Origin: Paenibacillus faecis
GTDB taxonomy: Bacteria; Bacillota; Bacilli; Paenibacillales; Paenibacillaceae
Direction: 5' to 3'
NCBI RefSeq assembly: GCF_008084145.1
Contig: NZ_VSDO01000001.1
Coordinates: forward strand, 62,001 to 126,000
Length of the DNA stretch: 64,000 bases
Part shown: piece by piece, positions 1 to 64,000 of the stretch
How positions within the stretch are numbered: position 1 is the stretch's first letter
How the letters are laid out: each line of letters begins with the position of its first letter
Notes under the pieces: model-generated
What the model was told of the DNA's origin: nothing
The model's input: the letters and a program-made list of their open reading frames with translations, nothing else
Database searches by the model: none
Translations under genes and position numbers: made by a program

Positions 1-456
1 CGGTTCATTAATCTTTATCATGTTTCCAAACCACTCGGCCAGACTCCCGCCCATCTGTACCGCGGTTCCTTCCCTTCCCGCCGATCCGCCGAACAGGTGG
101 GTTCCAAGCGTACCCAGCAGCACCAATGGGGCCATGCGAAGCGGGATCCGTTCGGTTCCGTCTTGAATGCGTTCAAGAATTAAATTATTACCTTTGCCGC
201 TATTGTTACCGAATTTCATATACAAATAGCTGATCATCGCGCCCCCGGCCGGAAGCAGATAGAGCAGCCACTCATGTCTTACCCGTTGCCCCGTAACAAA
301 ATCGAGACTTAGCAAAAAAACCGCCGATGCGCTTCCCGCCATAACGCCGACCGCGCTCCCCAGCAGCAGCCATTTTAGAAACGAGCCCGGATAAGCCGCA
401 TACGAAAGCGGATCCGCCGATTTTCCTCTCCAGGCGCGCCCTTTGTTTAGTTTCAT
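1..456 (-). CDS. ClC-family chloride channel/antiporter, N-terminal part (cut by window edge)
   Basis: An open frame of 152 codons runs from an ATG at 456 to the window edge without a stop, so only the N-terminal third is present. It has two hydrophobic segments and then the ClC signature GSAGREGTAVQMGG followed by SLAEW; the GREG motif lines the anion-selectivity region in ClC proteins. The family moves chloride (or fluoride in a subclade) across the cytoplasmic membrane as channel or proton antiporter. The usual Pro after GREG is Thr here, so the exact anion is unclear. A GGAGG lies about 19 bases upstream of the start and an AAGGGG about 10 bases upstream. Family assignment is firm; substrate is inference. 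Confidence 0.85.
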   Translation of the reverse strand, partial: MKLNKGRAWRGKSADPLSYAAYPGSFLKWLLLGSAVGVMAGSASAVFLLSLDFVTGQRVRHEWLLYLLPAGGAMISYLYMKFGNNSGKGNNLILERIQDGTERIPLRMAPLVLLGTLGTHLFGGSAGREGTAVQMGGSLAEWFGNMIKINEP

Positions 457-608
457 ATGTAAACGCCCCTTTTTTCCTCCAAAATAAATACATTTCAGCG
501 CAGTAAACCAGAATAGTTTATCCCATGCAATCAGGCCCGTCAATAAACTTGGTTCCATCATCCCCTATTCGCCCTCCGCGCATAGAATAAAGCAACTCCA
601 AAGAAAAG

Positions 609-1712
609 GTGATGCCATTGTCCAGCTATCGTAAGGCCTACTTGCTCAAGCAGCGCTACGCCGCACGGATGCTTAAACAGCTCGGCGTTCACGGGATCGG
701 CGTCGGTTTCAAAGATCCGGCCAAGCCCCGGAAAGGGGCGGCGGTCATCGTTTATGCGGATGCCGCCACCTCTGCCGCCGCCGGGCGAAAACGTGGAAAA
801 GCCAAATCCACTCGCGCGGTGGTTTTGCCGGCCAAATTAAAATCGGCAGTCCCGGTTCGTATCGTACGAACAGGCAAGTTTCGTAAACACGGCTTAGACG
901 GATTAAAATTTAGACGGCGCATTCGCCCGGTGATTGCCGGTTACAGTGTCGGAACCCCGAATGTTTCCGGAACGGCGGGACTCATCATTAGCGACAAAGG
1001 CTGTCCGAAGAGCCGATATATCCTCAGCAACAACCATGTGCTCGTAAACGAGAACACGGACCGCCGCTCCCTTACGCTTCAGCCCGGCGGCGCCGACGGC
1101 GGGACGCTACCACGCGATCAAATCGGCGTGATGGACCGGTTTGTCCGGCTGCGGAAGACGAAACCCAACTTCCTTGACGCCGCTACTTCCAAGCCGTTTC
1201 GCCGCAGCCTGCTTCGTCCGGAATACGCCGTGTTCGGACGCGTTCCCGGCTATGTGCGGACCTACAAAATCGGCGACAAATTGAAAAAAGTCGGCCGTAC
1301 GACCGGTGTCGTGACGGGGACGGTGGAGTCGATCCATACGGATATCCAGGTTGACTACGGGGATTACGGAGGGCTAGGGACAATCACTTTCAAAAACCAA
1401 AGCGTGATCCGCGGAAAACGCCCTGTTTCCTTAAGCGGGGATTCGGGGTCCGTCTGGCTGACGCGGTGCGGAAACCTGGCCGCTGCGGTCAATTTTGCCG
1501 GATCGGATGAAGGGCGGTTGTCGATCGCTTACCCGGTGGATTGGTTCATGCGGGTATTTGGGACCCGCGTCGCATCGGCCCGAAAATGCCAGCTTAACTC
1601 CCCGGGACGCGGAAGCAAGCAAAAGTTTATGTGCGTACAACCCTTATCGGGGAAAATCATCAAATCTCTGCGTCCCCGAAAATGCCGAACCGTTGGAAAA
1701 AAGACAAAATAA
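609..1712 (+). CDS. trypsin-like (S1-fold) serine peptidase
   Basis: About 367 residues with a chymotrypsin-fold triad visible in order: His in LSNNHVL (about residue 142), Asp in FLDAAT (about 190) and Ser in LSGDSGSVW (about 280), the GDSG motif being the catalytic-serine signature. The N-terminal 60 residues are basic and include GVHGIGVGFK, typical of the bacterial proteins related to plant NAL1. No signal peptide is evident, so it is probably cytoplasmic. The start is uncertain: GTG 609, ATG 612 and TTG 618 are in frame, and the Shine-Dalgarno-like AAAGGTGA at 606-612 fits TTG 618 best. It ends in a strong terminator shared with the convergent sigma factor gene. Target unknown. Confidence 0.8.
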   Translation: MMPLSSYRKAYLLKQRYAARMLKQLGVHGIGVGFKDPAKPRKGAAVIVYADAATSAAAGRKRGKAKSTRAVVLPAKLKSAVPVRIVRTGKFRKHGLDGLKFRRRIRPVIAGYSVGTPNVSGTAGLIISDKGCPKSRYILSNNHVLVNENTDRRSLTLQPGGADGGTLPRDQIGVMDRFVRLRKTKPNFLDAATSKPFRRSLLRPEYAVFGRVPGYVRTYKIGDKLKKVGRTTGVVTGTVESIHTDIQVDYGDYGGLGTITFKNQSVIRGKRPVSLSGDSGSVWLTRCGNLAAAVNFAGSDEGRLSIAYPVDWFMRVFGTRVASARKCQLNSPGRGSKQKFMCVQPLSGKIIKSLRPRKCRTVGKKTK

Positions 1713-1754
1713 AAAAAGCTCTCTCCAGGACGGGGTCCTGGAGGGAGCTTTTTT
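1712..1754. terminator. bidirectional Rho-independent terminator
   Basis: A 14-base inverted repeat (GCTCTCTCCAGGAC with GTCCTGGAGGGAGC) is flanked by seven A on the left and six T on the right, so it can end both the protease transcript and the convergent sigma factor transcript. Confidence 0.9.
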
Positions 1755-1769
1755 GTTTCAAGCTGCGGT

Positions 1770-2666
1770 TTATTCCATAAAATCCTTCAGTCGTTTGCTG
1801 CGGCTCGGATGTCTCAGCTTCCGCAGCGCTTTGGCTTCAATCTGACGGATCCGTTCGCGGGTAACTCCAAACTCTTTACCCACTTCTTCGAGCGTACGAG
1901 TCCGTCCGTCGTCCATGCCAAAACGCAAGCGAAGCACGTTCTCTTCCCGCTCGGTCAACGTGTCCAGCACTTCTTCCAGCTGTTCCTTCAGCAGCTCGTA
2001 AGCCGCGGCTTCAGCGGGAGCCGGAGCATCGTGATCCTCGATAAAGTCGCCCAAATTGGAATCGTTCTCCTCGCCGATCGGCGTTTCCAACGATACCGGC
2101 TCTTGCGCGATTTTCATAATTTCGCGCACTTTCTCGGGCGTAAGATCCATCTCCTTGGCGATTTCCTCCGGAGTCGGTTCGCGGCCGATCTCCTGCAGCA
2201 ATTGCCGAGATACCCGGATCAGTTTATTGATCGTTTCCACCATATGAACCGGGATCCGGATCGTTCTTGCCTGGTCCGCAATCGCCCGCGTGATCGCCTG
2301 ACGAATCCACCAGGTGGCATAGGTGCTGAATTTAAAGCCTTTGGAATAGTCGAACTTCTCCACCGCTTTAATCAAGCCCATATTCCCCTCTTGGATCAGA
2401 TCCAGGAATACCATACCTCGGCCAACATAGCGCCGGGCGATGCTGACAACGAGCCGGAGATTCGCCTCGGCGAGACGGCGTTTGGCATCTTCGTCCCCCT
2501 GCTCGATACGCTGGGCAAGCTGAATTTCTTCATCCGCGGACAAAAGGGGGACGCGCCCGATTTCTTTAAGATACATGCGAACCGGATCATCAATTTTGAC
2601 GCCCGGCGGCAGACTCAGGTCATCTGTAAAATCAAGTTCACTGCCTTTTGTCAAATCCTCTGTCAT
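1770..2666 (-). CDS. primary-type sigma-70 factor, SigA/RpoD paralogue lacking region 1.1
   Basis: 298 residues nearly identical in pattern to Bacillus SigA from region 1.2 onward: [12 protein letters not shown] (1.2), [16 protein letters not shown] and [13 protein letters not shown] (2.1-2.4), [12 protein letters not shown] (3.0), [18 protein letters not shown] (4.2) and the terminal [13 protein letters not shown]. Only about 18 residues precede [12 protein letters not shown], whereas SigA of Bacillus (371 residues) has about 70 more, so the autoinhibitory region 1.1 is absent. It is not next to dnaG, where the housekeeping rpoD normally lies, which argues for a second, paralogous copy. It would direct RNA polymerase to promoters of the TTGACA/TATAAT type. 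A good sigma-A promoter lies upstream and a terminator downstream. Confidence 0.92.
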
Positions 2667-2733
2667 GGCTCAGACCCCCACCCTAGTAATGGAAAACAGT
2701 AACAATTTTTTTTCTAACGACGGCATACCCTAT

Positions 2734-2762
2734 TTGACAAATTAGTGCTATTATGCTATTAT
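2734..2762 (+). promoter_or_regulatory. strong sigma-A-type promoter facing away from any plus-strand gene
   Basis: TTGACA at 2734-2739 and TATTAT at 2757-2762 with a 17-base spacer. No plus-strand gene follows; the next plus-strand signal is an intrinsic terminator at 2861-2888. It runs opposite to the promoter of the sigma factor gene and lies within that gene's leader. Confidence 0.6.
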
Positions 2763-2806
2763 ATAAGCAATGTTGAATTGATTTGCCTTTTATTTGACTA
2801 TCCGTC

Positions 2807-2835
2807 ATTCTAACACATTTAATGTTATTTTACAA
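2807..2835 (-). promoter_or_regulatory. predicted promoter of the sigma-A paralogue
   Basis: On the minus strand TTGTAA (2835-2830) and TAGAAT (2812-2807) are separated by exactly 17 bases. It would give a leader of about 130 bases before the ATG at 2666. Confidence 0.5.
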
Positions 2836-2860
2836 GATTATTTTTTATGAATGATAATAT

Positions 2861-2888
2861 ACGCTGGTCCCTGGGACCAGCGTTTTTT
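2861..2888 (+). terminator. intrinsic terminator of the candidate small RNA
   Basis: ACGCTGGTCC, CTG loop, GGACCAGCGT and six T. Confidence 0.75.
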
Positions 2889-2927
2889 GTTCCCCTCTTT
2901 CGTAAACTCCTCTGAAAGAAACTCCAT

Positions 2928-3572
2928 TTACACGGGTTCGCGATCGGCCCAAACCTGTTCCAGCGTATTCAGGAACACCTCTGTGGGCTGGGCTCCCGTC
3001 ACGGCATATTTTCCGTCCAGCACGAAGCAAGGCACCGCACGGATCCCCAACTCCCCGGCTAGCCTCTCATCCGCACGCACCTGTTCGCCGTAATCGTCCG
3101 ATTTAAGCAGGTCGCTCACCTCTTCCCCGTTTAGACCTGCCCCTTGCGCCAGGAAAATTAACGTTTCGGTATCTCCGATATGCAAGGAGTCCGTAAAATA
3201 CGCTTTAAACAACCGCTCGGAAATCTCCGCCATCTTCCCTTGCTTTTTGGCATACTGCGTTAAACGGTGCGCATCGAAGGTATTGGTAGGGATCATCGTG
3301 GCAAATCTGTATACCAACCCTTCTTGCTCCGCCTGTTCCGCTACCCGGTCATTGGCGGCTTTGGCCTCCTCCAGCGACATTCCGTATTTGGCCGCCAACA
3401 GTTCCTGCATGCTCGATTGAACCTCCTTGGACATGGAGGGATCAAGCTCAAAACTGCGGAAGATCACTTCGACTTCGTCTTTATGTTTGAAGAGATCAAG
3501 CGCTTTTTCAAATCGTCTTTTCCCCAAATAGCAAAACGGACAAGCATAGTCCGACCAAATTTCCACCTTCAT
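2928..3572 (-). CDS. DsbA-family oxidoreductase (FrnE-like)
   Basis: 214 residues beginning MKVEIWSDYACPFCYLGK, with the thioredoxin-fold active site CPFC at residues 11-14 and the helical insertion typical of the FrnE branch of DsbA/2-hydroxychromene-2-carboxylate isomerase-like proteins. The cis-Pro is in GIRAVPCFVLDGKYAVTGAQ, which characterises the branch. There is no signal peptide, so the protein is cytoplasmic; the family catalyses thiol-disulfide exchange and has been linked to oxidative stress. A 51-residue gene lies 63 bases upstream on the same strand and may be cotranscribed. Confidence 0.9.
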   Translation of the reverse strand: MKVEIWSDYACPFCYLGKRRFEKALDLFKHKDEVEVIFRSFELDPSMSKEVQSSMQELLAAKYGMSLEEAKAANDRVAEQAEQEGLVYRFATMIPTNTFDAHRLTQYAKKQGKMAEISERLFKAYFTDSLHIGDTETLIFLAQGAGLNGEEVSDLLKSDDYGEQVRADERLAGELGIRAVPCFVLDGKYAVTGAQPTEVFLNTLEQVWADREPV

Positions 3573-3635
3573 GCATTAGCTCCTCCTTATGTTTTCCCAG
3601 CGTACTCCTTATTTTCATGCGGGAGTGTCGTTGTG

Positions 3636-3791
3636 TTACCGAATCAGCCCCATCTCCCTGGCCTGATCCTCCGTCAGAATGAATTGTTCCGTCTCCCAAA
3701 TCTCGTCTTCGGAAGAGATGCCGAACGCTTCCATCACCTGTTTCCAGATCCCTCTTTCCACCGCTTCGCTTTGGGTGATGATAATTTTCAT
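3636..3791 (-). CDS. small hypothetical protein, 51 residues
   Basis: An ATG at 3791 follows AAAGGAG with good spacing and opens a 51-codon frame ending at 3636. The protein begins MKIIITQSEAVERG and ends ILTEDQAREMGLIR, is acidic, and reads like a compact folded domain, not chance coding. It has no cysteines, membrane segment or signal peptide. It is placed just upstream of the FrnE-like gene on the same strand. I think similar short proteins occur in other Bacillales, but I cannot name a function. Confidence 0.7.
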   Translation of the reverse strand: MKIIITQSEAVERGIWKQVMEAFGISSEDEIWETEQFILTEDQAREMGLIR

Positions 3792-4186
3792 TTCGCCCCG
3801 CTCCTTTTAAAATCCTTTATTTCTATGATAACCGACCTGTAGGCCTTTGAAGCTTCTTTTCATTATATCGCATAAACCGGACCACCGGCCTATAGTTCCC
3901 GGTGAACCCGTCGAAAACTGGATACCCCTGTTAATATTTCTATTTTTTTAGCAAAAATAATCCTTTTGACCTATGTCAAAATTCGACAATCCTGACGAAA
4001 ATATGAGCATAACCCTTTCTTAAGTCATAATTCCCTCGACATTCAGGGATATTCGACCTAAAGACTGGAGGACTTTCTTTTGCGGGAGGTAAGGCCTGGA
4101 GTTCCATCTGTTCCCTTTTTGTGTCGTCCGCTACTCCTAGTCGCAATTCCACAACTCGAAGATCAATAAAGGAGTGTACATCTTCC
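3792..4186. other. intergenic region, no gene recognised
   Basis: About 395 bases between divergent genes. A TATAAT in minus orientation (3867-3862) could be the -10 of the small-protein/FrnE unit, but no good -35 is present. Towards the plus side there is a TTGACC at 3965 without a matching -10. I see no riboswitch consensus. Confidence 0.4.
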
Positions 4187-5092
4187 GTGAAAACTATCGC
4201 TACCCCCCGCAAATTTGCCGTGCTGCTTGCTGCTCTTCTGCTTTGCTCGCTTCTGGTCGGCCCGTTCGTTCACGCTGAATCCGGGAGCGTCTCCAAAGCG
4301 AGAACGACCTGGTTGTGGCACACCGCTCTTATCCAGACTGACTCGTCCGAATTGCTTGACTTTGCAAAGTCCCAAGGCGTCGGAATCCTGTATCTGCAAA
4401 TCAGTACGAAAGTGGATCTTGCCTCCTACCGTTCTTTTATTCGCCAGGCCACGGAAATGGGCATTGAGATTCATGCCTTGAACGGCGCCCCGGATTGGGC
4501 GCTCGAAACAAGCCGTCCGAAATTGGACGCGTTTATGACATGGATTCGCGATTATCAACGAAGTGCAGCCCCGGAAGAAAAGCTGGCAGGAATCCAAGTA
4601 GACATCGAACCTTATCTGCTGCCGATCTGGAAAACGGATTACGCCGCCCTGGTGAACCAGTGGCAGAATAATATCAATCAACTGGTCGCCCAGGCTTCGG
4701 ACATAGGTCTTCCGCTTTCGGCCGCGCTTCCTTTCTGGCTGGATAATTACAAAGTGCCGGACAGCGAGCAATCGTTAAGTTCCTGGATGATCTCCAAATT
4801 CGATAGCGTCACTCTCATGTCCTACCGGGACAGCGCCAAAGCGATCTACGATACGGCCAAAACGGAGTTTGCCGAAGGTGAAGGCATGAACAAGAAAATC
4901 TACACCGGTGTCGAAACCAAACCTTCAAAAGAAGGGAATTCCATTACTTTTTACGAAGAAGGCATTGATGTATTGAACGAACAGCTCGTCCTGCTGGAAC
5001 AAATGGGCGGCTCACATTCCTCCTTCGGCGGGATCGCCGTCCATGACCTCGTCGGTTGGATGGACCTCGCCCTTCAAAAAGTAGCGCAATAA
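4187..5092 (+). CDS. secreted TIM-barrel-like protein, possible glycoside hydrolase
   Basis: Start chosen at GTG 4187, 12 bases after AAAGGAG, because it gives a clean Sec signal peptide (KTIATPRK, hydrophobic LLAALLLCSLLVG, then VHAES); an upstream ATG at 4121 has no ribosome site. About 301 residues. The mature part alternates predicted strands and helices (GVGILYLQIS, IEIHALNGAPDW, GIQVDIEPYLLP, LPLSAALPFWLD, SVTLMSYRD, GGIAVHDLVGW), a TIM-barrel pattern. The VDIEP motif resembles the acidic motif on strand 4 of GH18-like barrels. The next gene carries a clear paralogue of this domain. Fold is fairly confident; enzymatic activity is inference. Confidence 0.65.
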   Translation: MKTIATPRKFAVLLAALLLCSLLVGPFVHAESGSVSKARTTWLWHTALIQTDSSELLDFAKSQGVGILYLQISTKVDLASYRSFIRQATEMGIEIHALNGAPDWALETSRPKLDAFMTWIRDYQRSAAPEEKLAGIQVDIEPYLLPIWKTDYAALVNQWQNNINQLVAQASDIGLPLSAALPFWLDNYKVPDSEQSLSSWMISKFDSVTLMSYRDSAKAIYDTAKTEFAEGEGMNKKIYTGVETKPSKEGNSITFYEEGIDVLNEQLVLLEQMGGSHSSFGGIAVHDLVGWMDLALQKVAQ

Positions 5093-5104
5093 GCAATAGG
5101 TTAA

Positions 5105-5157
5105 CAAAACCCCGATCTTCAGTCCTGATCTTCCGGCTGGAACGGGGTTTTATATTT
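5105..5157 (+). terminator. predicted terminator
   Basis: AAAACCCCG and CGGGGTTTT pair across a 28-base loop that contains a second small hairpin (TTCC/GGAA), followed by TATATTTTT. Confidence 0.6.
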
Positions 5158-5167
5158 TTATCAATGT

Positions 5168-5197
5168 TTGACAAAAAAAGGACAATTTAAGGTTATT
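5168..5197 (+). promoter_or_regulatory. possible promoter of the multidomain secreted protein
   Basis: TTGACA at 5168-5173 and GTTATT at 5192-5197 with an 18-base spacer; the -10 is poor, so this is tentative. Confidence 0.3.
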
Positions 5198-5318
5198 GCA
5201 ACTGCAAAAAAAGTGCATCACAATATTACAAAATTAGATGTTGGAGCGTATCCACTATCTTTCATATCCCCTAAACGGAAACGACCGATGCTGCCGCTCC
5301 GGAAAGAGAGGGTTCCCT

Positions 5319-7619
5319 ATGCCAAGACGTGAACAGGTTGTGCTTCACCGTTTCTCCGGCGTCTTTCGGTTCAGGTGGTTGTTTGCTTGTATCTTCCTCT
5401 GTCTCGTCCCTCTGATCGCAATACCGGCTCCAAGCGCTTTTGCCGAATCCAGACTGACTCTAGATTCCCCTGCGGAGGGTGAACAGCTTCCCCCGGGTAT
5501 AGTCAGGATTAGCGGGCAGTATTCCGAAACCTATGATATCAAGCTGGTCGTGAACGGGCTCCGGCAAATCCCCACCGTCATGGAAGCCACCTATGGCTCG
5601 GAAAGCGGCACGTGGTTTGCCGATCTCGACACCTCCAGGTTCGATGGAACGATCTCCCTTGTGGCCAAAGGCACCCAGACCTCCACCCGTTACGGCGTAT
5701 CCAGTGCCACCACTGCCGTCTACGTGGATAATCCGCAGGTTAGCATCCCGCAGGTGCAAATTGTCAGTCCCGAAGACGGGTCAAAAATCAAAAGATCCAC
5801 GAAGCTTCCCGTCAAAGTCCGGGTAGACGCCAAAAACGACATCGATCGTGTCGAGGTCCGGATCAACGGCGGTCCCTGGGCAACGGCTCTGCCCCGAAAA
5901 GGGCAGTACGAGTACATTTGGAACACCAAGAAATCCAAGAACGAAACCTTCAGCATCGAAGCCAGAGCGATCGATGAATACGGAAACGAAGGCCGCAGCA
6001 CGACCTCGTATGTTTACACGGGACTGAAGAATGTGGAGCCTAATACGCTCCAACCTCAAGACCGGGCGATCTGGATTTGGGAAAAAGCCGCGTATAATCT
6101 CTTTTTGAATCCCGGTTCGAAACATGCATTGAAAGCGCTTGCGGACGATACGGACACCTTCGGGTCCGATCCGATCACCACGTTTTACATCGGAGTGTTC
6201 CCGTATGAAGGCGTGGATATTCTTGAAGATGAGCCGGAACGGGTCCGGGAATTTGTGAAATGGGCCCACGACAACGGTTATCAGGTGCATGCCTGTATCG
6301 CCGGGGGGACCGTTCCTCCCTACTATGGCGCGCTCGCTCCCTTTCACGGCTATGCCATCCGCGAGATGGAGAAGGTGATCAACTACAATCTGTCCTCCGC
6401 ACCCGAAGAGCGGTTTGACGGGGTCAATGTCGATATCGAGCCTTATATTCTGCCCGAATTCCGTGCGCAAAAACCGGAAGTACAGCTTCAATACCTGGAC
6501 ATTCTGCAAAAAATGATTGAACGCAGGGATACGGCCGGGATTCACCTTCCCTTCGGTCCCGCTATTCCCCGCTGGTTCGACAGCAGCGATGTCGCCCAGG
6601 ATATCACCTGGAACGGTGAAACCAAATGGCTCTCCGAGCATGTTCAGGATATGAGCGATTACATCTCGATCATGGATTACCGGGACACCGCGGATGGCAG
6701 CGCGGGCATTATCGTTCAGGCGCAAGGCGAACTGGATTACGCGGCTTCTATCGGGAAACCCGGTTCGGTCGTCGTCGGCGTGGAAACGCTCGATATCGCC
6801 AACAGCGGAGATCCCGAAACGATCACGTTCCGCGAGGAAGGCAGAACCTATATGGAAGCGGAGCTGGATAAGGTGTACGCCGCATTTGCGGAGCATCCGG
6901 CGTTTGGCGGTATCGCCATGCACCATTACGATTCCATTCGCTGGCTTCCCTCCGAATGGGGGCCCGGCGGCTTCAAGTGGACGATGGATCCGCCCGACGT
7001 TTCGCCGCCTTCTCCCTTGAACGGAGACCCTACGGCTTCGACGGTCAATCATAGCTCCATCGATTTGAATTACGGCCGCGCCACCGACGATTCCGATATC
7101 GAAGAATATATCATTTATCGCAGCACGGAGCCCGGATTCGTACCGGACGACTCTCTTATCGGGGGCAGATCCCGCGATTTGTCTTACCGGGATTCCGGGC
7201 TGCTTCCGGATACCGTTTATTACTACAGAGTGGCGGCGGTGGACATCAGCGGAAATATCGGCCCGGCTTCCGCCGAGGTGGCATCCGTCACCACCTCCAC
7301 CTATCTGCGCCCGATGATCGTCGGCGACATGAACGTTACGTTTGACGGTACCCGGGCGAAAGTCACCCTGCAGGTGATCGATCTGGAAACCGGCGAAGGC
7401 ATCCCCGCAGAGGTGCATGGCCGCTTTGTTTATAACGGCGGCAAATACGTGGATCTGCAGACCGATGCCGACGGCTACGCCACGGCGACCTCCGAAGCAC
7501 TCCCGCCTGCCTCCGGCATGGTCGGTTTCTGGCCTCAGCGGATCGTGGCCGGCGGATATTATTGGGCCTCCGCCTATGACCGCCCGCACATCGCTACGGT
7601 ATCCTGGCCGGAAAACTGA
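5319..7619 (+). CDS. secreted multidomain protein: two Ig-like domains, TIM-barrel-like domain, fibronectin III, C-terminal beta domain
   Basis: Start ATG 5319 follows GAGAGGG with 7-base spacing and gives a signal peptide (FRWLFACIFLCLVPLIAI, cleavage near SAFAES); an ATG at 5238 lacks a ribosome site. About 766 residues. Order: Ig-like repeat near 45-140, a second one (SPEDGSKI...) near 150-240, a TIM-barrel-like domain near 255-550 with GVNVDIEPYILP, ISIMDYRD and GGIAMHHY, a fibronectin type III domain near 560-660 (YIIYRSTEPGF, TVYYYRVAAVD), and a C-terminal beta domain. The barrel is paralogous to the protein encoded immediately upstream. Such architecture is usual for secreted enzymes acting on polysaccharide or cell wall; no catalytic activity can be assigned. 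Confidence 0.75.
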   Translation: MPRREQVVLHRFSGVFRFRWLFACIFLCLVPLIAIPAPSAFAESRLTLDSPAEGEQLPPGIVRISGQYSETYDIKLVVNGLRQIPTVMEATYGSESGTWFADLDTSRFDGTISLVAKGTQTSTRYGVSSATTAVYVDNPQVSIPQVQIVSPEDGSKIKRSTKLPVKVRVDAKNDIDRVEVRINGGPWATALPRKGQYEYIWNTKKSKNETFSIEARAIDEYGNEGRSTTSYVYTGLKNVEPNTLQPQDRAIWIWEKAAYNLFLNPGSKHALKALADDTDTFGSDPITTFYIGVFPYEGVDILEDEPERVREFVKWAHDNGYQVHACIAGGTVPPYYGALAPFHGYAIREMEKVINYNLSSAPEERFDGVNVDIEPYILPEFRAQKPEVQLQYLDILQKMIERRDTAGIHLPFGPAIPRWFDSSDVAQDITWNGETKWLSEHVQDMSDYISIMDYRDTADGSAGIIVQAQGELDYAASIGKPGSVVVGVETLDIANSGDPETITFREEGRTYMEAELDKVYAAFAEHPAFGGIAMHHYDSIRWLPSEWGPGGFKWTMDPPDVSPPSPLNGDPTASTVNHSSIDLNYGRATDDSDIEEYIIYRSTEPGFVPDDSLIGGRSRDLSYRDSGLLPDTVYYYRVAAVDISGNIGPASAEVASVTTSTYLRPMIVGDMNVTFDGTRAKVTLQVIDLETGEGIPAEVHGRFVYNGGKYVDLQTDADGYATATSEALPPASGMVGFWPQRIVAGGYYWASAYDRPHIATVSWPEN

Positions 7620-7640
7620 CCGGGGGGGTAATCCTAGATT

Positions 7641-7669
7641 TTGAGAGTTTGGATCGCTCCGTTTATAAT
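7641..7669 (+). promoter_or_regulatory. promoter of the UPF0173 hydrolase gene
   Basis: TTGAGA (7641-7646) and perfect TATAAT (7664-7669) with a 17-base spacer, 39 bases upstream of the ATG. Confidence 0.8.
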
Positions 7670-7707
7670 GGAAAAGAGTGTAATTCCAATGAGTAAAGGA
7701 GCGATCC
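7651..7707. repeat. perfect 10-bp inverted repeat spanning promoter spacer and ribosome site
   Basis: GGATCGCTCC at 7651-7660 lies in the -35/-10 spacer and its exact complement GGAGCGATCC at 7698-7707 covers the Shine-Dalgarno of the hydrolase gene. The left arm is upstream of the predicted transcription start, so this cannot be an RNA hairpin from that promoter; a DNA operator pair is possible. Confidence 0.45.
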
Positions 7708-8406
7708 ATGATGAAATTGACCTATTTGGGACATTCCTGCGTACACATCGACACAGGCCAGTACCGGTTGATTATTGATCCTTTCCTGACCGGAAATCCT
7801 GCCGCCGCAGCGAAAGCTGACGAGATCGAAGCGGATTACGTGCTGCTCACTCACGGTCACTTCGACCATCTCGGGGATGCCGAGGCCATCGCCAAACACA
7901 CCGGGGCTACGATCGTGGGCATCGTGGAGCTGGCGGACTACTTTAAAGCGAAGGGATTGACCACGGTCGGGATGAATCTCGGCGGATCGTTTCAGTTTCC
8001 CTTCGGCCGCTTGACATTCACCCCCGCCCTGCATAGTTCCTCCGTAGTGATAAACGGAACGAATGTTTACCTTGGCGTTGCGGCGGGCATCGTGCTTGAC
8101 CTGAACGGCTTTATTATTTATCACGCGGGAGATACCGCTCTGTTCAGCGACATGAAGCTGATCAAGATGCGCCATTCGATCAATCTCGCGTTTCTCCCGA
8201 TCGGCGATTACTTTACCATGGGGCCGGAAGAAGCGCTCATTGCGGCCGAATGGCTGGAGCCTAAACACGTCGTTCCCGTCCATTACAACACGTTCGGGTT
8301 GATCGCCCAAGACGGCGAACAATTCGTGAACCGCCTCGGCAAGCTCCAAATTCAAGGGCATGCCCTGAAGCCGGGCGAGAGTCTCGACACCGATTCCTGG
8401 AGCTGA
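7708..8406 (+). CDS. metal-dependent hydrolase, UPF0173 family
   Basis: 232 residues of the metallo-beta-lactamase superfamily: MKLTYLGHSCVHI, then the metal motif HGHFDHLGD (residues about 49-57), later HAGDTALFSD and VPVHYNTF. These are the residues that bind two metal ions in this fold. The family (YtkL in Bacillus subtilis) is widespread, cytoplasmic and of unknown substrate. AAAGGAGCG precedes the ATG at 7708; a second ATG follows directly. It has its own consensus promoter and a strong terminator. Confidence 0.92.
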   Translation: MMKLTYLGHSCVHIDTGQYRLIIDPFLTGNPAAAAKADEIEADYVLLTHGHFDHLGDAEAIAKHTGATIVGIVELADYFKAKGLTTVGMNLGGSFQFPFGRLTFTPALHSSSVVINGTNVYLGVAAGIVLDLNGFIIYHAGDTALFSDMKLIKMRHSINLAFLPIGDYFTMGPEEALIAAEWLEPKHVVPVHYNTFGLIAQDGEQFVNRLGKLQIQGHALKPGESLDTDSWS

Positions 8407-8414
8407 CACGGCAT

Positions 8415-8465
8415 GCTAAAAAGTCTCCACGCTCCTTTTTATATGAGCGATGGAGACTTTTTAGC
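8415..8465. terminator. bidirectional terminator
   Basis: A long imperfect inverted repeat (AAAAAGTCTCCA-CGCTC ... GAGCG-TGGAGACTTTTT) sits between the convergent hydrolase and transporter genes and can work for both. Confidence 0.9.
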
Positions 8466-8475
8466 ATTGCTTTTT

Positions 8476-9702
8476 TCAGTCGGTTAATTCCCGGCCTTTG
8501 GTTTCGGTTCCCAGCCACAACACCGCCGCGGCCCCAATGAGAATCGCGGCGAAGAAAATCCAGAAAATCGCCCCGATCGCGACCTCCCGGGCGACGAGCA
8601 TGCCCACCAGATAAGGCCCGATAATCCCGCCGATCCGGCCAAAGGAGGCGGCCAAGCCCACTCCCGTGGATCGCACGCGGGTCGGATACAGCTCCGGGGT
8701 ATAAGCGTACATGCCGCCCCATGCTCCCAGGTTGAAGAAGGAAAGGCAAATGCCGGCGGCGATCAGCATTCCCTCGCTGGTCGAATTGCCGAACCATGCG
8801 GCACTGGCCGCGGTCAGGAGCAAATAGACGACCAGGACGAATTTACGGCCAAACTTCTCGATGAAGTAAGCCGCCGTAAAGTAGCCCGGCAATTGGGCCA
8901 GCGTCATAATCAGCACGTACTCGAAGCTTTTTACCAAACTGAAGCCTTTAAGCAGCATCACATTGGGCAGCCACAGAAACATGCCGTAATAGGAAAATAC
9001 CACCGTAAACCAGAGAACCCACAGCATGATCGTGGATTTTCGGTGCGGGCTTGCCCATACCGATACGAAGCGCTCCCGGACGGACAGTCTTGCCGCGGCG
9101 CCGGCGCGGGCCTGCTCCTTAAACCGCGGCGGGTCTTGAATCGATTTGCGCAAATAGAGCGCATAGAGCGCTGGAACGGCACCGATGATAAAGGCGGTCT
9201 GCCAGCCGTATTTCGGGATGACGAAATAGGCGATTAGAGCGGCGGCGATCCATCCGGCGGCCCAAAAACTTTCCAGCAGGACCACCGCCCTCCCCCGGTC
9301 TTTCACCGGGACGGATTCGGAAACGAGCGTGGAGGCCACAGGTAACTCTCCGCCGAGCCCAAAACCGGCAATAAAGCGAAGCAGCAGCAACACCGCAAAA
9401 CTGGTGGCCGCGGCCGATAATCCGCTGGCGATGGAGAAGATCAGCAGCGTCCAAAGCAGCACCGCTCTCCTTCCGTATTTATCGGCCATAATTCCGGCGA
9501 TCGCGGCCCCTACAGCCATCCCGACGGAGTTCATACTGGTGAATAACCCGGTTTGCTGCGGCGTCAAGCTCCACTCGGTAGCCAGAGCGGCCGCAATAAA
9601 TGAAATGATGCCGACATCCATCGCATCGAACATCCAGCTGAGTCCGGCGCTGAAGAGCAGCTTTCGCTGCCCCGGCTTAGCCGGCGTTTCCGCAGAATTC
9701 AT
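8476..9702 (-). CDS. niaP: MFS transporter, NiaP (niacin) type
   Basis: About 408 residues with 12 predicted membrane helices. SWMFDAMDVGIISFI near the N-terminus, MADKYGRR in loop 2-3, GFGLGGELPVASTLVSE and the run FWAAGWIAAALIAYFVIP closely follow Bacillus subtilis NiaP (YceI), which imports nicotinate. Start set at ATG 9702, eight bases after GGGGGAG; the GTG at 9717 lies on that ribosome site. It stands alone between two terminators. The substrate is transferred from the family pattern; related MFS members carry aromatic acids. Confidence 0.78.
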   Translation of the reverse strand: MNSAETPAKPGQRKLLFSAGLSWMFDAMDVGIISFIAAALATEWSLTPQQTGLFTSMNSVGMAVGAAIAGIMADKYGRRAVLLWTLLIFSIASGLSAAATSFAVLLLLRFIAGFGLGGELPVASTLVSESVPVKDRGRAVVLLESFWAAGWIAAALIAYFVIPKYGWQTAFIIGAVPALYALYLRKSIQDPPRFKEQARAGAAARLSVRERFVSVWASPHRKSTIMLWVLWFTVVFSYYGMFLWLPNVMLLKGFSLVKSFEYVLIMTLAQLPGYFTAAYFIEKFGRKFVLVVYLLLTAASAAWFGNSTSEGMLIAAGICLSFFNLGAWGGMYAYTPELYPTRVRSTGVGLAASFGRIGGIIGPYLVGMLVAREVAIGAIFWIFFAAILIGAAAVLWLGTETKGRELTD

Positions 9703-9803
9703 AAATGTCTCCCCCACTTGTCAGCATGTTATACACGTATGTATAGCTTGCTACTTATTTTAGCAAATAATGCTAATCTTTTCACAAAAAATAAGCTTAC
9801 ACC

Positions 9804-9841
9804 AAAAAGCTGCGCCTCCCTGATAGGGAAACGCAGCTTTT
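9804..9841. terminator. bidirectional terminator
   Basis: AAAAGCTGCG and CGCAGCTTTT form a 10-bp stem at the end of the VTT-domain gene, overlapping its stop codon. Confidence 0.85.
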
Positions 9842-10529
9842 ATTTCGCTTGCGCGGACATTCCCCGGTCTTTCTTAATCAGCAGCCGCTGCCGGACAAAG
9901 AACAACGCCAGCAGGACGATCAAGAAAACAAGGTAGGAAAGTATCAGGATTCGCAAATCCATGCCGGGAAAAACGATGGAAGCGCTGAGGATGCCGAACA
10001 GCCAAATACTCGACAAATTGCCTACGATATTCGACCAGGTGTACGAACGCGTTTTGATGTTGGAAATGGCGGACATGAACGAGATCAGGTTGTTGGGCAT
10101 GATCGGGATAGTACGAAGAAAAATAACGGCCCATACGCCGTATCTGTCCAGGCTTTTTTGCCATTTTTCGTATTTGTTCAGTTTGGACAACCATCTGCGG
10201 TGAAACCGGTCGGCAAACAAAAATTTACAGAGCAGATATACCACCATGCCGGCGAAAGATCCGGCAACCCAACTGGCCAGCAATCCTTCCTTGACACCCA
10301 GCACGGAAATATGCAGCATAACTAAAGTAGCAAAAGGAAAAACTCCCACGATCCCTTGAATCAGGGCCAGGGGAAGCGTAATCAACAGAATACCGAAGCC
10401 CGTAAGTCCGGTAATTTCCAACAGCCATCCGGTGAAATGTTCAATAAGCTCGTTCAACGCCTTCGTTCCCCATTCCGTCGCCTGGTTCGACTCTTCTCCC
10501 CAGAATGACCAAATCTCGTTCCACCCCAT
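9840..10529 (-). CDS. TVP38/TMEM64 (VTT-domain) family membrane protein
   Basis: 229 residues with about six hydrophobic segments. The VTT-domain core is recognisable in PLALIQGIVGVFPF, SWVAGSFAGMVVYLL, and the characteristic VIFLRTIPIMPNNLISFMSAIS. The family lies in the cytoplasmic membrane; roles in lipid scrambling or trafficking have been proposed. It is the last gene of a three-gene unit. The ATG at 10529 overlaps the upstream acetyltransferase by 89 bases and has no ribosome site; a TTG about 26 codons in, after GGGGAACGAAGGCG, would shorten the overlap. Confidence 0.85.
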   Translation of the reverse strand: MGWNEIWSFWGEESNQATEWGTKALNELIEHFTGWLLEITGLTGFGILLITLPLALIQGIVGVFPFATLVMLHISVLGVKEGLLASWVAGSFAGMVVYLLCKFLFADRFHRRWLSKLNKYEKWQKSLDRYGVWAVIFLRTIPIMPNNLISFMSAISNIKTRSYTWSNIVGNLSSIWLFGILSASIVFPGMDLRILILSYLVFLIVLLALFFVRQRLLIKKDRGMSAQAK

Positions 10530-10998
10530 CCATATTGGCTACGCGGGGCAAAAAGGCCCACTTCTCAAAGCCGTGCTTCTCCAGAAGAGCCAGGCTAGGT
10601 CCATTATGGGCAAACACAAATCCCAAAACCGTCTTGACGGCAATTCGCGGACAATACGCCAATGCCCTCCTCAGCAAGATACTGCCGATTCCCCGGGAAC
10701 GGTATTCGCCCGAGATGTAAATACTGATTTCAGCCGTTGCCAAATAAGCCGGCCTTCCGTAGAAGGATTGAAAACTAAGCCACGCGATGACCTTTCCGTT
10801 CGCTCTCATCACCCACAGTGGACGAAAATCGGGCGAATGCTCCTTAAACCAGCCAAGCCGGCTCTCCACGGTAATCGGTTCCAAATCGGCGGTAACCATC
10901 CGGCCCGCAATCGTTTCGTTATAGATCTCCACGATCTCCTTCAAATCCTCCAACGTCGCGTCATCGATCATATAGTCTTTAAATTCGGATCTGGACAT
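10441..10998 (-). CDS. GNAT-family N-acetyltransferase (phosphinothricin acetyltransferase-like)
   Basis: Start ATG 10998, inside the end of the upstream ABM gene (20-base overlap), so translation is probably coupled; there is no separate strong ribosome site. About 185 residues. [19 protein letters not shown] opens like Pat/YncA-type acetyltransferases and the acetyl-CoA loop is [14 protein letters not shown]; the C-terminal part has [19 protein letters not shown]. The family acetylates amines such as phosphinothricin or methionine sulfoximine, but the true substrate is unknown. The last 16 residues exceed the usual family length and overlap the next gene. Confidence 0.88.
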
Positions 10999-11272
10999 AA
11001 TGCTCGACCGTTGGAAAAGGATCGTAGAAATGATGCAGCAAAGCCTTCCACTCCTCATATTGCGGCGATTTGCGGAAGCCTACTTCGTGATCGGTAATCG
11101 AATGCCACTTGACGAGCAGCAGATACTTATCCGCCGTTTCCACGCATTTGTGGAGCTCATGCTCTATGTACCCGGGCATTTGCGAAATGATTTTGGAAGC
11201 TTGGCGGAAATTGCTCTCAAATTCATTGATTAAACCCGGCTTGACATTCAGCTCGGCTACTTCCAATATCAT
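10979..11272 (-). CDS. ABM-domain (antibiotic biosynthesis monooxygenase-like) protein
   Basis: 97 residues of the ferredoxin-like dimeric alpha+beta barrel: [15 protein letters not shown], then [27 protein letters not shown] and [17 protein letters not shown]. Small cofactor-free monooxygenases or haem-degrading-like proteins have this shape; many are uncharacterised. ATG 11272 is six bases after GGAGGGG, while the ATG at 11278 abuts it. First gene of an overlapping trio with the acetyltransferase and the VTT protein. Confidence 0.85.
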
Positions 11273-11299
11273 GGTCATCCCCTCCGATTTCTGATTATA

Positions 11300-12199
11300 T
11301 CACGGACGGAGCGCTTTATGTATCCAAATCGCCGCGAGCGATCCCTCGCCCATGGCGACGGTCACCTGCTCCGCGTGAACTCCCAGATCTCCGGCAGCAA
11401 ACACGCCCTCCACATTTGTTTTTTTGCTCCGCGGATCGGTCAGCACATGCCGGTTTCCGCTAAGTTCAACGCCTAACTGCCCCGCCAGATCCGAATGAAC
11501 CCGGTTGCCTCCAAACGCGATAAATCCCCGCTCGGCGGCAAAGGTTCGCCCATCTTCCAAAATAACCGCATCGATCCGGTCGCCTTGCTTGGCCACGACT
11601 TCAGAAATGATCCCGGTTTCGTATCGTATGCCGGCTGCCCGCAGCTTGGCCATTCGGTCCTCCGTGACCCGGATGGCTTCATGGTTAATGTACACTAAGG
11701 AACGGGCGCGTTCCGCCAATACTAGAGCCATGTCCGCTCCCGCATCTCCGGCGCCCATCAACACCGTGTCCCGGTCCTGAATCTCATGGCCGTCGCAGTC
11801 TGGACAAATATAGACCGTGGAGCCCAGCACGTCGGCCATACCGGCAATCCCGGGAATACGATCGGTGATTCCGGTGGCGAGCAGCAGCGTTCGCGTAATA
11901 TAGGTGTTCCCCGCCTGATCGGTCAGCTTAAACGTCTCCTCCGCCCGTTCCGCCTTGACCACTTCCGCTGTCTGAAAGAGCACTCCCAGGGATTCGGCCT
12001 GCAACCGCCCTCTTTTTCGCAGCTCCGGGCCCGATATCCCTTCCGGAAATCCGAGAATGTTCCGGTAATTCCGGCAGAGCACGGACCTCCCCCGCTCAGC
12101 GTCAAGCACGAGAATTCGGTGAACGTCATACCGTCCCAACTGAATCGCCGCCTGCAGCCCGGCTATCCCTCCACCTACGATGATACAATCCTGTACCAT
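11300..12199 (-). CDS. thioredoxin-reductase-like NAD(P)/FAD oxidoreductase with CPDC motif
   Basis: 299 residues: FAD-binding VGGGIAGLQAAIQLG at the N-terminus, a redox-type CxxC in YICPDCDGHE (about residue 131), the second nucleotide-binding segment VLMGAGDAGADMA, and GVFAAGDLG near the C-terminus. Length and order match thioredoxin reductase-like proteins. TrxB normally has CAVCDG at this place, so the motif is at the correct position but of a different sequence. It may reduce a thioredoxin-like partner, but none is adjacent. GGAGCGGAG precedes the ATG. Confidence 0.88.
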   Translation of the reverse strand: MVQDCIIVGGGIAGLQAAIQLGRYDVHRILVLDAERGRSVLCRNYRNILGFPEGISGPELRKRGRLQAESLGVLFQTAEVVKAERAEETFKLTDQAGNTYITRTLLLATGITDRIPGIAGMADVLGSTVYICPDCDGHEIQDRDTVLMGAGDAGADMALVLAERARSLVYINHEAIRVTEDRMAKLRAAGIRYETGIISEVVAKQGDRIDAVILEDGRTFAAERGFIAFGGNRVHSDLAGQLGVELSGNRHVLTDPRSKKTNVEGVFAAGDLGVHAEQVTVAMGEGSLAAIWIHKALRP

Positions 12200-12373
12200 G
12201 TTTATCTCCGCTCCTTATAATTTCGTATTGTCGTTTTTAAACCCGTTGCGCCTTTACTAATATTGTTTATCTCCCTCCTGTTTCATGCATCCCGCATATG
12301 AGGTAATGTAGCAGGGAAGCCTAGGTTCTATATAAACAGTAAAATCAGGTTTCAATTCAAAGGAGGTGAAATC

Positions 12374-12730
12374 ATGGATAAAATTTTGGTAAAGCTGCTC
12401 GGGAACGGGGTCATCGTCGTCGCTATGATGATGCTTCTCAGCAATGCCTCTTTTATCGGTTCGCTTCTGACGGCCGTTGCGCTGTCCGCATTGGCTTATT
12501 TGTTGGGCGATTTGTTCATCCTGCCTCGAACCAACAATATCGTCGCCAGCCTCTCCGACTTTGTCCTGGCCTTCGCGTTCATTTGGGCGATCTCCGCCAA
12601 TGCCGGCTGGACGCTCTCCATGGGTGAAATATTCTTGATCGCTCTGGTCTTGGGGCTGTTTGAATACGCATTCCATATTTGGCTGCTTAAGGACGGAATC
12701 CGCCGCGATGAGAATATGAGGGTCCGTTAA
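12374..12730 (+). CDS. DUF2512 (YndM-type) membrane protein
   Basis: 118 residues with four predicted membrane helices and short loops. GDLFILPRTNNIVASLSDF is the recognisable core of the DUF2512 family found in spore-forming Bacillales; its role is unknown. An AAAGGAGGTG ribosome site lies 5 bases before the ATG. It faces the ABC operon and shares a terminator with it. Confidence 0.85.
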   Translation: MDKILVKLLGNGVIVVAMMMLLSNASFIGSLLTAVALSALAYLLGDLFILPRTNNIVASLSDFVLAFAFIWAISANAGWTLSMGEIFLIALVLGLFEYAFHIWLLKDGIRRDENMRVR

Positions 12731-12765
12731 TCTCCTTATGGATTCCTCATTATAAGGAAATAAAA

Positions 12766-12816
12766 TAAGCCTATTGTATGCGATAGGGAAACGCCACGCA
12801 TACAATAGGCTGTTTT
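12766..12816. terminator. bidirectional terminator
   Basis: A perfect 14-bp inverted repeat (GCCTATTGTATGCG with CGCATACAATAGGC, 12769-12810) followed by TGTTTT; A-rich on the left side so it can also end the minus-strand ABC operon. Confidence 0.88.
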
Positions 12817-12822
12817 ATGTGG

Positions 12823-13620
12823 TCAGGAGCCGAGGACGACCCGGTCGTCGGACAGCTTGTGACCGCTGATCCGCTCAAACTCCCCGATTAACCGTTCCAT
12901 GGTCAGGTCGCGCTTCGTTTTCTCGTCGATGTCGAGAATGATGCGGCCGCGGTCCATCATAATCAGGCGGTTGCCGAGTCGGATCGCCTGCTCCATGTTA
13001 TGGGTGACCATCAAAGTCGTCAGTTTCAGTTCGCTGACGATCGACTGCGTCAGGCGCGTGACCAGTTCGGCCCGGGCCGGATCGAGCGCGGCCGTATGCT
13101 CGTCAAGGAGCAAAATTTCCGGCTTCGTAAACGTCGCCATCAGCAGGCTTAGCGCCTGGCGCTCACCGCCGGACAACGTACCGACCTTCGCCTTCAGCCG
13201 CCCTTCCAGGCCGATGCCCAGGCGGCTGAGTTCGTCGCGGAACATGCCGCGGCGCTTGGCCGAGACGCCGATCCGCAGGCCGCGGGATTTCCCCCGGGAA
13301 TAGGCCATCGCGAGATTCTCCTCGATGGTCATGTGCGGGGCCGTCCCGGCCATCGGATCCTGGAAGACGCGGCCGATCCAGCGGCTCCGCTTGTACTCCG
13401 GCAGATGGCCGATATCCCGGCCGCCTATCAGGATCTGCCCGGCATCCGGTTTAAGGACGCCGGAGATCATGTTCATCAGCGTCGACTTGCCGGCCCCGTT
13501 ACTTCCGATGACGGTCACAAAATCACCCGGCTGCAAATGCAGGTTCACATTGACCAAGGCGATCTTCTCGTCCGGCGAACCGGGATGAAACAGCTTGGAT
13601 ACGCTCGATAGCTTCAGCAT
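12823..13620 (-). CDS. ABC transporter ATP-binding protein (TrpZ-like)
   Basis: 265 residues. Walker A GSNGAGKST, signature LSGGERQ, Walker B EILLLDEH and switch His in MVTHNM are all intact. It is the energising subunit of the importer encoded by the two preceding genes. The ATG at 13620 overlaps the stop of the permease gene (TGATG), a usual sign of coupled translation; a longer reading frame upstream is only the permease in another frame. Confidence 0.93.
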   Translation of the reverse strand: MLKLSSVSKLFHPGSPDEKIALVNVNLHLQPGDFVTVIGSNGAGKSTLMNMISGVLKPDAGQILIGGRDIGHLPEYKRSRWIGRVFQDPMAGTAPHMTIEENLAMAYSRGKSRGLRIGVSAKRRGMFRDELSRLGIGLEGRLKAKVGTLSGGERQALSLLMATFTKPEILLLDEHTAALDPARAELVTRLTQSIVSELKLTTLMVTHNMEQAIRLGNRLIMMDRGRIILDIDEKTKRDLTMERLIGEFERISGHKLSDDRVVLGS

Positions 13621-14534
13621 CAGAGACCCCCTCCAATCTGTTTCTGCTCGGCCCCGGACACAATCTCCAGCGTTCTTTTGCGGGCCAGACCTTTCTGTTT
13701 CCAGGAGCGGCGGACGGTCGGTACCACCAGAGCGAATACGACGATGACGGCCGTAATCAGCTTCAAGTCGGTTTGCTCCATCCATTCGATCCGCAAGGCC
13801 AAAGCCACGACGATGCGATATACGATCGAGCCCAGTACCGCCGCAAGCGTGGCGAAAAATACGGTTCTCGCGCCGAAAATCGCTTCTCCGATGATGACCG
13901 ACGCCAAGCCGATGACGATCATGCCGATCCCCGAAGAGATGTCGGCAAAGCCGGACTGCTGGGCGATAAAAGCGCCGGACAACGCGACAAGGCCATTGGA
14001 AAGGCTGAGACCCAAAATGATCGTATTGTCCGTGTGGGTGCCGAAGCTGCGGATCATCCGCTGATTATCGCCCGTCGCGCGGAGAGCAAGCCCCAGCTCC
14101 GTGCGAAGAAACAGGTCGAGCAGCACCTTGACGAGGATGACGATGATCGGCATGAGAACGAGCGGCTTGATCGATTCGAAAACCGTACTTTCCCCTAGCA
14201 AGCTGACGTTCGGACTATTCATAATCCGCATATTGATGGAATGCAAGGCGATCATCATCAAGATCCCCGACAACAGACCGTTAATTTTGCCTTTGGTATG
14301 CAGCAGGCCCGTCACGGCGCCGGCAACAAATCCCCCCAACATGGCGCAGATCGAAGCGATCCAGGGGGAGCTCCCCCCCGAGATCATAACCGCGGCGATC
14401 GCGCCCCCGGTCGTAAAGCTCCCGTCAACGGTCAAATCCGGAAAGTCCAGAATCCGGAAAGTAATGTATACGCCAAGTGCCATCAGCGCATAAATCAAGC
14501 CCGATTCCACGGCCCCGAGTAATGAGTTCATCAT
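13620..14534 (-). CDS. ABC transporter permease (TrpY-like, branched-chain permease superfamily)
   Basis: 304 residues, eight or so hydrophobic segments. YALMALGVYITFRILDFPDLTVDGSF at the N-terminus and LALRATGDNQRMIRSFGTH mark the permease class that pairs with PF04392-type binding proteins. A TAGGAGG lies 8 bases before the ATG. Middle gene of a binding protein-permease-ATPase operon. Confidence 0.92.
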   Translation of the reverse strand: MMNSLLGAVESGLIYALMALGVYITFRILDFPDLTVDGSFTTGGAIAAVMISGGSSPWIASICAMLGGFVAGAVTGLLHTKGKINGLLSGILMMIALHSINMRIMNSPNVSLLGESTVFESIKPLVLMPIIVILVKVLLDLFLRTELGLALRATGDNQRMIRSFGTHTDNTIILGLSLSNGLVALSGAFIAQQSGFADISSGIGMIVIGLASVIIGEAIFGARTVFFATLAAVLGSIVYRIVVALALRIEWMEQTDLKLITAVIVVFALVVPTVRRSWKQKGLARKRTLEIVSGAEQKQIGGGL

Positions 14535-14572
14535 GGTGATTACCTCCTAAATATTCAGCAAAACGTCCGCAC

Positions 14573-15646
14573 CTATTCGATGATGTTGTTCTCCTTGTCC
14601 TGAACCTGGTCCTTCATCGCGTCGGTTACTTCAATGCCTTGTTCGGAGGCCGCTTTCAGGTTCATGATCACATCCAGCTTATCCGGCATCGTCACTTTCA
14701 TATCGCCGACGTTCTTGCCGTTCTTCAAGACCTCGACCGCCATTTGGCCGACTTGGTAGCCGTGATCGTAATACTTGAATCCGACGGTGGCAAAAGCTCC
14801 GTTCTCTACCGTGTCACGGTCGCTGGAGAAGAAAGGAATATCATGCTCGTTAGCGACCTGAATCACCGTATTAACCGCTTCAACAACGGTGTTGTCGAGG
14901 GTAATGTAAATGGCGTCCACGCGTCCCACGAGCGATTCGGCCGCCTGCTTCACTTCGGACGTGTTGGTGACGGAAGCTTTCACAAGCTTAATCCCGTGCT
15001 TCTCGAGCGCCTTTTCCGCCAATCCGGTCATAACGACGGCGTTCGGCTCCCCTTGATTCATGACGACGCCGACATTTTTGACATCCTTGAAGTTGGTGGC
15101 GATAAAATCCATAAGCTTGGAAATCGCCTCGGGGTTCGTATCGGAAGCGCCGGAGATGTTGCCGCCCGGCTTCTCCAAGTTTTTAACAAGCTTAGCATCG
15201 AGCGGATCGGTGACCGCCGCAAACAGGATCGGCGATTCTTTGACCTGACTCGCTACCGCGATGGCCGGCGGCGTAGCGATGGCAAGCACCAAATCATATT
15301 TTTCGCCGGCGATTTTTTGCGCGATGGACATATTATTGGTCGGGTCGGCCTGCGCGTTGTTGTAATCCACCTTCAGGTTTTCGTTCTCTACCAGCCCGGC
15401 ATCCTTCAGCGCCGCCATGAAACCCTCGCGCGTCGCGTCCAAAGACGGATGCTCCACATATTGCGAGATCGCGATTTTGTACGTTTTGCCTTCCGTCTCC
15501 ACCGCGGCCCCGGAATTGGCCGGAGCGGCTTCACCGCCCTTAGCTCCCGATGCCGCGTTGTTTCCCCCGTTGTTACCGCAGCCTACAACACCTACCAATA
15601 AAGCCGATACCGCCAAAAACATACTGACCTTCTTCCTGAACTTCAT
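14573..15646 (-). CDS. ABC transporter substrate-binding lipoprotein (TrpX-like)
   Basis: 357 residues with a lipoprotein signal (hydrophobic segment then LVGVVGCGNNGG). The mature protein matches the ABC_sub_bind type: KIAISQYVEHPSLDATREG, YDLVLAIATPPAIA, ILFAAVTDPLDAKLV, YITLDNTVVEAVNT and FFSSDRDTVENGA. In several Firmicutes the same gene order imports tryptophan, so aromatic amino acid uptake is likely, but other ligands are known for this family. There is no T-box leader; two overlapping sigma-A promoters precede it. Confidence 0.9.
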   Translation of the reverse strand: MKFRKKVSMFLAVSALLVGVVGCGNNGGNNAASGAKGGEAAPANSGAAVETEGKTYKIAISQYVEHPSLDATREGFMAALKDAGLVENENLKVDYNNAQADPTNNMSIAQKIAGEKYDLVLAIATPPAIAVASQVKESPILFAAVTDPLDAKLVKNLEKPGGNISGASDTNPEAISKLMDFIATNFKDVKNVGVVMNQGEPNAVVMTGLAEKALEKHGIKLVKASVTNTSEVKQAAESLVGRVDAIYITLDNTVVEAVNTVIQVANEHDIPFFSSDRDTVENGAFATVGFKYYDHGYQVGQMAVEVLKNGKNVGDMKVTMPDKLDVIMNLKAASEQGIEVTDAMKDQVQDKENNIIE

Positions 15647-15739
15647 TTCTAGATCCCCTCTCCCTTTTAGTAATTTGTCGCTTCAACTGTTTAGACCGCG
15701 AACCTATTACCGCTTTTATAGATGAAAGTATTAAAGCAA

Positions 15740-15779
15740 GTATTATTCCTATATTAAATGGTGGTCAATTATACGTCAA
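15740..15779 (-). promoter_or_regulatory. two overlapping promoters of the TrpXYZ-like operon
   Basis: Minus strand: TTGACG (15779-15774) with TAATAT (15756-15751), and TTGACC (15768-15763) with TAATAC (15745-15740); both spacers are 17 bases. Confidence 0.7.
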
Positions 15780-15804
15780 CGGGTTTGACCCTCCTAGTTA
15801 TAAG

Positions 15805-15829
15805 AAAAAAAGAGCCCCGCCCGGGCTCA
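15805..15829 (-). terminator. terminator of the phosphoesterase gene
   Basis: Minus-strand GAGCCCGGGCGGGGCTC followed by seven T; the stem begins at the stop codon. Confidence 0.8.
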
Positions 15830-16339
15830 GTTGCTTCGTTCAAAATAGAGATGCTTGGCCGTTAACCCCGAATTCGTCACATCGAGGATTCCAGCCGAGT
15901 AGTACTTCTGCTTCCGTTTGTCTGTCGGGGATCCCGGATTGAACAGCAAAATCCCGTTTTCCCGCTCCAATAGCGGCTTATGGGAATGCCCGAACAAAAT
16001 CGCGTCCAGCCGTTCGTTGGGGAAAGCCCGCCCCGCTTTTTCCCGGGCCGTCCCCCGCCCTTCCGGCAAATGGCCGTGGGTTAATCCGACTCTCACCCGG
16101 CCGTGGCCCAAGGTCAATATTTTCCGGTAACCAAACCGCCTGACGATCTCCCCAGGGTCGTTGTTCCCGGCAATTCCCTCGACAGGGGCCAGAGCCGCCA
16201 ACTGGTCATACACCAGAAGCGAGGTCCAATCGCCCAGATGAATAATTAAATCAAGCCGCCGGAAAGCCGCCAAAAGCGCGGGCGGAAGTTCCTTCCCCTT
16301 TTTCGGCATATGCGTGTCGGACACAACTCCGATTCTCAT
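15827..16339 (-). CDS. metallophosphoesterase, YfcE-type
   Basis: 170 residues. Calcineurin-like metal motifs in order: VVSDTHMPK (DxH), IIHLGDWTS (GD), GNNDPGE (GNND), LTHGHLP and FGHSHKP (GHSHKP). These bind two metal ions and hydrolyse phosphodiesters. The family member YfcE acts on model phosphodiesters; the cellular substrate is unknown. ATG 16339 is seven bases after GAAGGGGG. It lies just downstream of the glucosidase gene on the same strand (23-base gap). Confidence 0.9.
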   Translation of the reverse strand: MRIGVVSDTHMPKKGKELPPALLAAFRRLDLIIHLGDWTSLLVYDQLAALAPVEGIAGNNDPGEIVRRFGYRKILTLGHGRVRVGLTHGHLPEGRGTAREKAGRAFPNERLDAILFGHSHKPLLERENGILLFNPGSPTDKRKQKYYSAGILDVTNSGLTAKHLYFERSN

Positions 16340-16362
16340 ACGCACGCCCCCTTCTTAACCCC

Positions 16363-18051
16363 TTATAGCTTTTTCAAATAGACCCGCGCCTCGAACGGGC
16401 GCAGTTTCAATCGGGCCAAGTCCTCTCCCTTTCTCGGCTCGTAATTGGAGATAAGCAGTTCCATCCCTTGGAGATCGAGCCCTTCGGGCATTTCGAAGAT
16501 CGGCTCTTTGCCGAAGAAATTCAAAATAACAAGCAGAACCTCATTATCAAGCGTACGGGTATAGGCATAAATCTCCTCATGAAGCGGTAGCAGCAGCCTA
16601 TATTCTCCGTAAACGATAACCTTGAACTTCTTGCGCAGTTGAATCAGCCTTTTGTAATAATGATAAATCGAGTCAGGGTCCTTCATCGCTTGGACCACGT
16701 TGATCTCCATATAATTGGAATTCACTTTAATCCAAGGGGTCCCCTCGGTAAAACCGGCGTGTTCGGTGGCATCCCATTGCATCGGCGTCCGGGCGTTATC
16801 CCGGCTTTTCTTGTGAATCGCCCGCATGATCTCTGCTTCCGGCACTCCGCTTGTCCGCTTCTCCTCATAGTAATTCAGCGTTTCCACATCCCGGTATTCG
16901 TCGATGGAATCGAAGGCCACGTTGGTCATGCCGATTTCTTCTCCCTGATATATATACGGCGTACCTTCCAGCGTATGAATAAAGGTCGCGAGCATTTTTG
17001 CCGAAGGTACCCGGCAGGTCACATCGTCGCCGAAGCGGGATACCGATCGCGGCTGATCATGGTTGCACAAATAATTGGCGTTCCATCCGCGGTTATGGAG
17101 AACCGTCTGCCAGTTGCTCATCACTTTTTTCAGCTCGATCAGATTCCATGGCACGGTGTCCCACTTTCCGCTGCCCGCGGAAGCGGCGTCGAGAAACATA
17201 TGCTCAAACTGAAAGGTCATGTTTAACTCGCGTCGTCCGTCGCCCACGTAATCCAGCGCCTGTTCGGGACCGAGTCCCGAAGTTTCTCCCACCGTCATAA
17301 TATCGTAAAAATAGAGTACCTTGTCATACAAGTTTTGCAGCAGGGTATGCACATCGTCCAGATTGGAAAACATCTCGTACGCCCTTACCGTCGTGGTCTG
17401 ATGCGGATTGTCGGCGTCTGGAAGCCCCTGCTGCTTCACAATGTGCGCGATGGCGTCGAAACGGAAACCGTCCACGCCTTTTTTCAGCCACCACTCGACC
17501 ATATCGTGGAGTTTCGCGACAACCTCGGGATGTTCCCAGTTTAAATCGGGCTGATATTTGGAATAAAGGTGCAGGTAGTATTCGTCGGTCGCTTCGTCAT
17601 ACTCCCATACCGAGCCGCTGAAGTAAGATTCCCAGTTGTTCGGCGGGCCCCCGTTTTTCCCTTTGCGCCATATGTAGAAATCCCGTTTCGGATTATCCTT
17701 GGATTTCCGGGACTCTTGAAACCACGGGTGCTCATGGGACGTGTGGTTCAGCACCAGATCCATCATCAGCTTCATGCCGCGGAGATGGATTTCCTTCAGC
17801 ATCAGATCAAAATCTTCCATGGTGCCGAATTCCTTCATGATGTCGCAATAATCGCTAATGTCGTAACCGTTGTCATGATTGGGGGATTTATAGATCGGGC
17901 ATACCCAGATTACGTCGACGCCAAGGTCTTTCAAATAATCCAGCTTGGATATAATGCCGCGAAGATCACCGATCCCGTCTCCATTCGAATCCATGAAGCT
18001 GATCGGATAAATCTGGTAGACCACGCTCTCCTTCCACCATTTGGGATTCAT
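16363..18051 (-). CDS. malL: GH13 alpha-glucosidase (oligo-1,6-glucosidase type)
   Basis: 562 residues. WWKESVVYQIYPISFMDSNGDGIGDLRGI is the start of GH13 subfamily 31 enzymes; catalytic residues are the Asp in GFRFDAIAH, the Glu in MTVGETSG and the Asp in NHDQPR. NHTSHEHPWF and DWNWEHP-like DLNWEHP fit oligo-1,6-glucosidase. It is cytoplasmic and would hydrolyse isomalto-oligosaccharides or related alpha-glucosides. ATG 18051 follows AAAGGAGGCG; an upstream extension has no ribosome site. It stands next to, but diverges from, a small membrane protein gene. Trehalose-6-phosphate hydrolase is a less likely alternative because no PTS gene is adjacent. Confidence 0.88.
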   Translation of the reverse strand: MNPKWWKESVVYQIYPISFMDSNGDGIGDLRGIISKLDYLKDLGVDVIWVCPIYKSPNHDNGYDISDYCDIMKEFGTMEDFDLMLKEIHLRGMKLMMDLVLNHTSHEHPWFQESRKSKDNPKRDFYIWRKGKNGGPPNNWESYFSGSVWEYDEATDEYYLHLYSKYQPDLNWEHPEVVAKLHDMVEWWLKKGVDGFRFDAIAHIVKQQGLPDADNPHQTTTVRAYEMFSNLDDVHTLLQNLYDKVLYFYDIMTVGETSGLGPEQALDYVGDGRRELNMTFQFEHMFLDAASAGSGKWDTVPWNLIELKKVMSNWQTVLHNRGWNANYLCNHDQPRSVSRFGDDVTCRVPSAKMLATFIHTLEGTPYIYQGEEIGMTNVAFDSIDEYRDVETLNYYEEKRTSGVPEAEIMRAIHKKSRDNARTPMQWDATEHAGFTEGTPWIKVNSNYMEINVVQAMKDPDSIYHYYKRLIQLRKKFKVIVYGEYRLLLPLHEEIYAYTRTLDNEVLLVILNFFGKEPIFEMPEGLDLQGMELLISNYEPRKGEDLARLKLRPFEARVYLKKL

Positions 18052-18161
18052 TGCTGCGACGCCTCCTTTGTCTCGGATTCCATATGTATAACATACCCGA
18101 AACCGCGCGATATCCTGCATTTCTTTGGAAACAGAACGGTGTCCGCAACAAAATAACGGTT

Positions 18162-18167
18162 TATAAT
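18162..18167 (+). promoter_or_regulatory. possible -10 box of the small membrane protein gene
   Basis: TATAAT 33 bases before the TTG start; no good -35 is seen 17-18 bases upstream. Confidence 0.35.
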
Positions 18168-18199
18168 GGATGTACAACCAGCTACAGGAGGGACGAACA

Positions 18200-18517
18200 T
18201 TGAACAAACTGTTAAAAATCATAGGAACGGTGTTTTTTATAGGGGGCTTGCTATGGGCTATCTTTAGTGCGATCTACGGAGACGGCTGGATTCCCGCCCT
18301 TGCCTCTATTCTAAGCGGCTTCTTGGCGGGTATCGTATTTCTGGCCTTGGCCGAAATACTTGACCGAACCGACGAAAACCGGTATTACCTTGAAGTTCTG
18401 CTGGAACGAACGGAGCAACCGGAGCCGCCCGTCTCCCGCCCGGCCGCCCCGGCGAAGCGGAAAACGAAGACGGCATTGGAGTCCTTGAAAGATCATAAAT
18501 TTAACGCCAATGACTAG
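18200..18517 (+). CDS. small membrane protein of unknown function
   Basis: 105 residues starting at TTG 18200, preceded by CAGGAGGG with 7-base spacing. Two hydrophobic helices (IIGTVFFIGGLLWAIFSAIY and ALASILSGFLAGIVFLALAE) are followed by a charged, Pro-rich C-terminal tail. I do not recognise a family. Confidence 0.75.
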   Translation: MNKLLKIIGTVFFIGGLLWAIFSAIYGDGWIPALASILSGFLAGIVFLALAEILDRTDENRYYLEVLLERTEQPEPPVSRPAAPAKRKTKTALESLKDHKFNAND

Positions 18518-18879
18518 TGTACCGTCAAATAATCGCCTCGCTCTATGAAGAATTCTTCCCGGATAGTTGCCTGATTTTCCTGTCGGAACACAACGTTTAG
18601 ACTTCTGAAGCTCCCGACCAACACGCCCAACACGCCCAACTCAAAAAAGATGCAAATCTGCAGGTTTTTAAGCAGATCCCCAAGGGAATTCGATGAAAAG
18701 AAGCAAATCTGCAGGTATTTCCAGCGATTTTAGAGAAACGAGCCGGTTTCGTCGAAAATTCCTGCAGAATCGCAGGAATTTGCAAATTTGTGTTCCGAAC
18801 AAGAAAAAAGCATGCATATTTGCAGGAATTCGCTGTTATCAAGTTGGTTTGACGGGGGCACCAGCTAGTTCAGCGACCA
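18518..18879. repeat. intergenic region with short interspersed repeats
   Basis: No gene recognised. A core resembling TTTGCAGGAATT recurs: GCAAATCTGCAGGT at 18652-18665 and again at 18702-18715, an inverted copy AATTCCTGCAGAATCGCAGG near 18757 continuing into TTTGCAAATTTG, and GCATATTTGCAGGAATTCG at 18814-18832. AACACGCCC is also repeated in tandem at 18619-18641. Confidence 0.5.
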
Positions 18880-18926
18880 AAAAGGACCGCGCTCGGCCGC
18901 TTTTGCGGCTTGGCACGGTCCTTCTT
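18880..18926 (-). terminator. terminator of the manP gene
   Basis: AAGGACCG (18882-18889) pairs with CGGTCCTT (18916-18923), with an inner GGCCGC/GCGGCT pairing and a run of A (T on the minus strand). Confidence 0.7.
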
Positions 18927-18928
18927 TA

Positions 18929-20893
18929 TTAATGAATCTGATCCAACAGGCTGAAGGCCTCTTGTTTGGACTTCACTTTCATAAGCTGTTCTCTGAAATT
19001 ATCATCCATCAGCTTGCGGGACAGCATCTGCAAAATTTTCAGATGCTCGTTGCCCTTGTTCTCTGCGGGAACAGCGATCATAAAGATCAGCTTGGCGGGC
19101 TCGCCGTCCGCACTGTTCCAATCGACGCCCTCCGGCTTCAGCCCGAATACGACCCGCGGCTTCAGCACGGCGGCCGATTTCCCGTGAGGGACCGCCACAT
19201 TCATCCCGATCCCCGTAGAGCTCTCTGCTTCACGGTTCAGAATGGCGGTTTTAAATTCGCCAGGCGAAGTGAGCACCCCTTGGGCATCCAATTTTCCGAT
19301 CATCGCATCGATCACTTCATCTCGGGTTTTTCCCGCAAGCGAAGTATCGATCAAGTCCAGGTTGATGATGTCCGTCAGTTTTCTAACCGTCCGGTGGGAC
19401 TCATCGGATGGGGATGATACTGCACGGCTTGTGAGTACCGGTTCCACCGCGGCGGCCGCTTCAACCTCGGCTCCTTGATTCCCGGCCAACCGGGGCGCCG
19501 CCTGGTCTTTTTTCAACAACTTAATCATCAAAGCCGTCACGATGGAGCCGACGATTACCGCCACAAAGAACATCGTTACGTTATCCACCGCTCCCAGGAC
19601 GGCAACGATCGGTCCGCCGTGCGCCACCCGGTCTCCGACATTCCCGAACATGGCGATGACGGAGCCGGTCATGGACCCGATCATGATACTCGGGATCACG
19701 CGCAAAGGATCCTGCGTCGCAAACGGAATCGCTCCCTCGGTAATCCCGAATAAGCCCATCGTAAACGCCGCCTTGCCGGACTCTCTTTCCGCATTGTGAA
19801 ACTTGCGTTTGAACAGGAACGTAGCCAGCCCCAGCCCGATCGGCGGGACACAGATCGCTACGGCGATCGGACCCATGATTTCGTAGTTGCCTTCCGCAAT
19901 CATGGCGGAGCCGAACATGAACGCTACCTTATTGACCGGTCCGCCCATATCGAACGAGATCATCGCCCCCAAGATCAAAGCCAGCAGAATGGAACTTGTT
20001 CCCTGCATCCCAGCCAGCCAGTTGGTCAACATCTCAAAAACTTGCGCGATCGAACCGCCGAGCAGGTAAATGAAAGCCAAACCGACAATTAACGAAGACA
20101 GAACCGGAATGATGATAATCGGCATAATCGGGGTAATCGCTTTTGGAACTTTCCATTTCTTGATCCAAAGCGCCACATAGCCCGCAAGAAAACCGGCGAC
20201 GATCCCGCCGAGAAATCCGGCTCCGGCCTCACTGCCGTAGAAGCTGCCGTTCGCGGCGATGTAACCGCCGACAATCCCCGGCGCCAGACCCGGTCTGTCC
20301 GCGATACTAAAAGCGATAAATCCCGCCAGTATCGGAACCATGAATGTGAAGGACGCCGCCCCCAACCTTTCGATCGTTTTCCAGAACGAATCCTCCGGAA
20401 TTTGCAATCCGCCCGGCGTCGGTACGCCGCCGATCGAGAGCGCGATCGCGATCAGCAGCCCTCCGACCACGATGAACGGAATCATGTAAGACACGCCGCT
20501 CATCAAATGGCGATAAAATGTATTTTGTTGTTTCGCGGCTGGCTGCGGGGTACTGCCGTTCTCCCCGTCTCTTTGACCGCGATACACCGTCGCCTCGCCG
20601 GTGATCATTTTTTGAATCAGTCCTTCCGGGTTGCGGATCCCCTCCTGCACGCCGGCGACCAACAGCTTCTTGCCGATAAACCGGCTTTTGTCAACCGATT
20701 TATCCGCCGCGATGATGATACCGTCCGCCTCGCGGATCTCTTCTGCGGTAAATTGATTTTCCACGCCGATCGAACCCTGCGTTTCGACCTTCATGCTGAC
20801 GCCTAATTTATCCGCGGCTTTTTGCAAATTTTCCGCCGCCATATACGTGTGGGCAATCCCATTCGGACATGAGGTAATGGCCAACAGTTTCAT
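18929..20893 (-). CDS. manP: PTS mannose/fructose-type EIIBCA component (ManP-like)
   Basis: 654 residues in the order IIB-IIC-IIA. IIB (1 to about 105) has the phospho-Cys in ITSCPNGIAHTYMAAENL; IIC (about 125-470) has about ten hydrophobic segments; IIA (about 510-654) has AEZZ-type NREAESSTGIGMNVAVPHG with the phospho-His. Domain order and length match Bacillus subtilis ManP (EIIBCA), whereas FruA there is IIABC. It takes up and phosphorylates mannose or a similar hexose. No manA follows. It lies 123 bases downstream of its presumed regulator ManR, with a consensus-matching cre at the start site. Confidence 0.88.
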   Translation of the reverse strand: MKLLAITSCPNGIAHTYMAAENLQKAADKLGVSMKVETQGSIGVENQFTAEEIREADGIIIAADKSVDKSRFIGKKLLVAGVQEGIRNPEGLIQKMITGEATVYRGQRDGENGSTPQPAAKQQNTFYRHLMSGVSYMIPFIVVGGLLIAIALSIGGVPTPGGLQIPEDSFWKTIERLGAASFTFMVPILAGFIAFSIADRPGLAPGIVGGYIAANGSFYGSEAGAGFLGGIVAGFLAGYVALWIKKWKVPKAITPIMPIIIIPVLSSLIVGLAFIYLLGGSIAQVFEMLTNWLAGMQGTSSILLALILGAMISFDMGGPVNKVAFMFGSAMIAEGNYEIMGPIAVAICVPPIGLGLATFLFKRKFHNAERESGKAAFTMGLFGITEGAIPFATQDPLRVIPSIMIGSMTGSVIAMFGNVGDRVAHGGPIVAVLGAVDNVTMFFVAVIVGSIVTALMIKLLKKDQAAPRLAGNQGAEVEAAAAVEPVLTSRAVSSPSDESHRTVRKLTDIINLDLIDTSLAGKTRDEVIDAMIGKLDAQGVLTSPGEFKTAILNREAESSTGIGMNVAVPHGKSAAVLKPRVVFGLKPEGVDWNSADGEPAKLIFMIAVPAENKGNEHLKILQMLSRKLMDDNFREQLMKVKSKQEAFSLLDQIH

Positions 20894-20919
20894 AGCTCTA
20901 TCCCCTTATTCTGAATTGT

Positions 20920-20934
20920 AGTAACCGCTTGCAT
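20920..20934 (-). promoter_or_regulatory. CcpA binding site (cre) in the manP promoter
   Basis: Minus-strand ATGCAAGCGGTTACT fits the cre consensus WTGNAANCGNWNNCW at every position. It overlaps the expected transcription start: the -10 TAATAT is at 20944-20939. The site where a -35 should be reads ATTTTC, so the promoter is likely activator dependent (ManR). Confidence 0.75.
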
Positions 20935-21016
20935 TCTTATATTAACGCGGATAAGACGGCGGAAAATCTTTTATTATTACCGCAGCTCCGGAAAAAACGG
21001 ATTATTTGCCGGATGT

Positions 21017-22963
21017 TTATAGGGAACGCAGCAACGCCTCGGGCGTGGCCGCCTGAACCAACCGCTCGATCGTCGAGGGCTGTTCGCTAAGCAGGGATAG
21101 ACGCTGAAACAGCTTCTTCAGATGCTCTTGATCTCCAGGCCCCAGCGCCAGCATGAAGACGACGGACACGTTCTCTTCTTTCCAATCCAACGGCTCTTTT
21201 AAAGTAGCGACCGCGATCCGCGACTCCCTGATCAAGTTCGGATCTCCATGCGGAATCGCGATGCCTCCCCCTATGGAGGTGGATGAAAGCCTTTCCCTAA
21301 GCAGCGCCTGATGGGCATAGTCCTGTTCGACGAATCCCTGGGTATATAGCTCGTTCGCCAGCATCTCAATCAACTCATAGCGGTGGTCCACCTTCACATG
21401 CGGGAAAATCAGCGAGGGGGAGGTGTACATTTGCAATATGGAACCCGACGCGTTTGCGGGAGTCGCGGACTCCTCCAACATTTCGATAAATTCCGCTATT
21501 TTTTTGACCTCACCCGCTTCCAGCAGGGGAGACACTTGAATGTACGGCACACCGACCTGTTCCAACGGTGTCGTCGATACGATAAAATCCACCCGGCGGC
21601 GGGGCAAATACTTCGGCAAGTCGGCCTTGCGTACGGAATCCAATACGTGCAAGTCGGGGAACTTGCGCTCCAGCTTGCTCCGCAGAATTTGCGACATGCC
21701 CACGCCCATATGACATACGGTGATGACTTGTTTCGTGCGATCCGCCGGCTTGTTCATACGTTCGGCAGCCGCTTGAAAATGGAGCGTCAAATAAGCCGCC
21801 TCCTCTTCGGGAAGAACGAAGGGGTAGTCGGCACCGGCCTCTTTCGCCGCGTAAATGACCATATCAAACATGTAAGGGTACATTTTTTTGATGTCGTGCA
21901 GCATCGGATTGGAAACGGTAAGCCCGTAAAGCAGCCGGTTGATCGTGGAGTACAAATGAATACTCAACCCTTCCGCCAAATCGGGGTCACTGGAAAAATC
22001 GACCAGGGTTAAGGCGGATACTCTTCGGATTAACCTCTCCGCAAACTCTCTCGCCCGGGTTCTGTCCTGGGCCTGGTCCTCGCCTGAGTCCACAGCGTCG
22101 ATCCGAGCCTGGGACCGGATTTTGGCGCCCATCATATGAGCCGTCAAATAGGCGACTTCATCCTCGTTGAAGCGAACGGCAAACCTGCGTTCCAACTCCC
22201 CGGTAAACTCCTTCATTCTGCCGTACTCCGGTTTGCCGCGGACAAACCCTTTCTCCTGTTCGGAAAAATGGATCGGCTGCTTCAGCTTGGTTCTCCGGAT
22301 CATCAGCAAGGTATGGATCAGCAAATTGTCGAACGCTTCATCCGTAAAAAACAGCTGAACACGCTGTTCCAGCTCCTTGAGTTCCCGGGCGACGAGCTCG
22401 ACTTCATGCGGGGAAAACTGCTTTTTTATATAGGAATGTCCCGAATCGGTGGTTAATAGGGTAAGTTTGGACAACGCGGCACGCTTATCCCATTCCTTCC
22501 CTTCTAGCGTAATCCCTACCTTCTGTTTGGAAACGACGGTAAGGCCATACTGTTCCAACCAGGGACCCAGGCTGTCCAATTCTTTCTTAATGACCGCTTT
22601 GTTCACAAAGTGTGCGTCAGCAAGCTCTTGCAGAGTCACGGGCTTCGTTTCCATCAATAGCCGGTATGCGATCGCGGCCATCCGGTCTTTATCCTCCGGG
22701 TCATCCTTCTCCCGAGCGGACCAAAGGAAGTGATCTGCAATTTTCGCTCTTTCTTGTTCCTCCGCATTCAGGACGACCCCGATCCCGGGCTTCCGGACGA
22801 GTCTGGCCTGGGAGACCTCGGATAAATCCCGCTCGATTTCATCGAAATCGTTGCGGATCGTCTTCTCCGAACAATTTAACCGCATGGCGATATCCCGTAC
22901 TACGAAAGGGGTACGGGGAGCGGACAGCAGCATGCGAAGGATTTCTTTTTGACGGGTATTCAT
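21017..22963 (-). CDS. manR: PRD-containing transcriptional activator (ManR-like)
   Basis: 648 residues, the same length as Bacillus subtilis ManR. Two N-terminal helix-turn-helix domains (MNTRQKEILRMLL, then VTLQELADAHFVNKAVIKKEL), two PRD domains (about 190-400, with phosphorylatable His in LLIHTLLM and AEGLSIHLY, AYLTLHFQAA), an EIIB-Gat-like domain with the Cys in ITVCHMGVGMSQIL, and an EIIA-type domain with IGGGIAIPHGDP. Such proteins activate their PTS operon when dephosphorylated at one PRD and phosphorylated by HPr at another. It is directly upstream of manP. Confidence 0.9.
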   Translation of the reverse strand: MNTRQKEILRMLLSAPRTPFVVRDIAMRLNCSEKTIRNDFDEIERDLSEVSQARLVRKPGIGVVLNAEEQERAKIADHFLWSAREKDDPEDKDRMAAIAYRLLMETKPVTLQELADAHFVNKAVIKKELDSLGPWLEQYGLTVVSKQKVGITLEGKEWDKRAALSKLTLLTTDSGHSYIKKQFSPHEVELVARELKELEQRVQLFFTDEAFDNLLIHTLLMIRRTKLKQPIHFSEQEKGFVRGKPEYGRMKEFTGELERRFAVRFNEDEVAYLTAHMMGAKIRSQARIDAVDSGEDQAQDRTRAREFAERLIRRVSALTLVDFSSDPDLAEGLSIHLYSTINRLLYGLTVSNPMLHDIKKMYPYMFDMVIYAAKEAGADYPFVLPEEEAAYLTLHFQAAAERMNKPADRTKQVITVCHMGVGMSQILRSKLERKFPDLHVLDSVRKADLPKYLPRRRVDFIVSTTPLEQVGVPYIQVSPLLEAGEVKKIAEFIEMLEESATPANASGSILQMYTSPSLIFPHVKVDHRYELIEMLANELYTQGFVEQDYAHQALLRERLSSTSIGGGIAIPHGDPNLIRESRIAVATLKEPLDWKEENVSVVFMLALGPGDQEHLKKLFQRLSLLSEQPSTIERLVQAATPEALLRSL

Positions 22964-23066
22964 AGCGTAGCATCAGCACCTTCACGATTATGTATTCTTA
23001 TGATGTCAATGAAAAATCGCTCTTATTATAGCACAATTGCCAAAAAGTCAATCCCGCCGGACGCAA

Positions 23067-23108
23067 AAAAACAGGTCGCTGCAGCTTCCCTGCAGCGACC
23101 TGTTTTAA
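23067..23108 (-). terminator. terminator at the end of the pectin operon
   Basis: AAAACAGGTCGCTGCAG and CTGCAGCGACCTGTTTT form a perfect 17-bp stem with a 5-base loop, directly downstream of the rhodopsin-transducer-like gene. Confidence 0.88.
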
Positions 23109-23131
23109 GAAATTCATGCAAACCCTTCGCC

Positions 23132-23518
23132 CTATCCTTCTTCCGCCGGATAAGCCATTACGCTCATTAATGCCAACTCGGACTGTGTCGTATCGAGCCG
23201 GCTGTACTGCACGATCACCGGAACATTGCTGGTGATCGTCATAGCGTACGGTACCCCCGCTGGAATCCGTTCATCTCCGGCTTGGAGGGAGGCGGTTCGA
23301 ATATGCTTCGTACGCCGGGCCGGGACCCGGCATACGATTCCTTCGAGAGGTTCGCGGTCTTCGAAGTATACCGTTACTTGCAGCTCGGCCTCCTCCGTTC
23401 CCGTATTGAGCACGCATACGCTTTCATGACTTTCCAGGCGGCCGCTGCTGTCCGGCGGGATGTACCCGTCCGGGATGACCCAGTACGTGTGACCGATTGC
23501 CCTGTATCCGTTATCCAT
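23132..23518 (-). CDS. sensory rhodopsin transducer (ASRT)-family protein
   Basis: 128 residues that follow the Anabaena sensory rhodopsin transducer pattern closely: TYWVIPDGYIPP, SHESVCVLNTG, TVYFEDREPLE, VPARRTKHIRT, NVPVIVQYSRLDTTQSELALMS-type ending. The family forms small beta-rich tetramers and has been proposed to bind small molecules such as carbohydrates. No rhodopsin gene is in the window. It overlaps the GH105 gene by 8 bases and is the last gene of the pectin operon, so a sugar-related role is the natural inference here. It is cytoplasmic (no signal peptide). Confidence 0.88.
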   Translation of the reverse strand: MDNGYRAIGHTYWVIPDGYIPPDSSGRLESHESVCVLNTGTEEAELQVTVYFEDREPLEGIVCRVPARRTKHIRTASLQAGDERIPAGVPYAMTITSNVPVIVQYSRLDTTQSELALMSVMAYPAEEG

Positions 23519-24545
23519 ACGGATTCTCCTTGGTTCGCAGCAATTGGCCCAGAAAAGCCAACGTCAGCCCTTGTCCCCATCCCTGAATGCGTTTGCACGG
23601 CACATTACGATAACCTTCCGCATCATGCATGACCGCTGTGCCGGCGGATACGCCGGTAACCGTACCGTCCGGCTTGATCCGGGCGAGGATGCCGTCGATC
23701 GCCTTTTGGGCGTACTTGTTGTACAAACGTCCCTGCATCAGCAAGGCGGTCGCAATCCCGGCCGAGCCGGAGGTTTCCAGGTAAGAGTCTTCGTCATTGA
23801 CGATGGTATGCCACAGCCCTTCCGGCGACTGCAGCCTTACAAGCGCGCTTAATTGGTCCCGGAGGGAACCGTCGATCACCATATAGGACGGATGCTGGAC
23901 CTCGATCAATCGCAGTGCCTTGGACATCGTCAGCGCGGCCCAGGAATTTCCCCTTGCCCAATAAATGCCGGACATCCAGTTCTGATTCACATGGTCCCAC
24001 CCGTGATAATACAGATGGGTATCGGGATCTTGAAGGTATTTCTCATGCCCGTGATACTGCTTTAATCCGTCCTCGAAATACTCCTTATTGCCCAGACGCT
24101 TCCCGATTCGCAGCAAAAAGTAACCGGCCATAAACATCGTGTCCACCCAGGCCTGCTGCGGAAAAACATCATGCAGCGAGTTCACGGTATGCTGAAAAAC
24201 CCCCTCGGCGAACCGCTCCGCTTGATGCGTCAGAAATTCGGCCATCTCTTTGGCGATTTCCATGTACTTCTCTTCACCCGTCGCCTCGTAAAGCGTCAGC
24301 AAACAATGTCCAATGGACACGCCGTTCACCGACAATTTCGGCAAACCGTCCTCGATATTCTCGTCCACCCAGGCTTTGAGCTGATCCAAGTAGGCTTTAT
24401 TTCCCGTTGCGTCATAAGCTTCGCACACCCCGTAAAATGCGACGCCCCCCGGCCAATCCCAGCTGAAGTCCATCCGAAAGGTACGGTCTACGACGCGATC
24501 GATGATTTGCTTGATTTCCTCTTCGTCAAATTGAAGTGCAGGCAT
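23511..24545 (-). CDS. yesR: GH105 unsaturated rhamnogalacturonyl hydrolase (YesR-like)
   Basis: 344 residues, equal in length to Bacillus subtilis YesR. The (alpha/alpha)6-barrel features DWPGGVAFYGV, VFPQQAWVDTMFMAGYFLL (including the catalytic-region Asp), YHGWDHVNQNWMSGIYWARGNSWAA and ETSGSAGIATAL are family signatures. The enzyme removes the unsaturated galacturonyl residue from the end of rhamnogalacturonan oligosaccharides produced by lyases. It is cytoplasmic. It sits 40 bases after the acetylesterase gene, with a GGGAGGAG ribosome site. Confidence 0.92.
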   Translation of the reverse strand: MPALQFDEEEIKQIIDRVVDRTFRMDFSWDWPGGVAFYGVCEAYDATGNKAYLDQLKAWVDENIEDGLPKLSVNGVSIGHCLLTLYEATGEEKYMEIAKEMAEFLTHQAERFAEGVFQHTVNSLHDVFPQQAWVDTMFMAGYFLLRIGKRLGNKEYFEDGLKQYHGHEKYLQDPDTHLYYHGWDHVNQNWMSGIYWARGNSWAALTMSKALRLIEVQHPSYMVIDGSLRDQLSALVRLQSPEGLWHTIVNDEDSYLETSGSAGIATALLMQGRLYNKYAQKAIDGILARIKPDGTVTGVSAGTAVMHDAEGYRNVPCKRIQGWGQGLTLAFLGQLLRTKENPYG

Positions 24546-24585
24546 CCTATCTTCTCCTCCCTAAGTCAAAGATTCAAAAGCCGAA

Positions 24586-25734
24586 TTACCGCAAAAACAT
24601 TTGTAACGGCTGCAATTGCAGCTCACGGATGGCTTCCGCCACCTGGGCGGCCAAACGCCGGGCTCCCCGCTCCTGAAAATGCGTATTATCCTCCACACCC
24701 GCCGGGAAATGGATAAATTCCCCGGGAAGCACCCACATAAAGTCGTCCTTAGTTCCCTCGACTCCCGCTTGCTCAAACAGGCGGCGGCTGCGCTCGGCGA
24801 GATCGATCAGCGGGACCGCTTCCTGCGCGGCCAGCTCACGGATCGCCGTGATATAGTCCCCGTGCGTATCCTGCAGCGTACCGTCTTCCTTGAAGTAACG
24901 CCGATGCACGGGGGTAACCAGCACGGGAGTCGCTTGTTTGCTCCGGGCGGCCTCCAAATACAATTTCAGCTGGCCCTGGAAGGTGCTGAACGGTTCCGTT
25001 CGGCGGGCCGCGTCCGGCTTCTCGTCGTTGTGGCCGAATTGGAGGAACAGGAAATCCCCGGGCTTGATCCGTTCCATGATCGGATCAAGGAGGCCTTCCT
25101 TTACAAAACTCAAGGAGCTATGGCCCGACCGGGCATGATTGTCGACGGCGACGTCATGCTTAAAGAAGGCCGGGAGCATCTGTCCCCATCCGCAGTAAGG
25201 ATACCCGCTCTCCGGCTGATCCGTCACCGTGGAATCCCCGGCCAAAAACACGGTCAGCGTCCCGTTCGCCGGCCAAATTTCCAGCGCGTTGATTCTGGGC
25301 GCCGGGCCCGTGAAAGTAAGCCGCAGCCGGCCATCTCCCCGGACAACAACCGAAAACATGGCCTCCAGCCACTGTCCCGCCGCGGCGTGCACCGGCGGCA
25401 GCATCTGCCTTCCTTCCCCCGCCTTGACGTTCGTCACGGTTTCGGCCAGAGCATCCCCCGCCAACAGTTTGACACGGTATGTACCGCCCGGAACGTCCAC
25501 GACAAAGCTGGCGCCGAGCGGAATGCAGAAGCTCTGCTTTAACGGATCCGCCGCCCCCGGATATCCCCCCGGAACATCCGTCCTTTGTTTCCCGTAAACG
25601 CGGGCATGCGTTTCAAAGCCGTACCCCAGTTGGGGGTCGTAACGGGTCCCCGGATCGACTTTGACATATCCTTCCGCACAGGGGCCCGGGCCGAAATCGA
25701 ACTTGAAGCTGAGCGGTCGTTCATATAGCGCCAT
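24586..25734 (-). CDS. rhamnogalacturonan acetylesterase, SGNH hydrolase (YxiM/RhgT-like)
   Basis: 382 residues. An N-terminal galactose-binding-like module (FKFDFGPGPCAEGYVKV to about 140) precedes an SGNH domain: nucleophile Ser in VFLAGDSTVTDQ, Gly in GWGQMLP, Asn in FLQFGHNDEKP and Asp/His in VEDNTHFQERGA. Rhamnogalacturonan acetylesterases of this type deacetylate RG-I fragments. No signal peptide is visible, so it probably acts on imported oligosaccharides. Lies between the permease and GH105 genes in the same operon. Confidence 0.9.
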   Translation of the reverse strand: MALYERPLSFKFDFGPGPCAEGYVKVDPGTRYDPQLGYGFETHARVYGKQRTDVPGGYPGAADPLKQSFCIPLGASFVVDVPGGTYRVKLLAGDALAETVTNVKAGEGRQMLPPVHAAAGQWLEAMFSVVVRGDGRLRLTFTGPAPRINALEIWPANGTLTVFLAGDSTVTDQPESGYPYCGWGQMLPAFFKHDVAVDNHARSGHSSLSFVKEGLLDPIMERIKPGDFLFLQFGHNDEKPDAARRTEPFSTFQGQLKLYLEAARSKQATPVLVTPVHRRYFKEDGTLQDTHGDYITAIRELAAQEAVPLIDLAERSRRLFEQAGVEGTKDDFMWVLPGEFIHFPAGVEDNTHFQERGARRLAAQVAEAIRELQLQPLQMFLR

Positions 25735-25779
25735 GCTGCATATTCACCCCCTATAATATAGACGCGGGAACTCCCCGTT

Positions 25780-26628
25780 TTATCCCTTCAGCCCGCTGGT
25801 GCTCATCCCTTGCACAATTTGTTTTTGGAAGATAAAGAATACCATCACGACCGGAACCAGACTCACGATGGACATGGCGAACATGGCGCCCCAATTGGAG
25901 GCGGACTCGCTGTCCAGGAACATTTTTAAAGCCATCGAAACGGTATATTTCTCCGGCGAATTTAGGTACAAGACCGGGCCGAGCAAATCCTCCCAACGCC
26001 AGTAGAACGAGAAAATGGCGGCGGTCGCCAAAGAAGATTTAATGAGCGGCATAATGATTTGCAGATACAATCTGAATTTCCCGCACCCGTCGATCGTGGC
26101 CGCTTCGTCCAGTTCCTTGGGAATCGTCCGGATAAACTGCACCATCAGAAATATAAAGAACGGCATGCCGAAAAAGGTAGGGACCACGATCGGTAAAATC
26201 GTGTTCAGCCAGCCGAGCTTGGTGAAAATGATATACTGCGGCACCAGTACGACATCATGCGGCAGCATCAGGGTCATCATCATGAGGGCGAACCAGAGGC
26301 CGCGCCCCCGGAATTTCAACCTGCCGAAGCCGAAGGCGATCAGCGAGGAAGAGAGGACCGCCCCGATCGTCGAGATGACCACGATGACCATGGAGTTGCC
26401 AATGTAATGCCAAAAAGGATATCCCGCCGTTCCGGCCCAGCCTGCGGCATAATTGCTCCAAATCCAGCTGTCCGGAATCAACCGGTTGGCCGTTACAAAG
26501 ATCGTCCGGCTTTCTTTGAAAGAACTGAACAACATCCACAGCACGGGGTACAGCATCAGAAAGGCTAGCGCGGCAACGAACACGTGATATACCGGCCATT
26601 TTGCAGCTTTCCAGGTTCGCATCGTCAC
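25780..26628 (-). CDS. yesQ: CUT1 ABC sugar permease, MalG type (YesQ-like)
   Basis: 282 residues, six membrane helices, and the EAA loop [23 protein letters not shown]. It ends [12 protein letters not shown] as MalG-type permeases do. Its start overlaps the end of the preceding permease by 4 bases. Second membrane subunit of the importer whose binding protein is encoded two genes upstream. Confidence 0.92.
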
Positions 26629-27527
26629 TTCCCTCCCTCATTTTCATAGAACACCCAGAACCGGGACGTCAGGAACAAAACCGCCGTCAACAAACTGACG
26701 ATCAACAACATTACCCATGCCATCGCGGACGCGTAGCCCATGTTGTTGAACATAAAGGCCTGCCGGAACAAATACAGCGAATACAGCATCGTACCTTCCA
26801 TCGGTCCGCCTTCCCCTTTGGAAATAATGTAGGCCGGAACGAACGTCATAAAGGCGCTTATCGTCTGCATAATCAGGTTGAACAGAATAATCGGACTCAG
26901 CAGCGGCAGCGTAATGCGGAAAAACTTGCGCACCGGGTTCGCGCCGTCGACGCTGGCCGCCTCGTACATCTCGGGGGAAATATTTTTTAGCCCCGCCAAA
27001 AAAATCAGCATGGAAGAGCCGAACTGCCAGATCGACAAGGAGATCAGCATCACCAGCGCCGCGTCGGGATCGCCGAACCAACTGACCGGCCCGATGCCGA
27101 TGATCGTCAGGACATGGTTGATCACTCCCTCGTTGCTGAAAATATTCCGCCACATGATGGATACGGCCACACTTCCCCCGATGATCGACGGCAGATAATA
27201 GAGCGTTCGGTACGTGCCTACCATCCTGGAGCCCGTATTCAGAATCATGGCCACAAACAAGGCGAATACCAGCCTGAGCGGGACGCCGATGAAAACGTAA
27301 AGCAGCGTGACGCGGACCGAGTTCCAGTACTTCGGGTCGCCGAAAAACATCTTCTTGAAATTCTCCAGGCCGATCCATTCCGGCGCGGTAAACAAGTTGT
27401 AGCTGGTAAATGACATATACAGCGAAACGAACATCGGAATAAGCGTGAACGCGATGAAGCCGATGATAAACGGACTGATGAAAGCATATCCCGTCAGCTC
27501 GCTTCGCAAAGAAGAATACCGCCTCAA
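26625..27527 (-). CDS. yesP: CUT1 ABC sugar permease, MalF type (YesP-like)
   Basis: 300 residues with six membrane helices; EAA loop [24 protein letters not shown]. The N-terminus [21 protein letters not shown] is typical of short MalF-type permeases. Lies 48 bases after the binding protein gene. Confidence 0.92.
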
Positions 27528-27575
27528 GTCGAATCCCTCCCTTGCGGAAAGCCCCCGTTTCCGGGAGCCGCTGCG

Positions 27576-28859
27576 CTATTTGTTTTTGGCCAGGACGGCG
27601 TTCGCGCTGTCGCGGAAGGTTTTGGCCGCCTGCTCCGCCGTAATCTTTCCGAAGTTGAGTTCCTCCACGATATCCGTCAGGGAAGCGATCACCTCAGGCG
27701 AACCGACCGGCGGCGGCGGGCTCATCGGCGAAGCCTTCGGCTCCATGGCCGCAACGAAGTCGAACACCTGACGGGTCGGTTCGCTTAACTCCGAAGCAAT
27801 GGCCTCCTTGATTTTGCCGGAAATCGGCACCCCGCGTTCCCCCTTAATCAGCTTGTTGGCTTCCACGTCATTCACCCAAAAATCGATAAACTTGGCCGCC
27901 TCTTCCTTATGCTTGGAATTGGAAGTCACGGCCCAATACATACTTGGCTGCATATACAGCCCTTTCTCCATATCCGGTCCCGGCATCGGCGCGATTTCAA
28001 GCGGACGGTTCGCCACCTGCTGCAGGGCGACGAATTGATTGGACCACTGCCAGATCCCGATTCCCTTGCCTTTAACCAGTTCCGATTCTTCAATAATGCC
28101 TTTGGTCTGGTTGGTCAGATCCGGCGACGGAGCGGCTCCCTTCTCGATTAGACGGGCCATGCGCCCGAAGAAATCCACGAACAAAGCGTCGTCCTCATAC
28201 CCGAGAGCCGTCCCGTCGGCGTTATACAAGGATTGTCCCTTGGTGCGGAGATAATAATGGAAGAAGATATCGGGGGCTACACCGCTGTCAAAATAAATCT
28301 TGTTCGCGGCCGCTTGAAGCGCGGTCTTCTCGTAGGTATCCCAGGTCATCTCCTCCGGCAGCGAGTCGATCCCCGCCTTTTTCAGAGTGGCCGGGTCATA
28401 ATGGAAACCGAGCACATTTACCCCGGAAGGGATACCGTACTGTTTGCCGTTAACCACCCCCGTGCTGATCACGTTCTCGCTGACATCGCCTAGATTGATC
28501 TGCTTGCCGGCATAAGGGGCCAAATCCTCCAACTGGCCGTTTTTGGCGTACTGGCTAATATAGGAAATATCCATTTGAACGATATCGGGCAGCTGGTTGG
28601 CCGCCGCTTGAGGGGCCAGCTTCTTCCAGTAATCATCGAACGAAGCGTACTCCACGTCCACTTTGACGTTCGGGTTCTTCTCCATATACAGATCGATGAC
28701 TTTTTGCGTGTACTCGTGCCGCGTATCCGAACCCCACCAGGCGATCCGCAGGGTAGTCTGACCATCGGCCGACGAGCCCCCCTTTCCTCCGCCCGAGCTG
28801 CAGGCCGTGGCCATCGCCAACAAAAGTGCAAGTACGATCCATTTTCCCTTCTTTCTCAT
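27576..28859 (-). CDS. yesO: extracellular sugar-binding lipoprotein (YesO-like)
   Basis: 427 residues from ATG 28859, five bases after AAAGGGAGAG; the in-frame GTG at 28877 overlaps that site. Lipobox AMATACSSG gives a membrane-anchored binding protein. TTLRIAWWGSDTRHEYTQ, VDVEYASFDDYWKKLAPQAAAN and the C-terminal half match cluster-1 sugar-binding proteins. In Bacillus YesOPQ imports rhamnogalacturonan-derived oligosaccharides. No ATPase is encoded here; a shared MsmX-type ATPase elsewhere is expected for such systems. Confidence 0.92.
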   Translation of the reverse strand: MRKKGKWIVLALLLAMATACSSGGGKGGSSADGQTTLRIAWWGSDTRHEYTQKVIDLYMEKNPNVKVDVEYASFDDYWKKLAPQAAANQLPDIVQMDISYISQYAKNGQLEDLAPYAGKQINLGDVSENVISTGVVNGKQYGIPSGVNVLGFHYDPATLKKAGIDSLPEEMTWDTYEKTALQAAANKIYFDSGVAPDIFFHYYLRTKGQSLYNADGTALGYEDDALFVDFFGRMARLIEKGAAPSPDLTNQTKGIIEESELVKGKGIGIWQWSNQFVALQQVANRPLEIAPMPGPDMEKGLYMQPSMYWAVTSNSKHKEEAAKFIDFWVNDVEANKLIKGERGVPISGKIKEAIASELSEPTRQVFDFVAAMEPKASPMSPPPPVGSPEVIASLTDIVEELNFGKITAEQAAKTFRDSANAVLAKNK

Positions 28860-28890
28860 GCCATCTCTCCCTTTCACGTTGATTTCGCGA

Positions 28891-28911
28891 ATATTATGAC
28901 AGCGCTTCCAA
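28891..28911 (-). promoter_or_regulatory. cre box and -10 element of the yesO-like operon
   Basis: Minus-strand TTGGAAGCGCTGTCA (28911-28897) fits WTGNAANCGNWNNCW at every position and is followed directly by TAATAT (28896-28891), a likely -10. A site here would block RNA polymerase, so catabolite repression by CcpA is predicted. Confidence 0.7.
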
Positions 28912-28995
28912 ATTGGCTATACCGTCATTTTCGCAAAAGTACGCTTCCGGTTGAATACAAAAAACCGGCTTGATCGTTCAAAAAACAGAGGAGAC

Positions 28996-30234
28996 TCACC
29001 TCTCCTCCGTTTCGCACTTTCGGTACTCCGTCGGAGTCATTCCCGTCCATTTTTTAAAGACCTGGCTAAAATATTGGGCATTTCCGCCGAACCCGTAGTT
29101 TTCGGCCAACTCGAACACTTTTACATCCCCGTCTCTGCGAATCTGCTCGCATGCCCGTTCGATCCGGTATCGGTTCAAGTAATGGGAGAAGTTCTCGCCC
29201 GTCCCTTTTTTAAACATCTTTCCGAGATAATCCGGGTTCATATAGAGCATCTGTTGGGCTACGCCGTTCAGGGTCAGGTTCGCCTCCCGATAGTGGCGGG
29301 TTACAATTTCGATCATCTTCTCCACGACCGAGGTATGACGGCTTGACATGGTATCCTCTTGTACGATCAGCTGCCCCCCGCCGAGTCCGTATGAACGGTC
29401 CAGACACAGCAGCGCCTGTTTATACAGCTGCCGGGAATGGACGATACGGTCGGCTTCGCTTAGAACCGCCGTCACTTCCAGTTTGTACAGCCGGGTGAAC
29501 GTATTTCTGGCCAGATCGACCTCGGCCTTTAGCCGGTCCAGGTCGGTGTGATCGGACAACAGGAGCAGCAGATTTCCCTCCAGGGTCGTACTCATCAGCG
29601 CGTTTGGCAGGAAGTCGCCGGCGATATTTTTTAGAGCGAACAGATGGCTGAAGTCGTAGCCGCCCGCAATCCGCAATAGCAGCAGCCGAATCGGATGGTC
29701 CTCCAGTTCCAGATTGAACATTTCCTGATAGTACTTGACTTCCAGGGGACCGTACGTCCGGTTCGTAATGAACTCGAGCAAAACCTGTTCTTTCACATGA
29801 GGCAGAACGCGCTGGAAGCGCTGTTTGATCTGTCCTTCCTCCATCTCCTGCCGCTCCATTCGCCGTCTTTCCTGAAGGAGCTCCGCTAAAGCACTCTGAA
29901 TCTGGTTCTCGTTGCAGGGCTTCAATAAATAATGTTTAACCCCATACCGCATCGCCCGGCGGGCGTAATCAAACTCCCTGTAACCGGACAGCATGATAAA
30001 CCGCGTTCGAGGATATGCGGCCGAAGCTTGCTCGATCAGGCCGAGACCGTCCAGGCCCGGCATAGAAATATCCGTGATTACGACATCGGGCCGGGAATGG
30101 CTCATCTTGTCCAAAGCTTCCAGACCGTTTTTGGCCGTATCCACCAGCTCGGCGCCGACGGCTTCCCAGTCGACCACCAGGGACATCCCCTCCAAAATAA
30201 CACGCTCGTCATCCACCAACATGACTTTGTACAT
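28996..30234 (-). CDS. yesN: AraC-type response regulator (YesN-like)
   Basis: 412 residues: receiver domain 1-120 with DDE at 8-10, phospho-Asp in VVITDISMPGLDG (about 55), Thr/Ser in IMLSGY and Lys in YLLKPC; a linker; and two AraC helix-turn-helix motifs at about 310-405 (LTLNGVAQQMLYMNPDYLGKMFKK and VFELAENYGFGGNAQYFSQVFKK). It would activate the importer operon downstream. The start overlaps the end of the kinase gene by 26 bases. Confidence 0.93.
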   Translation of the reverse strand: MYKVMLVDDERVILEGMSLVVDWEAVGAELVDTAKNGLEALDKMSHSRPDVVITDISMPGLDGLGLIEQASAAYPRTRFIMLSGYREFDYARRAMRYGVKHYLLKPCNENQIQSALAELLQERRRMERQEMEEGQIKQRFQRVLPHVKEQVLLEFITNRTYGPLEVKYYQEMFNLELEDHPIRLLLLRIAGGYDFSHLFALKNIAGDFLPNALMSTTLEGNLLLLLSDHTDLDRLKAEVDLARNTFTRLYKLEVTAVLSEADRIVHSRQLYKQALLCLDRSYGLGGGQLIVQEDTMSSRHTSVVEKMIEIVTRHYREANLTLNGVAQQMLYMNPDYLGKMFKKGTGENFSHYLNRYRIERACEQIRRDGDVKVFELAENYGFGGNAQYFSQVFKKWTGMTPTEYRKCETEER

Positions 30235-31996
30235 CGGTCACTCCCTCCTCGATCCAAGGTATGCGGATTGTCACGGTCGTTCCTTCTCCAGAGCGGCTTT
30301 CGATGTGAAACACCCCCGCTTCGCCGTAGGCCAGCTTGAGGCGTTCCCGAATGTTGGTCAGGCCGATTCCCTGTCCCCGGGTCCGGACGTTTCCGACACG
30401 CAGCTGCTCCAAAAATTCGGCGGTCATTCCCGGGCCGTTGTCCTTCACCTCTAAAATGACCCGCTTGCCTTCGGTCGTCACCCGAATTCGAATTTGGCAG
30501 GGCTCGACCCGGGGCTCCAATCCGTAATGGATCGCATTTTCCACTAGCGGCTGCAGGATAAGCTTAGGGATAAGGGCGGCGGTGGAGGCGGAGTCCACCT
30601 CCATCTCGAAATCCAGCCTCTCCTCATAACGAAAACGCTGAATGATCACATAATTTCGCACGATATCCAGCTCCTTCTCCAGCGTGATCCATTTTTCAGA
30701 CATATTGGAGGAATTCCTTAACAGGAAACCTAAAGCCTCCACCATTTCGGAGATTTGGCGCTGTTTATGCATTTTGGCCAACCAGTTGATCGATTCCAGC
30801 GTATTGTACAAAAAATGCGGATTAATCTGCGCCTGCAGCGCCTTAAGCTCCGTCTCCCGGATCACCAGCTGCTTGGCGTAGTTCTCGTAAATCAGCTCGC
30901 GAATCCGCTGCATCATCATCATAAAAGTACGGTAGAGTTGGCCTACTTCGTCCTGGAGGGAGCCGGGAAGGGGACCGAGGGCCGCCTCCTCGAGTTTGTC
31001 CAGATCCCCCTTTTCGATCTTGCGCATCTTCTTGATCAATAGCGCGATCGGGCTGGTGATGCTGCGGGCAAATCGGGCGCCGACAGTCAGCGCCGTCAAC
31101 AGAATCGCCACGAAAATGACGATCACGAGCCGCTTCACCCATTGAGTCTGCTTGAACATTTCGTCGAAGGGCGTCATGTAAAAATACACCCAATTCGTAT
31201 ACGTGGAGAAGGTCCGCGCCACGAAGTAGCGCCCCTGTGCGAAATGCGCGATCCCGTAAGGCTCCGTCCGGTTCATCTCGGACAAAATCTCCCTTTGATC
31301 CACCGGGGAATCCGACGGGTAGACCACCTCCGTGCCGTCGCTGATGACCAGCCGGGAGCCTTCCCCCGGCTCCTGCATCTGGTCCTCCACGATCCGGTCG
31401 ACCCGAATGCGGATCACCAGCGTGCCGAGCTGCTCCAGCGTAAAGGCTCCCTCCGTAAATGACCGGATTTGCCGGACCGACAGCAGCCGGGCCTGACGGT
31501 CTCCCCCGGTGTACCAGGAATTGGAGCCGGCGTGCTGTTGTCCGAGCGATACGAGCTCAGGGAGCATGGAAACCGGAAGCCCTTCCCGGTTGCCCGCGGC
31601 CATAACCGTATTCTCATTGTCGATCAGCAGCATGGAATAAACGTATTTCTCCGATCCGGCGTATGCGACGAGGCGGTTGGTGATCTTTTTGCGGAGGGCC
31701 GTTTTGGCATAAGCCGTGTCTGCTTTCGCAAGCTCCAGCAAATACCTCTGCAGTTGTTCGTCGGACATCACTTTAAACGAGAGATTCGCCATTTCCCGCA
31801 GTTGGTTTTCAATCCCCACCGAGGACAGATTCAAAACCTGGGAGGATTTCTCGTAGATTTGTCTGTCGTAAATCTGGAATACGTATTGAAGCACGGACAA
31901 GTAAAAGCCAAAGCAAAACAGCATTAAAAGCGAAATAAGAAGGATCATCTTACGATGAATCGGCAAACGATTGAAAGCGCTTTTAACTTTGTTCAT
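30209..31996 (-). CDS. yesM: sensor histidine kinase (YesM-like)
   Basis: 595 residues from ATG 31996 after AAGGAG. Membrane helices near 18-40 and 285-310 enclose an extracellular dCache-like sensor domain; then HAMP, the His-kinase motif ALQAQINPHFLYNTLESINW, and the HATPase with PLVENAIHYGLEP and DNGPGM. This LytS/YesM class works with AraC-type response regulators. It probably senses pectin-derived sugar or the loaded binding protein. A cre-like sequence lies within its first codons. Confidence 0.93.
   Translation of the reverse strand: MNKVKSAFNRLPIHRKMILLISLLMLFCFGFYLSVLQYVFQIYDRQIYEKSSQVLNLSSVGIENQLREMANLSFKVMSDEQLQRYLLELAKADTAYAKTALRKKITNRLVAYAGSEKYVYSMLLIDNENTVMAAGNREGLPVSMLPELVSLGQQHAGSNSWYTGGDRQARLLSVRQIRSFTEGAFTLEQLGTLVIRIRVDRIVEDQMQEPGEGSRLVISDGTEVVYPSDSPVDQREILSEMNRTEPYGIAHFAQGRYFVARTFSTYTNWVYFYMTPFDEMFKQTQWVKRLVIVIFVAILLTALTVGARFARSITSPIALLIKKMRKIEKGDLDKLEEAALGPLPGSLQDEVGQLYRTFMMMMQRIRELIYENYAKQLVIRETELKALQAQINPHFLYNTLESINWLAKMHKQRQISEMVEALGFLLRNSSNMSEKWITLEKELDIVRNYVIIQRFRYEERLDFEMEVDSASTAALIPKLILQPLVENAIHYGLEPRVEPCQIRIRVTTEGKRVILEVKDNGPGMTAEFLEQLRVGNVRTRGQGIGLTNIRERLKLAYGEAGVFHIESRSGEGTTVTIRIPWIEEGVTDVQSHVGG
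31971..31985. promoter_or_regulatory. cre-like site at the start of the kinase gene
   Basis: TTGAAAGCGCTTTTA matches 14 of 15 positions of the cre consensus in plus orientation. It lies inside the first ten codons of the yesM-like gene, where it could act as a roadblock; chance occurrence is possible. Confidence 0.45.
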
Positions 31997-32039
31997 CCCA
32001 ATGGCTCCTTCGAAGGATTGAAATGAAAACAACTGCTGC

Positions 32040-32972
32040 TTACAAATAATTCTCCACTTCCTGCACGTATTTCCGCCGCACATCACCCAATTCTTGTTCG
32101 ACCCGACGTGTGGCCGACTCCAGCCCGTTGACCGCTTTATTTACCTCGGCCAAACGCAGCTTCACCTGATCATGCAGTTCATGGATCCGCCCCTGGACGA
32201 GCCAATCGGCGATCAGTCCGTCAAAGAAATAATCGGAGAAGCGGAGAACTCCCGAAATCTCCAGCCCTGAAGTAAAATCGCTGCCGCCTACATCCTGGAG
32301 TTCCTTTTCGAAGCGGCGCAAGTTCGTCTGGGCCGCATACATATGCTCTAGGGCTTCATCGAGCCGGCTATGCTTGAGATGCGTGGACAGCATGCCCCCG
32401 CCAAGCATGTCATAGGTTCCCCAATTTCTGGCTGACCGCAAGTCTTCCTCCGCCAGCTCCAGGTCGTGCCGTACGGATTGCCCCGCACGAATCGCTTCTT
32501 CCAGCTCTCTCAACTCCACGGTCAGAACAGCCTGCCGTTCGGCCGACTCCCGAAGCGGCTCGTTGTTCTCAAGAACGATCTTCTCTTTGGCTTCAAAAAT
32601 CGCATCGTATTCCCGTTTCCAGTTACGGACTGCCCCCAACTGGCGTTCGAGAAAGGCGATTTGTTCCCGCGTATCCCGAACGGCCCGATCGGCTTCCTCG
32701 TATTTCAGCCGGGCCGAGATCACCTCCCGCTCCTCCTTGTCGAGCTTCTCCGCTTTTTTACCCGTCATCGTAAACAGCAAATTGGTCAAGGACATTCCCG
32801 TTAAACGGGCCACATCCTCCTCTTCGCCCGCAAGCCGGCCAGCCGCGGCCTTTCTGGCCTGCTCCAAGCCGGACAACTCTTCCTGCAGCTTTTGGAGTCG
32901 ATGCTCCCATTTTTCTTTGCGGCGCCCCTTCTCCTTCACTTCCGCCAAACGCTCGTTCAGATTTTCAAACAT
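32040..32972 (-). CDS. coiled-coil protein of unknown function
   Basis: 310 residues, strongly helical and charged. Long heptad-like stretches cover about 5-165 and 260-305. The first 60 residues include RLTGMSLTNLLFTMTGKK, a less charged segment. No membrane span, signal peptide or enzyme motif. I do not recognise a named family, though it looks like a conserved protein and not a chance frame. It lies 32 bases after a membrane protein gene and 43 before the kinase. Confidence 0.7.
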   Translation of the reverse strand: MFENLNERLAEVKEKGRRKEKWEHRLQKLQEELSGLEQARKAAAGRLAGEEEDVARLTGMSLTNLLFTMTGKKAEKLDKEEREVISARLKYEEADRAVRDTREQIAFLERQLGAVRNWKREYDAIFEAKEKIVLENNEPLRESAERQAVLTVELRELEEAIRAGQSVRHDLELAEEDLRSARNWGTYDMLGGGMLSTHLKHSRLDEALEHMYAAQTNLRRFEKELQDVGGSDFTSGLEISGVLRFSDYFFDGLIADWLVQGRIHELHDQVKLRLAEVNKAVNGLESATRRVEQELGDVRRKYVQEVENYL

Positions 32973-33004
32973 TGGGATCCCCCTCTTGTCCGGAAAAATA
33001 AAAT

Positions 33005-33565
33005 TTAACTTCTTGGATTAAACGGATGTTCCAACTCTCTCCCCGCTCTTCGCATCACCATAAAGATCAAGAAATAAGCCACGATGGAACACATCGTCAT
33101 AAGTTGAATCCACGGTTCGATATCGACATAGCGTGCAACCGGCACAGCCGCCAAATACGCGGCGGTGCTGCCGAAATAGAGACGCCAGCGGAAACGCAGC
33201 GATGAAGCCAGATCGCTTCTTCCCCTCAGCAACGCTAGTTCCCTTGTTCCCAAGCAAAGGCTATAGAACAACACAAGCTGCAGTAAACCGGAGGCATAAT
33301 CCAGAACCGGATCGTCATTCGGCAACAAACCGGATGCGTCCGCTTTGAAGTAAAGTGGACGAAAAAAAGTGACTGCCGAAATGACGACAAGCAAACCCGC
33401 AGCATAACATCCCCAACGAAACACCTTTTCCTTCCGGCGAAGGGCCTTCAACTCGTGGAAAATTAACAGATATCCGAGAGGGTCCGGAAGCACATCAATG
33501 GGGGCGTGCAAATCCAGCAACACAAGCAGCATGCCGAAGGCGATCCGGTAAAAAACCAGCTTCAT
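33005..33565 (-). CDS. integral membrane protein of unknown function
   Basis: 186 residues with about five hydrophobic segments. It begins MKLVFYRIAFGMLLVLLDLHAPIDVLPDPLGYLLIF in the style of small Bacillales membrane proteins. No functional motif seen. Nine bases after the oxidoreductase stop codon, so likely cotranscribed. Confidence 0.72.
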   Translation of the reverse strand: MKLVFYRIAFGMLLVLLDLHAPIDVLPDPLGYLLIFHELKALRRKEKVFRWGCYAAGLLVVISAVTFFRPLYFKADASGLLPNDDPVLDYASGLLQLVLFYSLCLGTRELALLRGRSDLASSLRFRWRLYFGSTAAYLAAVPVARYVDIEPWIQLMTMCSIVAYFLIFMVMRRAGRELEHPFNPRS

Positions 33566-33574
33566 TAGCCGCCC

Positions 33575-34510
33575 CTACGCCTGTTGATCAAACGCAAAAG
33601 CGCCGACCGCCTCTGCCTGCCTAACGATAAGCTCACAAACCCGGTGGCTCTCCAGGGCATCCTTCGGAGAAATGGCTGGCGGCCTGTTCTCGCGTACACA
33701 GGCGATGAAATGCTCGACGATCGCAACAAATCCTCTGCGGAACAAAACCGAATCCCAATCCTTGAAGTGATGATGCCGCTCCCCTCCCGCCGAAAAATGC
33801 ACGGTTGTGTTGAGCCCATGTACCACCCATTTATTCCCCGGACTCATGACCTCCACAATTTCATCGTTGGCTCCCGAATCCCGGTTCATGATCCCCGTAC
33901 AAATAAAGCCGTCCCCTTGAAGCTGCAGCTGCACATGCACCAACTTCCCTTCCCGGACGCGGGTGAAAATCCCGGGCTCTTCGGTAATTGGGCCGGGGGC
34001 CAGGAAGCGGATCGTATCCACGACATGGATAAAATCGTCATATATGAAGCGGCGGGCGAAGTCCGGCGAGAACAGCCGGTTCTTTTGCAGCAAAATCGCG
34101 TGCCTGTCCCTTTGCTCCTCCAACGCGGCAAGCATCGGTGCAAAACGGCGGTTGAACCCGACCATCAGGATGCGGCCGGCCTGCTCCGCGAGCGCCGTAA
34201 GCCGTTCGGACTCCTCGTAATCATAAGATATCGGCTTGTCGATATAAACGTGAACTCCGCTCCGCAGCAATTGCTCGGCAATAAGGGCGTGCGACTCGGT
34301 CGACGCATGTATAAACGCCGCATCGATATTTAAGCCGATTAACTCTTCCACGCTCTGAACGGCCTCCGCTACCCGATACTTGGCCGCAAGCCTCCGCAAC
34401 GTCTCCCGATTTCGCGTGCAGAGTACCGGCTGGATGTCCTCCATTGCCGCAATAACCGGCAGATACGCCTTTTGGGCGATATCGCCGAGCCCGATAATTC
34501 CGATTCGCAT
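33575..34510 (-). CDS. Gfo/Idh/MocA-family oxidoreductase
   Basis: 311 residues from ATG 34510 with an AGGAGGAG ribosome site. The Rossmann motif is IGIIGLGDIAQKAYLP, the central EKP-type motif is replaced by YIDKPISYDYEE with the conserved Lys, and VGFNRRFAP follows. The family oxidises or reduces sugars or their derivatives with NAD(P). First gene of a same-strand run leading to the two-component system, so a sugar role fits. Confidence 0.88.
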   Translation of the reverse strand: MRIGIIGLGDIAQKAYLPVIAAMEDIQPVLCTRNRETLRRLAAKYRVAEAVQSVEELIGLNIDAAFIHASTESHALIAEQLLRSGVHVYIDKPISYDYEESERLTALAEQAGRILMVGFNRRFAPMLAALEEQRDRHAILLQKNRLFSPDFARRFIYDDFIHVVDTIRFLAPGPITEEPGIFTRVREGKLVHVQLQLQGDGFICTGIMNRDSGANDEIVEVMSPGNKWVVHGLNTTVHFSAGGERHHHFKDWDSVLFRRGFVAIVEHFIACVRENRPPAISPKDALESHRVCELIVRQAEAVGAFAFDQQA

Positions 34511-34643
34511 GAAGATTCTCCTCCTATGTAAAAAATTCCAAGTCCCTTTCATTTTGGCACACGGGTGAATCCGTGTAAACTCGCATGGAAATCATCGTGA
34601 AGTATTCGGGTGAGCATAACAATGAAGAATAGGGATGAAAAAA

Positions 34644-34686
34644 GCCGGAATAACTGGAATTATAAACGCCTTCCGTTATTTCCGGC
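34644..34686. repeat. isolated hairpin repeat
   Basis: GCCGGAATAACTGGAA (34644-34659) and TTCCGTTATTTCCGGC (34671-34686) form an imperfect 16-bp stem. No T-tract follows. The core AATAACTGGAA...TTCCGTTATT resembles the units of the four-hairpin repeat at 39 and 44-46 kb. Confidence 0.6.
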
Positions 34687-34774
34687 TATAGGATTTATTT
34701 GCTTTCCGTTACGGATCCCCCAAATCCCTAATGCCAGCGGGTGGCGTTCGGGTTGGAAACAACCGGGCAGAACT

Positions 34775-36067
34775 TTAAGAAGCGATCAGCAGCCACGCGT
34801 ATAGTCCCGATAGTGTTATCAACAGTGTCGGGACCGTCAGCAAAATGCCGGTTTTAAAATAACGGCCCCATGTAATCCGGACTCCTTTTTTGGCCAGAAC
34901 GTGCAGCCAAAGCAAGGTCGCCAGCGATCCGATCGGCGTAATCTTCGGCCCGAGATCCGAACCGATCACGTTGGCATAGATCAAGGCTTCTCGGATTAGA
35001 CCTTCGGTAGGGGTACTGTCGATAGCCAGCGCATCGATCATCACGGTAGGCAGGTTATTCATTACGGATGACAGAATGGCGGCCAGAAAACCCATTCCTA
35101 CCGTCGCGGTATACATTCCGCCCTCGGCAACCCGCTGAATCGCGGCGCCGAGATAATCGGTCAGACCTGCATTCCGAAGCCCGTAAACCACCACATACAT
35201 CCCGATGGAGAACACGACGATCGACCAAGGCGCCTCCTTGATCACGCGCCGGGTATGGACCGCGGGGCTGCGCCGGGTTGCCAGGATGAACAACAAGGCT
35301 ACGGCCCCTGCCGCCAAAGACACGGGAATTCCGATGAACTCGGCGGATAAATAGGCGGCCACCAGCAATCCAAGGATAAACCACGACAACCGGAACATCG
35401 CCGGATCCTTAACGGCTTCGCGCGGTTTTTTCAATTGCCGCAGATCATAGTCAGCCGGAATGTCTTTCCGAAAAAACAAATACAGGACCAGCATACTTGC
35501 GCCCAAAGAAACCAAGCTCGGCACAATCATGCGCGAGGCATATTCCGTAAAGCCGATGCCGAAATAATCGGCGGATACGATATTCACTAGATTGCTGACC
35601 ACCAGCGGCAAGGACGTTGTGTCGGCGATAAATCCGCCCGCCATGATAAACGGCAGCACTTTGCGTTCATCGAAGCGTAAGGCCCGAACCATCGCCAGGA
35701 CGATCGGGGTCAGGATCAAAGCCGCCCCGTCGTTGGCAAACAGTGCCGCGACGGCCGCCCCAAGCAGAATGACATAAATAAACATACGCCGCCCGCTTCC
35801 TCGAGCCAGCCTTGCCATGTGGAGCGCAGACCATTCGAAGAACCCGATCTCATCCAGCAAAATGGAGATGATGATAATGGCCACAAAGGCCAGCGTCGCA
35901 TTCCAGACAATCCGGGTCACGTCGCCGACATCGGCGAAACTGACAACCCCAAACATCAAAGCCAGTGCGGCCCCTCCGGCGGCAGACCAGCCGATGCCGA
36001 GTCCTCTCGGCTGCCAGATGACAAACACCAAAGTAATTAAAAATACGCCCCCTGCAATATACTCCAC
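34775..36067 (-). CDS. arsB: ArsB-type arsenite efflux transporter
   Basis: 430 residues with about 11-12 membrane helices. [54 protein letters not shown] and [22 protein letters not shown] are the repeated signatures of the ArsB/NhaD superfamily, closest to ArsB. It extrudes arsenite or antimonite using the proton gradient. GTG start at 36067. No arsR or arsC lies nearby, unlike a usual ars operon. Confidence 0.88.
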
Positions 36068-36129
36068 TCCAATTTCTCTCTCCCATCAAATACAGCAGTA
36101 AACAATTATTTAAAGGCCAACTTATACCC

Positions 36130-36157
36130 TAAAAACGGGCCTGCCGCAGCATGCCCG
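36130..36157 (-). terminator. terminator of the MFS exporter gene
   Basis: Minus-strand CGGGC(ATGCTGCGGCAG)GCCCG followed by five T. Confidence 0.7.
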
Positions 36158-36165
36158 CACCAACC

Positions 36166-37428
36166 CTACTTAGCTTCCACCGCCGTTTCAAAGGATTTTC
36201 GATGCATCCAGCCCACTCCGGCCGCCAGCAAGCTTATGACCGCAGCGAACAGATACATATTCACGATGCCGAACCATTCGGCTACACCGCTCATAAACAG
36301 CAGCGACAGGCCAAAAATCGTATTCAGCAGCGTCGATTGCGCCGAAAAAACTTTGGGCAGCATCTCCGCTCCCACACTGCGCTGAATGAGCGTTCTCCGG
36401 GACACGGCGGCCAGCTCCGTAAACGGCCCGGTCAGCAGAACGATCAGCAGTGTCAACGGGGCATACTGATTGAGCGCGAACCATGCCGTAAACGCGGCAT
36501 AACCCAGCATTCCCGCCAGCATCGCCGGAAATATCCGCTTCTCCAGCCGCTCCACGAGAGCGACGACGACCAGCCCGCCGAGTACGGCCCCGGCAAAATA
36601 ACTCGCGTTAATATAGCCCCACCACTTCTCATCCTTCATCAGAATTTCGTTAACGAACACCAGCAGAAACGCGCCGGCCCAAACCGAACCTCCCAGCATA
36701 TCCGTGGCATCCATAAAAGTCAGCGAACGAAGCCGCGGAGATTTCCACAGCGTCACCCATCCTTCCTTTAAAGTATCCCACCGGGAAGCGGAGCCGTTAT
36801 CGGCTCCCCCATTCGAACGGGATCCTGTTCGGATATCCCAGAGACTTCGACGGGCGGGTTCAGTCGGATCCTCGATCCAGATCGTAGCTAACATTGCCGC
36901 CCCGTAACATACCGCAACGCCAAGCAGAACCGGATAAGCTCCGAATGAGGCGACCAGGACGCCGCTGATCGCCCAACCCGCGAACTGAACGATCTGATCG
37001 GTCGTGGCGATCAAACCGTTGGCTTTCATAAGAACCCGGTCGTCGGTAAGCCGCGGAATCAGCGCATTCCGAGCCGGTGTCGTCCAGCCGTCCAGAAACG
37101 AAATGCCGATGATGAGCCCATATACCGGGAGCATCTCTTCCCCGCCAAACCATGGAGAAACATAGCCCGCCAGCAAGCCGAAGAGGGCAAATTGCCCGAA
37201 CTGCGACAAGGTCAGCAAAAAGGGCAGCCTATACTTGTCGATCATCAGCGGGGCGATGAACCCGCTAAACAATTGCGAGGTGACTCTCAAAAAAGGAACC
37301 AGCGTGGCGAACACGACCGAATTCGTCCGTTCCAGCACGAAGGTGGTCAGCGCAACCAAATAAAGCACGTCGGCGCTGTTCGACAGCGTCTGTGAACCCC
37401 ATAATACGTAAAAAGATCGTTTGAACAT
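36166..37428 (-). CDS. MFS exporter
   Basis: 420 residues, about 11-12 membrane helices. SQTLSNSADVLYLVAL, TPARNALIPRLTDDRVLMKANGL and GRRTLIQ-like SRRTLIQRSV put it in the MFS_3 group with enterobactin/macrolide exporter-like proteins. A cytoplasmic loop of about 35 residues with GSRSNGGADNGS lies in the middle. Substrate unknown. Divergent from chrA, with a palindrome between them. Confidence 0.85.
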   Translation of the reverse strand: MFKRSFYVLWGSQTLSNSADVLYLVALTTFVLERTNSVVFATLVPFLRVTSQLFSGFIAPLMIDKYRLPFLLTLSQFGQFALFGLLAGYVSPWFGGEEMLPVYGLIIGISFLDGWTTPARNALIPRLTDDRVLMKANGLIATTDQIVQFAGWAISGVLVASFGAYPVLLGVAVCYGAAMLATIWIEDPTEPARRSLWDIRTGSRSNGGADNGSASRWDTLKEGWVTLWKSPRLRSLTFMDATDMLGGSVWAGAFLLVFVNEILMKDEKWWGYINASYFAGAVLGGLVVVALVERLEKRIFPAMLAGMLGYAAFTAWFALNQYAPLTLLIVLLTGPFTELAAVSRRTLIQRSVGAEMLPKVFSAQSTLLNTIFGLSLLFMSGVAEWFGIVNMYLFAAVISLLAAGVGWMHRKSFETAVEAK

Positions 37429-37546
37429 CTCTTTGTTTCTCCTTATGCATTTTCAATTATCCAATTTCCTAAGTCCAGTGGCCAAGAGTTGCAGCTAGAA
37501 CATCAAATCGGTCTCATCGTTTAAACCCTTCCTACTCATTCAAATT

Positions 37547-37565
37547 ATATTAATGATATTAATAT
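37547..37565. promoter_or_regulatory. 19-bp palindrome between divergent exporter genes
   Basis: ATATTAAT-GAT-ATTAATAT is a perfect inverted repeat in the intergenic region of the MFS exporter and chrA. Its size suits a dimeric repressor such as an ArsR/MarR-type protein. Not followed by a terminator-like T-tract. Confidence 0.5.
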
Positions 37566-37595
37566 TACTATAACGTGGATCTGCGTTTACAGTCC

Positions 37596-37606
37596 AATGC
37601 TATAAT
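37596..37606 (+). promoter_or_regulatory. extended -10 promoter of chrA
   Basis: TGCTATAAT (37598-37606) is an extended -10 box, 32 bases before the start codon; no good -35 is present. Confidence 0.55.
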
Positions 37607-37637
37607 AACTCGAATCTTGACCTTAAGGGAGTGTCTC

Positions 37638-38897
37638 ATGAACAAACACACTTCAACCCGTATCCCGTTACCGCGGAGAATCCGCCGCTTCGGTGAAATC
37701 TTGGCGGTCTCCGCCAAATTGGGGCTGACCTCCTTCGGGGGGCCGATCGCGCATTTGGGCTACTTTCACGAAGAATACGTGAACAAACGCAAATGGATAA
37801 GCGAACAAAGCTACGCCGAGCTGGTCGCGCTGGCCCAGTTTTTGCCGGGACCGGCGAGCAGCCAGGTCGGCATCGGCATCGGCCTGCAGCGCGGCGGGCT
37901 GGCCGGAGCTGTCGCCGCCTGGCTCGGCTTCACCCTGCCGTCCGCGGCGGCGATGGCCCTGTTCGCCCTGGCGCTGCGGGGGATGGACGTGAGCGGCTCC
38001 GCCTGGCTGCACGGCCTGAAGCTGACCGCCGTGGCGGTCGTGGCCCATGCCGTGTGGAGCATGGGCCGCAAACTCGCGGCAGGCCCGAGCCGCGCCGCGA
38101 TCGCCGTGCTGGCCTGCGCGCTGGCGCTGCTCTGGCCGGGGGCCTTCGGCCAGGTGGCCGCGATCGCCGCGGCGGGGCTGGCCGGGCTGTGGCTGTTCCG
38201 CGGCGGCGGGACCGAGGCCGCCGGCCCAAGCGGCGGCGCCGATGCGCCCGCGCCTCAACCGCCGCTGCAATGCGGAGCCGCCCTGTTCAGCCTGGCGCTG
38301 TTCTTCGCCCTGCTCCTGCTGCTGCCGCTCTTCACGCGGCTGGCGGGAGCGGGAGCCGGCGCGGGCGGGGAATCGCTGCGGCTGGTCGACAGCTTCTACC
38401 GCGCGGGCTCGCTCGTGTTCGGCGGCGGTCATGTCGTCCTGCCGCTGCTGGAAAGCGAAATCGTCCCCGCCGGTGTAATCGGCGGGGACGATTTCCTGGC
38501 CGGGTACGGCATGGTGCAGGCCATGCCCGGCCCCTTGTTCACGTTCGCCTCGTATCTCGGCGCCGTGTGGGGCGGCATCCCGGGTGCGATGCTCGCCACC
38601 CTGGCGATTTTCCTGCCCGCGTTTCTGCTGATCCTCGGCGCACTCCCGTTCTGGAGCCGCCTGTCCCGGCATGCGCGGGCCCAAAGCGCCCTGCACGGCG
38701 TTAACGCCGCCGTGGTAGGCCTACTTCTCGCCGCGCTGTATGATCCGATCTGGACGACCTCGGTCCGGAATGCCGGCGATTTCAGCCTGGCTTTGCTGCT
38801 GTTCGCCATGCTGGCCTGGTGGAAGCTGCCGCCCTGGACCGCCGTCGTGGCCGGCGCCGCGGGCGGCCTGCTGCTAGGCCTGCTGACTTCCCTTTGA
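37638..38897 (+). CDS. chrA: chromate transporter ChrA, two-domain form
   Basis: 419 residues from ATG 37638 after AAGGGAG. Two homologous CHR domains are visible: GLTSFGGPIAHLGYFHEEYV and QFLPGPASSQVGIGIG in the first, SLVFGGGHVVLPLLE and MVQAMPGPLFTFASYLGA in the second. About 10-12 membrane helices. The family exports chromate and gives resistance. The gene is far richer in GC (about 70%, with many G/C-ending codons) than its neighbours, which suggests foreign origin. Next to arsB and an MFS exporter. Confidence 0.93.
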   Translation: MNKHTSTRIPLPRRIRRFGEILAVSAKLGLTSFGGPIAHLGYFHEEYVNKRKWISEQSYAELVALAQFLPGPASSQVGIGIGLQRGGLAGAVAAWLGFTLPSAAAMALFALALRGMDVSGSAWLHGLKLTAVAVVAHAVWSMGRKLAAGPSRAAIAVLACALALLWPGAFGQVAAIAAAGLAGLWLFRGGGTEAAGPSGGADAPAPQPPLQCGAALFSLALFFALLLLLPLFTRLAGAGAGAGGESLRLVDSFYRAGSLVFGGGHVVLPLLESEIVPAGVIGGDDFLAGYGMVQAMPGPLFTFASYLGAVWGGIPGAMLATLAIFLPAFLLILGALPFWSRLSRHARAQSALHGVNAAVVGLLLAALYDPIWTTSVRNAGDFSLALLLFAMLAWWKLPPWTAVVAGAAGGLLLGLLTSL

Positions 38898-38902
38898 TCC
38901 CT

Positions 38903-38983
38903 TTACTCCTCATAGATCATCTTGTGCGTCATGCCGCCGTCCACCACCAGGTGGGCGCCGGTCACGAACGTGTTTTTATAACC
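38903..38983 (-). pseudogene. C-terminal remnant of a short-chain dehydrogenase gene
   Basis: In minus orientation the 26 codons before a TAA at 38905-38903 read GYKNTFVTGAHLVVDGG, then MTHKMIYEE. This is the usual C-terminus of classical SDR enzymes. No upstream SDR sequence remains; the frame runs into unrelated intergenic sequence at about 38984. It is the end of a gene otherwise lost, close to a repeat element. Confidence 0.7.
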
Positions 38984-39072
38984 ATACAGGTTGAACTGTT
39001 GATTTGCATATTAGACAGCGGTATAAAGAGTTCTTATCACACTCTTGACCTGCAACTAAGGGTTTGGTTCGA

Positions 39073-39262
39073 ATTAAAGGGAATTCTTCCCGTTAATTTG
39101 GTGCGTAATCGGCTGCAGAGGCGAATTAGCTGGAAAACCTCCCGCTAATTCGCCTGAAATGGTGTATATCGGCAATAGGGCCGATAAATAGCTGGAATAT
39201 TTCCAGCTAAATCCGATGGAAGAGCCAAGATCGGTACATTAACAGGATATTTTCCCGTTAAT
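39073..39262. repeat. composite intergenic repeat of four hairpins (intact copy)
   Basis: Four palindromes in 190 bp: 39073-39097 (ATTAAAGGGAAT/TTCCCGTTAAT), 39120-39154 (GGCGAATTAGC/GCTAATTCGCC, perfect 11-bp stem), 39189-39209 (TAGCTGGAATATTTCCAGCTA, perfect) and 39238-39262 (ATTAACAGGA/TTCCCGTTAAT). The units resemble one another (TTARCKGGAA...TTCCMGYTAA). The same order recurs at 44201-44226 plus 45782-45949. The stretch 38984-39379 holds no gene. Confidence 0.8.
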
Positions 39263-39379
39263 GGTGTAGACTCCGGCGGACCTATATAGAAGTGATGGAT
39301 TCGAAGAAATGAGGTTTGATTAAAGTAACACAAATTGACTATGAATTGTGATTATGAAATCATGAAATAGGGTGATGAA

Positions 39380-39610
39380 ATGACGAAGTTGGTGAATACG
39401 GAAAATACGGATCGTTCCGCTAGCAATAGGGGAGGTAACCGGAAAGGAGCGGGCCGCAAGCCCATAGGCGTAACTAGAAAAATTTCATTGACTTTACCGC
39501 AGGAATGCTGGAAAGAAATAGACCGGTACTGTCACAGAGGAGATTATTCTGTCTCCGAAGTATTGCGATCCATTATCGAAGACAACCTTCATAAAGCCGA
39601 TCTATTATGA
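39380..39610 (+). CDS. small ribbon-helix-helix-like DNA-binding protein
   Basis: 76 residues. A basic N-terminal arm GGNRKGAGRKPIG resembles the GGxRxGAGRKP motif of plasmid and phage DNA-binding proteins; the following RKISLTLPQECWKEIDRYC...SVSEVLRSIIEDNL has the strand-helix-helix pattern of CopG/Arc folds. It could regulate itself and the hydrolase gene 30 bases downstream. Base composition (about 43% GC) is lower than around it. Confidence 0.7.
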   Translation: MTKLVNTENTDRSASNRGGNRKGAGRKPIGVTRKISLTLPQECWKEIDRYCHRGDYSVSEVLRSIIEDNLHKADLL

Positions 39611-39639
39611 ACTCGTGGTTGTAGGAGGAGGTTCATGTT

Positions 39640-40449
39640 ATGGCAGAAGACACTTTAAACATGGATGGTGGACACCTTTTTTACCAGGTTTCCGGAGAAG
39701 GTGATCCCGTTGTTCTGATCCATGGAAATTTTAATGATCATCACATCTGGAATGAACAAGCTGACTCTTTTGCCGCACATTACAAATTAGTCCGGTATGA
39801 TTTAAGAGGATATGGTCTTTCCAGTACGCCAAATACCTCCTTCTCCAATATAGAAGATTTAAAGACACTGATTGATTTTCTGAAGCTCCGTAACGTTACA
39901 TTGGTTGGCTCTTCCATGGGGGGCGGCATTGCTACAGACTTTACTCTGACTTATCCTCATTTAGTCAAAAACCTGATTTTGGTGGCGCCTTCCATAAACG
40001 GCATTCCATATCCAAAAATGATGATGTGGCAAGGAACTAAGAATTTTATCAACCTTCGTTTGAAAGGACGGAAGAAGGCCATTGATTCATTCATAGCTAA
40101 TCCTTACTGGCAATACTTCTTTCCTTCCGCAAGAAAAAAAGAAGCCCGAACAAAATTGATCAACAATGTCAGTAATCCCAACAACTTCTGCAGGTTCTCC
40201 CCCAGTCTTTCAGTTGCAGTTAAGCCTTATGCTTTTCATCGATTGCATGAAATAAACATACCGACTCTCATCATCATTTCGGATCAGGATCATTCATTCA
40301 ACAAGAAGTCTGCGGAAACTTTACATAAAAATATTAAATCATCCTCAAAAATAATCCTGGAAGACTGTGGTCACCTCCCATTTATTGAGGCATCGAATGA
40401 ATTTAATCAAGCGGTTCTTGATTTTCTGTCAAAATGCCCGCTGAACTAA
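39640..40449 (+). CDS. alpha/beta hydrolase
   Basis: 269 residues. Nucleophile elbow VGSSMGGGIA (Ser about 94), oxyanion HGNFNDHHIW, acid in IISDQDHSF and catalytic His in EDCGHLPFIE form a complete triad. The closest general type is the MhpC-like hydrolases; substrate unknown. Codon use is AT-rich (about 42% GC) unlike the neighbours, suggesting acquisition together with the upstream DNA-binding gene. GTAGGAGGAG ribosome site. Confidence 0.85.
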   Translation: MAEDTLNMDGGHLFYQVSGEGDPVVLIHGNFNDHHIWNEQADSFAAHYKLVRYDLRGYGLSSTPNTSFSNIEDLKTLIDFLKLRNVTLVGSSMGGGIATDFTLTYPHLVKNLILVAPSINGIPYPKMMMWQGTKNFINLRLKGRKKAIDSFIANPYWQYFFPSARKKEARTKLINNVSNPNNFCRFSPSLSVAVKPYAFHRLHEINIPTLIIISDQDHSFNKKSAETLHKNIKSSSKIILEDCGHLPFIEASNEFNQAVLDFLSKCPLN

Positions 40450-40482
40450 AAAAGGGTGCTTTGCCACGCAAAGCCCCCCTTC
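40450..40482 (-). terminator. terminator of the epimerase gene
   Basis: Minus-strand GGGGCTTTG(CGTGG)CAAAGCACCC followed by six T; no T-tract on the plus strand. Confidence 0.7.
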
Positions 40483-40486
40483 CAGT

Positions 40487-41371
40487 TCAACCCCGACCTT
40501 GGGCTATATTCCGAATCAGGTCCGGCAGCCATTCCTGCAGGGAACTAAAGCGGTAACCCGCCGCCCGGGCTTTGGAAATATCCATATACCAGGAGGCGCC
40601 GACCCCAAACGGCGAGGCGTCGCCCGGATCCGTTACCGCTTGGAGCAGCGCCGGCTTGCCGGTTTCCCGCTCGATCAGCTCCATTAAGCTGCGCAAAGTA
40701 ATCGTCCCTTCCGAGCTCGCATTGATCGGTCCACGCAGTTCCGAGCCGCCGAGCCATCGCAAAAAGGAGGCCGTCTCGGCCGAGGAAATAAACGACATCG
40801 CCGCCTCCGGATTGGGCATGCCAATCGGCGTCCCCTTCATTACCCGTTCGATATGAAAATGGAGCCGCCGGGTGTAGTCATCCGGCCCCAGAACGATCGG
40901 AATCCGCATGGCGGCCACCGGAAATTCCGCCAGTTGAAAAAAGGCCGCTTCCGCCTGCCTCTTTCCTTCCCCGTAATCAAAGTCATCCCGATCCCCGCTC
41001 TTCCGTTCATAGGTATAAGGATCAAAGTCCTCCTCAACCAGCGGGGACGCCCCAAACCCGTAAACCGACAAGGTAGACGTCAGGATGTATCGCCCCACAT
41101 GCCCGTCAAATGCCCGAATCGCCGCTTCGGCTTCACCGGGCGAATAGCAGATATTATCGAACACCACATCCCAAGGTCCGGCCGCGGCCACGCTGCGAAG
41201 CGAGCCTTCATCCGTCCGGTCCACGGTTCTCCGGATCACGGGGTGGTCAAACGCCGCCTTCGTTGTTCCCCGGGTCGCCACTGTAACCTCGTGAACGCCA
41301 TCCTGCAGGAGCAGATCAACCAATCTTTTGCCGAAATATCGCGTTCCGCCAAGCACCAACACTTTGCCCAT
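40487..41371 (-). CDS. NAD-dependent epimerase/dehydratase-family protein
   Basis: 294 residues from ATG 41371, nine bases after AGGAGG. Extended SDR: VLVLGGTRYFGKRLVDLLL binds the dinucleotide, YILTSTLSVYG carries Ser and Tyr but the usual YxxxK becomes YGEGKRQAE, with Tyr and Lys kept. It resembles the isoflavone-reductase-like or nucleoside-diphosphate-sugar epimerases of Bacillales. Substrate unknown. It may be cotranscribed with the two membrane protein genes upstream (29-base gap). Confidence 0.85.
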   Translation of the reverse strand: MGKVLVLGGTRYFGKRLVDLLLQDGVHEVTVATRGTTKAAFDHPVIRRTVDRTDEGSLRSVAAAGPWDVVFDNICYSPGEAEAAIRAFDGHVGRYILTSTLSVYGFGASPLVEEDFDPYTYERKSGDRDDFDYGEGKRQAEAAFFQLAEFPVAAMRIPIVLGPDDYTRRLHFHIERVMKGTPIGMPNPEAAMSFISSAETASFLRWLGGSELRGPINASSEGTITLRSLMELIERETGKPALLQAVTDPGDASPFGVGASWYMDISKARAAGYRFSSLQEWLPDLIRNIAQGRG

Positions 41372-41400
41372 ACGTTTCGACCTCCTGTATACATCTTTTA

Positions 41401-41802
41401 TCAGCGGCTGTCGAACAGACTTTTCATCAGGCTGAGCCCGCACAGCATCGCAATGTAAAACTGTCCTTCATGAGCCGCTATACTTTTATATAACGAGGAA
41501 TAGGGCATATTTAGATACAGGTCCGCCACCGGGTAAAGCAGCAGAAGGAGCGCCGGGAGAAATACGAAAAAAAACAACGGACGCGTAAACGCCCGGCGGT
41601 TCGGCAATCCGCCCAGCAAGCTTACGTAGGCGCCGAGCACCAACCCATAAAGCATATTGCCCAGTTGTTTGTAGCTGATTTTAAGAAATTTGTCCGGATT
41701 TTGCTCCATCATCCCCACGAAGCGATTTCCGTAATAGAGCAGTACAAGCGCCCCCAACGTCCATAGCGCATAGTAAAAATACCCCTTGGATTTATTCATC
41801 AT
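41401..41802 (-). CDS. small integral membrane protein, unknown
   Basis: 133 residues with four hydrophobic segments (LGALVLLYYGN, LGNMLYGLVLGAYVSLLGG, LFFFVFLPALLLLLYPVA, FYIAMLCGLSLMKSL). The start codon overlaps the stop of the DUF817 gene (ATGA), so the two are coupled. No family recognised. Confidence 0.75.
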   Translation of the reverse strand: MMNKSKGYFYYALWTLGALVLLYYGNRFVGMMEQNPDKFLKISYKQLGNMLYGLVLGAYVSLLGGLPNRRAFTRPLFFFVFLPALLLLLYPVADLYLNMPYSSLYKSIAAHEGQFYIAMLCGLSLMKSLFDSR

Positions 41803-42632
41803 TTAGCCCCTCTATCTATGGTTTTCGGATTATCGATATTCGGATCGGGGTTCGCGTTTTGGGGGCCTGCCCCGATTCCCGCTTTAACCCGCTTTAACTG
41901 TGCGACGATAATGATGCTGATCACCACCAGCAGAAACCAGGAACTGATTTTGCCGAGATGCACCACCCGCCAGATTTGCTCTTGGTCGGGATAGCTCCAA
42001 GCCCCCAGGAAGGTCGATATATTTTCGGCAACCCAGATAAAGAAAGCGATCAGCAAAAAGGACAGGGTCAACGGCAGCCAATACGTTCTCCCGAGCAGGG
42101 TGAAATGAACCCGGGTCTTGAAAAAGACGATAATCAAAATCGCCGTCAACCCCCAGCGGTAGTCCCCGATATAATGATGCGTGAAAAAATTGAAATAAAT
42201 GGCCGCGCAAAGCGGAACGACATAATAAGCCGCGGGCCAGTCGGTCATCCGCAGGTCAAGCCTCCGCCAAGCCTGGCAAATGTAACTGGCCACACTGGCG
42301 TACATGAACCCGCTGTAAAGCGGAACGCCGAACACTTTGCTCCAGCCTTCCCCGGGATAAGACCACGAACCCATATGAACTTTGTAGAGTTCGAGAGCCA
42401 ATCCGATCAAGTGAAACACGCAGATGACCTTCAGCTCATCGATCGTCTCCAATTTAAAGGCGACCATACCGACTTGAGCCAGCAGGCACACGACCAGAAT
42501 CAAGTCATAACGGGGCACGCCGGGAATTTCCACGATTTTGGTTAAACCGAGAGTCCCGAAAATAATGACCGGAAAAATGCACGACAGCGCCTGAAGCCAG
42601 GCGAATTGCAGCAAACTGCGGATGAAACGCAT
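41799..42632 (-). CDS. DUF817 membrane protein (YoaT-like)
   Basis: 277 residues with about eight membrane helices. KVHMGSWSYPGEG, VPLYSGFMYASVASYICQAWRRLDL and FTHHYIGDYRW are the signature of DUF817, a family without known function. First gene of the DUF817/membrane protein/epimerase run. Confidence 0.88.
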   Translation of the reverse strand: MRFIRSLLQFAWLQALSCIFPVIIFGTLGLTKIVEIPGVPRYDLILVVCLLAQVGMVAFKLETIDELKVICVFHLIGLALELYKVHMGSWSYPGEGWSKVFGVPLYSGFMYASVASYICQAWRRLDLRMTDWPAAYYVVPLCAAIYFNFFTHHYIGDYRWGLTAILIIVFFKTRVHFTLLGRTYWLPLTLSFLLIAFFIWVAENISTFLGAWSYPDQEQIWRVVHLGKISSWFLLVVISIIIVAQLKRVKAGIGAGPQNANPDPNIDNPKTIDRGAK

Positions 42633-42920
42633 AGGACCTCCCCGTATTCCGCTAAGCTCGCGGTTCTTTTTCTAAGATATCATATCTTCGCCGCAAGCGA
42701 CTATAGCAGGGTAAGACGAGACCTATCTCTAACCAGGCTTTGTCATTAACCCCGCTTCAGAAAAACACTCCGGTCTGTGAACAAGGGGCTCTGCCGTAAC
42801 CTCAATTGCGTAACCGGCTGGCTCAGTTACATCATTAGGCTGCTATCATACAGCAAAAAGAGCCACAGCATGTGTGACTCTTTGGTTCCTTGACTCTCCG
42901 CGCTTAACTCTCTACTTGAC
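42633..42920. other. intergenic region with terminator, otherwise nothing recognised
   Basis: A terminator for the Fsr-like gene lies at 42855-42885. The remaining 220 bases contain a GTAACC...GGCTGGCTCAGTTAC hairpin near 42799 but no gene or known element. Confidence 0.4.
42855..42885 (-). terminator. terminator of the Fsr-like MFS gene
   Basis: Minus-strand AAAGAGTCACACA(TGC)TGTGGCTCTTTTT. Confidence 0.75.
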
Positions 42921-44138
42921 TCAAGCCCTCAGCGCCTCATCCTTCGGTAGCAGCACGGTCAACAGACCGAGCAGCGGCAAATACGAGCAAAGCTGCATGA
43001 CGAACCGGATTCCCCATTGGTCGGCAAAGTGGCCGAGCAAGGCCGAACCGAGTCCGCCAAGCCCGAAGGAAAGGCCGAAAAACAGCCCGGAGACCAGCCC
43101 CACTTTGCCGGGGAGCAATTCCTGCGCGTAGACGACGATAATCGAAAACGACGAAGACATGATGAAGCCGGCCAACACGACGAGCACGCCGGACCAGAAC
43201 AGGTTGGCGTAAGGCAGCAGCAGCGAGAATGGGGCCGCGCCGAGAATCGACAGCCAGATAATATTTTTGCGTCCGTACCGGTCGGCCATCGGTCCGCCGA
43301 AAAACGTGCCGACGGCGGCCGCCGCGAGAAACGCGAACACATACCATTGCGCCGCGCTCTTGCCGACGCCGTAATGATCGATCATGAAGAACGCATAAAA
43401 GCTGGAGATGCTGATGGAGTAGACATTTTTCGAAAACAACAGCAGCACCAAAATCGTGATTGCCAGGCCGATCTTCCCCCTGCTTAAACCGGATCTTACT
43501 TCCGCCCCGGGGTGAACCGCCGATTTCCGCGGCCGCGGGCGAATGTCCAGCGACGCATACCAACGGGCTACATAAAACTGGATCACGATCGCCGCAATCG
43601 CCGCTAAAGCGAACCAGACGACACTATGCTGGCCGAGCGGGATAAAAATCAACGCCGTCATCAGCGGTCCGAGCGAGGTCCCGATATTCCCGCCGACCTG
43701 AAAAATCGACTGGGCCAGCCCCCGACGTTCCCCCGCCGCAAGGTATGCGACGCGGGACGATTCCGGATGAAAGATCGAAGAGCCGAGCCCGATGCATGTA
43801 ACCGCCAGCAGAATGATACTGTAAGCGGGCGCAAAAGCCAGCATGACGATCCCGATGAGCGTAAAACAGACCCCGAGGGGCAAGATGTAGGGACGCGGAC
43901 GTATGTCCGAATACAGTCCGACCAGCGGTTGAAACACGGATGCCGTGATGTTCATAGCGAACGAAATCCAACCGATCTGTCCGTAACTGAGCGTCAGCGA
44001 ATCCCGCAAAATCGGAAACAAGGCGGGAATGGCCGACTGCATCGTATCGTTCAGCAAATGCACCATGCTGATGGCAAACAGAATGGGAAATACCGTTGCC
44101 GTCCGCGGTATGGACTTGCCTGCTGTTGTTTGACTCAT
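42921..44138 (-). CDS. MFS exporter, fosmidomycin resistance (Fsr) type
   Basis: 405 residues, 12 membrane helices. MVHLLNDTMQSAIPALFPILRDSLTLSYGQIG near the N-terminus and GLGSSIFHPESSRVAYLA in the middle are Fsr hallmarks. The family exports fosmidomycin or unrelated small molecules, and many members have no known drug. The IS110 element begins about 90 bases upstream of its start, so its promoter region may be affected by the insertion. Confidence 0.87.
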   Translation of the reverse strand: MSQTTAGKSIPRTATVFPILFAISMVHLLNDTMQSAIPALFPILRDSLTLSYGQIGWISFAMNITASVFQPLVGLYSDIRPRPYILPLGVCFTLIGIVMLAFAPAYSIILLAVTCIGLGSSIFHPESSRVAYLAAGERRGLAQSIFQVGGNIGTSLGPLMTALIFIPLGQHSVVWFALAAIAAIVIQFYVARWYASLDIRPRPRKSAVHPGAEVRSGLSRGKIGLAITILVLLLFSKNVYSISISSFYAFFMIDHYGVGKSAAQWYVFAFLAAAAVGTFFGGPMADRYGRKNIIWLSILGAAPFSLLLPYANLFWSGVLVVLAGFIMSSSFSIIVVYAQELLPGKVGLVSGLFFGLSFGLGGLGSALLGHFADQWGIRFVMQLCSYLPLLGLLTVLLPKDEALRA

Positions 44139-44200
44139 TTTTATCTCCCCATCCGTCTCTATATAAGTTGAACGCGGTCGCGCCCGGCACCTATTAACGC

Positions 44201-44226
44201 AATTAACGGGAATTTCTCCCGTTAAT
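44201..44226. repeat. first hairpin of the composite repeat, left of the IS element
   Basis: AATTAACGGGAATT/TCTCCCGTTAAT corresponds to the first unit of the intact copy at 39073. The sequence following that unit in the intact copy (TTGGTGCG...GCAGAGGC) appears instead to the right of the IS at about 45784. Confidence 0.7.
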
Positions 44227-44460
44227 CAAACATGGCCTAGCGGCCACCGCCAGTAATGAAAATGGTACGGTCATTCACCTACTTTTCTGTTACATTTAAA
44301 GTGTGAGTCATAGGTCGGCCAAATATTGGGGATCTACCCCGTCCGTTAATCGGACCAACTGCAGCCATGAGGATCGCCGAGTGTTGCCTTGAGCACGTGT
44401 ATAAATTTTCTCCTCAAAAGGTTGCATGATTCACACCCATACTGCAACTGGAGGGATAAT
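44227..44460 (+). ncRNA. possible bridge-RNA region of the IS110 element
   Basis: The 234 bases before the transposase start have no ORF but several short hairpins. In IS110-group elements this left end is transcribed to the RNA that pairs with donor and target DNA. Placement here is inference from the family; the target loop is not identified. Confidence 0.35.
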
Positions 44461-45686
44461 ATGGACGCCATACGCGAATGTTGTGCTGGACTGGATGTCC
44501 ACCAGGAAACTGTAGTAGCTTGCCTGCTGAGCGGGCCGCTTCATAAGAAGCCCAAGTCTGTTATTGAAACATTCGGTACCACTACACGAGAGCTCTTGCG
44601 GTTACAAGACTGGCTCGTAAAGCACGAATGCACAGAGGTTGCCATGGAAAGCACAGGAGTTTATTGGAAGCCGGTGTGGAACATACTTGAGGGCACCTGT
44701 ACTTTAACCTTGGCAAATTCGCAACATATCAAAAACGTTCCTGGCAAGAAGACGGATGTAAACGATGCGGAATGGATTGCGGGATTACACCGTTGTGGGC
44801 TCATCGATGGTAGCTTCGTCCCGGATGAATCCATACGAGATTTGCGGGATCTTACTCGCTACCGTCGAAAACTCATTCAAAACCTTACTCAGGAAAAAAA
44901 CCGAATCCACAAAATTCTTCAGGATGCAAATATCAAACTAACCACGTTCATCTCGGACCTGTTCGGTGTTTCTGGACGTGCCTTACTGGGATCCATCGTC
45001 AACGGGGAAGTCCTTGACGTACATGAGGTACGCAAAATGGTACACACCCGGCTGAAGATGAAGGTCCCGTTGCTGGTTGAAGCACTGAATGGTCGCCTGC
45101 GCTTGCATCACCGAAACATGATCAAGCGGCACTTGGAACATATACATTATTTAGAAAAGCAGATTCAGGAACTCGAGGCTGAGATTGAATCGGCAGTAGA
45201 GCCTCACATGAGGGAAATACAGTTGCTCGATACGATTCCGGGAATTGACTTCGATGCTGCGGCGAGCATCGTAGCGGAAATAGGTACCGATATGGCGCAT
45301 TTCCCAAGTGAAGCTCACTTAGCCTCTTGGGCAGGCGTTTGTCCAGCCAACCATGAGAGTGCCGGTAAAAAAAAAGAAAAAAGAACAACCGCGGAAACAA
45401 GCATATAAAGTCCGTGTTATGCCAAGCGGCATGGGCAGCGATAAAAAAGAAGGATAGCCGGTTTACAGCAGTGTACTCCCGAATTGCAAAGAGGGCAGGC
45501 ACACAGAAGGCTAACATGGCGATCGCCCATTTGATGATACGAATCATTTATGTAATGCTTCGTGATAAAGTGCCTTATGAAGAATTAGGGCGCGAGTATT
45601 TAGTTTCCGACAAAAAAGTAGCAGAGTCCCTTGTGAAGAAGCTACAAAAGCTAGGTTACCACGTCGAACTAACCGAGACTGCTTAA
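44461..45686 (+). pseudogene. IS110-family DEDD transposase split by a -1 frameshift
   Basis: Start ATG 44461 after TGGAGGG. CCAGLDVHQETVVA (first Asp), VAMESTGVYWKPV (Glu) and GKKTDVNDAEWIAGL (two Asp) form the RuvC-like DEDD site; the second half has LLDTIPGIDFDAAASIVAEIG and HLASWAGVCPANHESAGK, the transposase_20 region with the catalytic Ser expected downstream. After GK the frame enters a run of nine A (45367-45375) and stops at TAA about 45408. The family sequence goes on in the -1 frame (RGNKHIKSVLCQAAWAA...) to 45686. Either an indel killed it or slippage at the A-run restores it. Confidence 0.85.
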
Positions 45687-45781
45687 ATATTAGTTTTTAA
45701 AAAAAGGCAAAAATCATTTAAGGGATGCTTTAAAGTCAATTTTAATTTCGCGCTGTGAAGCAACAAATTCATTTTCGTATA

Positions 45782-45949
45782 AATTTGGCACGTATGCTAC
45801 TGTAGAGGCCAATTAGCTGGAGAACCTCCCGCTAATTCGACTGAAATTGAGTATATTAGCAATAACGCCGCGAAATAGATGGAGTTTTTCCAGCTAAATC
45901 CGATCCATGGGCCTATAGCGGTAAAATAACGGGAGATTTTCCCGTTAAT
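45782..45949. repeat. hairpins two to four of the composite repeat, right of the IS element
   Basis: AATTAGC/GCTAATT at 45811-45837, TAGATGGAG/TTTCCAGCTA at 45876-45896 and AATAACGGGA/TTCCCGTTAATT at 45925-45949 repeat units 2, 3 and 4 of the copy at 39120-39262, in the same order and orientation. The last hairpin lies close after the aldo/keto reductase stop codon and may help end its transcript. Confidence 0.75.
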
Positions 45950-45984
45950 TAAGAAAACCATCTCATACGATAACCTTAGAAATT

Positions 45985-46827
45985 TTAAAAATTAAAATTA
46001 TCCGGGTCTGAACCGAAGCGTTTATTTTGATTCAAGCCATCGATGGCCGCGATATCTTCCGCGCTCAGCTCGAAATCGAAAATATCGGCGTTTTCGATAA
46101 TCCGCCCTTCGTTGACCGACTTTGGAATTGTGATGACGCCGACTTGCAAATCCCAGCGCAAAATGACCTGGGCTGCGGTTTTGCCGTATTTTTTGCCGAT
46201 GGAGACCAGCGTATCGTTCTTAAGCAGATGGCCTTGCCCCAACGGGGACCAGGCCTCCAACTGGATGCCTTTGCCCTGGCAGTAGGTCAGCAGTTCTTTT
46301 TGCGTCAGCTGCGGGTGGAGTTCCACCTGGTTGACGGCGGGCACCACTTCGGCCTCCGACAGCAGGTCCTCCAAATGATGGATTTGGAAGTTGCTGACGC
46401 CGATGGCGCGTACCTTCCCTTCTTTATATACCTTTTCGAGGGCGCGCCAGGTTTCTTTATACTTGCCTTTGACAGGCCAATGAACGAGGAAAAGGTCGAT
46501 ATATTCCAGGTTTAGTTTGTTCAAACTCGTTTCGAACGCCTGCAGCGTCGTCTCATACCCTTGATTCGAATTCCATACTTTGGATGTAATGAACAATTGA
46601 TCGCGGCGAAGGCCGTTCTCTTCCATCGCTTCTCTTACCGCTTGTCCGACGCCCTCTTCATTGTTGTAGGCTGCGGCGGTGTCGATGCTGCGGTAACCGG
46701 CGCGGATCGCCGCTTTGACCGCCGAAACGACTTCATCGCCTTCTTGGGCTTTGTAGACCCCTAAACCAAACCACGGCATATGCACACCATTATTAAGCTT
46801 TACAGTATCCTGCAAATTTTTGGGCAT
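45985..46827 (-). CDS. aldo/keto reductase (YtbE/YvgN-like)
   Basis: 280 residues. Catalytic tetrad visible: Asp in SIDTAAAY, Tyr in [10 protein letters not shown], Lys in FITSKVWN and His in LVHWPVK. C-terminal [19 protein letters not shown] binds NADPH. Close to Bacillus YtbE/YvgN, which reduce glyoxals and other aldehydes. GGAGGAAATG ribosome site. It lies 80 bases after the aldolase-like gene and could be the last gene of the large catabolic run. Confidence 0.92.
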
Positions 46828-46906
46828 GGATCATTTCCTCCTTGGGTTTTGGGTTCGTTTTTCCAACTATATATTATGAATGACTTTGTTACAAATGGAA
46901 AGCCGC

Positions 46907-47905
46907 TTAATATATTCCGTATTGTTGAATGGCCGAGCGCAGCCGCTCGATCTCGTCCGCTCGCATTTCAAAGCCGGCGATATCGTGGACCGCCTCTTCC
47001 GGGAGGATGCCTTCCGATCCGAGGCAAGCCAGCAGCCGCAGCACATATTTGTCCATCGGGGCTGTAAAGACCGCCTGGGCGTACCCGTCCACTCTGGCGC
47101 TCAGCTCCACGAACCGCGCGTACTCCTTTGCCATGTAAGCCGTGATCATGTCGCTCTGGATATTCGGAAAGGCCGCCCCCAAGCCGACAAGCGCTCCGGC
47201 CGCTCCGCACATCAGGGAATAACCGAACATCCGGTCTTCCCCGGTAATCAGCAATTTGTCGGGGAACTCGCGTCGGATCAGAGACGCCACATCCTGCAGC
47301 GTCATCACGCTATCGAGCGCAGCCATTTTCATCCCGGCCACCTGAGGCAAAGCCAGCAGTTCCCGGAGCACCTCGGCCGAATATCTGACTCCCCCCGCTT
47401 CCTCGTATAAATAAAAAAGAATCAGGGGCAAGCCCGCCTCCGCCAGCTCGCGATGGTACTCCACAATCGCGTCGTTGCGTTCCCGTTCTCCCAGGTCGCC
47501 AAAAATGACCGGCGGGAACACCAGCAGCGCGTCCGCTCCCGCCCGGCTTGCCTCTTCGGCCATAAGCCGGCTGTCCCGCCGCCAAACCTCCCTTCGGCGG
47601 GGCCCGGCGAGCGTTGGGTCGGGTAGTGCCCCGGCTCCGGCAACCAGGATTTGATCCGGCTTCAAGAACTCTTTCCACGAATCGATGACAATCGCCCTTT
47701 CATCCCGTGACAGATGCAGTCCCCGGCCGGTATGAACCCATACCGAAACGCCCGCGATGTTTTGGGCGCACAGATACGCCGCGTAGCTGCGCTGAGCCTC
47801 GGCGTGAACGACGCCATTCCGGTATCTGGTCACCGGAACCGCCGGAACCAGGCCGCCATGCAGCCGTTCTTTCACCCGGACAACCTTGTGCGTGATCTCC
47901 GTCAT
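46907..47905 (-). CDS. DapA-family (dihydrodipicolinate synthase-like) protein
   Basis: 332 residues of the class I aldolase TIM barrel. GGLVPAVPVTRY opens like the family; VWVHTGRG replaces the usual GTTGE; the likely Schiff-base Lys is in VAGMKMAALDS. The Tyr region reads LILFYLYEEAGG instead of the common YNxPxRTG, which sets it apart from DapA, NanA and KDG aldolases. A second protein with the same unusual FYLxxAxGG pattern is encoded at 60136-61224. Probably a lyase or aldolase for a sugar acid, but this is inference. AAAGGGGAAACGGGA precedes the ATG. Confidence 0.82.
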   Translation of the reverse strand: MTEITHKVVRVKERLHGGLVPAVPVTRYRNGVVHAEAQRSYAAYLCAQNIAGVSVWVHTGRGLHLSRDERAIVIDSWKEFLKPDQILVAGAGALPDPTLAGPRRREVWRRDSRLMAEEASRAGADALLVFPPVIFGDLGERERNDAIVEYHRELAEAGLPLILFYLYEEAGGVRYSAEVLRELLALPQVAGMKMAALDSVMTLQDVASLIRREFPDKLLITGEDRMFGYSLMCGAAGALVGLGAAFPNIQSDMITAYMAKEYARFVELSARVDGYAQAVFTAPMDKYVLRLLACLGSEGILPEEAVHDIAGFEMRADEIERLRSAIQQYGIY

Positions 47906-47990
47906 TCCCGTTTCCCCTTTCCCGTTTATGTATTCCCTCTATTTTCGCTCTATTTCCTTCTATTTTCCCTCTCTTTTCCTCATATTTTAA

Positions 47991-49289
47991 TTATCCCTCT
48001 TGCTCCAAAAACCAGTTTTTCCCCCGATCCCGGTACCATTCCGTAATATCCATAAAGGAGGTGACTCCTTCCGGGTTGCGAATCTCCTCCGCGTGCCGCA
48101 AATGCAGCATCCAAGGGACTAGCCCGTGTTCGGGGTGAAAATACAGATCATGCAGCGCACGCTCTGTTTTTGCGCCTTTGCGCATACCGTAAGCGCCGGC
48201 CGGTTTTTGGAAGATCGTGTGCATCTGCAAGCTTTTTACGCCGCGCAGCGCGTATTCCAGCGCCATTTTTCCCGTACAGACGTTTCCCGTACCGGACAGC
48301 GGCGGAATCGGGCGGGCGAGCCCCTCCGCAAGCTCCAGCTTGCGAAGCAGGGTAAGCATCCGCAGATTTCTCCGGCTTAAGTCGGGTCCGCCGTATGCGG
48401 CCCCGATTTTCCCGGCAAATTCACGGGTTTGATCGTACAGCCGGTTTGCGTAGATGATATAGTCCGGCGGGGTGAAGCTGCCCTCGATCAAGGTTCGCAA
48501 TGCCCCAATCTGGAACTCGTCGGCAAACATCGCGTTCATCAGCTTGATTCCGAGAACGATCTCCCCCGGAGGAAGCGACGATTTGATCTTGACCGGCACC
48601 TCGCGCAGCCAGCGGAGGACCGCGCATTGCTGCCGGGCCCGTCCCGAACCGGCCAGCGTCGGACTAAAGTCTTTTTCCATTTGCAGCGGCCCCTCCGCCC
48701 CGGATTCCCTCCAGACGCCATGCAGCCGGCGGGTCGTATATTCGTACTCTTCCAGCCGGAATTCCTCCGCCTCTCCGCCGGGCAAATGGTATTTGCAAGA
48801 GGGGACGATCACCGTGCCATGCTCTCTCCCGATGTCCAGAGCTTTGCGAAAAAAAGCGAGATAATCCCCGAACGAGCCGTGCCACCCGCGTCCTTGCCAG
48901 GTGACATTCCAGCCGGTTTCCCCCGTTTCCTTGCCGGTGATCTTTCCGACCACCATCCGGGTCTCTTTCACGGCCCATTCTTCCATGGACCTTCTTCCGT
49001 CGGCATCCTCGGCGATGACCGTCTTGAGTACGACAAACCCGAGCCGGGCGCGGCAGTCCTCCTGAACCTGCCGGACGTTCAACGACAATTGGCCCGACGC
49101 CTTGCCGAACGGATTCCGAATCGCGCGGAGACCGTAGCGGGCAGAGACGTCCAGGCCATAGGTTTCAAGCAAATAAGTTTCGATCCGCTCCGGCAGTCCC
49201 TCGCGGAAACGTTCGTAGTCCTCGCGGATCCGGGAAACGTCCCTGCTGTCCAGCAAGGGACGGTCGGGCAGTATCAGGCTGTTGCGCAT
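47991..49289 (-). CDS. dihydroorotate dehydrogenase/PreA-like TIM-barrel protein of unknown function
   Basis: About 432 residues. NPFGKASGQLSLN, GFVVLKTV, PVKIKSSLPP, LGIKLMNAMFADEF and LSGTGNVCTGKMALEYALRGVKSLQMHT follow, in order, the FMN-barrel motifs of dihydroorotate dehydrogenase and PreA, including the phosphate-binding GTGN. Length exceeds class 1 DHOD (about 300) by a C-terminal extension. It is in a sugar/amide catabolic run, not a pyrimidine operon. Start is uncertain: ATG 49289 is six bases after GGGAGGG, ATG 49304 and 49313 are alternatives. Probably an FMN oxidoreductase of an unknown substrate. Confidence 0.7.
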   Translation of the reverse strand: MRNSLILPDRPLLDSRDVSRIREDYERFREGLPERIETYLLETYGLDVSARYGLRAIRNPFGKASGQLSLNVRQVQEDCRARLGFVVLKTVIAEDADGRRSMEEWAVKETRMVVGKITGKETGETGWNVTWQGRGWHGSFGDYLAFFRKALDIGREHGTVIVPSCKYHLPGGEAEEFRLEEYEYTTRRLHGVWRESGAEGPLQMEKDFSPTLAGSGRARQQCAVLRWLREVPVKIKSSLPPGEIVLGIKLMNAMFADEFQIGALRTLIEGSFTPPDYIIYANRLYDQTREFAGKIGAAYGGPDLSRRNLRMLTLLRKLELAEGLARPIPPLSGTGNVCTGKMALEYALRGVKSLQMHTIFQKPAGAYGMRKGAKTERALHDLYFHPEHGLVPWMLHLRHAEEIRNPEGVTSFMDITEWYRDRGKNWFLEQEG

Positions 49290-49390
49290 CTTCATCCCTC
49301 CCATGCGGCTCATCCTCCCTGGAGATGGTTCCCCATGAAGAGTTTATTCAACAGCCGCTTGGAACTGTCCTGCCCGAAAGACCCGTTTTT

Positions 49391-50575
49391 TCAGCGGGTC
49401 CGCAAAAAATCCCGGGCGAATTCCGCCAGAAAAGCCGCGCCGTACTCCAGCGCCCGCTCATCGATGGTCATCTGCGGGTGGTGAAGCGGGTAGTTTCCTT
49501 CCCCCGCCCCTTTGGCGCCGACGAGCAAAAAAGCGCCGGGCACTTGCTCCATGTAAAACGCCATATCCTCGCTGGTCATCGGGGACCGGTCCAGCGGGGC
49601 CACCGCCTCCTGGCCGAACAGGTTCAGGAGGGAGGCTTCGGCGCGCCGGATCAGGCCGGGGTCGTTGACGGTCGGCGGGTAGCCGAGCTCGTAAGCGACC
49701 TCGGCCCGGGCGTTCAGCCCGCCGGCGACCGCCTCGGCCAGCGCCGCGATCCGGCGCTGCATGTGCTCGCGCGCTTCGCTGCTGACGGCGCGCACGGTGC
49801 CGCGGATCTCGACGCGATCCGCGATGATGTTGGGCAGGCTGCCGCCGCGAATCGAGCCCATGCTGAGCACCACGGGCTCGGCGGGATCGCTCTCGCGGCT
49901 GACCAGCGCCTGCAGCGCCGCGAGCACATGCGCGGCCGCCAGAATGGCGTCGACGCCCTGATGCGGGGCGGCGCCGTGCCCGGCTTTGCCGTGGACCGTG
50001 ATGTCGACATGGTCCATGCTCGCCATCACGGTCCCGGGCCGGACGCCGAAGCGCCCGGTCGCCAGGTCCGGCCACAGATGGAGGCCGACGATGCCGTCCA
50101 CGCGCGGCGACTCCAGCACGCCGGCCTCGACCATATGCCGGGCTCCGCCCAGCATTTCCTCGGCCGGCTGAAAGATGAACTTGACCGTCCCGCACAACTC
50201 CTCCCGGGCGGCGGTCAGCATCCGGGCCGCGCCGAGCACCATGGCCATATGCCCGTCATGGCAGCAGGCGTGCATCACGCCGTCATGCTGCGAAGCAAAG
50301 GGCAGGCCCGTCGCCTCCGTTAACGGAAGCGCATCCATATCGGCGCGCACGGCGAGGCAGGGACCCGGCCGTCCCGTTTCCAGCAGGGCGACGACCCCTG
50401 TCCCGGCCACGCCCTGCCGCACGCTCAATCCCAGCCGCGTCAAAGCGTCGGCGACGAACGCGGAGGTGAGCTGTTCCCGGAAGCCCAGCTCGGGATACTG
50501 GTGCAGATGCCGGCGCACCGAGATGATTTCATCCCTATGGGCGACGGCCAGCTCTCGAAAATTACTTTCAATCAT
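49391..50575 (-). CDS. M20 family amidohydrolase/carboxypeptidase
   Basis: 394 residues. RRHLHQYPELGF, VRADMDALPL, FIFQPAEE, GLHLWP and the dimerisation-domain HGKAGHGAAPHQGVDA match hippurate hydrolase/N-acyl-amino acid amidohydrolases. The metal motif reads MHACCHDGH where the family has HACGHDGH; both His and Asp are kept. It would cleave an N-acyl or amide bond. The gene is very GC-rich (near 68%) in its central part. The start overlaps the regulator gene by 8 bases. Confidence 0.92.
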   Translation of the reverse strand: MIESNFRELAVAHRDEIISVRRHLHQYPELGFREQLTSAFVADALTRLGLSVRQGVAGTGVVALLETGRPGPCLAVRADMDALPLTEATGLPFASQHDGVMHACCHDGHMAMVLGAARMLTAAREELCGTVKFIFQPAEEMLGGARHMVEAGVLESPRVDGIVGLHLWPDLATGRFGVRPGTVMASMDHVDITVHGKAGHGAAPHQGVDAILAAAHVLAALQALVSRESDPAEPVVLSMGSIRGGSLPNIIADRVEIRGTVRAVSSEAREHMQRRIAALAEAVAGGLNARAEVAYELGYPPTVNDPGLIRRAEASLLNLFGQEAVAPLDRSPMTSEDMAFYMEQVPGAFLLVGAKGAGEGNYPLHHPQMTIDERALEYGAAFLAEFARDFLRTR

Positions 50576-51905
50576 AGTGCGCTTCCTCCAGATTCAGAGT
50601 ATAAATCTGCCTAGGCCGTCCCCGGCCCGCCGGCTGCTCCTCCCCGACGATGCTGGCCATTTCATACCGCTCCAGCGCGGCCATGATGCGCCTTGCGCTG
50701 CGAAGGGTAATGCCGAACCCCTCGGCAAGCTGCGAGGCCGTGAAAGTGGACGTTCCCAAACGCCGGCACAGCGACATCAGCTTGTTGATCGTTCCGACGC
50801 TGAGCCCGGCTTTTTTCGCCATCGAAATCAGCTCGGGGTTCTCGCTACGGGCCGAATATTCCAGCGTCATTTCGGAACCCATCGGACCGTATACGATTCC
50901 GTCCTGCATGATCAAGTAGCAGTTGCCGCCCCCTCCCGATTTGGCTTTCATCAGCGCTTCCCGCGCTTTCCCCTCGGCCTCGTTTGCGGTGCGTCCGATC
51001 CCGATTCCGATGCTGGCATGCCACTGCAGCCGTTCCAGGATTTCCAGGAGCAGGGGGGCGTCCTGAAATTTGCGGGTCACCTGCTCGATGATGCCTCGCG
51101 TCGTCACGAAAGAAACCTCATTCGAATCGCTCCATTTGATCAGCGACTGCGTCTCTTCCCCGAAGTCCACGAGAATTTGCTGAAGGATGATCTTCTTGCG
51201 CTGAATTTCGTATTCGGAGGAAGCCTCCTTGGCCACTTTGGCAAAATTGTCGATATTCATAATGCCGACGGCGATCTGTGAACTGCAAAAACGCAGGCTT
51301 TTTCCCTCAAGAAGAGCCCGGTTCAGACAGTCGCGGATCGCCGAATGGGTCGGTACCACCCGGTAGGCCGGCACACCCAGCTCTTTTAAACGGTGATAGA
51401 CCGAGGTTACGCAGGTGACCGTCGCCGACACCCGCCCCTGTTCCCACAGCCCGTGATGATAAGCCACCAGCTCTTCGTTGCTCATGCCGAATTCATACGG
51501 AATGACGTGCAGGTCTCGGGCCGGCAGACCGAGTTCGTTTAACGGCTCCTCCACCTCCTTGCGCTGCAGGACGTCCACGCTGATACGCAATTGGTCTTCC
51601 AGCCCCTGAACCCCGTGCCGGTATAAGTCGAACAGCACCTTGTAAAGGGCGGTTCCGGAATAGTACACATGCACCATCGGTTTATCGGGGGCGGCCGCGA
51701 GCGCGATCCGGTAAGGTATCGGCCCGGTAAACAGCAGAATATCCGCCTTGTCCCTCACCCGGTCGATGATCTCGAGCGTTTCCCGTTCATGCCGGTATGG
51801 GGCCGGAAACATCGCCAGCTCCGCAAAAAAATACCCGAACTCCAACACCGTTTCCACCAAATCCAAGGGACCGATCACCGCGACCCGCAGCTTGATCGTC
51901 ATCAT
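50568..51905 (-). CDS. transcriptional regulator with cyclase-like and winged-helix domains, unfamiliar architecture
   Basis: 445 residues. The N-terminal 180 residues have alternating strands (RVAVIGPLDLVETVLEFG, DILLFTGPIPYRIALAA, KPMVHVYYSG) like a PrpR-N or substrate-binding fold. About 200-340 looks like a degenerate GGDEF/GTP-cyclohydrolase III-type domain (AVGIMNIDNFAKV, HASIGIGIGRTANEAEGKAREALMKAK). The last 90 residues (FTASQLAEGFGITLRSARRIMAALE) form a winged helix. It lies among catabolic genes and probably senses their substrate. I cannot name the family. Confidence 0.65.
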   Translation of the reverse strand: MMTIKLRVAVIGPLDLVETVLEFGYFFAELAMFPAPYRHERETLEIIDRVRDKADILLFTGPIPYRIALAAAPDKPMVHVYYSGTALYKVLFDLYRHGVQGLEDQLRISVDVLQRKEVEEPLNELGLPARDLHVIPYEFGMSNEELVAYHHGLWEQGRVSATVTCVTSVYHRLKELGVPAYRVVPTHSAIRDCLNRALLEGKSLRFCSSQIAVGIMNIDNFAKVAKEASSEYEIQRKKIILQQILVDFGEETQSLIKWSDSNEVSFVTTRGIIEQVTRKFQDAPLLLEILERLQWHASIGIGIGRTANEAEGKAREALMKAKSGGGGNCYLIMQDGIVYGPMGSEMTLEYSARSENPELISMAKKAGLSVGTINKLMSLCRRLGTSTFTASQLAEGFGITLRSARRIMAALERYEMASIVGEEQPAGRGRPRQIYTLNLEEAHYD

Positions 51906-51922
51906 CCGCCACCTCCCGCTTC

Positions 51923-52795
51923 TTATCCGTTCCGTTCCGGTTGTTGCTCCATGGCAAAGTGTCGAATTTCGGCCAATGACCTTTTCGTGTTGCTGACCAC
52001 CTGGTCCGTGTTTCCCATGTACTCGAAAGAAATAAAGCCGCCATACCCCAATTCCAGTAGCGTCCGAAAAATCGTTTTATGGTCGGCGTCTCCCTGAAAA
52101 ATCGGCACCGGCTCGCTCCGGCTCCAGTCCTCATGATTCCAATGGTAATCCTTGAAGTGAACATGGCCGATGTCAGTAAAAAAACGCTTCAGGACCGGCA
52201 CCGGGTCCAGATGGTCGACGAACAGATTAAATCCGTCGTAAATCAGTTCGATGCCGGGAGCCGGGATGTCGCGGACGAGCGCCGCCAGGCTTTCGGCCGT
52301 ATCGGCCAGCGTATTGTTGTGGATCTCCACCGCGAGCCGGACTCCCTCGGAGCGGCATATCTTGGCCGCTTCCGTCAGGCCGGAGACGACCGCGTCCCAT
52401 TCCTCCGCGAGGACGGAGCGGGACGGCCGATGTCCGGCGAAGCTCCGGATCCGCGGGCAGCCGAGCTCCCGCGCCCAGACGGCGGCCGTTCGGATACGTC
52501 TGAGCTCACTTGCCGATTCTTGCTTCCCCTTGGAGAAACAGGTGTATTCGCTAATCGCCGGAACGTGGAGCCGGCGCTGTTCCAGCAGCGTGCGCAGTTG
52601 GCTGAGGGAACCGCCGCCGTCCAGGAAGCCCCGGATATGCCCGGCCCAAAGTTCGACCCCCTGCAGCCCGATTTCCTCCGCCAAGTTCAGCACGTTTTCC
52701 AAGGGTTCTTCTTTCAGCCCCGTAGAACAGAAGCTGAACTTCAGGTCCGGCTCTTTCCCCCGGTTCCAGCCATCCGCCTCGCTATGGTCCAACAT
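51923..52795 (-). CDS. sugar phosphate isomerase/epimerase (AP-endonuclease 2 fold)
   Basis: 290 residues. Xylose-isomerase-like TIM barrel: FSFCSTGLKEEPLENVLNLAEEIGLQGVELW, VRLAVEIHNNT (metal Glu and His), IELIYDGFNLF, IGHVHFKDYHW (His-x-Lys-Asp) and ISFEYMGN (Glu). These carry the metal ligands of the family. It overlaps the preceding oxidoreductase gene by 14 bases. Likely isomerises or dehydrates a sugar intermediate. Confidence 0.87.
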   Translation of the reverse strand: MLDHSEADGWNRGKEPDLKFSFCSTGLKEEPLENVLNLAEEIGLQGVELWAGHIRGFLDGGGSLSQLRTLLEQRRLHVPAISEYTCFSKGKQESASELRRIRTAAVWARELGCPRIRSFAGHRPSRSVLAEEWDAVVSGLTEAAKICRSEGVRLAVEIHNNTLADTAESLAALVRDIPAPGIELIYDGFNLFVDHLDPVPVLKRFFTDIGHVHFKDYHWNHEDWSRSEPVPIFQGDADHKTIFRTLLELGYGGFISFEYMGNTDQVVSNTKRSLAEIRHFAMEQQPERNG

Positions 52796-53762
52796 CCTGC
52801 TCCACCCCCGTCCGGTCCGATGTATAAACGGCCTCCAACGCCGCGATCACGGACCTGGCGTATTCGCCGCTGCTGTCCGGCTCCACGCCCAGTTCGATGG
52901 CCCGCAGCAAATCCTCGAACTGCAATATAAACGGGTCTTCCTCAGGGAGAGGCTGCACCTGTTCGTATTTCCCGCCTACGCTCACCCAAAGTCCTTCGGA
53001 GGAAACCAGCTTCGCCATCCCCCGGGTAAAGATCAGCTCCGTCTCGTCCCGCGCCACCCCCTCATACCCCGACTGTAAGATGACGGCGCACAGGCCGCTG
53101 TCCGTTTCCAAAAACAGACAGCCGCTGCCTTCCACATCCCCCCGGGGGCCTTCGTAGGTCACTTTGGCTTTGACTCGCCGGACCCGGCTGTCGGTCAGCC
53201 ACTGAACCTTGTCGATCGAGTGGGCGCCAAGATTCATCAGGATGCCGCCGCCGGATTTTTCCTTTTCCAAAAACCATCCGGGCCGGTTATCCCGGTAATA
53301 GTACTGATGCCGCGTGTCGTGAATCGCCAGCAGCCGCCCGAGCTCACCGCTTTGGATCAGCCGTTTGGCCAGTATATTGGCCGGCTTGTAATGCTGGGTA
53401 TGTCCCACCATCAGCTTGACCCCGGCATGCTTAACCGCGGCCAAAATATCGTCGCACTGCGCGGTATTGAGCGCCATCGGCTTTTCAAGCAGCAGGTGGC
53501 ATCCCTGCTCCGCGCACCATACCGCACAGGGGGCGTGCAAGTAATGCGGAAGCGCGATGACGGCGATATCCGGCCTTTCTCGCAGCACCATTTCCCGGTA
53601 ATCGCGGTAGTAGGAGATGCCGTATTCCTCCGCCAGCGCTCTCCCTTTGCCCTCGTCCGTGTCGGCCACGGCCGCCGCCTCCAGCTTGTCGAGCCGCCCC
53701 ACCGCGTCCAGATGATTGCGCGCGATGATGCCGCCGCCGATCAGAGCTACGCGATATCTCAT
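52782..53762 (-). CDS. Gfo/Idh/MocA-family oxidoreductase
   Basis: 326 residues. ALIGGGIIARNHLDA (Rossmann), LLLEKPMALN (EKP with the catalytic Lys), MVGHTQHYKP, and GGGILMNLGAHSID with the conserved His. It acts on a sugar or inositol-type substrate with NAD(P). First gene of the catabolic operon leading through isomerase, regulator, amidohydrolase and DHOD-like genes. GAGGAGGG ribosome site. Confidence 0.9.
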   Translation of the reverse strand: MRYRVALIGGGIIARNHLDAVGRLDKLEAAAVADTDEGKGRALAEEYGISYYRDYREMVLRERPDIAVIALPHYLHAPCAVWCAEQGCHLLLEKPMALNTAQCDDILAAVKHAGVKLMVGHTQHYKPANILAKRLIQSGELGRLLAIHDTRHQYYYRDNRPGWFLEKEKSGGGILMNLGAHSIDKVQWLTDSRVRRVKAKVTYEGPRGDVEGSGCLFLETDSGLCAVILQSGYEGVARDETELIFTRGMAKLVSSEGLWVSVGGKYEQVQPLPEEDPFILQFEDLLRAIELGVEPDSSGEYARSVIAALEAVYTSDRTGVEQDVGP

Positions 53763-53862
53763 GTCGTTCCCTCCTCTAGTGCTTCATCAGACAACCCTGC
53801 TTGCATGGAATGCCTTGTTCATATTTTCTGTTCGGAACTAGCAAGTTGATGACTCGTTCACG

Positions 53863-53881
53863 ATCGTTCCTAATCGTTCCT
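53863..53881. promoter_or_regulatory. tandem direct repeat upstream of the catabolic operon
   Basis: ATCGTTCCT occurs at 53863-53871 and 53873-53881, one helical turn apart, with a weaker third GATTCCT copy at 53882-53888, about 100 bases before the oxidoreductase start. The arrangement suits an activator binding site. Confidence 0.4.
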
Positions 53882-53967
53882 GATTCCTCCTTGACTCCTG
53901 CAGTTTCAGATCAATAGAATCCACCTTTCTGGTGTTGCCCGATACCCTTTTACAGCCTGGGGAGGCA

Positions 53968-54400
53968 AATAAGAGGCATTTGTGCCGTAATTTTATCGAA
54001 TTCGGCCTTCGAGGCACTATTGTTGCATTAACCCGAGGGATCTAGTCGCTGTGACCACCTCTCTTTGAATCCGGGCCGGTGGATAAGGGTCTTTTGGGCC
54101 GCTATTTTGTCGAATTTGGCTCTTCGGGGAGAAATAGAGGTCATAAAAGGCCTTATTTTTGGGAAAAGCGGGCAGAAAACCGATTTTTGGGCTCACATCG
54201 GAAAAATAAGACCCTTTTTGGCCGCTATTTTGGCAGTGAAAGCGAATTTGGCCGAAATAACGGCCTAAAATGCCGCTATTGAAATGGGCGGCAAGTGAGA
54301 TAGCGGATAGGCAGCATCGTGTTCATGCAACGCCGGTAATTAGGCCTTTTTTGGCCGCTATGGTTCTCGTGGAACCGAATCGGTCAGAGATAGCGGCTAG
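53968..54400. repeat. degenerate tandem intergenic repeats, about 120-bp period
   Basis: Four related copies start near 53968, 54082, 54203 and 54337. Common pattern: AATAAG..CCTTTTTGGCCGCTAT, a short variable part, CGAATTTGGCC, then GAAATA. The last three share CTTTTTGGCCGCTAT almost exactly. The 820-base interval 53763-54582 contains no gene I can support; small open frames inside it simply follow the repeat. Confidence 0.65.
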
Positions 54401-54528
54401 ATCTAATCCTGCGCGCCAGTTTAACCCGCTACGCCGAGACGAAAAGTCTTAAATAGGCGCCCCCCATGTTAGAGTTTTAGTGCAACACCGTGCTCATTTC
54501 CCAGGTGAAGCCACCCCCCGGCCGGATT

Positions 54529-54618
54529 TCCTCGGGTCACTTGATCCCTGCGGAGTTGCTGCCCTGGCACAACGTCCTCGGGTTACTTAATCCCGGCGGA
54601 GTTGCTGCCCTGCACAAA
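54529..54618. repeat. 46-bp tandem duplication of the permease 3' end
   Basis: 54529-54572 and 54575-54618 are about 85-90% identical. The second copy is the end of the permease gene (coding QGSNSAGIK and stop); the first copy, just past the stop codon, also codes QGSNSAGIK followed by TGA in the same direction. Confidence 0.75.
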
Positions 54619-55407
54619 ATATTTCTCCGCGAACAGGAACACGAGCAGGATCGGGATCAGGCTCATCAGCGCGGCGGCCACCATGTACTGCTCATTGCCG
54701 GACCATTGCCCCGCCATGGACAAAATCCCAATCGGCAAGGTGAAGTTCTCCTTGGAGGTCAGGAAGATAGCCGGGGACAAAATTTCATTCCATTTGGTCA
54801 TGAACGTAAACACGGCCAGCGTCGCGAACGTCGGCTTGCACATGGGCAAAAAGATCCGCCAGTAGATCTGAAACGGATTGCATCCGTCCAGCTTGGCCGA
54901 TTCCTCGTAATCTTTGGGGATCGCGAGGAACGCCTGCCGCATCAGGAAGATGCCGAAAGGCTGGGCCAACCATTCGATCAGCCAGAGCGGAGTGAGCGTA
55001 TCCAGCATATGCAGCGACTTGAAGATGACGAATTGCGGAATGATCAGCACCACCGGAGGAATCATCATCGTGCCGAGCACAACGAGAAACAGCGTGTTTT
55101 TTAAGGGAAATCTCAATCTGGCAAACGCGTAGGCCACCATCGAACAAGAGAGCAAGGCCCCGATGACGGACAGCACGGTTACGATGACACTATTGGTCGT
55201 GTATTGTCCGAAGGGACCCAATTTCCATACCTCGGCGTAGTTGTCCCACTTGACCGGATTGGGAATCCACTCCGGCGGTACGCGGGTGTACTGGGCGTAA
55301 GATTTCAGTGAATTGAAAATCGTCGTTAAAAACGGCAAGGTCATGATGAGCGAGCTGGCAATAATCACCGTATACCCGGCGATCTTTCGCATCCGGTTTA
55401 TCTTCAT
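54583..55407 (-). CDS. CUT1 ABC sugar permease, MalG type
   Basis: 274 residues with six membrane helices; EAA loop ESAKLDGCNPFQIYWRIFLPMCKP. Ends YFVQGSNSAGIK. Twenty-five bases after the MalF-type permease gene. A duplicated copy of its last codons lies immediately downstream. Third gene of the importer encoded with the heparinase-type enzyme. Confidence 0.92.
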   Translation of the reverse strand: MKINRMRKIAGYTVIIASSLIMTLPFLTTIFNSLKSYAQYTRVPPEWIPNPVKWDNYAEVWKLGPFGQYTTNSVIVTVLSVIGALLSCSMVAYAFARLRFPLKNTLFLVVLGTMMIPPVVLIIPQFVIFKSLHMLDTLTPLWLIEWLAQPFGIFLMRQAFLAIPKDYEESAKLDGCNPFQIYWRIFLPMCKPTFATLAVFTFMTKWNEILSPAIFLTSKENFTLPIGILSMAGQWSGNEQYMVAAALMSLIPILLVFLFAEKYFVQGSNSAGIK

Positions 55408-55432
55408 ACCGTTCCCTCCTTTCTCTTTGGAC

Positions 55433-56404
55433 TCATTCGTAATGCACCCATTTTTTTTGCAGCACGACTTGAACCACCGTCAGCAGGAACAGGATCACGA
55501 ACAGTACCCAAGCGATCGCCGAGGCGTAACCCATCCGCAGGAACGAGAATCCTTCCTGATACAAATAAATCATCAGCACCAGGCTGGCCTTGTTGGGCCC
55601 TCCCGCGGAAGAAGCGTCCATCGCTCCGCCGGTCATGACATAGATCTGCTCAAACGCCTGAAACGTGGAAATGGTGCTTAGAATAAGCACGAGAAAGGTC
55701 GTTCCGGAAATCAGCGGAACGGTAATATGCCGGAATTTCCGCAAGGTCCCGGCCCCATCGATTTCCGCAGCTTCGTACACATCGGACGGCACATTTTGCA
55801 GCCCCGCAAGGAAAATCACCATGATATAGCCGATGCCCTTCCAGACCGCGATCATCACCAGCAGCGGAATGACGAGATGCGCATCCTGCAGCCATTTTTG
55901 CGGATCGAGGCCCAGCTTGATCAGGAACGCGTTGGCGAACCCGAACCGGGGATTGAAGATCGCGTCCGACACGTACATAATAACGGTCCAGGAAGAGATG
56001 ACGGGCAGAAAATGCGCCAGCCGAAACAGCTTCAGCACCCGTAGTTTCTGATTTAAGGCCACGGCAAGAATGAGGGCAAGGATCGTCTGAAGCGGGACGA
56101 ACAAAATGGTAAAATAAACGGTATTCCAGAGCGCTTTCCAAAATACGGACTCATTAAACAGTTTTGCGTAGTTGTCCAGCCCCGTCCATTTCGGCGGGTT
56201 CAGAATATCGTAGTCCGAGAAACTGAAGTATAGCGAGGCCAGCAAAGAGCCCAGCACAAAAACGATAAAGTGAACAAGATAAGGGGTCACCATCAGGAGG
56301 CCCCACTTGCCGTCGCTATCCAGCCGTTTTTTCCGCTTTATGGCCGGCAGATCGCCGCCCGTTCTTTTTGACAAGACAGTTTCCGTATTTTCCACCATGG
56401 TCAT
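55433..56404 (-). CDS. CUT1 ABC sugar permease, MalF type
   Basis: About 323 residues, six membrane helices after a charged 35-residue N-terminus; EAA loop EAAEIDGAGTLRKFRHITVPLISG. Starts at 56407 (GTG), 56404 and 56398 are all in frame and none has a strong ribosome site; ATG 56404 is chosen. Partner of the MalG-type permease. Confidence 0.9.
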   Translation of the reverse strand: MTMVENTETVLSKRTGGDLPAIKRKKRLDSDGKWGLLMVTPYLVHFIVFVLGSLLASLYFSFSDYDILNPPKWTGLDNYAKLFNESVFWKALWNTVYFTILFVPLQTILALILAVALNQKLRVLKLFRLAHFLPVISSWTVIMYVSDAIFNPRFGFANAFLIKLGLDPQKWLQDAHLVIPLLVMIAVWKGIGYIMVIFLAGLQNVPSDVYEAAEIDGAGTLRKFRHITVPLISGTTFLVLILSTISTFQAFEQIYVMTGGAMDASSAGGPNKASLVLMIYLYQEGFSFLRMGYASAIAWVLFVILFLLTVVQVVLQKKWVHYE

Positions 56405-56527
56405 CACACTTTCTGTTAGCGATTTGGAGGGCGGGGACTTCCGCCGCAGTCCTCTTGCCGAGAGCTGCTTGACGGCGGAGCCCCGACCAGGCCAGCCATT
56501 AGTGAACGGCGCTTTGTGGCGTTATTT

Positions 56528-57916
56528 CTATTTCTTGTAGAATTCGTCCAGCACTTGCTGTACTTCGGTGTCCGCCTTCTTTAAAGCTTCGTCGACGGGA
56601 ACCTCTCCTTCGAACGCCCGGTTGATGTTGTCGTTGAATTTGCCGACCCATTCGCTCCAGACGGCGTTGACGTCCAGGGTGCCGGCGAATTCGAAGCTGT
56701 CGAGAAACGCCTGTTTGTTTTCGGGCTTGCCGCTTAAAAACTCGCTGGAATTGGCGACCGATTTTTTAACCGGAACCGCTTCGCCGAGGGAGGCCCATTC
56801 CTTCTGTACTTCGTCCTCGGTGGCCCAATATTTGATCCATTCCCAAGCCGCGTCGCCTTTGGCGCCTTCCGCCTTTTTATTGATCACCCAGGAGTTGGCG
56901 ATCACCGGCGAGAACCGCTTCCCTTCCGGCCCCTTAGGCAGTATGGTTACATCGTAGTTCAGTTCGGCCGCGTTGGCGTCGATCGTGCGGGCGTAGATGC
57001 CGATCCGCATGGCCGCCGCTTTGCTCGGAAACGGAGCCATATTGCTCTGGAAGCTCTTGAGATCCGAAGGCGTCGTCAACAGTTCCCGGTTCATGCCGTC
57101 GACGATCCAATCCAGCGCCTTTTTGTTTTCCGGGCTGTTGATCACCGACTTCGTCAACGTTTCGTCCAGTACGCCTCCTCCGAACGACTTGAGTACCGTC
57201 ATCCAGCCTTCCGTAATGCTGAAGAACGTCAACCCGTACTGGCTGATCTTGTTCTTGTCGAAAGCGGGGTCGGTCGCAAACTTTCCGGTGGAATCCTTCG
57301 TCAGCTTCTCGGCGGCGCTCTTCAGGTCGTCCCAGGTCCAATCGGCGGTGGGATATTCCACTTTGGCCTCATCGAACATATCCTTGTTATAATATAGGAC
57401 CGCGATTTGAATGCCTTGCGGAACCCCCCAATACTTCCCGTTCGCATCCTTGTTGAAATCCAGCCCGAAGTAATCGTCTTTGTTCAGGTCTTGTTCGATG
57501 AGGGGCGTCAAGTCTTTCAGCACGCCGCGCTCCGCGTACTTCGGAACGAGCACGCCGTCGGAGAGCCAGAGATCCGGGGCGCTTTCGGCGGCGATTTGCG
57601 TATCCAGCTTTTGAAAAAACTGATTATAGGGGGATGATTCCGTTTTAATCGTAATATTCGGATGTTTCACCTGGAACTTGTCGATCAGCTCCTGCATTTT
57701 GTCGTCGGACTGGGCCGAGGAATAGAAGCCAAGCCTGAGTTCCACTTTTTCCGCCTGTTCCGCCTTCCCCTTGTCATCCCCGCCCGCTCCGGGACTTTCG
57801 GCATTTCCTCCGTTCGACTTCCCTCCATTCCCGCCGGAACACGCCGTCAGGAGCATAGCCGTTACCAGTGTCAGACTGAGCAGTAAGGTTCCCCATGATT
57901 TCAGCTTGCCTTTCAT
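56528..57916 (-). CDS. extracellular sugar-binding lipoprotein
   Basis: 462 residues from ATG 57916, seven bases after GGGGGG. Lipobox in AMLLTACSGGNGG. VELRLGFYSSAQSDDKMQELIDKFQVKHPNI and TESSPYNQFFQKLDTQIAAESAPDLWLSDG are typical of cluster-1 binding proteins. It delivers its ligand to the two permeases downstream; no ATPase gene is present. The ligand is probably what the heparinase-type protein next to it acts on. Confidence 0.92.
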   Translation of the reverse strand: MKGKLKSWGTLLLSLTLVTAMLLTACSGGNGGKSNGGNAESPGAGGDDKGKAEQAEKVELRLGFYSSAQSDDKMQELIDKFQVKHPNITIKTESSPYNQFFQKLDTQIAAESAPDLWLSDGVLVPKYAERGVLKDLTPLIEQDLNKDDYFGLDFNKDANGKYWGVPQGIQIAVLYYNKDMFDEAKVEYPTADWTWDDLKSAAEKLTKDSTGKFATDPAFDKNKISQYGLTFFSITEGWMTVLKSFGGGVLDETLTKSVINSPENKKALDWIVDGMNRELLTTPSDLKSFQSNMAPFPSKAAAMRIGIYARTIDANAAELNYDVTILPKGPEGKRFSPVIANSWVINKKAEGAKGDAAWEWIKYWATEDEVQKEWASLGEAVPVKKSVANSSEFLSGKPENKQAFLDSFEFAGTLDVNAVWSEWVGKFNDNINRAFEGEVPVDEALKKADTEVQQVLDEFYKK

Positions 57917-57950
57917 CGCATGACCCCCCATAAATGATGATCCTTAAAAA

Positions 57951-57965
57951 AATAAAGCGCTAACA
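57951..57965. promoter_or_regulatory. cre-like site upstream of the binding protein gene
   Basis: AATAAAGCGCTAACA contains the core AAAGCGCTAACA of many Bacillus cre sites, with two mismatches to WTGNAANCGNWNNCW. It lies between promoter and ribosome site. Confidence 0.5.
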
Positions 57966-58043
57966 AAACATGTCAGGTATGATTTCTCTCCTCCGAAATT
58001 TTAAATCGTTCCCTTGATGTGTCTAATTTGTGAACTTAACCCT

Positions 58044-58081
58044 AAAATAAGGGAACCGGAATTAAAGGTCAACGTCCTTAA
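58044..58081 (-). promoter_or_regulatory. promoter of the ABC importer with shared 11-bp box
   Basis: Minus-strand TTGACC (58072-58067) and TATTTT (58049-58044) with a 17-base spacer. The box TTAAGGACGTT (58081-58071) abuts the -35 and recurs exactly at 62344-62334 before the epimerase gene. Confidence 0.5.
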
Positions 58082-58093
58082 TAAGACCGTATT

Positions 58094-60139
58094 CTAGATT
58101 TTTACCAAATATGTTTGCGGCGCTCCCCCGGTCCCGTCTTCCTTGACAAGCAGCACTTCGCCTGTAAGATGGTTTCCGGCAAACCGATATCCGCGGACCC
58201 CTTGATGGGAAAAGACCGCATACTCCCGCTTCTCCCCCCGCCGGACGGAAATGGCTGTAACCTTGTCGGAAGAAATCGGTTGTCCGTAGCTGTCCAGCAC
58301 CTCGATCGTTTCAATCTGAGGTGCCTGCTCTTCCCGCAGTTTTTGCGGATACAGCAGCGACACGAATCGGGTAAGTCCGCTTCCGGTTTGCGTAAACACC
58401 GCTCTGACGGTAGGCTCTTTCCGATTGTAATGACGCGACACCCAGGCGGATTCGATTTTCTCGTCAGCCGGCAATACCGGGATAATCCGCAAAGCGGTTT
58501 CCTTGTCGGTGTCCGCCGCCGTCACACTTCCATCCGCTTCCAGCCGGACTTCCAAGCCTTCGGCAAAGTGAAACGGCAATGTGTAGTCATGCGGCTCCCG
58601 CGATTTGCAAGTATCGACGACAATCCAATAATCCGGTTTGACAAACAAAATTTGCCGACGGACCTGTACCGGGTCTTCGAGACGGAAGTAGCCGTCATGG
58701 CTGCCTTGGACGTAGTCGAAGGAATCGGTCGCCGACCACCAGCGATCCAGCGGATTCGCCACTTCGTCCCATTTCCAGGAGTCGAGGTAGGTGGAAATGG
58801 TGGCTCCGTCGACGCCTACGGTGTTATGCTGCAAGGATTCCTTAAAATAACGCCTGAATTCATCCTCCATGTACGTGTATCGACCGGGGTCGGTCAGAAA
58901 CTCCCGGCCGCCCGCGAACAGGCTGATATGCAGCAGGTCGTCATGGCCATGCGCCCGGATGGCGTCCATATGTCCGGCGTCGAACAGCAAATAACCGGCC
59001 TCCGGATGCCAGCCGGTCCGCATCACGGCATAACCGCTTTGCGGGAGTTCCAGAGAGTCGAACGGCGGGTTTGCCGTCTGAATTCGTGCATAGCGATCGT
59101 AACCCGATTCGCCGAAGAACCATATACCTTCATAATCAAGCGTAGCATACCCCATTCTTTTTAAATCGCCTCGGCCGAACAAGACGGCGCCTCGACTTAG
59201 CACGTCACGGATATCGGTCCCGTCGCTGTCCCCCAGCATCGGCTGGCGGCCGTCCGGCTGAATCAGCGCCAAGGAGGCCGTGTACATCCGTTGCAGCGTC
59301 CGCTTCAACTCGGCGGGCAGTTCAATCCCGTTCCGTTCGGCGAGCCAAACCGGTTCGAACAGGCAATGCAGTACTTCATGGTGGTACATGGTACACTGCT
59401 CGTTGTGCATGCCGTCCTCGAACACCTGTACCGCGCACATCTCGACAAGCCGCTTTACCGCTGTGTCCAGCCAGGCTTCCGAAACGTCCAGCTCCGGATA
59501 CAGCAGGGCGATTTGGAACAACCCGTTCGTCTCCAGGAACCCCCAGTTGCTTTGCCGGTCATGCGGGGTGTAGGCGATGTTTAGATACATGCCGTGAAGC
59601 TTAACGGCTTCCCGGAACAATTCTTCTTCTTCGTCCCGCCACAACGCCGATACGTTGACGCAGTGATATCCCTTCAACCAGTTGGCGATCCGGATACCGC
59701 TGTCCAGCTTGCGCCACGTATCCTTCACATTATAAGCCCGGTCCGCGCTGGCCCGAACCTCCTGTTCCGTGAGCGGGTTTTGTTTCAGCCAATCTTTCAT
59801 CAAGCTGATGAAGCCCCGCACATATTTCTCGTCCTCCGTCAGCCAGTAAGCCTGCCCCAATTCGCTCATATAACGGGCCCGGTTCAGCATGACCATCCAT
59901 TCGATGTCCCCTCGGTACCGGTAAGTCCAATCGATGCCGTCCGGAAACTCTACCTCCGTCTCACAGCGTTCCATGTCCCAGCGATGGGTAAAAATAAAAG
60001 TGCGTTCGCACGCCAGATCGGCCCGATGCAAAACTTCCCGAACTTCATCTGGCCACTCCTTCATTACCGTTGACACGATAAAACCGCGATCCCGCGGCTC
60101 CCAAAAAAAGCGGCGTTCTCTTGTCGCCGACGACTTCAT
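58094..60139 (-). CDS. heparinase II/III-family protein
   Basis: 681 residues from ATG 60139, which overlaps the stop of the aldolase-like gene (ATGA) and has GGAAGGAG upstream. An (alpha/alpha) toroid N-terminal half (WMVMLNRARYMSELGQAY, SNWGFLETNGLFQIALL, HNEQCTMYHHEVLHCLF) is followed by the heparinase C-terminal beta domain: GYAVMRTGW, DAGHMDAIRAHGHDDLLHISLFAGG (metal His), and RYFKESLQHNTVGVDG. Lyases of this fold cleave uronic acid-containing polysaccharides or oligosaccharides such as heparin or alginate. No signal peptide, so it likely acts on imported oligosaccharides. Substrate unknown. Confidence 0.88.
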   Translation of the reverse strand: MKSSATRERRFFWEPRDRGFIVSTVMKEWPDEVREVLHRADLACERTFIFTHRWDMERCETEVEFPDGIDWTYRYRGDIEWMVMLNRARYMSELGQAYWLTEDEKYVRGFISLMKDWLKQNPLTEQEVRASADRAYNVKDTWRKLDSGIRIANWLKGYHCVNVSALWRDEEEELFREAVKLHGMYLNIAYTPHDRQSNWGFLETNGLFQIALLYPELDVSEAWLDTAVKRLVEMCAVQVFEDGMHNEQCTMYHHEVLHCLFEPVWLAERNGIELPAELKRTLQRMYTASLALIQPDGRQPMLGDSDGTDIRDVLSRGAVLFGRGDLKRMGYATLDYEGIWFFGESGYDRYARIQTANPPFDSLELPQSGYAVMRTGWHPEAGYLLFDAGHMDAIRAHGHDDLLHISLFAGGREFLTDPGRYTYMEDEFRRYFKESLQHNTVGVDGATISTYLDSWKWDEVANPLDRWWSATDSFDYVQGSHDGYFRLEDPVQVRRQILFVKPDYWIVVDTCKSREPHDYTLPFHFAEGLEVRLEADGSVTAADTDKETALRIIPVLPADEKIESAWVSRHYNRKEPTVRAVFTQTGSGLTRFVSLLYPQKLREEQAPQIETIEVLDSYGQPISSDKVTAISVRRGEKREYAVFSHQGVRGYRFAGNHLTGEVLLVKEDGTGGAPQTYLVKI

Positions 60140-61224
60140 CGTTTCGCTCCTTCCAGCCACGCATCAAGATGACGGCCGATAAACGTGTCATCGTTCAGAT
60201 GCGGGTAAGCCGCATAGACCCGGTCGATTTCCTCCAACTGACCGGGGGACAACTCCTCTTGCGGATTCAGGCACCAGCGGCCCTCCAGCAACCCTTGACG
60301 CCGCAAAACTTCATGGATGCCCGCGATGCTGCCGCGAAACCGATGCGCAGGATCAAACAGCGCCGCGTTGACATCCGTAATCTCCTGACCGCGCGTCAGC
60401 AGCTCAAGGGGAATCGCCGCGTTTCCCCCTTCACGCCGCAGCGCTTTAATTTCCTCCAGCAATTCGACCGCCTTGGAGGTCCAAACCGCCCAGTGGCCGA
60501 GGAGACCGCCGACAATCTCCTTCTCCACCGTCACACCGCCGAAGCGGAAGGTGTACTTCGTCAGCAAATCGGCCACGATGTTGTCGTCATTGCCCGTGTA
60601 TAAGGCGATTTCGTCCCGCCGCTCCGATCCGCAAACCGCCCGCACGACATCCAGGGTCTGATAGCGGTTAAACGGAGCGATCTTGATCGCCGCAACGCCC
60701 GGAAGATCCGCCAGGCTGCGCCAGAAGGAATAAGACAGCAGACGCCCCCCGACCGCTGGCTGCAAATAAAAACCGAACACCGGTATAACCTCCGTGATCG
60801 CTTGCACGCGTTCCAGCAGCTGTTCTTCGCTCCAATCGTCCAAGCCGCCCATGCTGACCAGCCCGAGCTCGTAGCCGAGCGAGGCCGCCAGCTCCGCCTC
60901 GGCGAGCGCCTGCTTCGTCGGGCCGCAGATGCCGGCGATCTTTAGAAAGGGCCGGTCCAGATGGGCCGCGCTCACCTCCTCCGCGGCAAGCCGCAGCACC
61001 GGTTCATATAGCCCAATCTGCGGTTCCCGGATTTCAAATTGCGTGGTGTGTACGCCCACCGCGATCCCGCCGGCTCCGGAAGCGAGATAGTATTTCGTCA
61101 ACGCCCGCTGCCTTGCCTCATCCAACCGGCGGGAAGCATCGAGCGCAAGCGGGTGCGCGGGAATGACGGTGCCGCCCATGAGCAGCTCGCGGGCTTCCCG
61201 GCTTAGTTCCTTGACCGCATTCAT
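60136..61224 (-). CDS. DapA-family (dihydrodipicolinate synthase-like) protein
   Basis: 362 residues. ATG 61224 overlaps the epimerase stop (TGATG), with GGGAGGGGG upstream. GGTVIPAHPLALD, GAGGIAVGVHTTQF, VFGFYLQPAVGG and VAAIKIAPFNRYQTL (likely Schiff-base Lys) follow the aldolase barrel but differ from DapA and NanA at the substrate motifs. It shares the FYLxxAxGG pattern with the protein at 46907-47905. Probably a retro-aldolase acting on the sugar acid released by the neighbouring enzymes. Confidence 0.83.
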   Translation of the reverse strand: MNAVKELSREARELLMGGTVIPAHPLALDASRRLDEARQRALTKYYLASGAGGIAVGVHTTQFEIREPQIGLYEPVLRLAAEEVSAAHLDRPFLKIAGICGPTKQALAEAELAASLGYELGLVSMGGLDDWSEEQLLERVQAITEVIPVFGFYLQPAVGGRLLSYSFWRSLADLPGVAAIKIAPFNRYQTLDVVRAVCGSERRDEIALYTGNDDNIVADLLTKYTFRFGGVTVEKEIVGGLLGHWAVWTSKAVELLEEIKALRREGGNAAIPLELLTRGQEITDVNAALFDPAHRFRGSIAGIHEVLRRQGLLEGRWCLNPQEELSPGQLEEIDRVYAAYPHLNDDTFIGRHLDAWLEGAKR

Positions 61225-62240
61225 CAGAACGCCCCCTCCCTTTCCTGAAAATGCGTCGGCTTGCCCAAGGTTTCGCCGCCCGAGTCCACCCACCCGGCCG
61301 TCCACTCCATCATTTGCCGCAGCGTCACTTGGGGATAGCCGAGCAGCCGATGGCTGACGGAGGCGTTATTGAGCAAAGCCGTCGGACCCTCTTCGCCGAC
61401 CAATACCGGTTCGGTTCCCAGCATCTCACCGAACCGTTCGGCCAGCCAGCGGACCGACACCGTTTCCGGTCCCGTCACATTAAGCGTGACCGGCGGCGAA
61501 TCGCAAAGCAGCAGAGACCGGATTGCCATTTCGTTCGCGTCTCCCTGCCAAATGACATTGACCATGCCCATGTTTAAATCGATCGGCCGGCCCTCCTTCA
61601 CCGCGCTCGCTACCTCCAGCAGAATGCCATAGCGCAGATCGATGGCGTAGTTTAACCGGAAGTTCAACAGCGGTGTCCCGTTTTTTCGGGAAAAATATTC
61701 AAAGACCCGTTCCCGTCCGAGACAGGACTGCGCATACTCGCCGACCGGCGAAGGCGGCGTCAGTTCCGTGGCGCCCCCCCGGGATAATGGGGTGAACGGA
61801 TAGATATTTCCGGAGGAAAAAGCCACGATCCTGGCATCCTTGAATTTTTCGGCGACGCGTCCAGGCAGATAGGCATTCATCGCCCAGGTGAAATACTCCC
61901 TTCCGGTCGTACCGAATTTATTGCCGGCCATGTAAATGACATTCCGCGCGTCCGGAAGCTGTTTTAACGCTTCTTCCGACAACAAATCGGCCGCAATGGT
62001 CTCGATGCCTTCAGCTTCAAGTTCCTGCTGCAACCCGCCCGAGGAGAACCGCGACACGCCGATGACACTGCCCGGTTTACCCGCGGCCTTCAAGGCCCGT
62101 TTGGCCAGCTTCGCCAGGCTTGGCCCCATTTTTCCGCCGACCCCTAAAACAAGGATGTCCCCGTCCAATCCCGCCAAATCCCCGATCAATCGTTCGGAAG
62201 GCGTGCTGAGCGCATCTTCCAGTTCGGTTACCGTTTTCAT
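61224..62240 (-). CDS. NAD-dependent epimerase/dehydratase-family protein
   Basis: 338 residues. ILVLGVGGKMGPSLAKLAKRAL is the nucleotide-binding motif; VIYMAGNKFGTTG, VAFSSGNIYPFTP and EYAQSCLGRERVFEYF contain the Ser, and Tyr/Arg in place of the usual YxxxK. Extended SDR fold. First gene of an overlapping trio with the aldolase-like and heparinase-type genes. GAGGTGATGGG ribosome site. Substrate unknown, likely a uronic acid derivative. Confidence 0.83.
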   Translation of the reverse strand: MKTVTELEDALSTPSERLIGDLAGLDGDILVLGVGGKMGPSLAKLAKRALKAAGKPGSVIGVSRFSSGGLQQELEAEGIETIAADLLSEEALKQLPDARNVIYMAGNKFGTTGREYFTWAMNAYLPGRVAEKFKDARIVAFSSGNIYPFTPLSRGGATELTPPSPVGEYAQSCLGRERVFEYFSRKNGTPLLNFRLNYAIDLRYGILLEVASAVKEGRPIDLNMGMVNVIWQGDANEMAIRSLLLCDSPPVTLNVTGPETVSVRWLAERFGEMLGTEPVLVGEEGPTALLNNASVSHRLLGYPQVTLRQMMEWTAGWVDSGGETLGKPTHFQEREGAF

Positions 62241-62333
62241 CCCATCACCTCATTAGATCGTTGAATACTGTTACGGCTATGGTTTTACAGTTTCCATGGT
62301 AGGCGGCGTCCGATTAAAAGACAACGACTTTAA

Positions 62334-62344
62334 AACGTCCTTAA
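62334..62344 (-). promoter_or_regulatory. 11-bp box before the epimerase gene, shared with the importer promoter
   Basis: Minus-strand TTAAGGACGTT, identical to 58081-58071. A weak promoter (TTGTCT, 17-base spacer, TACCAT) follows about 10 bases downstream. Confidence 0.45.
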
Positions 62345-62380
62345 AAGCGTATCCAAACGTGTGCGGGCATGCCAAAGAGA

Positions 62381-62402
62381 CCGGGAGAATTCGCTCCCGG
62401 CC
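62381..62402 (-). terminator. possible terminator of the ECF sigma gene
   Basis: CCGGGAG(AATTCG)CTCCCGG hairpin; the minus-strand tail TCTCTTT is only moderately T-rich. Confidence 0.5.
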
Positions 62403-62417
62403 CGGTGTATAAAGGAA

Positions 62418-62909
62418 TTATGCCGTTTGTTTTTCTTTCCGCAATCTTTGTCTGGCCCGATACAGCAAAATTTTAAAATGGGAGAGCGCCACGCCCATCA
62501 GGTCAGCCGACTCCTGGTATGTAAAGCCATGGACATCATACAACAACACGGCATGCTGTTGATTCGGCGGAAGCAGGGAAAGCATCTTCAACAGCTCCTC
62601 ACGGCTTTCCACGGAAATTAAGCTTTCCTCGGGCGTATCCTCGCTCGCGACATTGTAAAAGAACTCGTTCTCGTATGAGGAGGAACGGCTCTCTTTGCGC
62701 AGCCGGTCGATATATGCGTTGTGGGCCACCCGGAGCAGCCAGGCTTTCGTCTTCTTTCCTTCGAACTCGTTCAGCTTCCCGCAGGCTCTGCAGAACGTTT
62801 CCTGCATCAGATCCTCGGCATTGTGATGATCCCGGCACAAATAGAACAGATACCGGTAAACGTCATTTTTATATTCACGGTAGATTAAATCCATGGATGA
62901 ATTATTCAT
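62418..62909 (-). CDS. ECF-type RNA polymerase sigma factor
   Basis: 163 residues from ATG 62909 after GAGGAGG; a longer upstream frame lies in another gene. Region 2: DLIYREYKNDVYRYLFYLCRDHHNAEDLMQETFCRA; region 4: LPPNQQHAVLLYDVHGFTYQESADLMGVALSHFKILLYRARQRL. Regions 1 and 3 are absent, as in ECF factors. No anti-sigma gene follows; the only partner is the carboxypeptidase gene 11 bases upstream. It probably controls envelope functions. Confidence 0.9.
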   Translation of the reverse strand: MNNSSMDLIYREYKNDVYRYLFYLCRDHHNAEDLMQETFCRACGKLNEFEGKKTKAWLLRVAHNAYIDRLRKESRSSSYENEFFYNVASEDTPEESLISVESREELLKMLSLLPPNQQHAVLLYDVHGFTYQESADLMGVALSHFKILLYRARQRLRKEKQTA

Positions 62910-62920
62910 GATGAACCTCC

Positions 62921-63865
62921 TCAATTTCTGAAGCCGTACTCCAGCAGCTTGACGGTGTCGGACCATACGCCTTGTTCGCTGGAATGCAGCACCACCGTAA
63001 TCAGCTCTTTCCCGTCTTGAACGGCCGAGCCGACGAGGCAGTAGCCTGCTTTTTCGGTGTACCCGGTTTTGATGCCGTTGGCGCCTTGAAAGTACCAATC
63101 CTCCCCGGGGTTCAACAGTTTATTGCGATTTTCAAATGGCCGGACGTACCGTGCGTCGGATGCCGCAACGTAGCGGGTTTCCGATACGATCGCCCGAAAC
63201 TCGGCGTTATCCATCGCTTCCCGCGCAATCAGCGCCATATCATAGGCCGTCGTGTAATGCTGCGGATCATGCATTCCGTGCGGATTGACGAAATGACTTC
63301 GTTTAGCCCCGATCTCCTTCGCTCGCTTATTCATCAACTCGGCGAACAGAGCGTTCGCTTCCTCCGGCCCAGGTTCCTTCCCGGTTTCCAGCCGCGTCAC
63401 ATAGGCCGCCGCCGTTCTGGCCGCATCGTTTCCCGAAGGGAGCAGCATCGCCGCCACAAGCTCTTTCACCGTCAGCGTTTCCCCCGGAACGAGCCCGGCC
63501 GAGCTTTCGTCCGCGGCAAGCAGGAGCACTTCATTCCCAACCGTGACCGTTGCATCCGGACGGCTCTTTTCCAGCAAGATTAAAGCCGTTAATATTTTCG
63601 TTGTACTCGCCGGGTACATTCTTTTTTTCGCTTGCTCGCTGTATATAACTTTACCCGTGTTCCGGTCCATCACCAGCACGGCGTCACCCTCAAGCCCGGG
63701 GATGTCGGAATGGCGAAGGCTGCGGATTTTTTCCTCGACCCGCGCAACCAGCGCCGCCCCTTTTTCCCGTACCTGTTCCAACGGCTGCTTTTCCACCGCC
63801 ATCAGAATCAATGTAAAGACAAGCAATCCGATGATCCATTTTGTCCTCTTCAAACCCGCCGACAT
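62921..63865 (-). CDS. D-alanyl-D-alanine carboxypeptidase (S11, DacF-type)
   Basis: 314 residues with an N-terminal membrane anchor (IIGLLVFTLILMAV). Catalytic motifs SxxK in YPASTTKILT (about 91), SxN in LLPSGNDAAR and KTG in NGIKTGYTEKAG are intact. It trims peptidoglycan side chains outside the membrane. AAGGAG directly touches the ATG at 63865; a TTG four codons later has better spacing. It is followed within 11 bases by an ECF sigma factor gene. Confidence 0.93.
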   Translation of the reverse strand: MSAGLKRTKWIIGLLVFTLILMAVEKQPLEQVREKGAALVARVEEKIRSLRHSDIPGLEGDAVLVMDRNTGKVIYSEQAKKRMYPASTTKILTALILLEKSRPDATVTVGNEVLLLAADESSAGLVPGETLTVKELVAAMLLPSGNDAARTAAAYVTRLETGKEPGPEEANALFAELMNKRAKEIGAKRSHFVNPHGMHDPQHYTTAYDMALIAREAMDNAEFRAIVSETRYVAASDARYVRPFENRNKLLNPGEDWYFQGANGIKTGYTEKAGYCLVGSAVQDGKELITVVLHSSEQGVWSDTVKLLEYGFRN

Positions 63866-64000
63866 CTCCTTCAGATTGCTCGAACTCCGTAGTATACCTC
63901 TTTATTATGAAGTCCATAGCTTTCGCCACGGCTAAGAAAACCTTAAGATTATCTTAAGATTTCAATGCATTTTCCTTAAAAGGTGGATTTTTCGTTCACT

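Follow-up and report, generated by a model that had tools for sequence, protein, structure and literature searches.

Described pathways for uronic acid polymers lead from a lyase through DEH to KDG, with β-elimination followed by the splitting of a 2-keto-3-deoxy acid to pyruvate. In the ong oxidative chitin pathway of Pseudoalteromonas prydzensis, an N-acetyl amino sugar acid is deacetylated and deaminated to a 2-keto-3-deoxy acid, with a D-aminoacylase-like deacetylase, a PLP-type deaminase, RidA, a KDG kinase and a periplasmic hydrolase as its own enzymes (PMC9537276). Heparinase III (PL12) and the toroid lyases of families PL35, PL15, PL17 and PL39 have in common a pair of domains and an Asn/Tyr/His triad, which in heparinase III is Asn240/Tyr294/His424 (PMC12088678).

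The DNA analysed here (the window, 64,000 nucleotides) comes from Paenibacillus faecis (GCF_008084145.1, NZ_VSDO01000001.1, 62,001-126,000 forward), and the cluster under study spans ~15 kb at window positions 46907..62240. We suggest, with belief and doubt evenly balanced, that this cluster works as a single catabolic unit on an acidic sugar oligomer, fed by a lyase and ending in non-phosphorylating class I aldol cleavage; its sugar is possibly N-acetylated. All genes named in a preliminary description of the sequence were recovered on the minus strand by ORF and Pfam/NCBIfam analysis, as follows.

61224..62240, minus strand: EPI, extended-SDR, epimerase-like (PF01370, 28.3 bits)
60136..61224, minus strand: ALD, atypical DapA/N-acetylneuraminate-lyase-like (ORF to 61305, likely start 61224)
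58094..60139, minus strand: HEP, heparinase II/III-type lyase (ORF to 60160)
56528..57931, minus strand: CUT1 solute-binding protein (SBP_bac_8/SBP_bac_1), hydrophobic N-terminus
55433..56407, minus strand: CUT1 ABC permease 1 (Pfam/NCBIfam)
54583..55407, minus strand: CUT1 ABC permease 2 (Pfam/NCBIfam)
52782..53762, minus strand: GFO, Gfo/Idh/MocA oxidoreductase (Pfam/NCBIfam)
51923..52795, minus strand: APE, AP_endonuc_2 (xylose-isomerase-like) TIM barrel (Pfam/NCBIfam)
50568..51905, minus strand: REG, regulator, weak GGDEF-like match (21 bits, below the cut-off of 30)
49391..50575, minus strand: M20 amidohydrolase, TIGR01891 subfamily (387.6 bits, cut-off 153.75)
47991..49313, minus strand: DHO, remote DHOD-like protein, placed through its family members
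46907..47905, minus strand: DAP, second DapA-like protein (PF00701, E 2.6e-13)
45985..46827, minus strand: aldo/keto reductase just downstream of DAP, a possible part of the cluster

The CUT1 importer proposed earlier is represented by its binding protein and two permeases. The proposed layout in two halves stands as to genes and strand and is refined by 820 bp of repeat-rich DNA between the halves in the window. With the starts suggested by relatives, the overlapping codons claimed for the EPI, ALD and HEP trio hold: the ALD ATG at 61224 shares one base with the EPI stop, and the HEP ATG at 60139 overlaps the ALD stop as ATGA. The APE and GFO ORFs share 14 bp. The aldo/keto reductase also lies downstream in at least four relatives' loci (L034, L037, L040 and L061; some of the fetched stretches end earlier).

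Twenty-one loci with a heparinase-type gene, all from the same genus (Paenibacillus), were fetched for comparison. In every one the gene order is EPI, ALD, HEP, CUT1 importer, GFO, APE, REG and then M20/DHO/DAP, and the order and strand of ten cluster genes are constant (21/21), indicating that the arrangement is more than chance. DAP is present in 21/21, DHO in 15/21 and M20 in 12/21. Paenibacillus timonensis DSM 16943 (L100), a culturable strain, also carries this cluster. The retention of the HEP-bearing unit on one strand in all 21 loci supports one catabolic unit, and the shared order argues that the halves are not separate, as the idea of a single conserved unit had anticipated. Among the matches listed in the open-licence PMC literature, no paper on this gene set was found, in keeping with the claim that a pathway with this set is undescribed; the same literature assigns no function to the EPI-ALD pair among the matches listed, and gave nothing of use on a Vi-antigen-lyase precedent.

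Both heparinase II/III domains are present in HEP, the N-domain at 150.2 bits (Pfam gathering score 22) and the C-domain at 134.8 bits (gathering score 24), and its Asn205, Tyr259 and His404 (ORF numbering), invariant in 22/22 copies, align with the catalytic triad of heparinase III. By domains and triad, both of which it has in common with the PL12, PL35, PL15, PL17 and PL39 enzymes, HEP is a heparinase II/III-fold lyase for which β-elimination is predicted. It is unlike solved heparinase III, however, in scoring 82.9 bits at best and in having no obvious signal peptide, judged from hydropathy alone (low at the N-terminus). The original call of a heparinase-type lyase is sustained, and the protein is probably cytoplasmic. 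Membership of the NCBIfam HepC equivalog (PL12) was rejected, as the scores of 123.7 and 111.3 bits lie far below the curated cut-offs of 700/600. Among the cluster genes there is no glycoside hydrolase or secreted lyase, which counts against a unit for acidic oligomers.

The proposed route and the lyase-DEH-KDG pathways have the same predicted β-elimination and 2-keto-3-deoxy acid cleavage, but KduI, KduD, KdgK and an Eda-type KDPG-aldolase found no match among the cluster genes (Pfam/NCBIfam), the enzymes of those pathways being replaced here by DapA-like proteins. A plain uronic-acid route, unlikely in our judgement though a serious contender, would have HEP release ordinary unsaturated glucuronate or galacturonate and ALD act as a non-phosphorylating 2-keto-3-deoxygluconate aldolase, with M20, the L-serine dehydratase genes (sda) of relatives and nag genes serving a hexosamine partner or being incidental. 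The PL12-type triad of HEP agrees with such a route, as does a weak match of DAP to the archaeal KDG-aldolase model (35 bits, cut-off 390), and a uronate-hexosamine polymer would fit locus L115, where ketose-bisphosphate aldolase, NagA-like and NagB-like genes adjoin EPI-ALD. The GH88 genes found at seven places elsewhere in the genome (six above cut-off), one of them in the window at 23511-24545, also agree with it. Against the plain route stand the lack of GH88 among the window's cluster genes and the variation of M20 and sda as a pair in HEP-bearing loci. A reading in which GH88 handles GAG disaccharides is neither strengthened nor dismissed by this distribution.

Active extended SDRs carry the catalytic set Ser-Tyr-x3-Lys. 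In 60 aligned EPI copies the Gly motif (60/60), Ser142 (59/60, one gap) and Tyr169 (60/60) are kept, but the position four after the Tyr, usually Lys, is Cys in 37, Thr in 15 and Ser in 8, so that the set is broken in 60/60; this loss of the SDR Lys counts against the acidic-oligomer unit.

ALD resembles the N-acetylneuraminate lyase/DHDPS superfamily of TIM-barrel class I aldolases. The window copy has no Pfam match at 1e-3 and none to PF00701 (DHDPS); of the family members scanned, 34/36 do reach that model at E<=0.1, the strongest at 1.2e-8. Its Lys208 and Tyr180 (ORF numbering) are invariant in 59/59 aligned copies (fragment L085 excluded) and align, in a profile comparison with solved structures, with the active-site Lys and Tyr of N-acetylneuraminate lyase; the closest solved chain matches the ALD profile at E 5.5e-8, over only positions 19-219 of 356. 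DHDPS/NAL class I aldolases have a G[ST]TGE-type carboxylate-binding motif. ALD differs in carrying V-H-[ST]-T there (59/59) and in being ~50 residues longer, and with the usual pyruvate-carboxylate motif replaced, other chemistry is possible.

DAP scores 49.8 bits against PF00701 (cut-off 22.1) and keeps Lys193 in 21/21; a profile comparison marks it as a homologue of ALD (hhalign 97.4%, E 1.4e-11). Both proteins had been singled out as atypical DapA-like enzymes, which agrees with the retention of the Schiff-base Lys and Tyr. The invariance of the HEP triad, ALD Lys208/Tyr180 and DAP Lys193 supports the reading as an acidic-oligomer unit. The window copy of DHO has no PF01180 match, 15/16 scanned members of its family match that model at E<=1, the best at 2.1e-5, and a profile search of solved structures returned two chance-level matches and no solved relative.

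It may also be, though we consider this improbable, that EPI-ALD is not an aldolase step at all (e.g., a dehydratase, epimerase or lyase pair conditioning many substrates) and that the window holds separable modules under a shared regulator rather than one linear pathway. The many unlike contexts in which EPI-ALD is found, the missing SDR Lys of EPI and GTTGE-type motif of ALD, and the variable presence of M20/sda and DHO are consistent with this, whereas HEP, importer, GFO, APE, REG and DAP accompany EPI-ALD in 21/21 HEP-bearing loci.

Returning to a single catabolic unit, the reactions and substrate that we infer from the observed gene content, conserved linkage and catalytic residues would run as follows. 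Oligosaccharides, whose acidity is itself inferred from the predicted lyase, would be imported by the CUT1 transporter and cut by HEP beside a uronic-type residue by β-elimination, giving a 4,5-unsaturated unit that would open to a 5-keto (= 2-keto-3-deoxy-type) acid. EPI, GFO or the aldo/keto reductase could carry out a reductase/dehydrogenase step at the other end of this acid, and ALD, as a class I pyruvate-type aldolase, would split it to pyruvate and an aldehyde without phosphorylation. GFO and APE would probably act on the partner sugar, through oxidation plus either isomerisation or a lyase reaction, and DAP would serve as a second aldolase/dehydratase. If the sugar is N-acetylated, M20 would take the acetyl group off an amino-acid-like fragment, which in relatives L-serine dehydratase would then deaminate.

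The last two steps draw on the relatives, where Fe-S L-serine dehydratase genes, overlooked in the preliminary description, lie beside EPI-ALD. In the 21 HEP-bearing loci sda and M20 co-occur exactly (12 both, 9 neither; p 3.4e-6, ignoring relatedness), and this link lends some support to the earlier suggestion of a possibly N-acylated substrate. At the same time, the pair is missing from 9/21 HEP-bearing loci, and M20 stands without sda in the window locus and often in Bacteroidota loci, both of which count against the acidic-oligomer unit. The only SdaA homologue of the source genome lies outside the locus (52% identity). A close M20 elsewhere was sought in the nine M20-less genomes and rejected, the best match being 44-45% vs 67-75% among locus copies. 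The next-best NCBIfam models of M20 are carboxypeptidase CpsA and DoeB2, both below cut-off, and M20 may accordingly be a peptidase.

If the amino-sugar reading holds, the likeness to the ong pathway lies in amino-acid-like deacetylation followed by deamination to a 2-keto-3-deoxy acid; the difference is that the present set has M20, a lyase, an ABC importer and DapA-like proteins, joined in relatives by the Fe-S serine dehydratase. At a threshold of E<=1e-3 the cluster genes of the window include neither the OngB D-aminoacylase type, the OngC PLP type nor KdgK. In a closer analogue of that pathway, which we regard as very unlikely, a hexosamine would be oxidised to a 2-acetamido aldonate, deacetylated by M20, turned into 2-keto-3-deoxygluconate by the serine-dehydratase-like protein and cleaved by ALD. 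The order of reaction types is the same as in the ong paper (PMC9537276), with other enzyme families, and the sda-M20 co-occurrence agrees with it; but it leaves HEP no role, and the paper likens the Ong route to D-amino acid catabolism.

A specialised amino-sugar-acid deaminase would fit here, and in an SdaA tree the 12 HEP-locus copies and three off-locus copies (G008, G003 and G030) group apart from other rows, although the program warns that this is a long-branch join and may be false (rows H_G011 and H_G013, with extreme branches and probably in the wrong frame, were disregarded). One position (268, Lys vs Arg) is fixed between HEP-locus and off-locus copies, with those two rows included and one exception allowed per group. 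Against specialisation, the one copy tested, that of L034, is called L-serine ammonia-lyase by NCBIfam (TIGR00718, 396.3 bits vs cut-off 243.2), and the locus copy is the sole SdaA homologue in 6/11 searched genomes carrying one (11 of 12; G039 left out), which together suggest ordinary L-serine as the substrate.

A putative N-acetyl-L-serine route would explain M20 together with serine dehydratase. We put forward, as a long shot, a new non-phosphorylating N-acetylhexosaminuronic acid pathway with EPI-ALD as its core. HEP would make a 4,5-unsaturated 2-acetamido uronate, whose open 5-keto form, reduced at C1, would be a 5-acetamido-2-keto-3,5-dideoxy acid; ALD would cleave this to pyruvate and 2-acetamido-3-hydroxypropanal, and the new aldehyde would be oxidised to N-acetylserine. 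With the Fischer projection turned over, D-gluco/galacto amino sugars would give the L form, from which M20 would free L-serine for conversion by serine dehydratase to a second pyruvate and ammonia. If true, EPI-ALD would be a shared core in Bacillota and Bacteroidota.

In the nearest relative by ALD (G026, 76%), a 74% M20 lies on another contig and SdaA reaches only 56%; its contigs are short.

EPI and ALD are both present in 79/80 best-scoring public genome loci (Bacillota, Bacteroidota) and form a near-obligate gene pair. In a collection with one genome per species, the ALD profile alone picks up at least 589 confirmed stretches. The pair is far commoner than its heparinase-accompanied version, a spread that had gone unremarked. 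A function found in one Paenibacillus cluster would put a name to a core step of carbohydrate metabolism across soil Bacillota and Bacteroidota, and solving EPI-ALD may show how acidic amino sugars from the envelope of one bacterium come to be reused by another.

Of the 80 loci, 8 (four Bacillota, four Bacteroidota) have a NagA-like gene, a NagB-like gene or both no more than ~10 kb from EPI-ALD, a raw count with no background rate; two NagA-like representatives pass the NCBIfam nagA cut-off, and the single NagB-like one fails to pass. In other loci a GSDH-type sugar dehydrogenase (9/80) or an enolase-superfamily protein (7/80) is nearby. These neighbours, with the sda-M20 co-occurrence, support the acidic-oligomer unit, while the occurrence of NagA/NagB in only 8/80 counts against it. 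REG homologues (28-35% identity) are found near EPI-ALD also in loci without HEP.

Every gene of the set claimed in the preliminary description, from the epimerase-like SDR (EPI) to the second DapA-like protein (DAP), was located on the minus strand of the window, in a genome of 6.34 Mb. Homologues of the atypical DapA/N-acetylneuraminate-lyase-like protein (ALD) were found in 71 of 146 genomes searched (its own genome counted; G099 by a short fragment only), and 60 stretches, each of up to 20 kb, were fetched from 57 ALD-homologue genomes, 59 being centred on ALD homologues and one (L084) on a weak DAP-like match, with neither EPI nor ALD. Of the 60 stretches, 21 carry the heparinase II/III-type lyase (HEP), and every one of these comes from the window's genus; the named public genomes with the same HEP-type cluster, P. 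tuaregi (L095) and P. timonensis (L100), are likewise Paenibacillus. EPI-ALD-HEP plus importer and the second operon had been proposed to form one unit. Their separation in all relatives is contradicted, because ten genes share order and a single strand in 21/21 HEP-bearing loci: EPI, ALD, HEP, the CUT1 binding protein and two permeases, the Gfo/Idh/MocA protein, the AP_endonuc_2 TIM barrel, the regulator (REG) and DAP (in L089 detected by tblastn only, at the stretch edge). The DHOD-like gene (DHO) occurs in 15 of these 21. We conclude that the cluster is real and conserved and that its enzymes are of known kinds; no description of it was found in the literature searched.

An 820-bp repeat-rich stretch (53763-54582) lies between the halves in the window. 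Within it, a motif around GGCCGCTATT occurs as five 24-nt copies, which match the reference copy at 71-100%. A 17-base form of this motif, at up to three mismatches, matches the whole window five times versus 0.43 expected, and four of these matches fall in the gap.

Scanning public genomes with an ALD profile gave at least 589 confirmed stretches, of which the best 80 were kept, so that this sample leans to close relatives. EPI was found in 79 of these 80, and in 78 of the 79 it is the immediate neighbour of ALD and shares its strand; the single locus without it is from a Balneolaceae MAG (L120), whose ALD lies 167 bp from the contig end, and the lone non-adjacent case is a Pirellulales MAG (L172), with an EPI-like gene 3.8 kb off on the opposite strand. 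The adjacent pair is therefore shown for Bacillota and Bacteroidota. This core pair of the cluster is widespread. Many Bacillota have the context REG-EPI-ALD-sda-M20-Gfo-importer (sda, Fe-S L-serine dehydratase genes; M20, amidohydrolase), and Bacteroidota a GSDH sugar dehydrogenase (9/80), an Nramp-like membrane protein (23/80, nearly all Bacteroidota; for example L113:6102-7340), EPI-ALD and sometimes M20. Of the same best 80 loci, 22 have M20, 19 sdaA, 8 NagA- and/or NagB-like genes, 7 an enolase-superfamily protein and 2 HEP. EPI-ALD is thus a general module, and the window holds its lyase-fed form.

All 24 of these Nramp-family copies carry GPGS, GPSK or GTGS where DPGN, the canonical metal motif, would be expected; they may carry non-metal cargo, perhaps the substrate. 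In L118 (Daejeonella; 17840-18661, minus strand), long sdaA-type and N-acetylmuramic acid 6-phosphate etherase-like proteins lie within 8 kb of EPI-ALD, the latter a putative further amino-sugar gene of this neighbourhood. The ALD homologue of L085 (G030:C1:4205098-4206243) matches in three pieces and is therefore probably broken.

In 12 of the 21 HEP-bearing loci, sdaB and sdaA, encoding the subunits of an Fe-S L-serine dehydratase (by Pfam, and by NCBIfam for one sdaA), are placed between ALD and HEP. M20 is found in the same 12 loci, and neither in the other nine (Fisher p 3.4e-6, shared descent ignored). HEP is absent from 38 fetched EPI-ALD loci, of which 15 have both sda and M20, 13 sda only, none M20 only and 10 neither. 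A strict link is spoken against by several Bacteroidota loci in which M20 follows ALD and sda is missing. The window locus itself has M20 and DHO and lacks sda, the sole SdaA homologue of its genome lying elsewhere; in 6 of the 11 searched genomes having a copy in the locus, no second SdaA homologue was found.

HEP Asn205, Tyr259 and His404, invariant in 22/22 copies, align with heparinase III Asn240, Tyr294 and His424 (as tabulated in PMC12088678). Its N-terminus is not markedly hydrophobic, so HEP probably acts in the cytoplasm, on imported oligomers. ALD Lys208 and Tyr180 occupy N-acetylneuraminate-lyase positions and are unvarying in 59 aligned copies, with V-H-[ST]-T standing where the usual carboxylate motif would be; DAP is homologous to ALD and shows a conserved lysine of its own, Lys193. 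In EPI the Gly motif and the Tyr are in place and the Lys is missing, which makes an ordinary SDR mechanism doubtful.

The simplest reading starts with beta-elimination by HEP, whose product would open to a 2-keto-3-deoxy-type acid, and continues with class I aldol cleavage by ALD, yielding pyruvate. The sda-M20 pair suggests that the other fragment is an N-acetylated three-carbon one. A specific route, which we consider improbable, would start with reduction of an N-acetylhexosaminuronate unit at C1 and scission of its C3-C4 bond; oxidation of the former C3 would then give N-acetyl-L-serine, as judged by counting carbons and configurations, and this would have the handedness required by an L-aminoacylase-type M20 and by L-serine dehydratase. 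M20 could alternatively be a peptidase; against the CpsA model it scores under the cut-off. The closest described logic is that of the ong pathway, which, as outlined in PMC9537276, relies on different enzyme families and includes a kinase.

Further features of the window are as follows.
5238-7619, plus strand: Big_7/fn3 protein, a stretch of which matches, at E 1.4e-11, a solved chain named as a putative GH97
23511-28877: GH88, GDSL esterase and CUT1-type binding protein, carbohydrate genes separate from the cluster
44389-45408, plus strand: IS110-family transposase, just past an aldo/keto reductase
62418-63865: sigma-70-family (ECF-like) factor and S11 peptidase, just upstream of EPI

In the nine HEP-bearing loci without sda and M20, a protein is encoded just downstream of the cluster, on the opposite strand; its L042 copy and the Big_7/fn3 protein share 63% identity. 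Among the 21 HEP-bearing loci of relatives, 8 have the sigma factor at the same upstream place and 7 the S11 peptidase.
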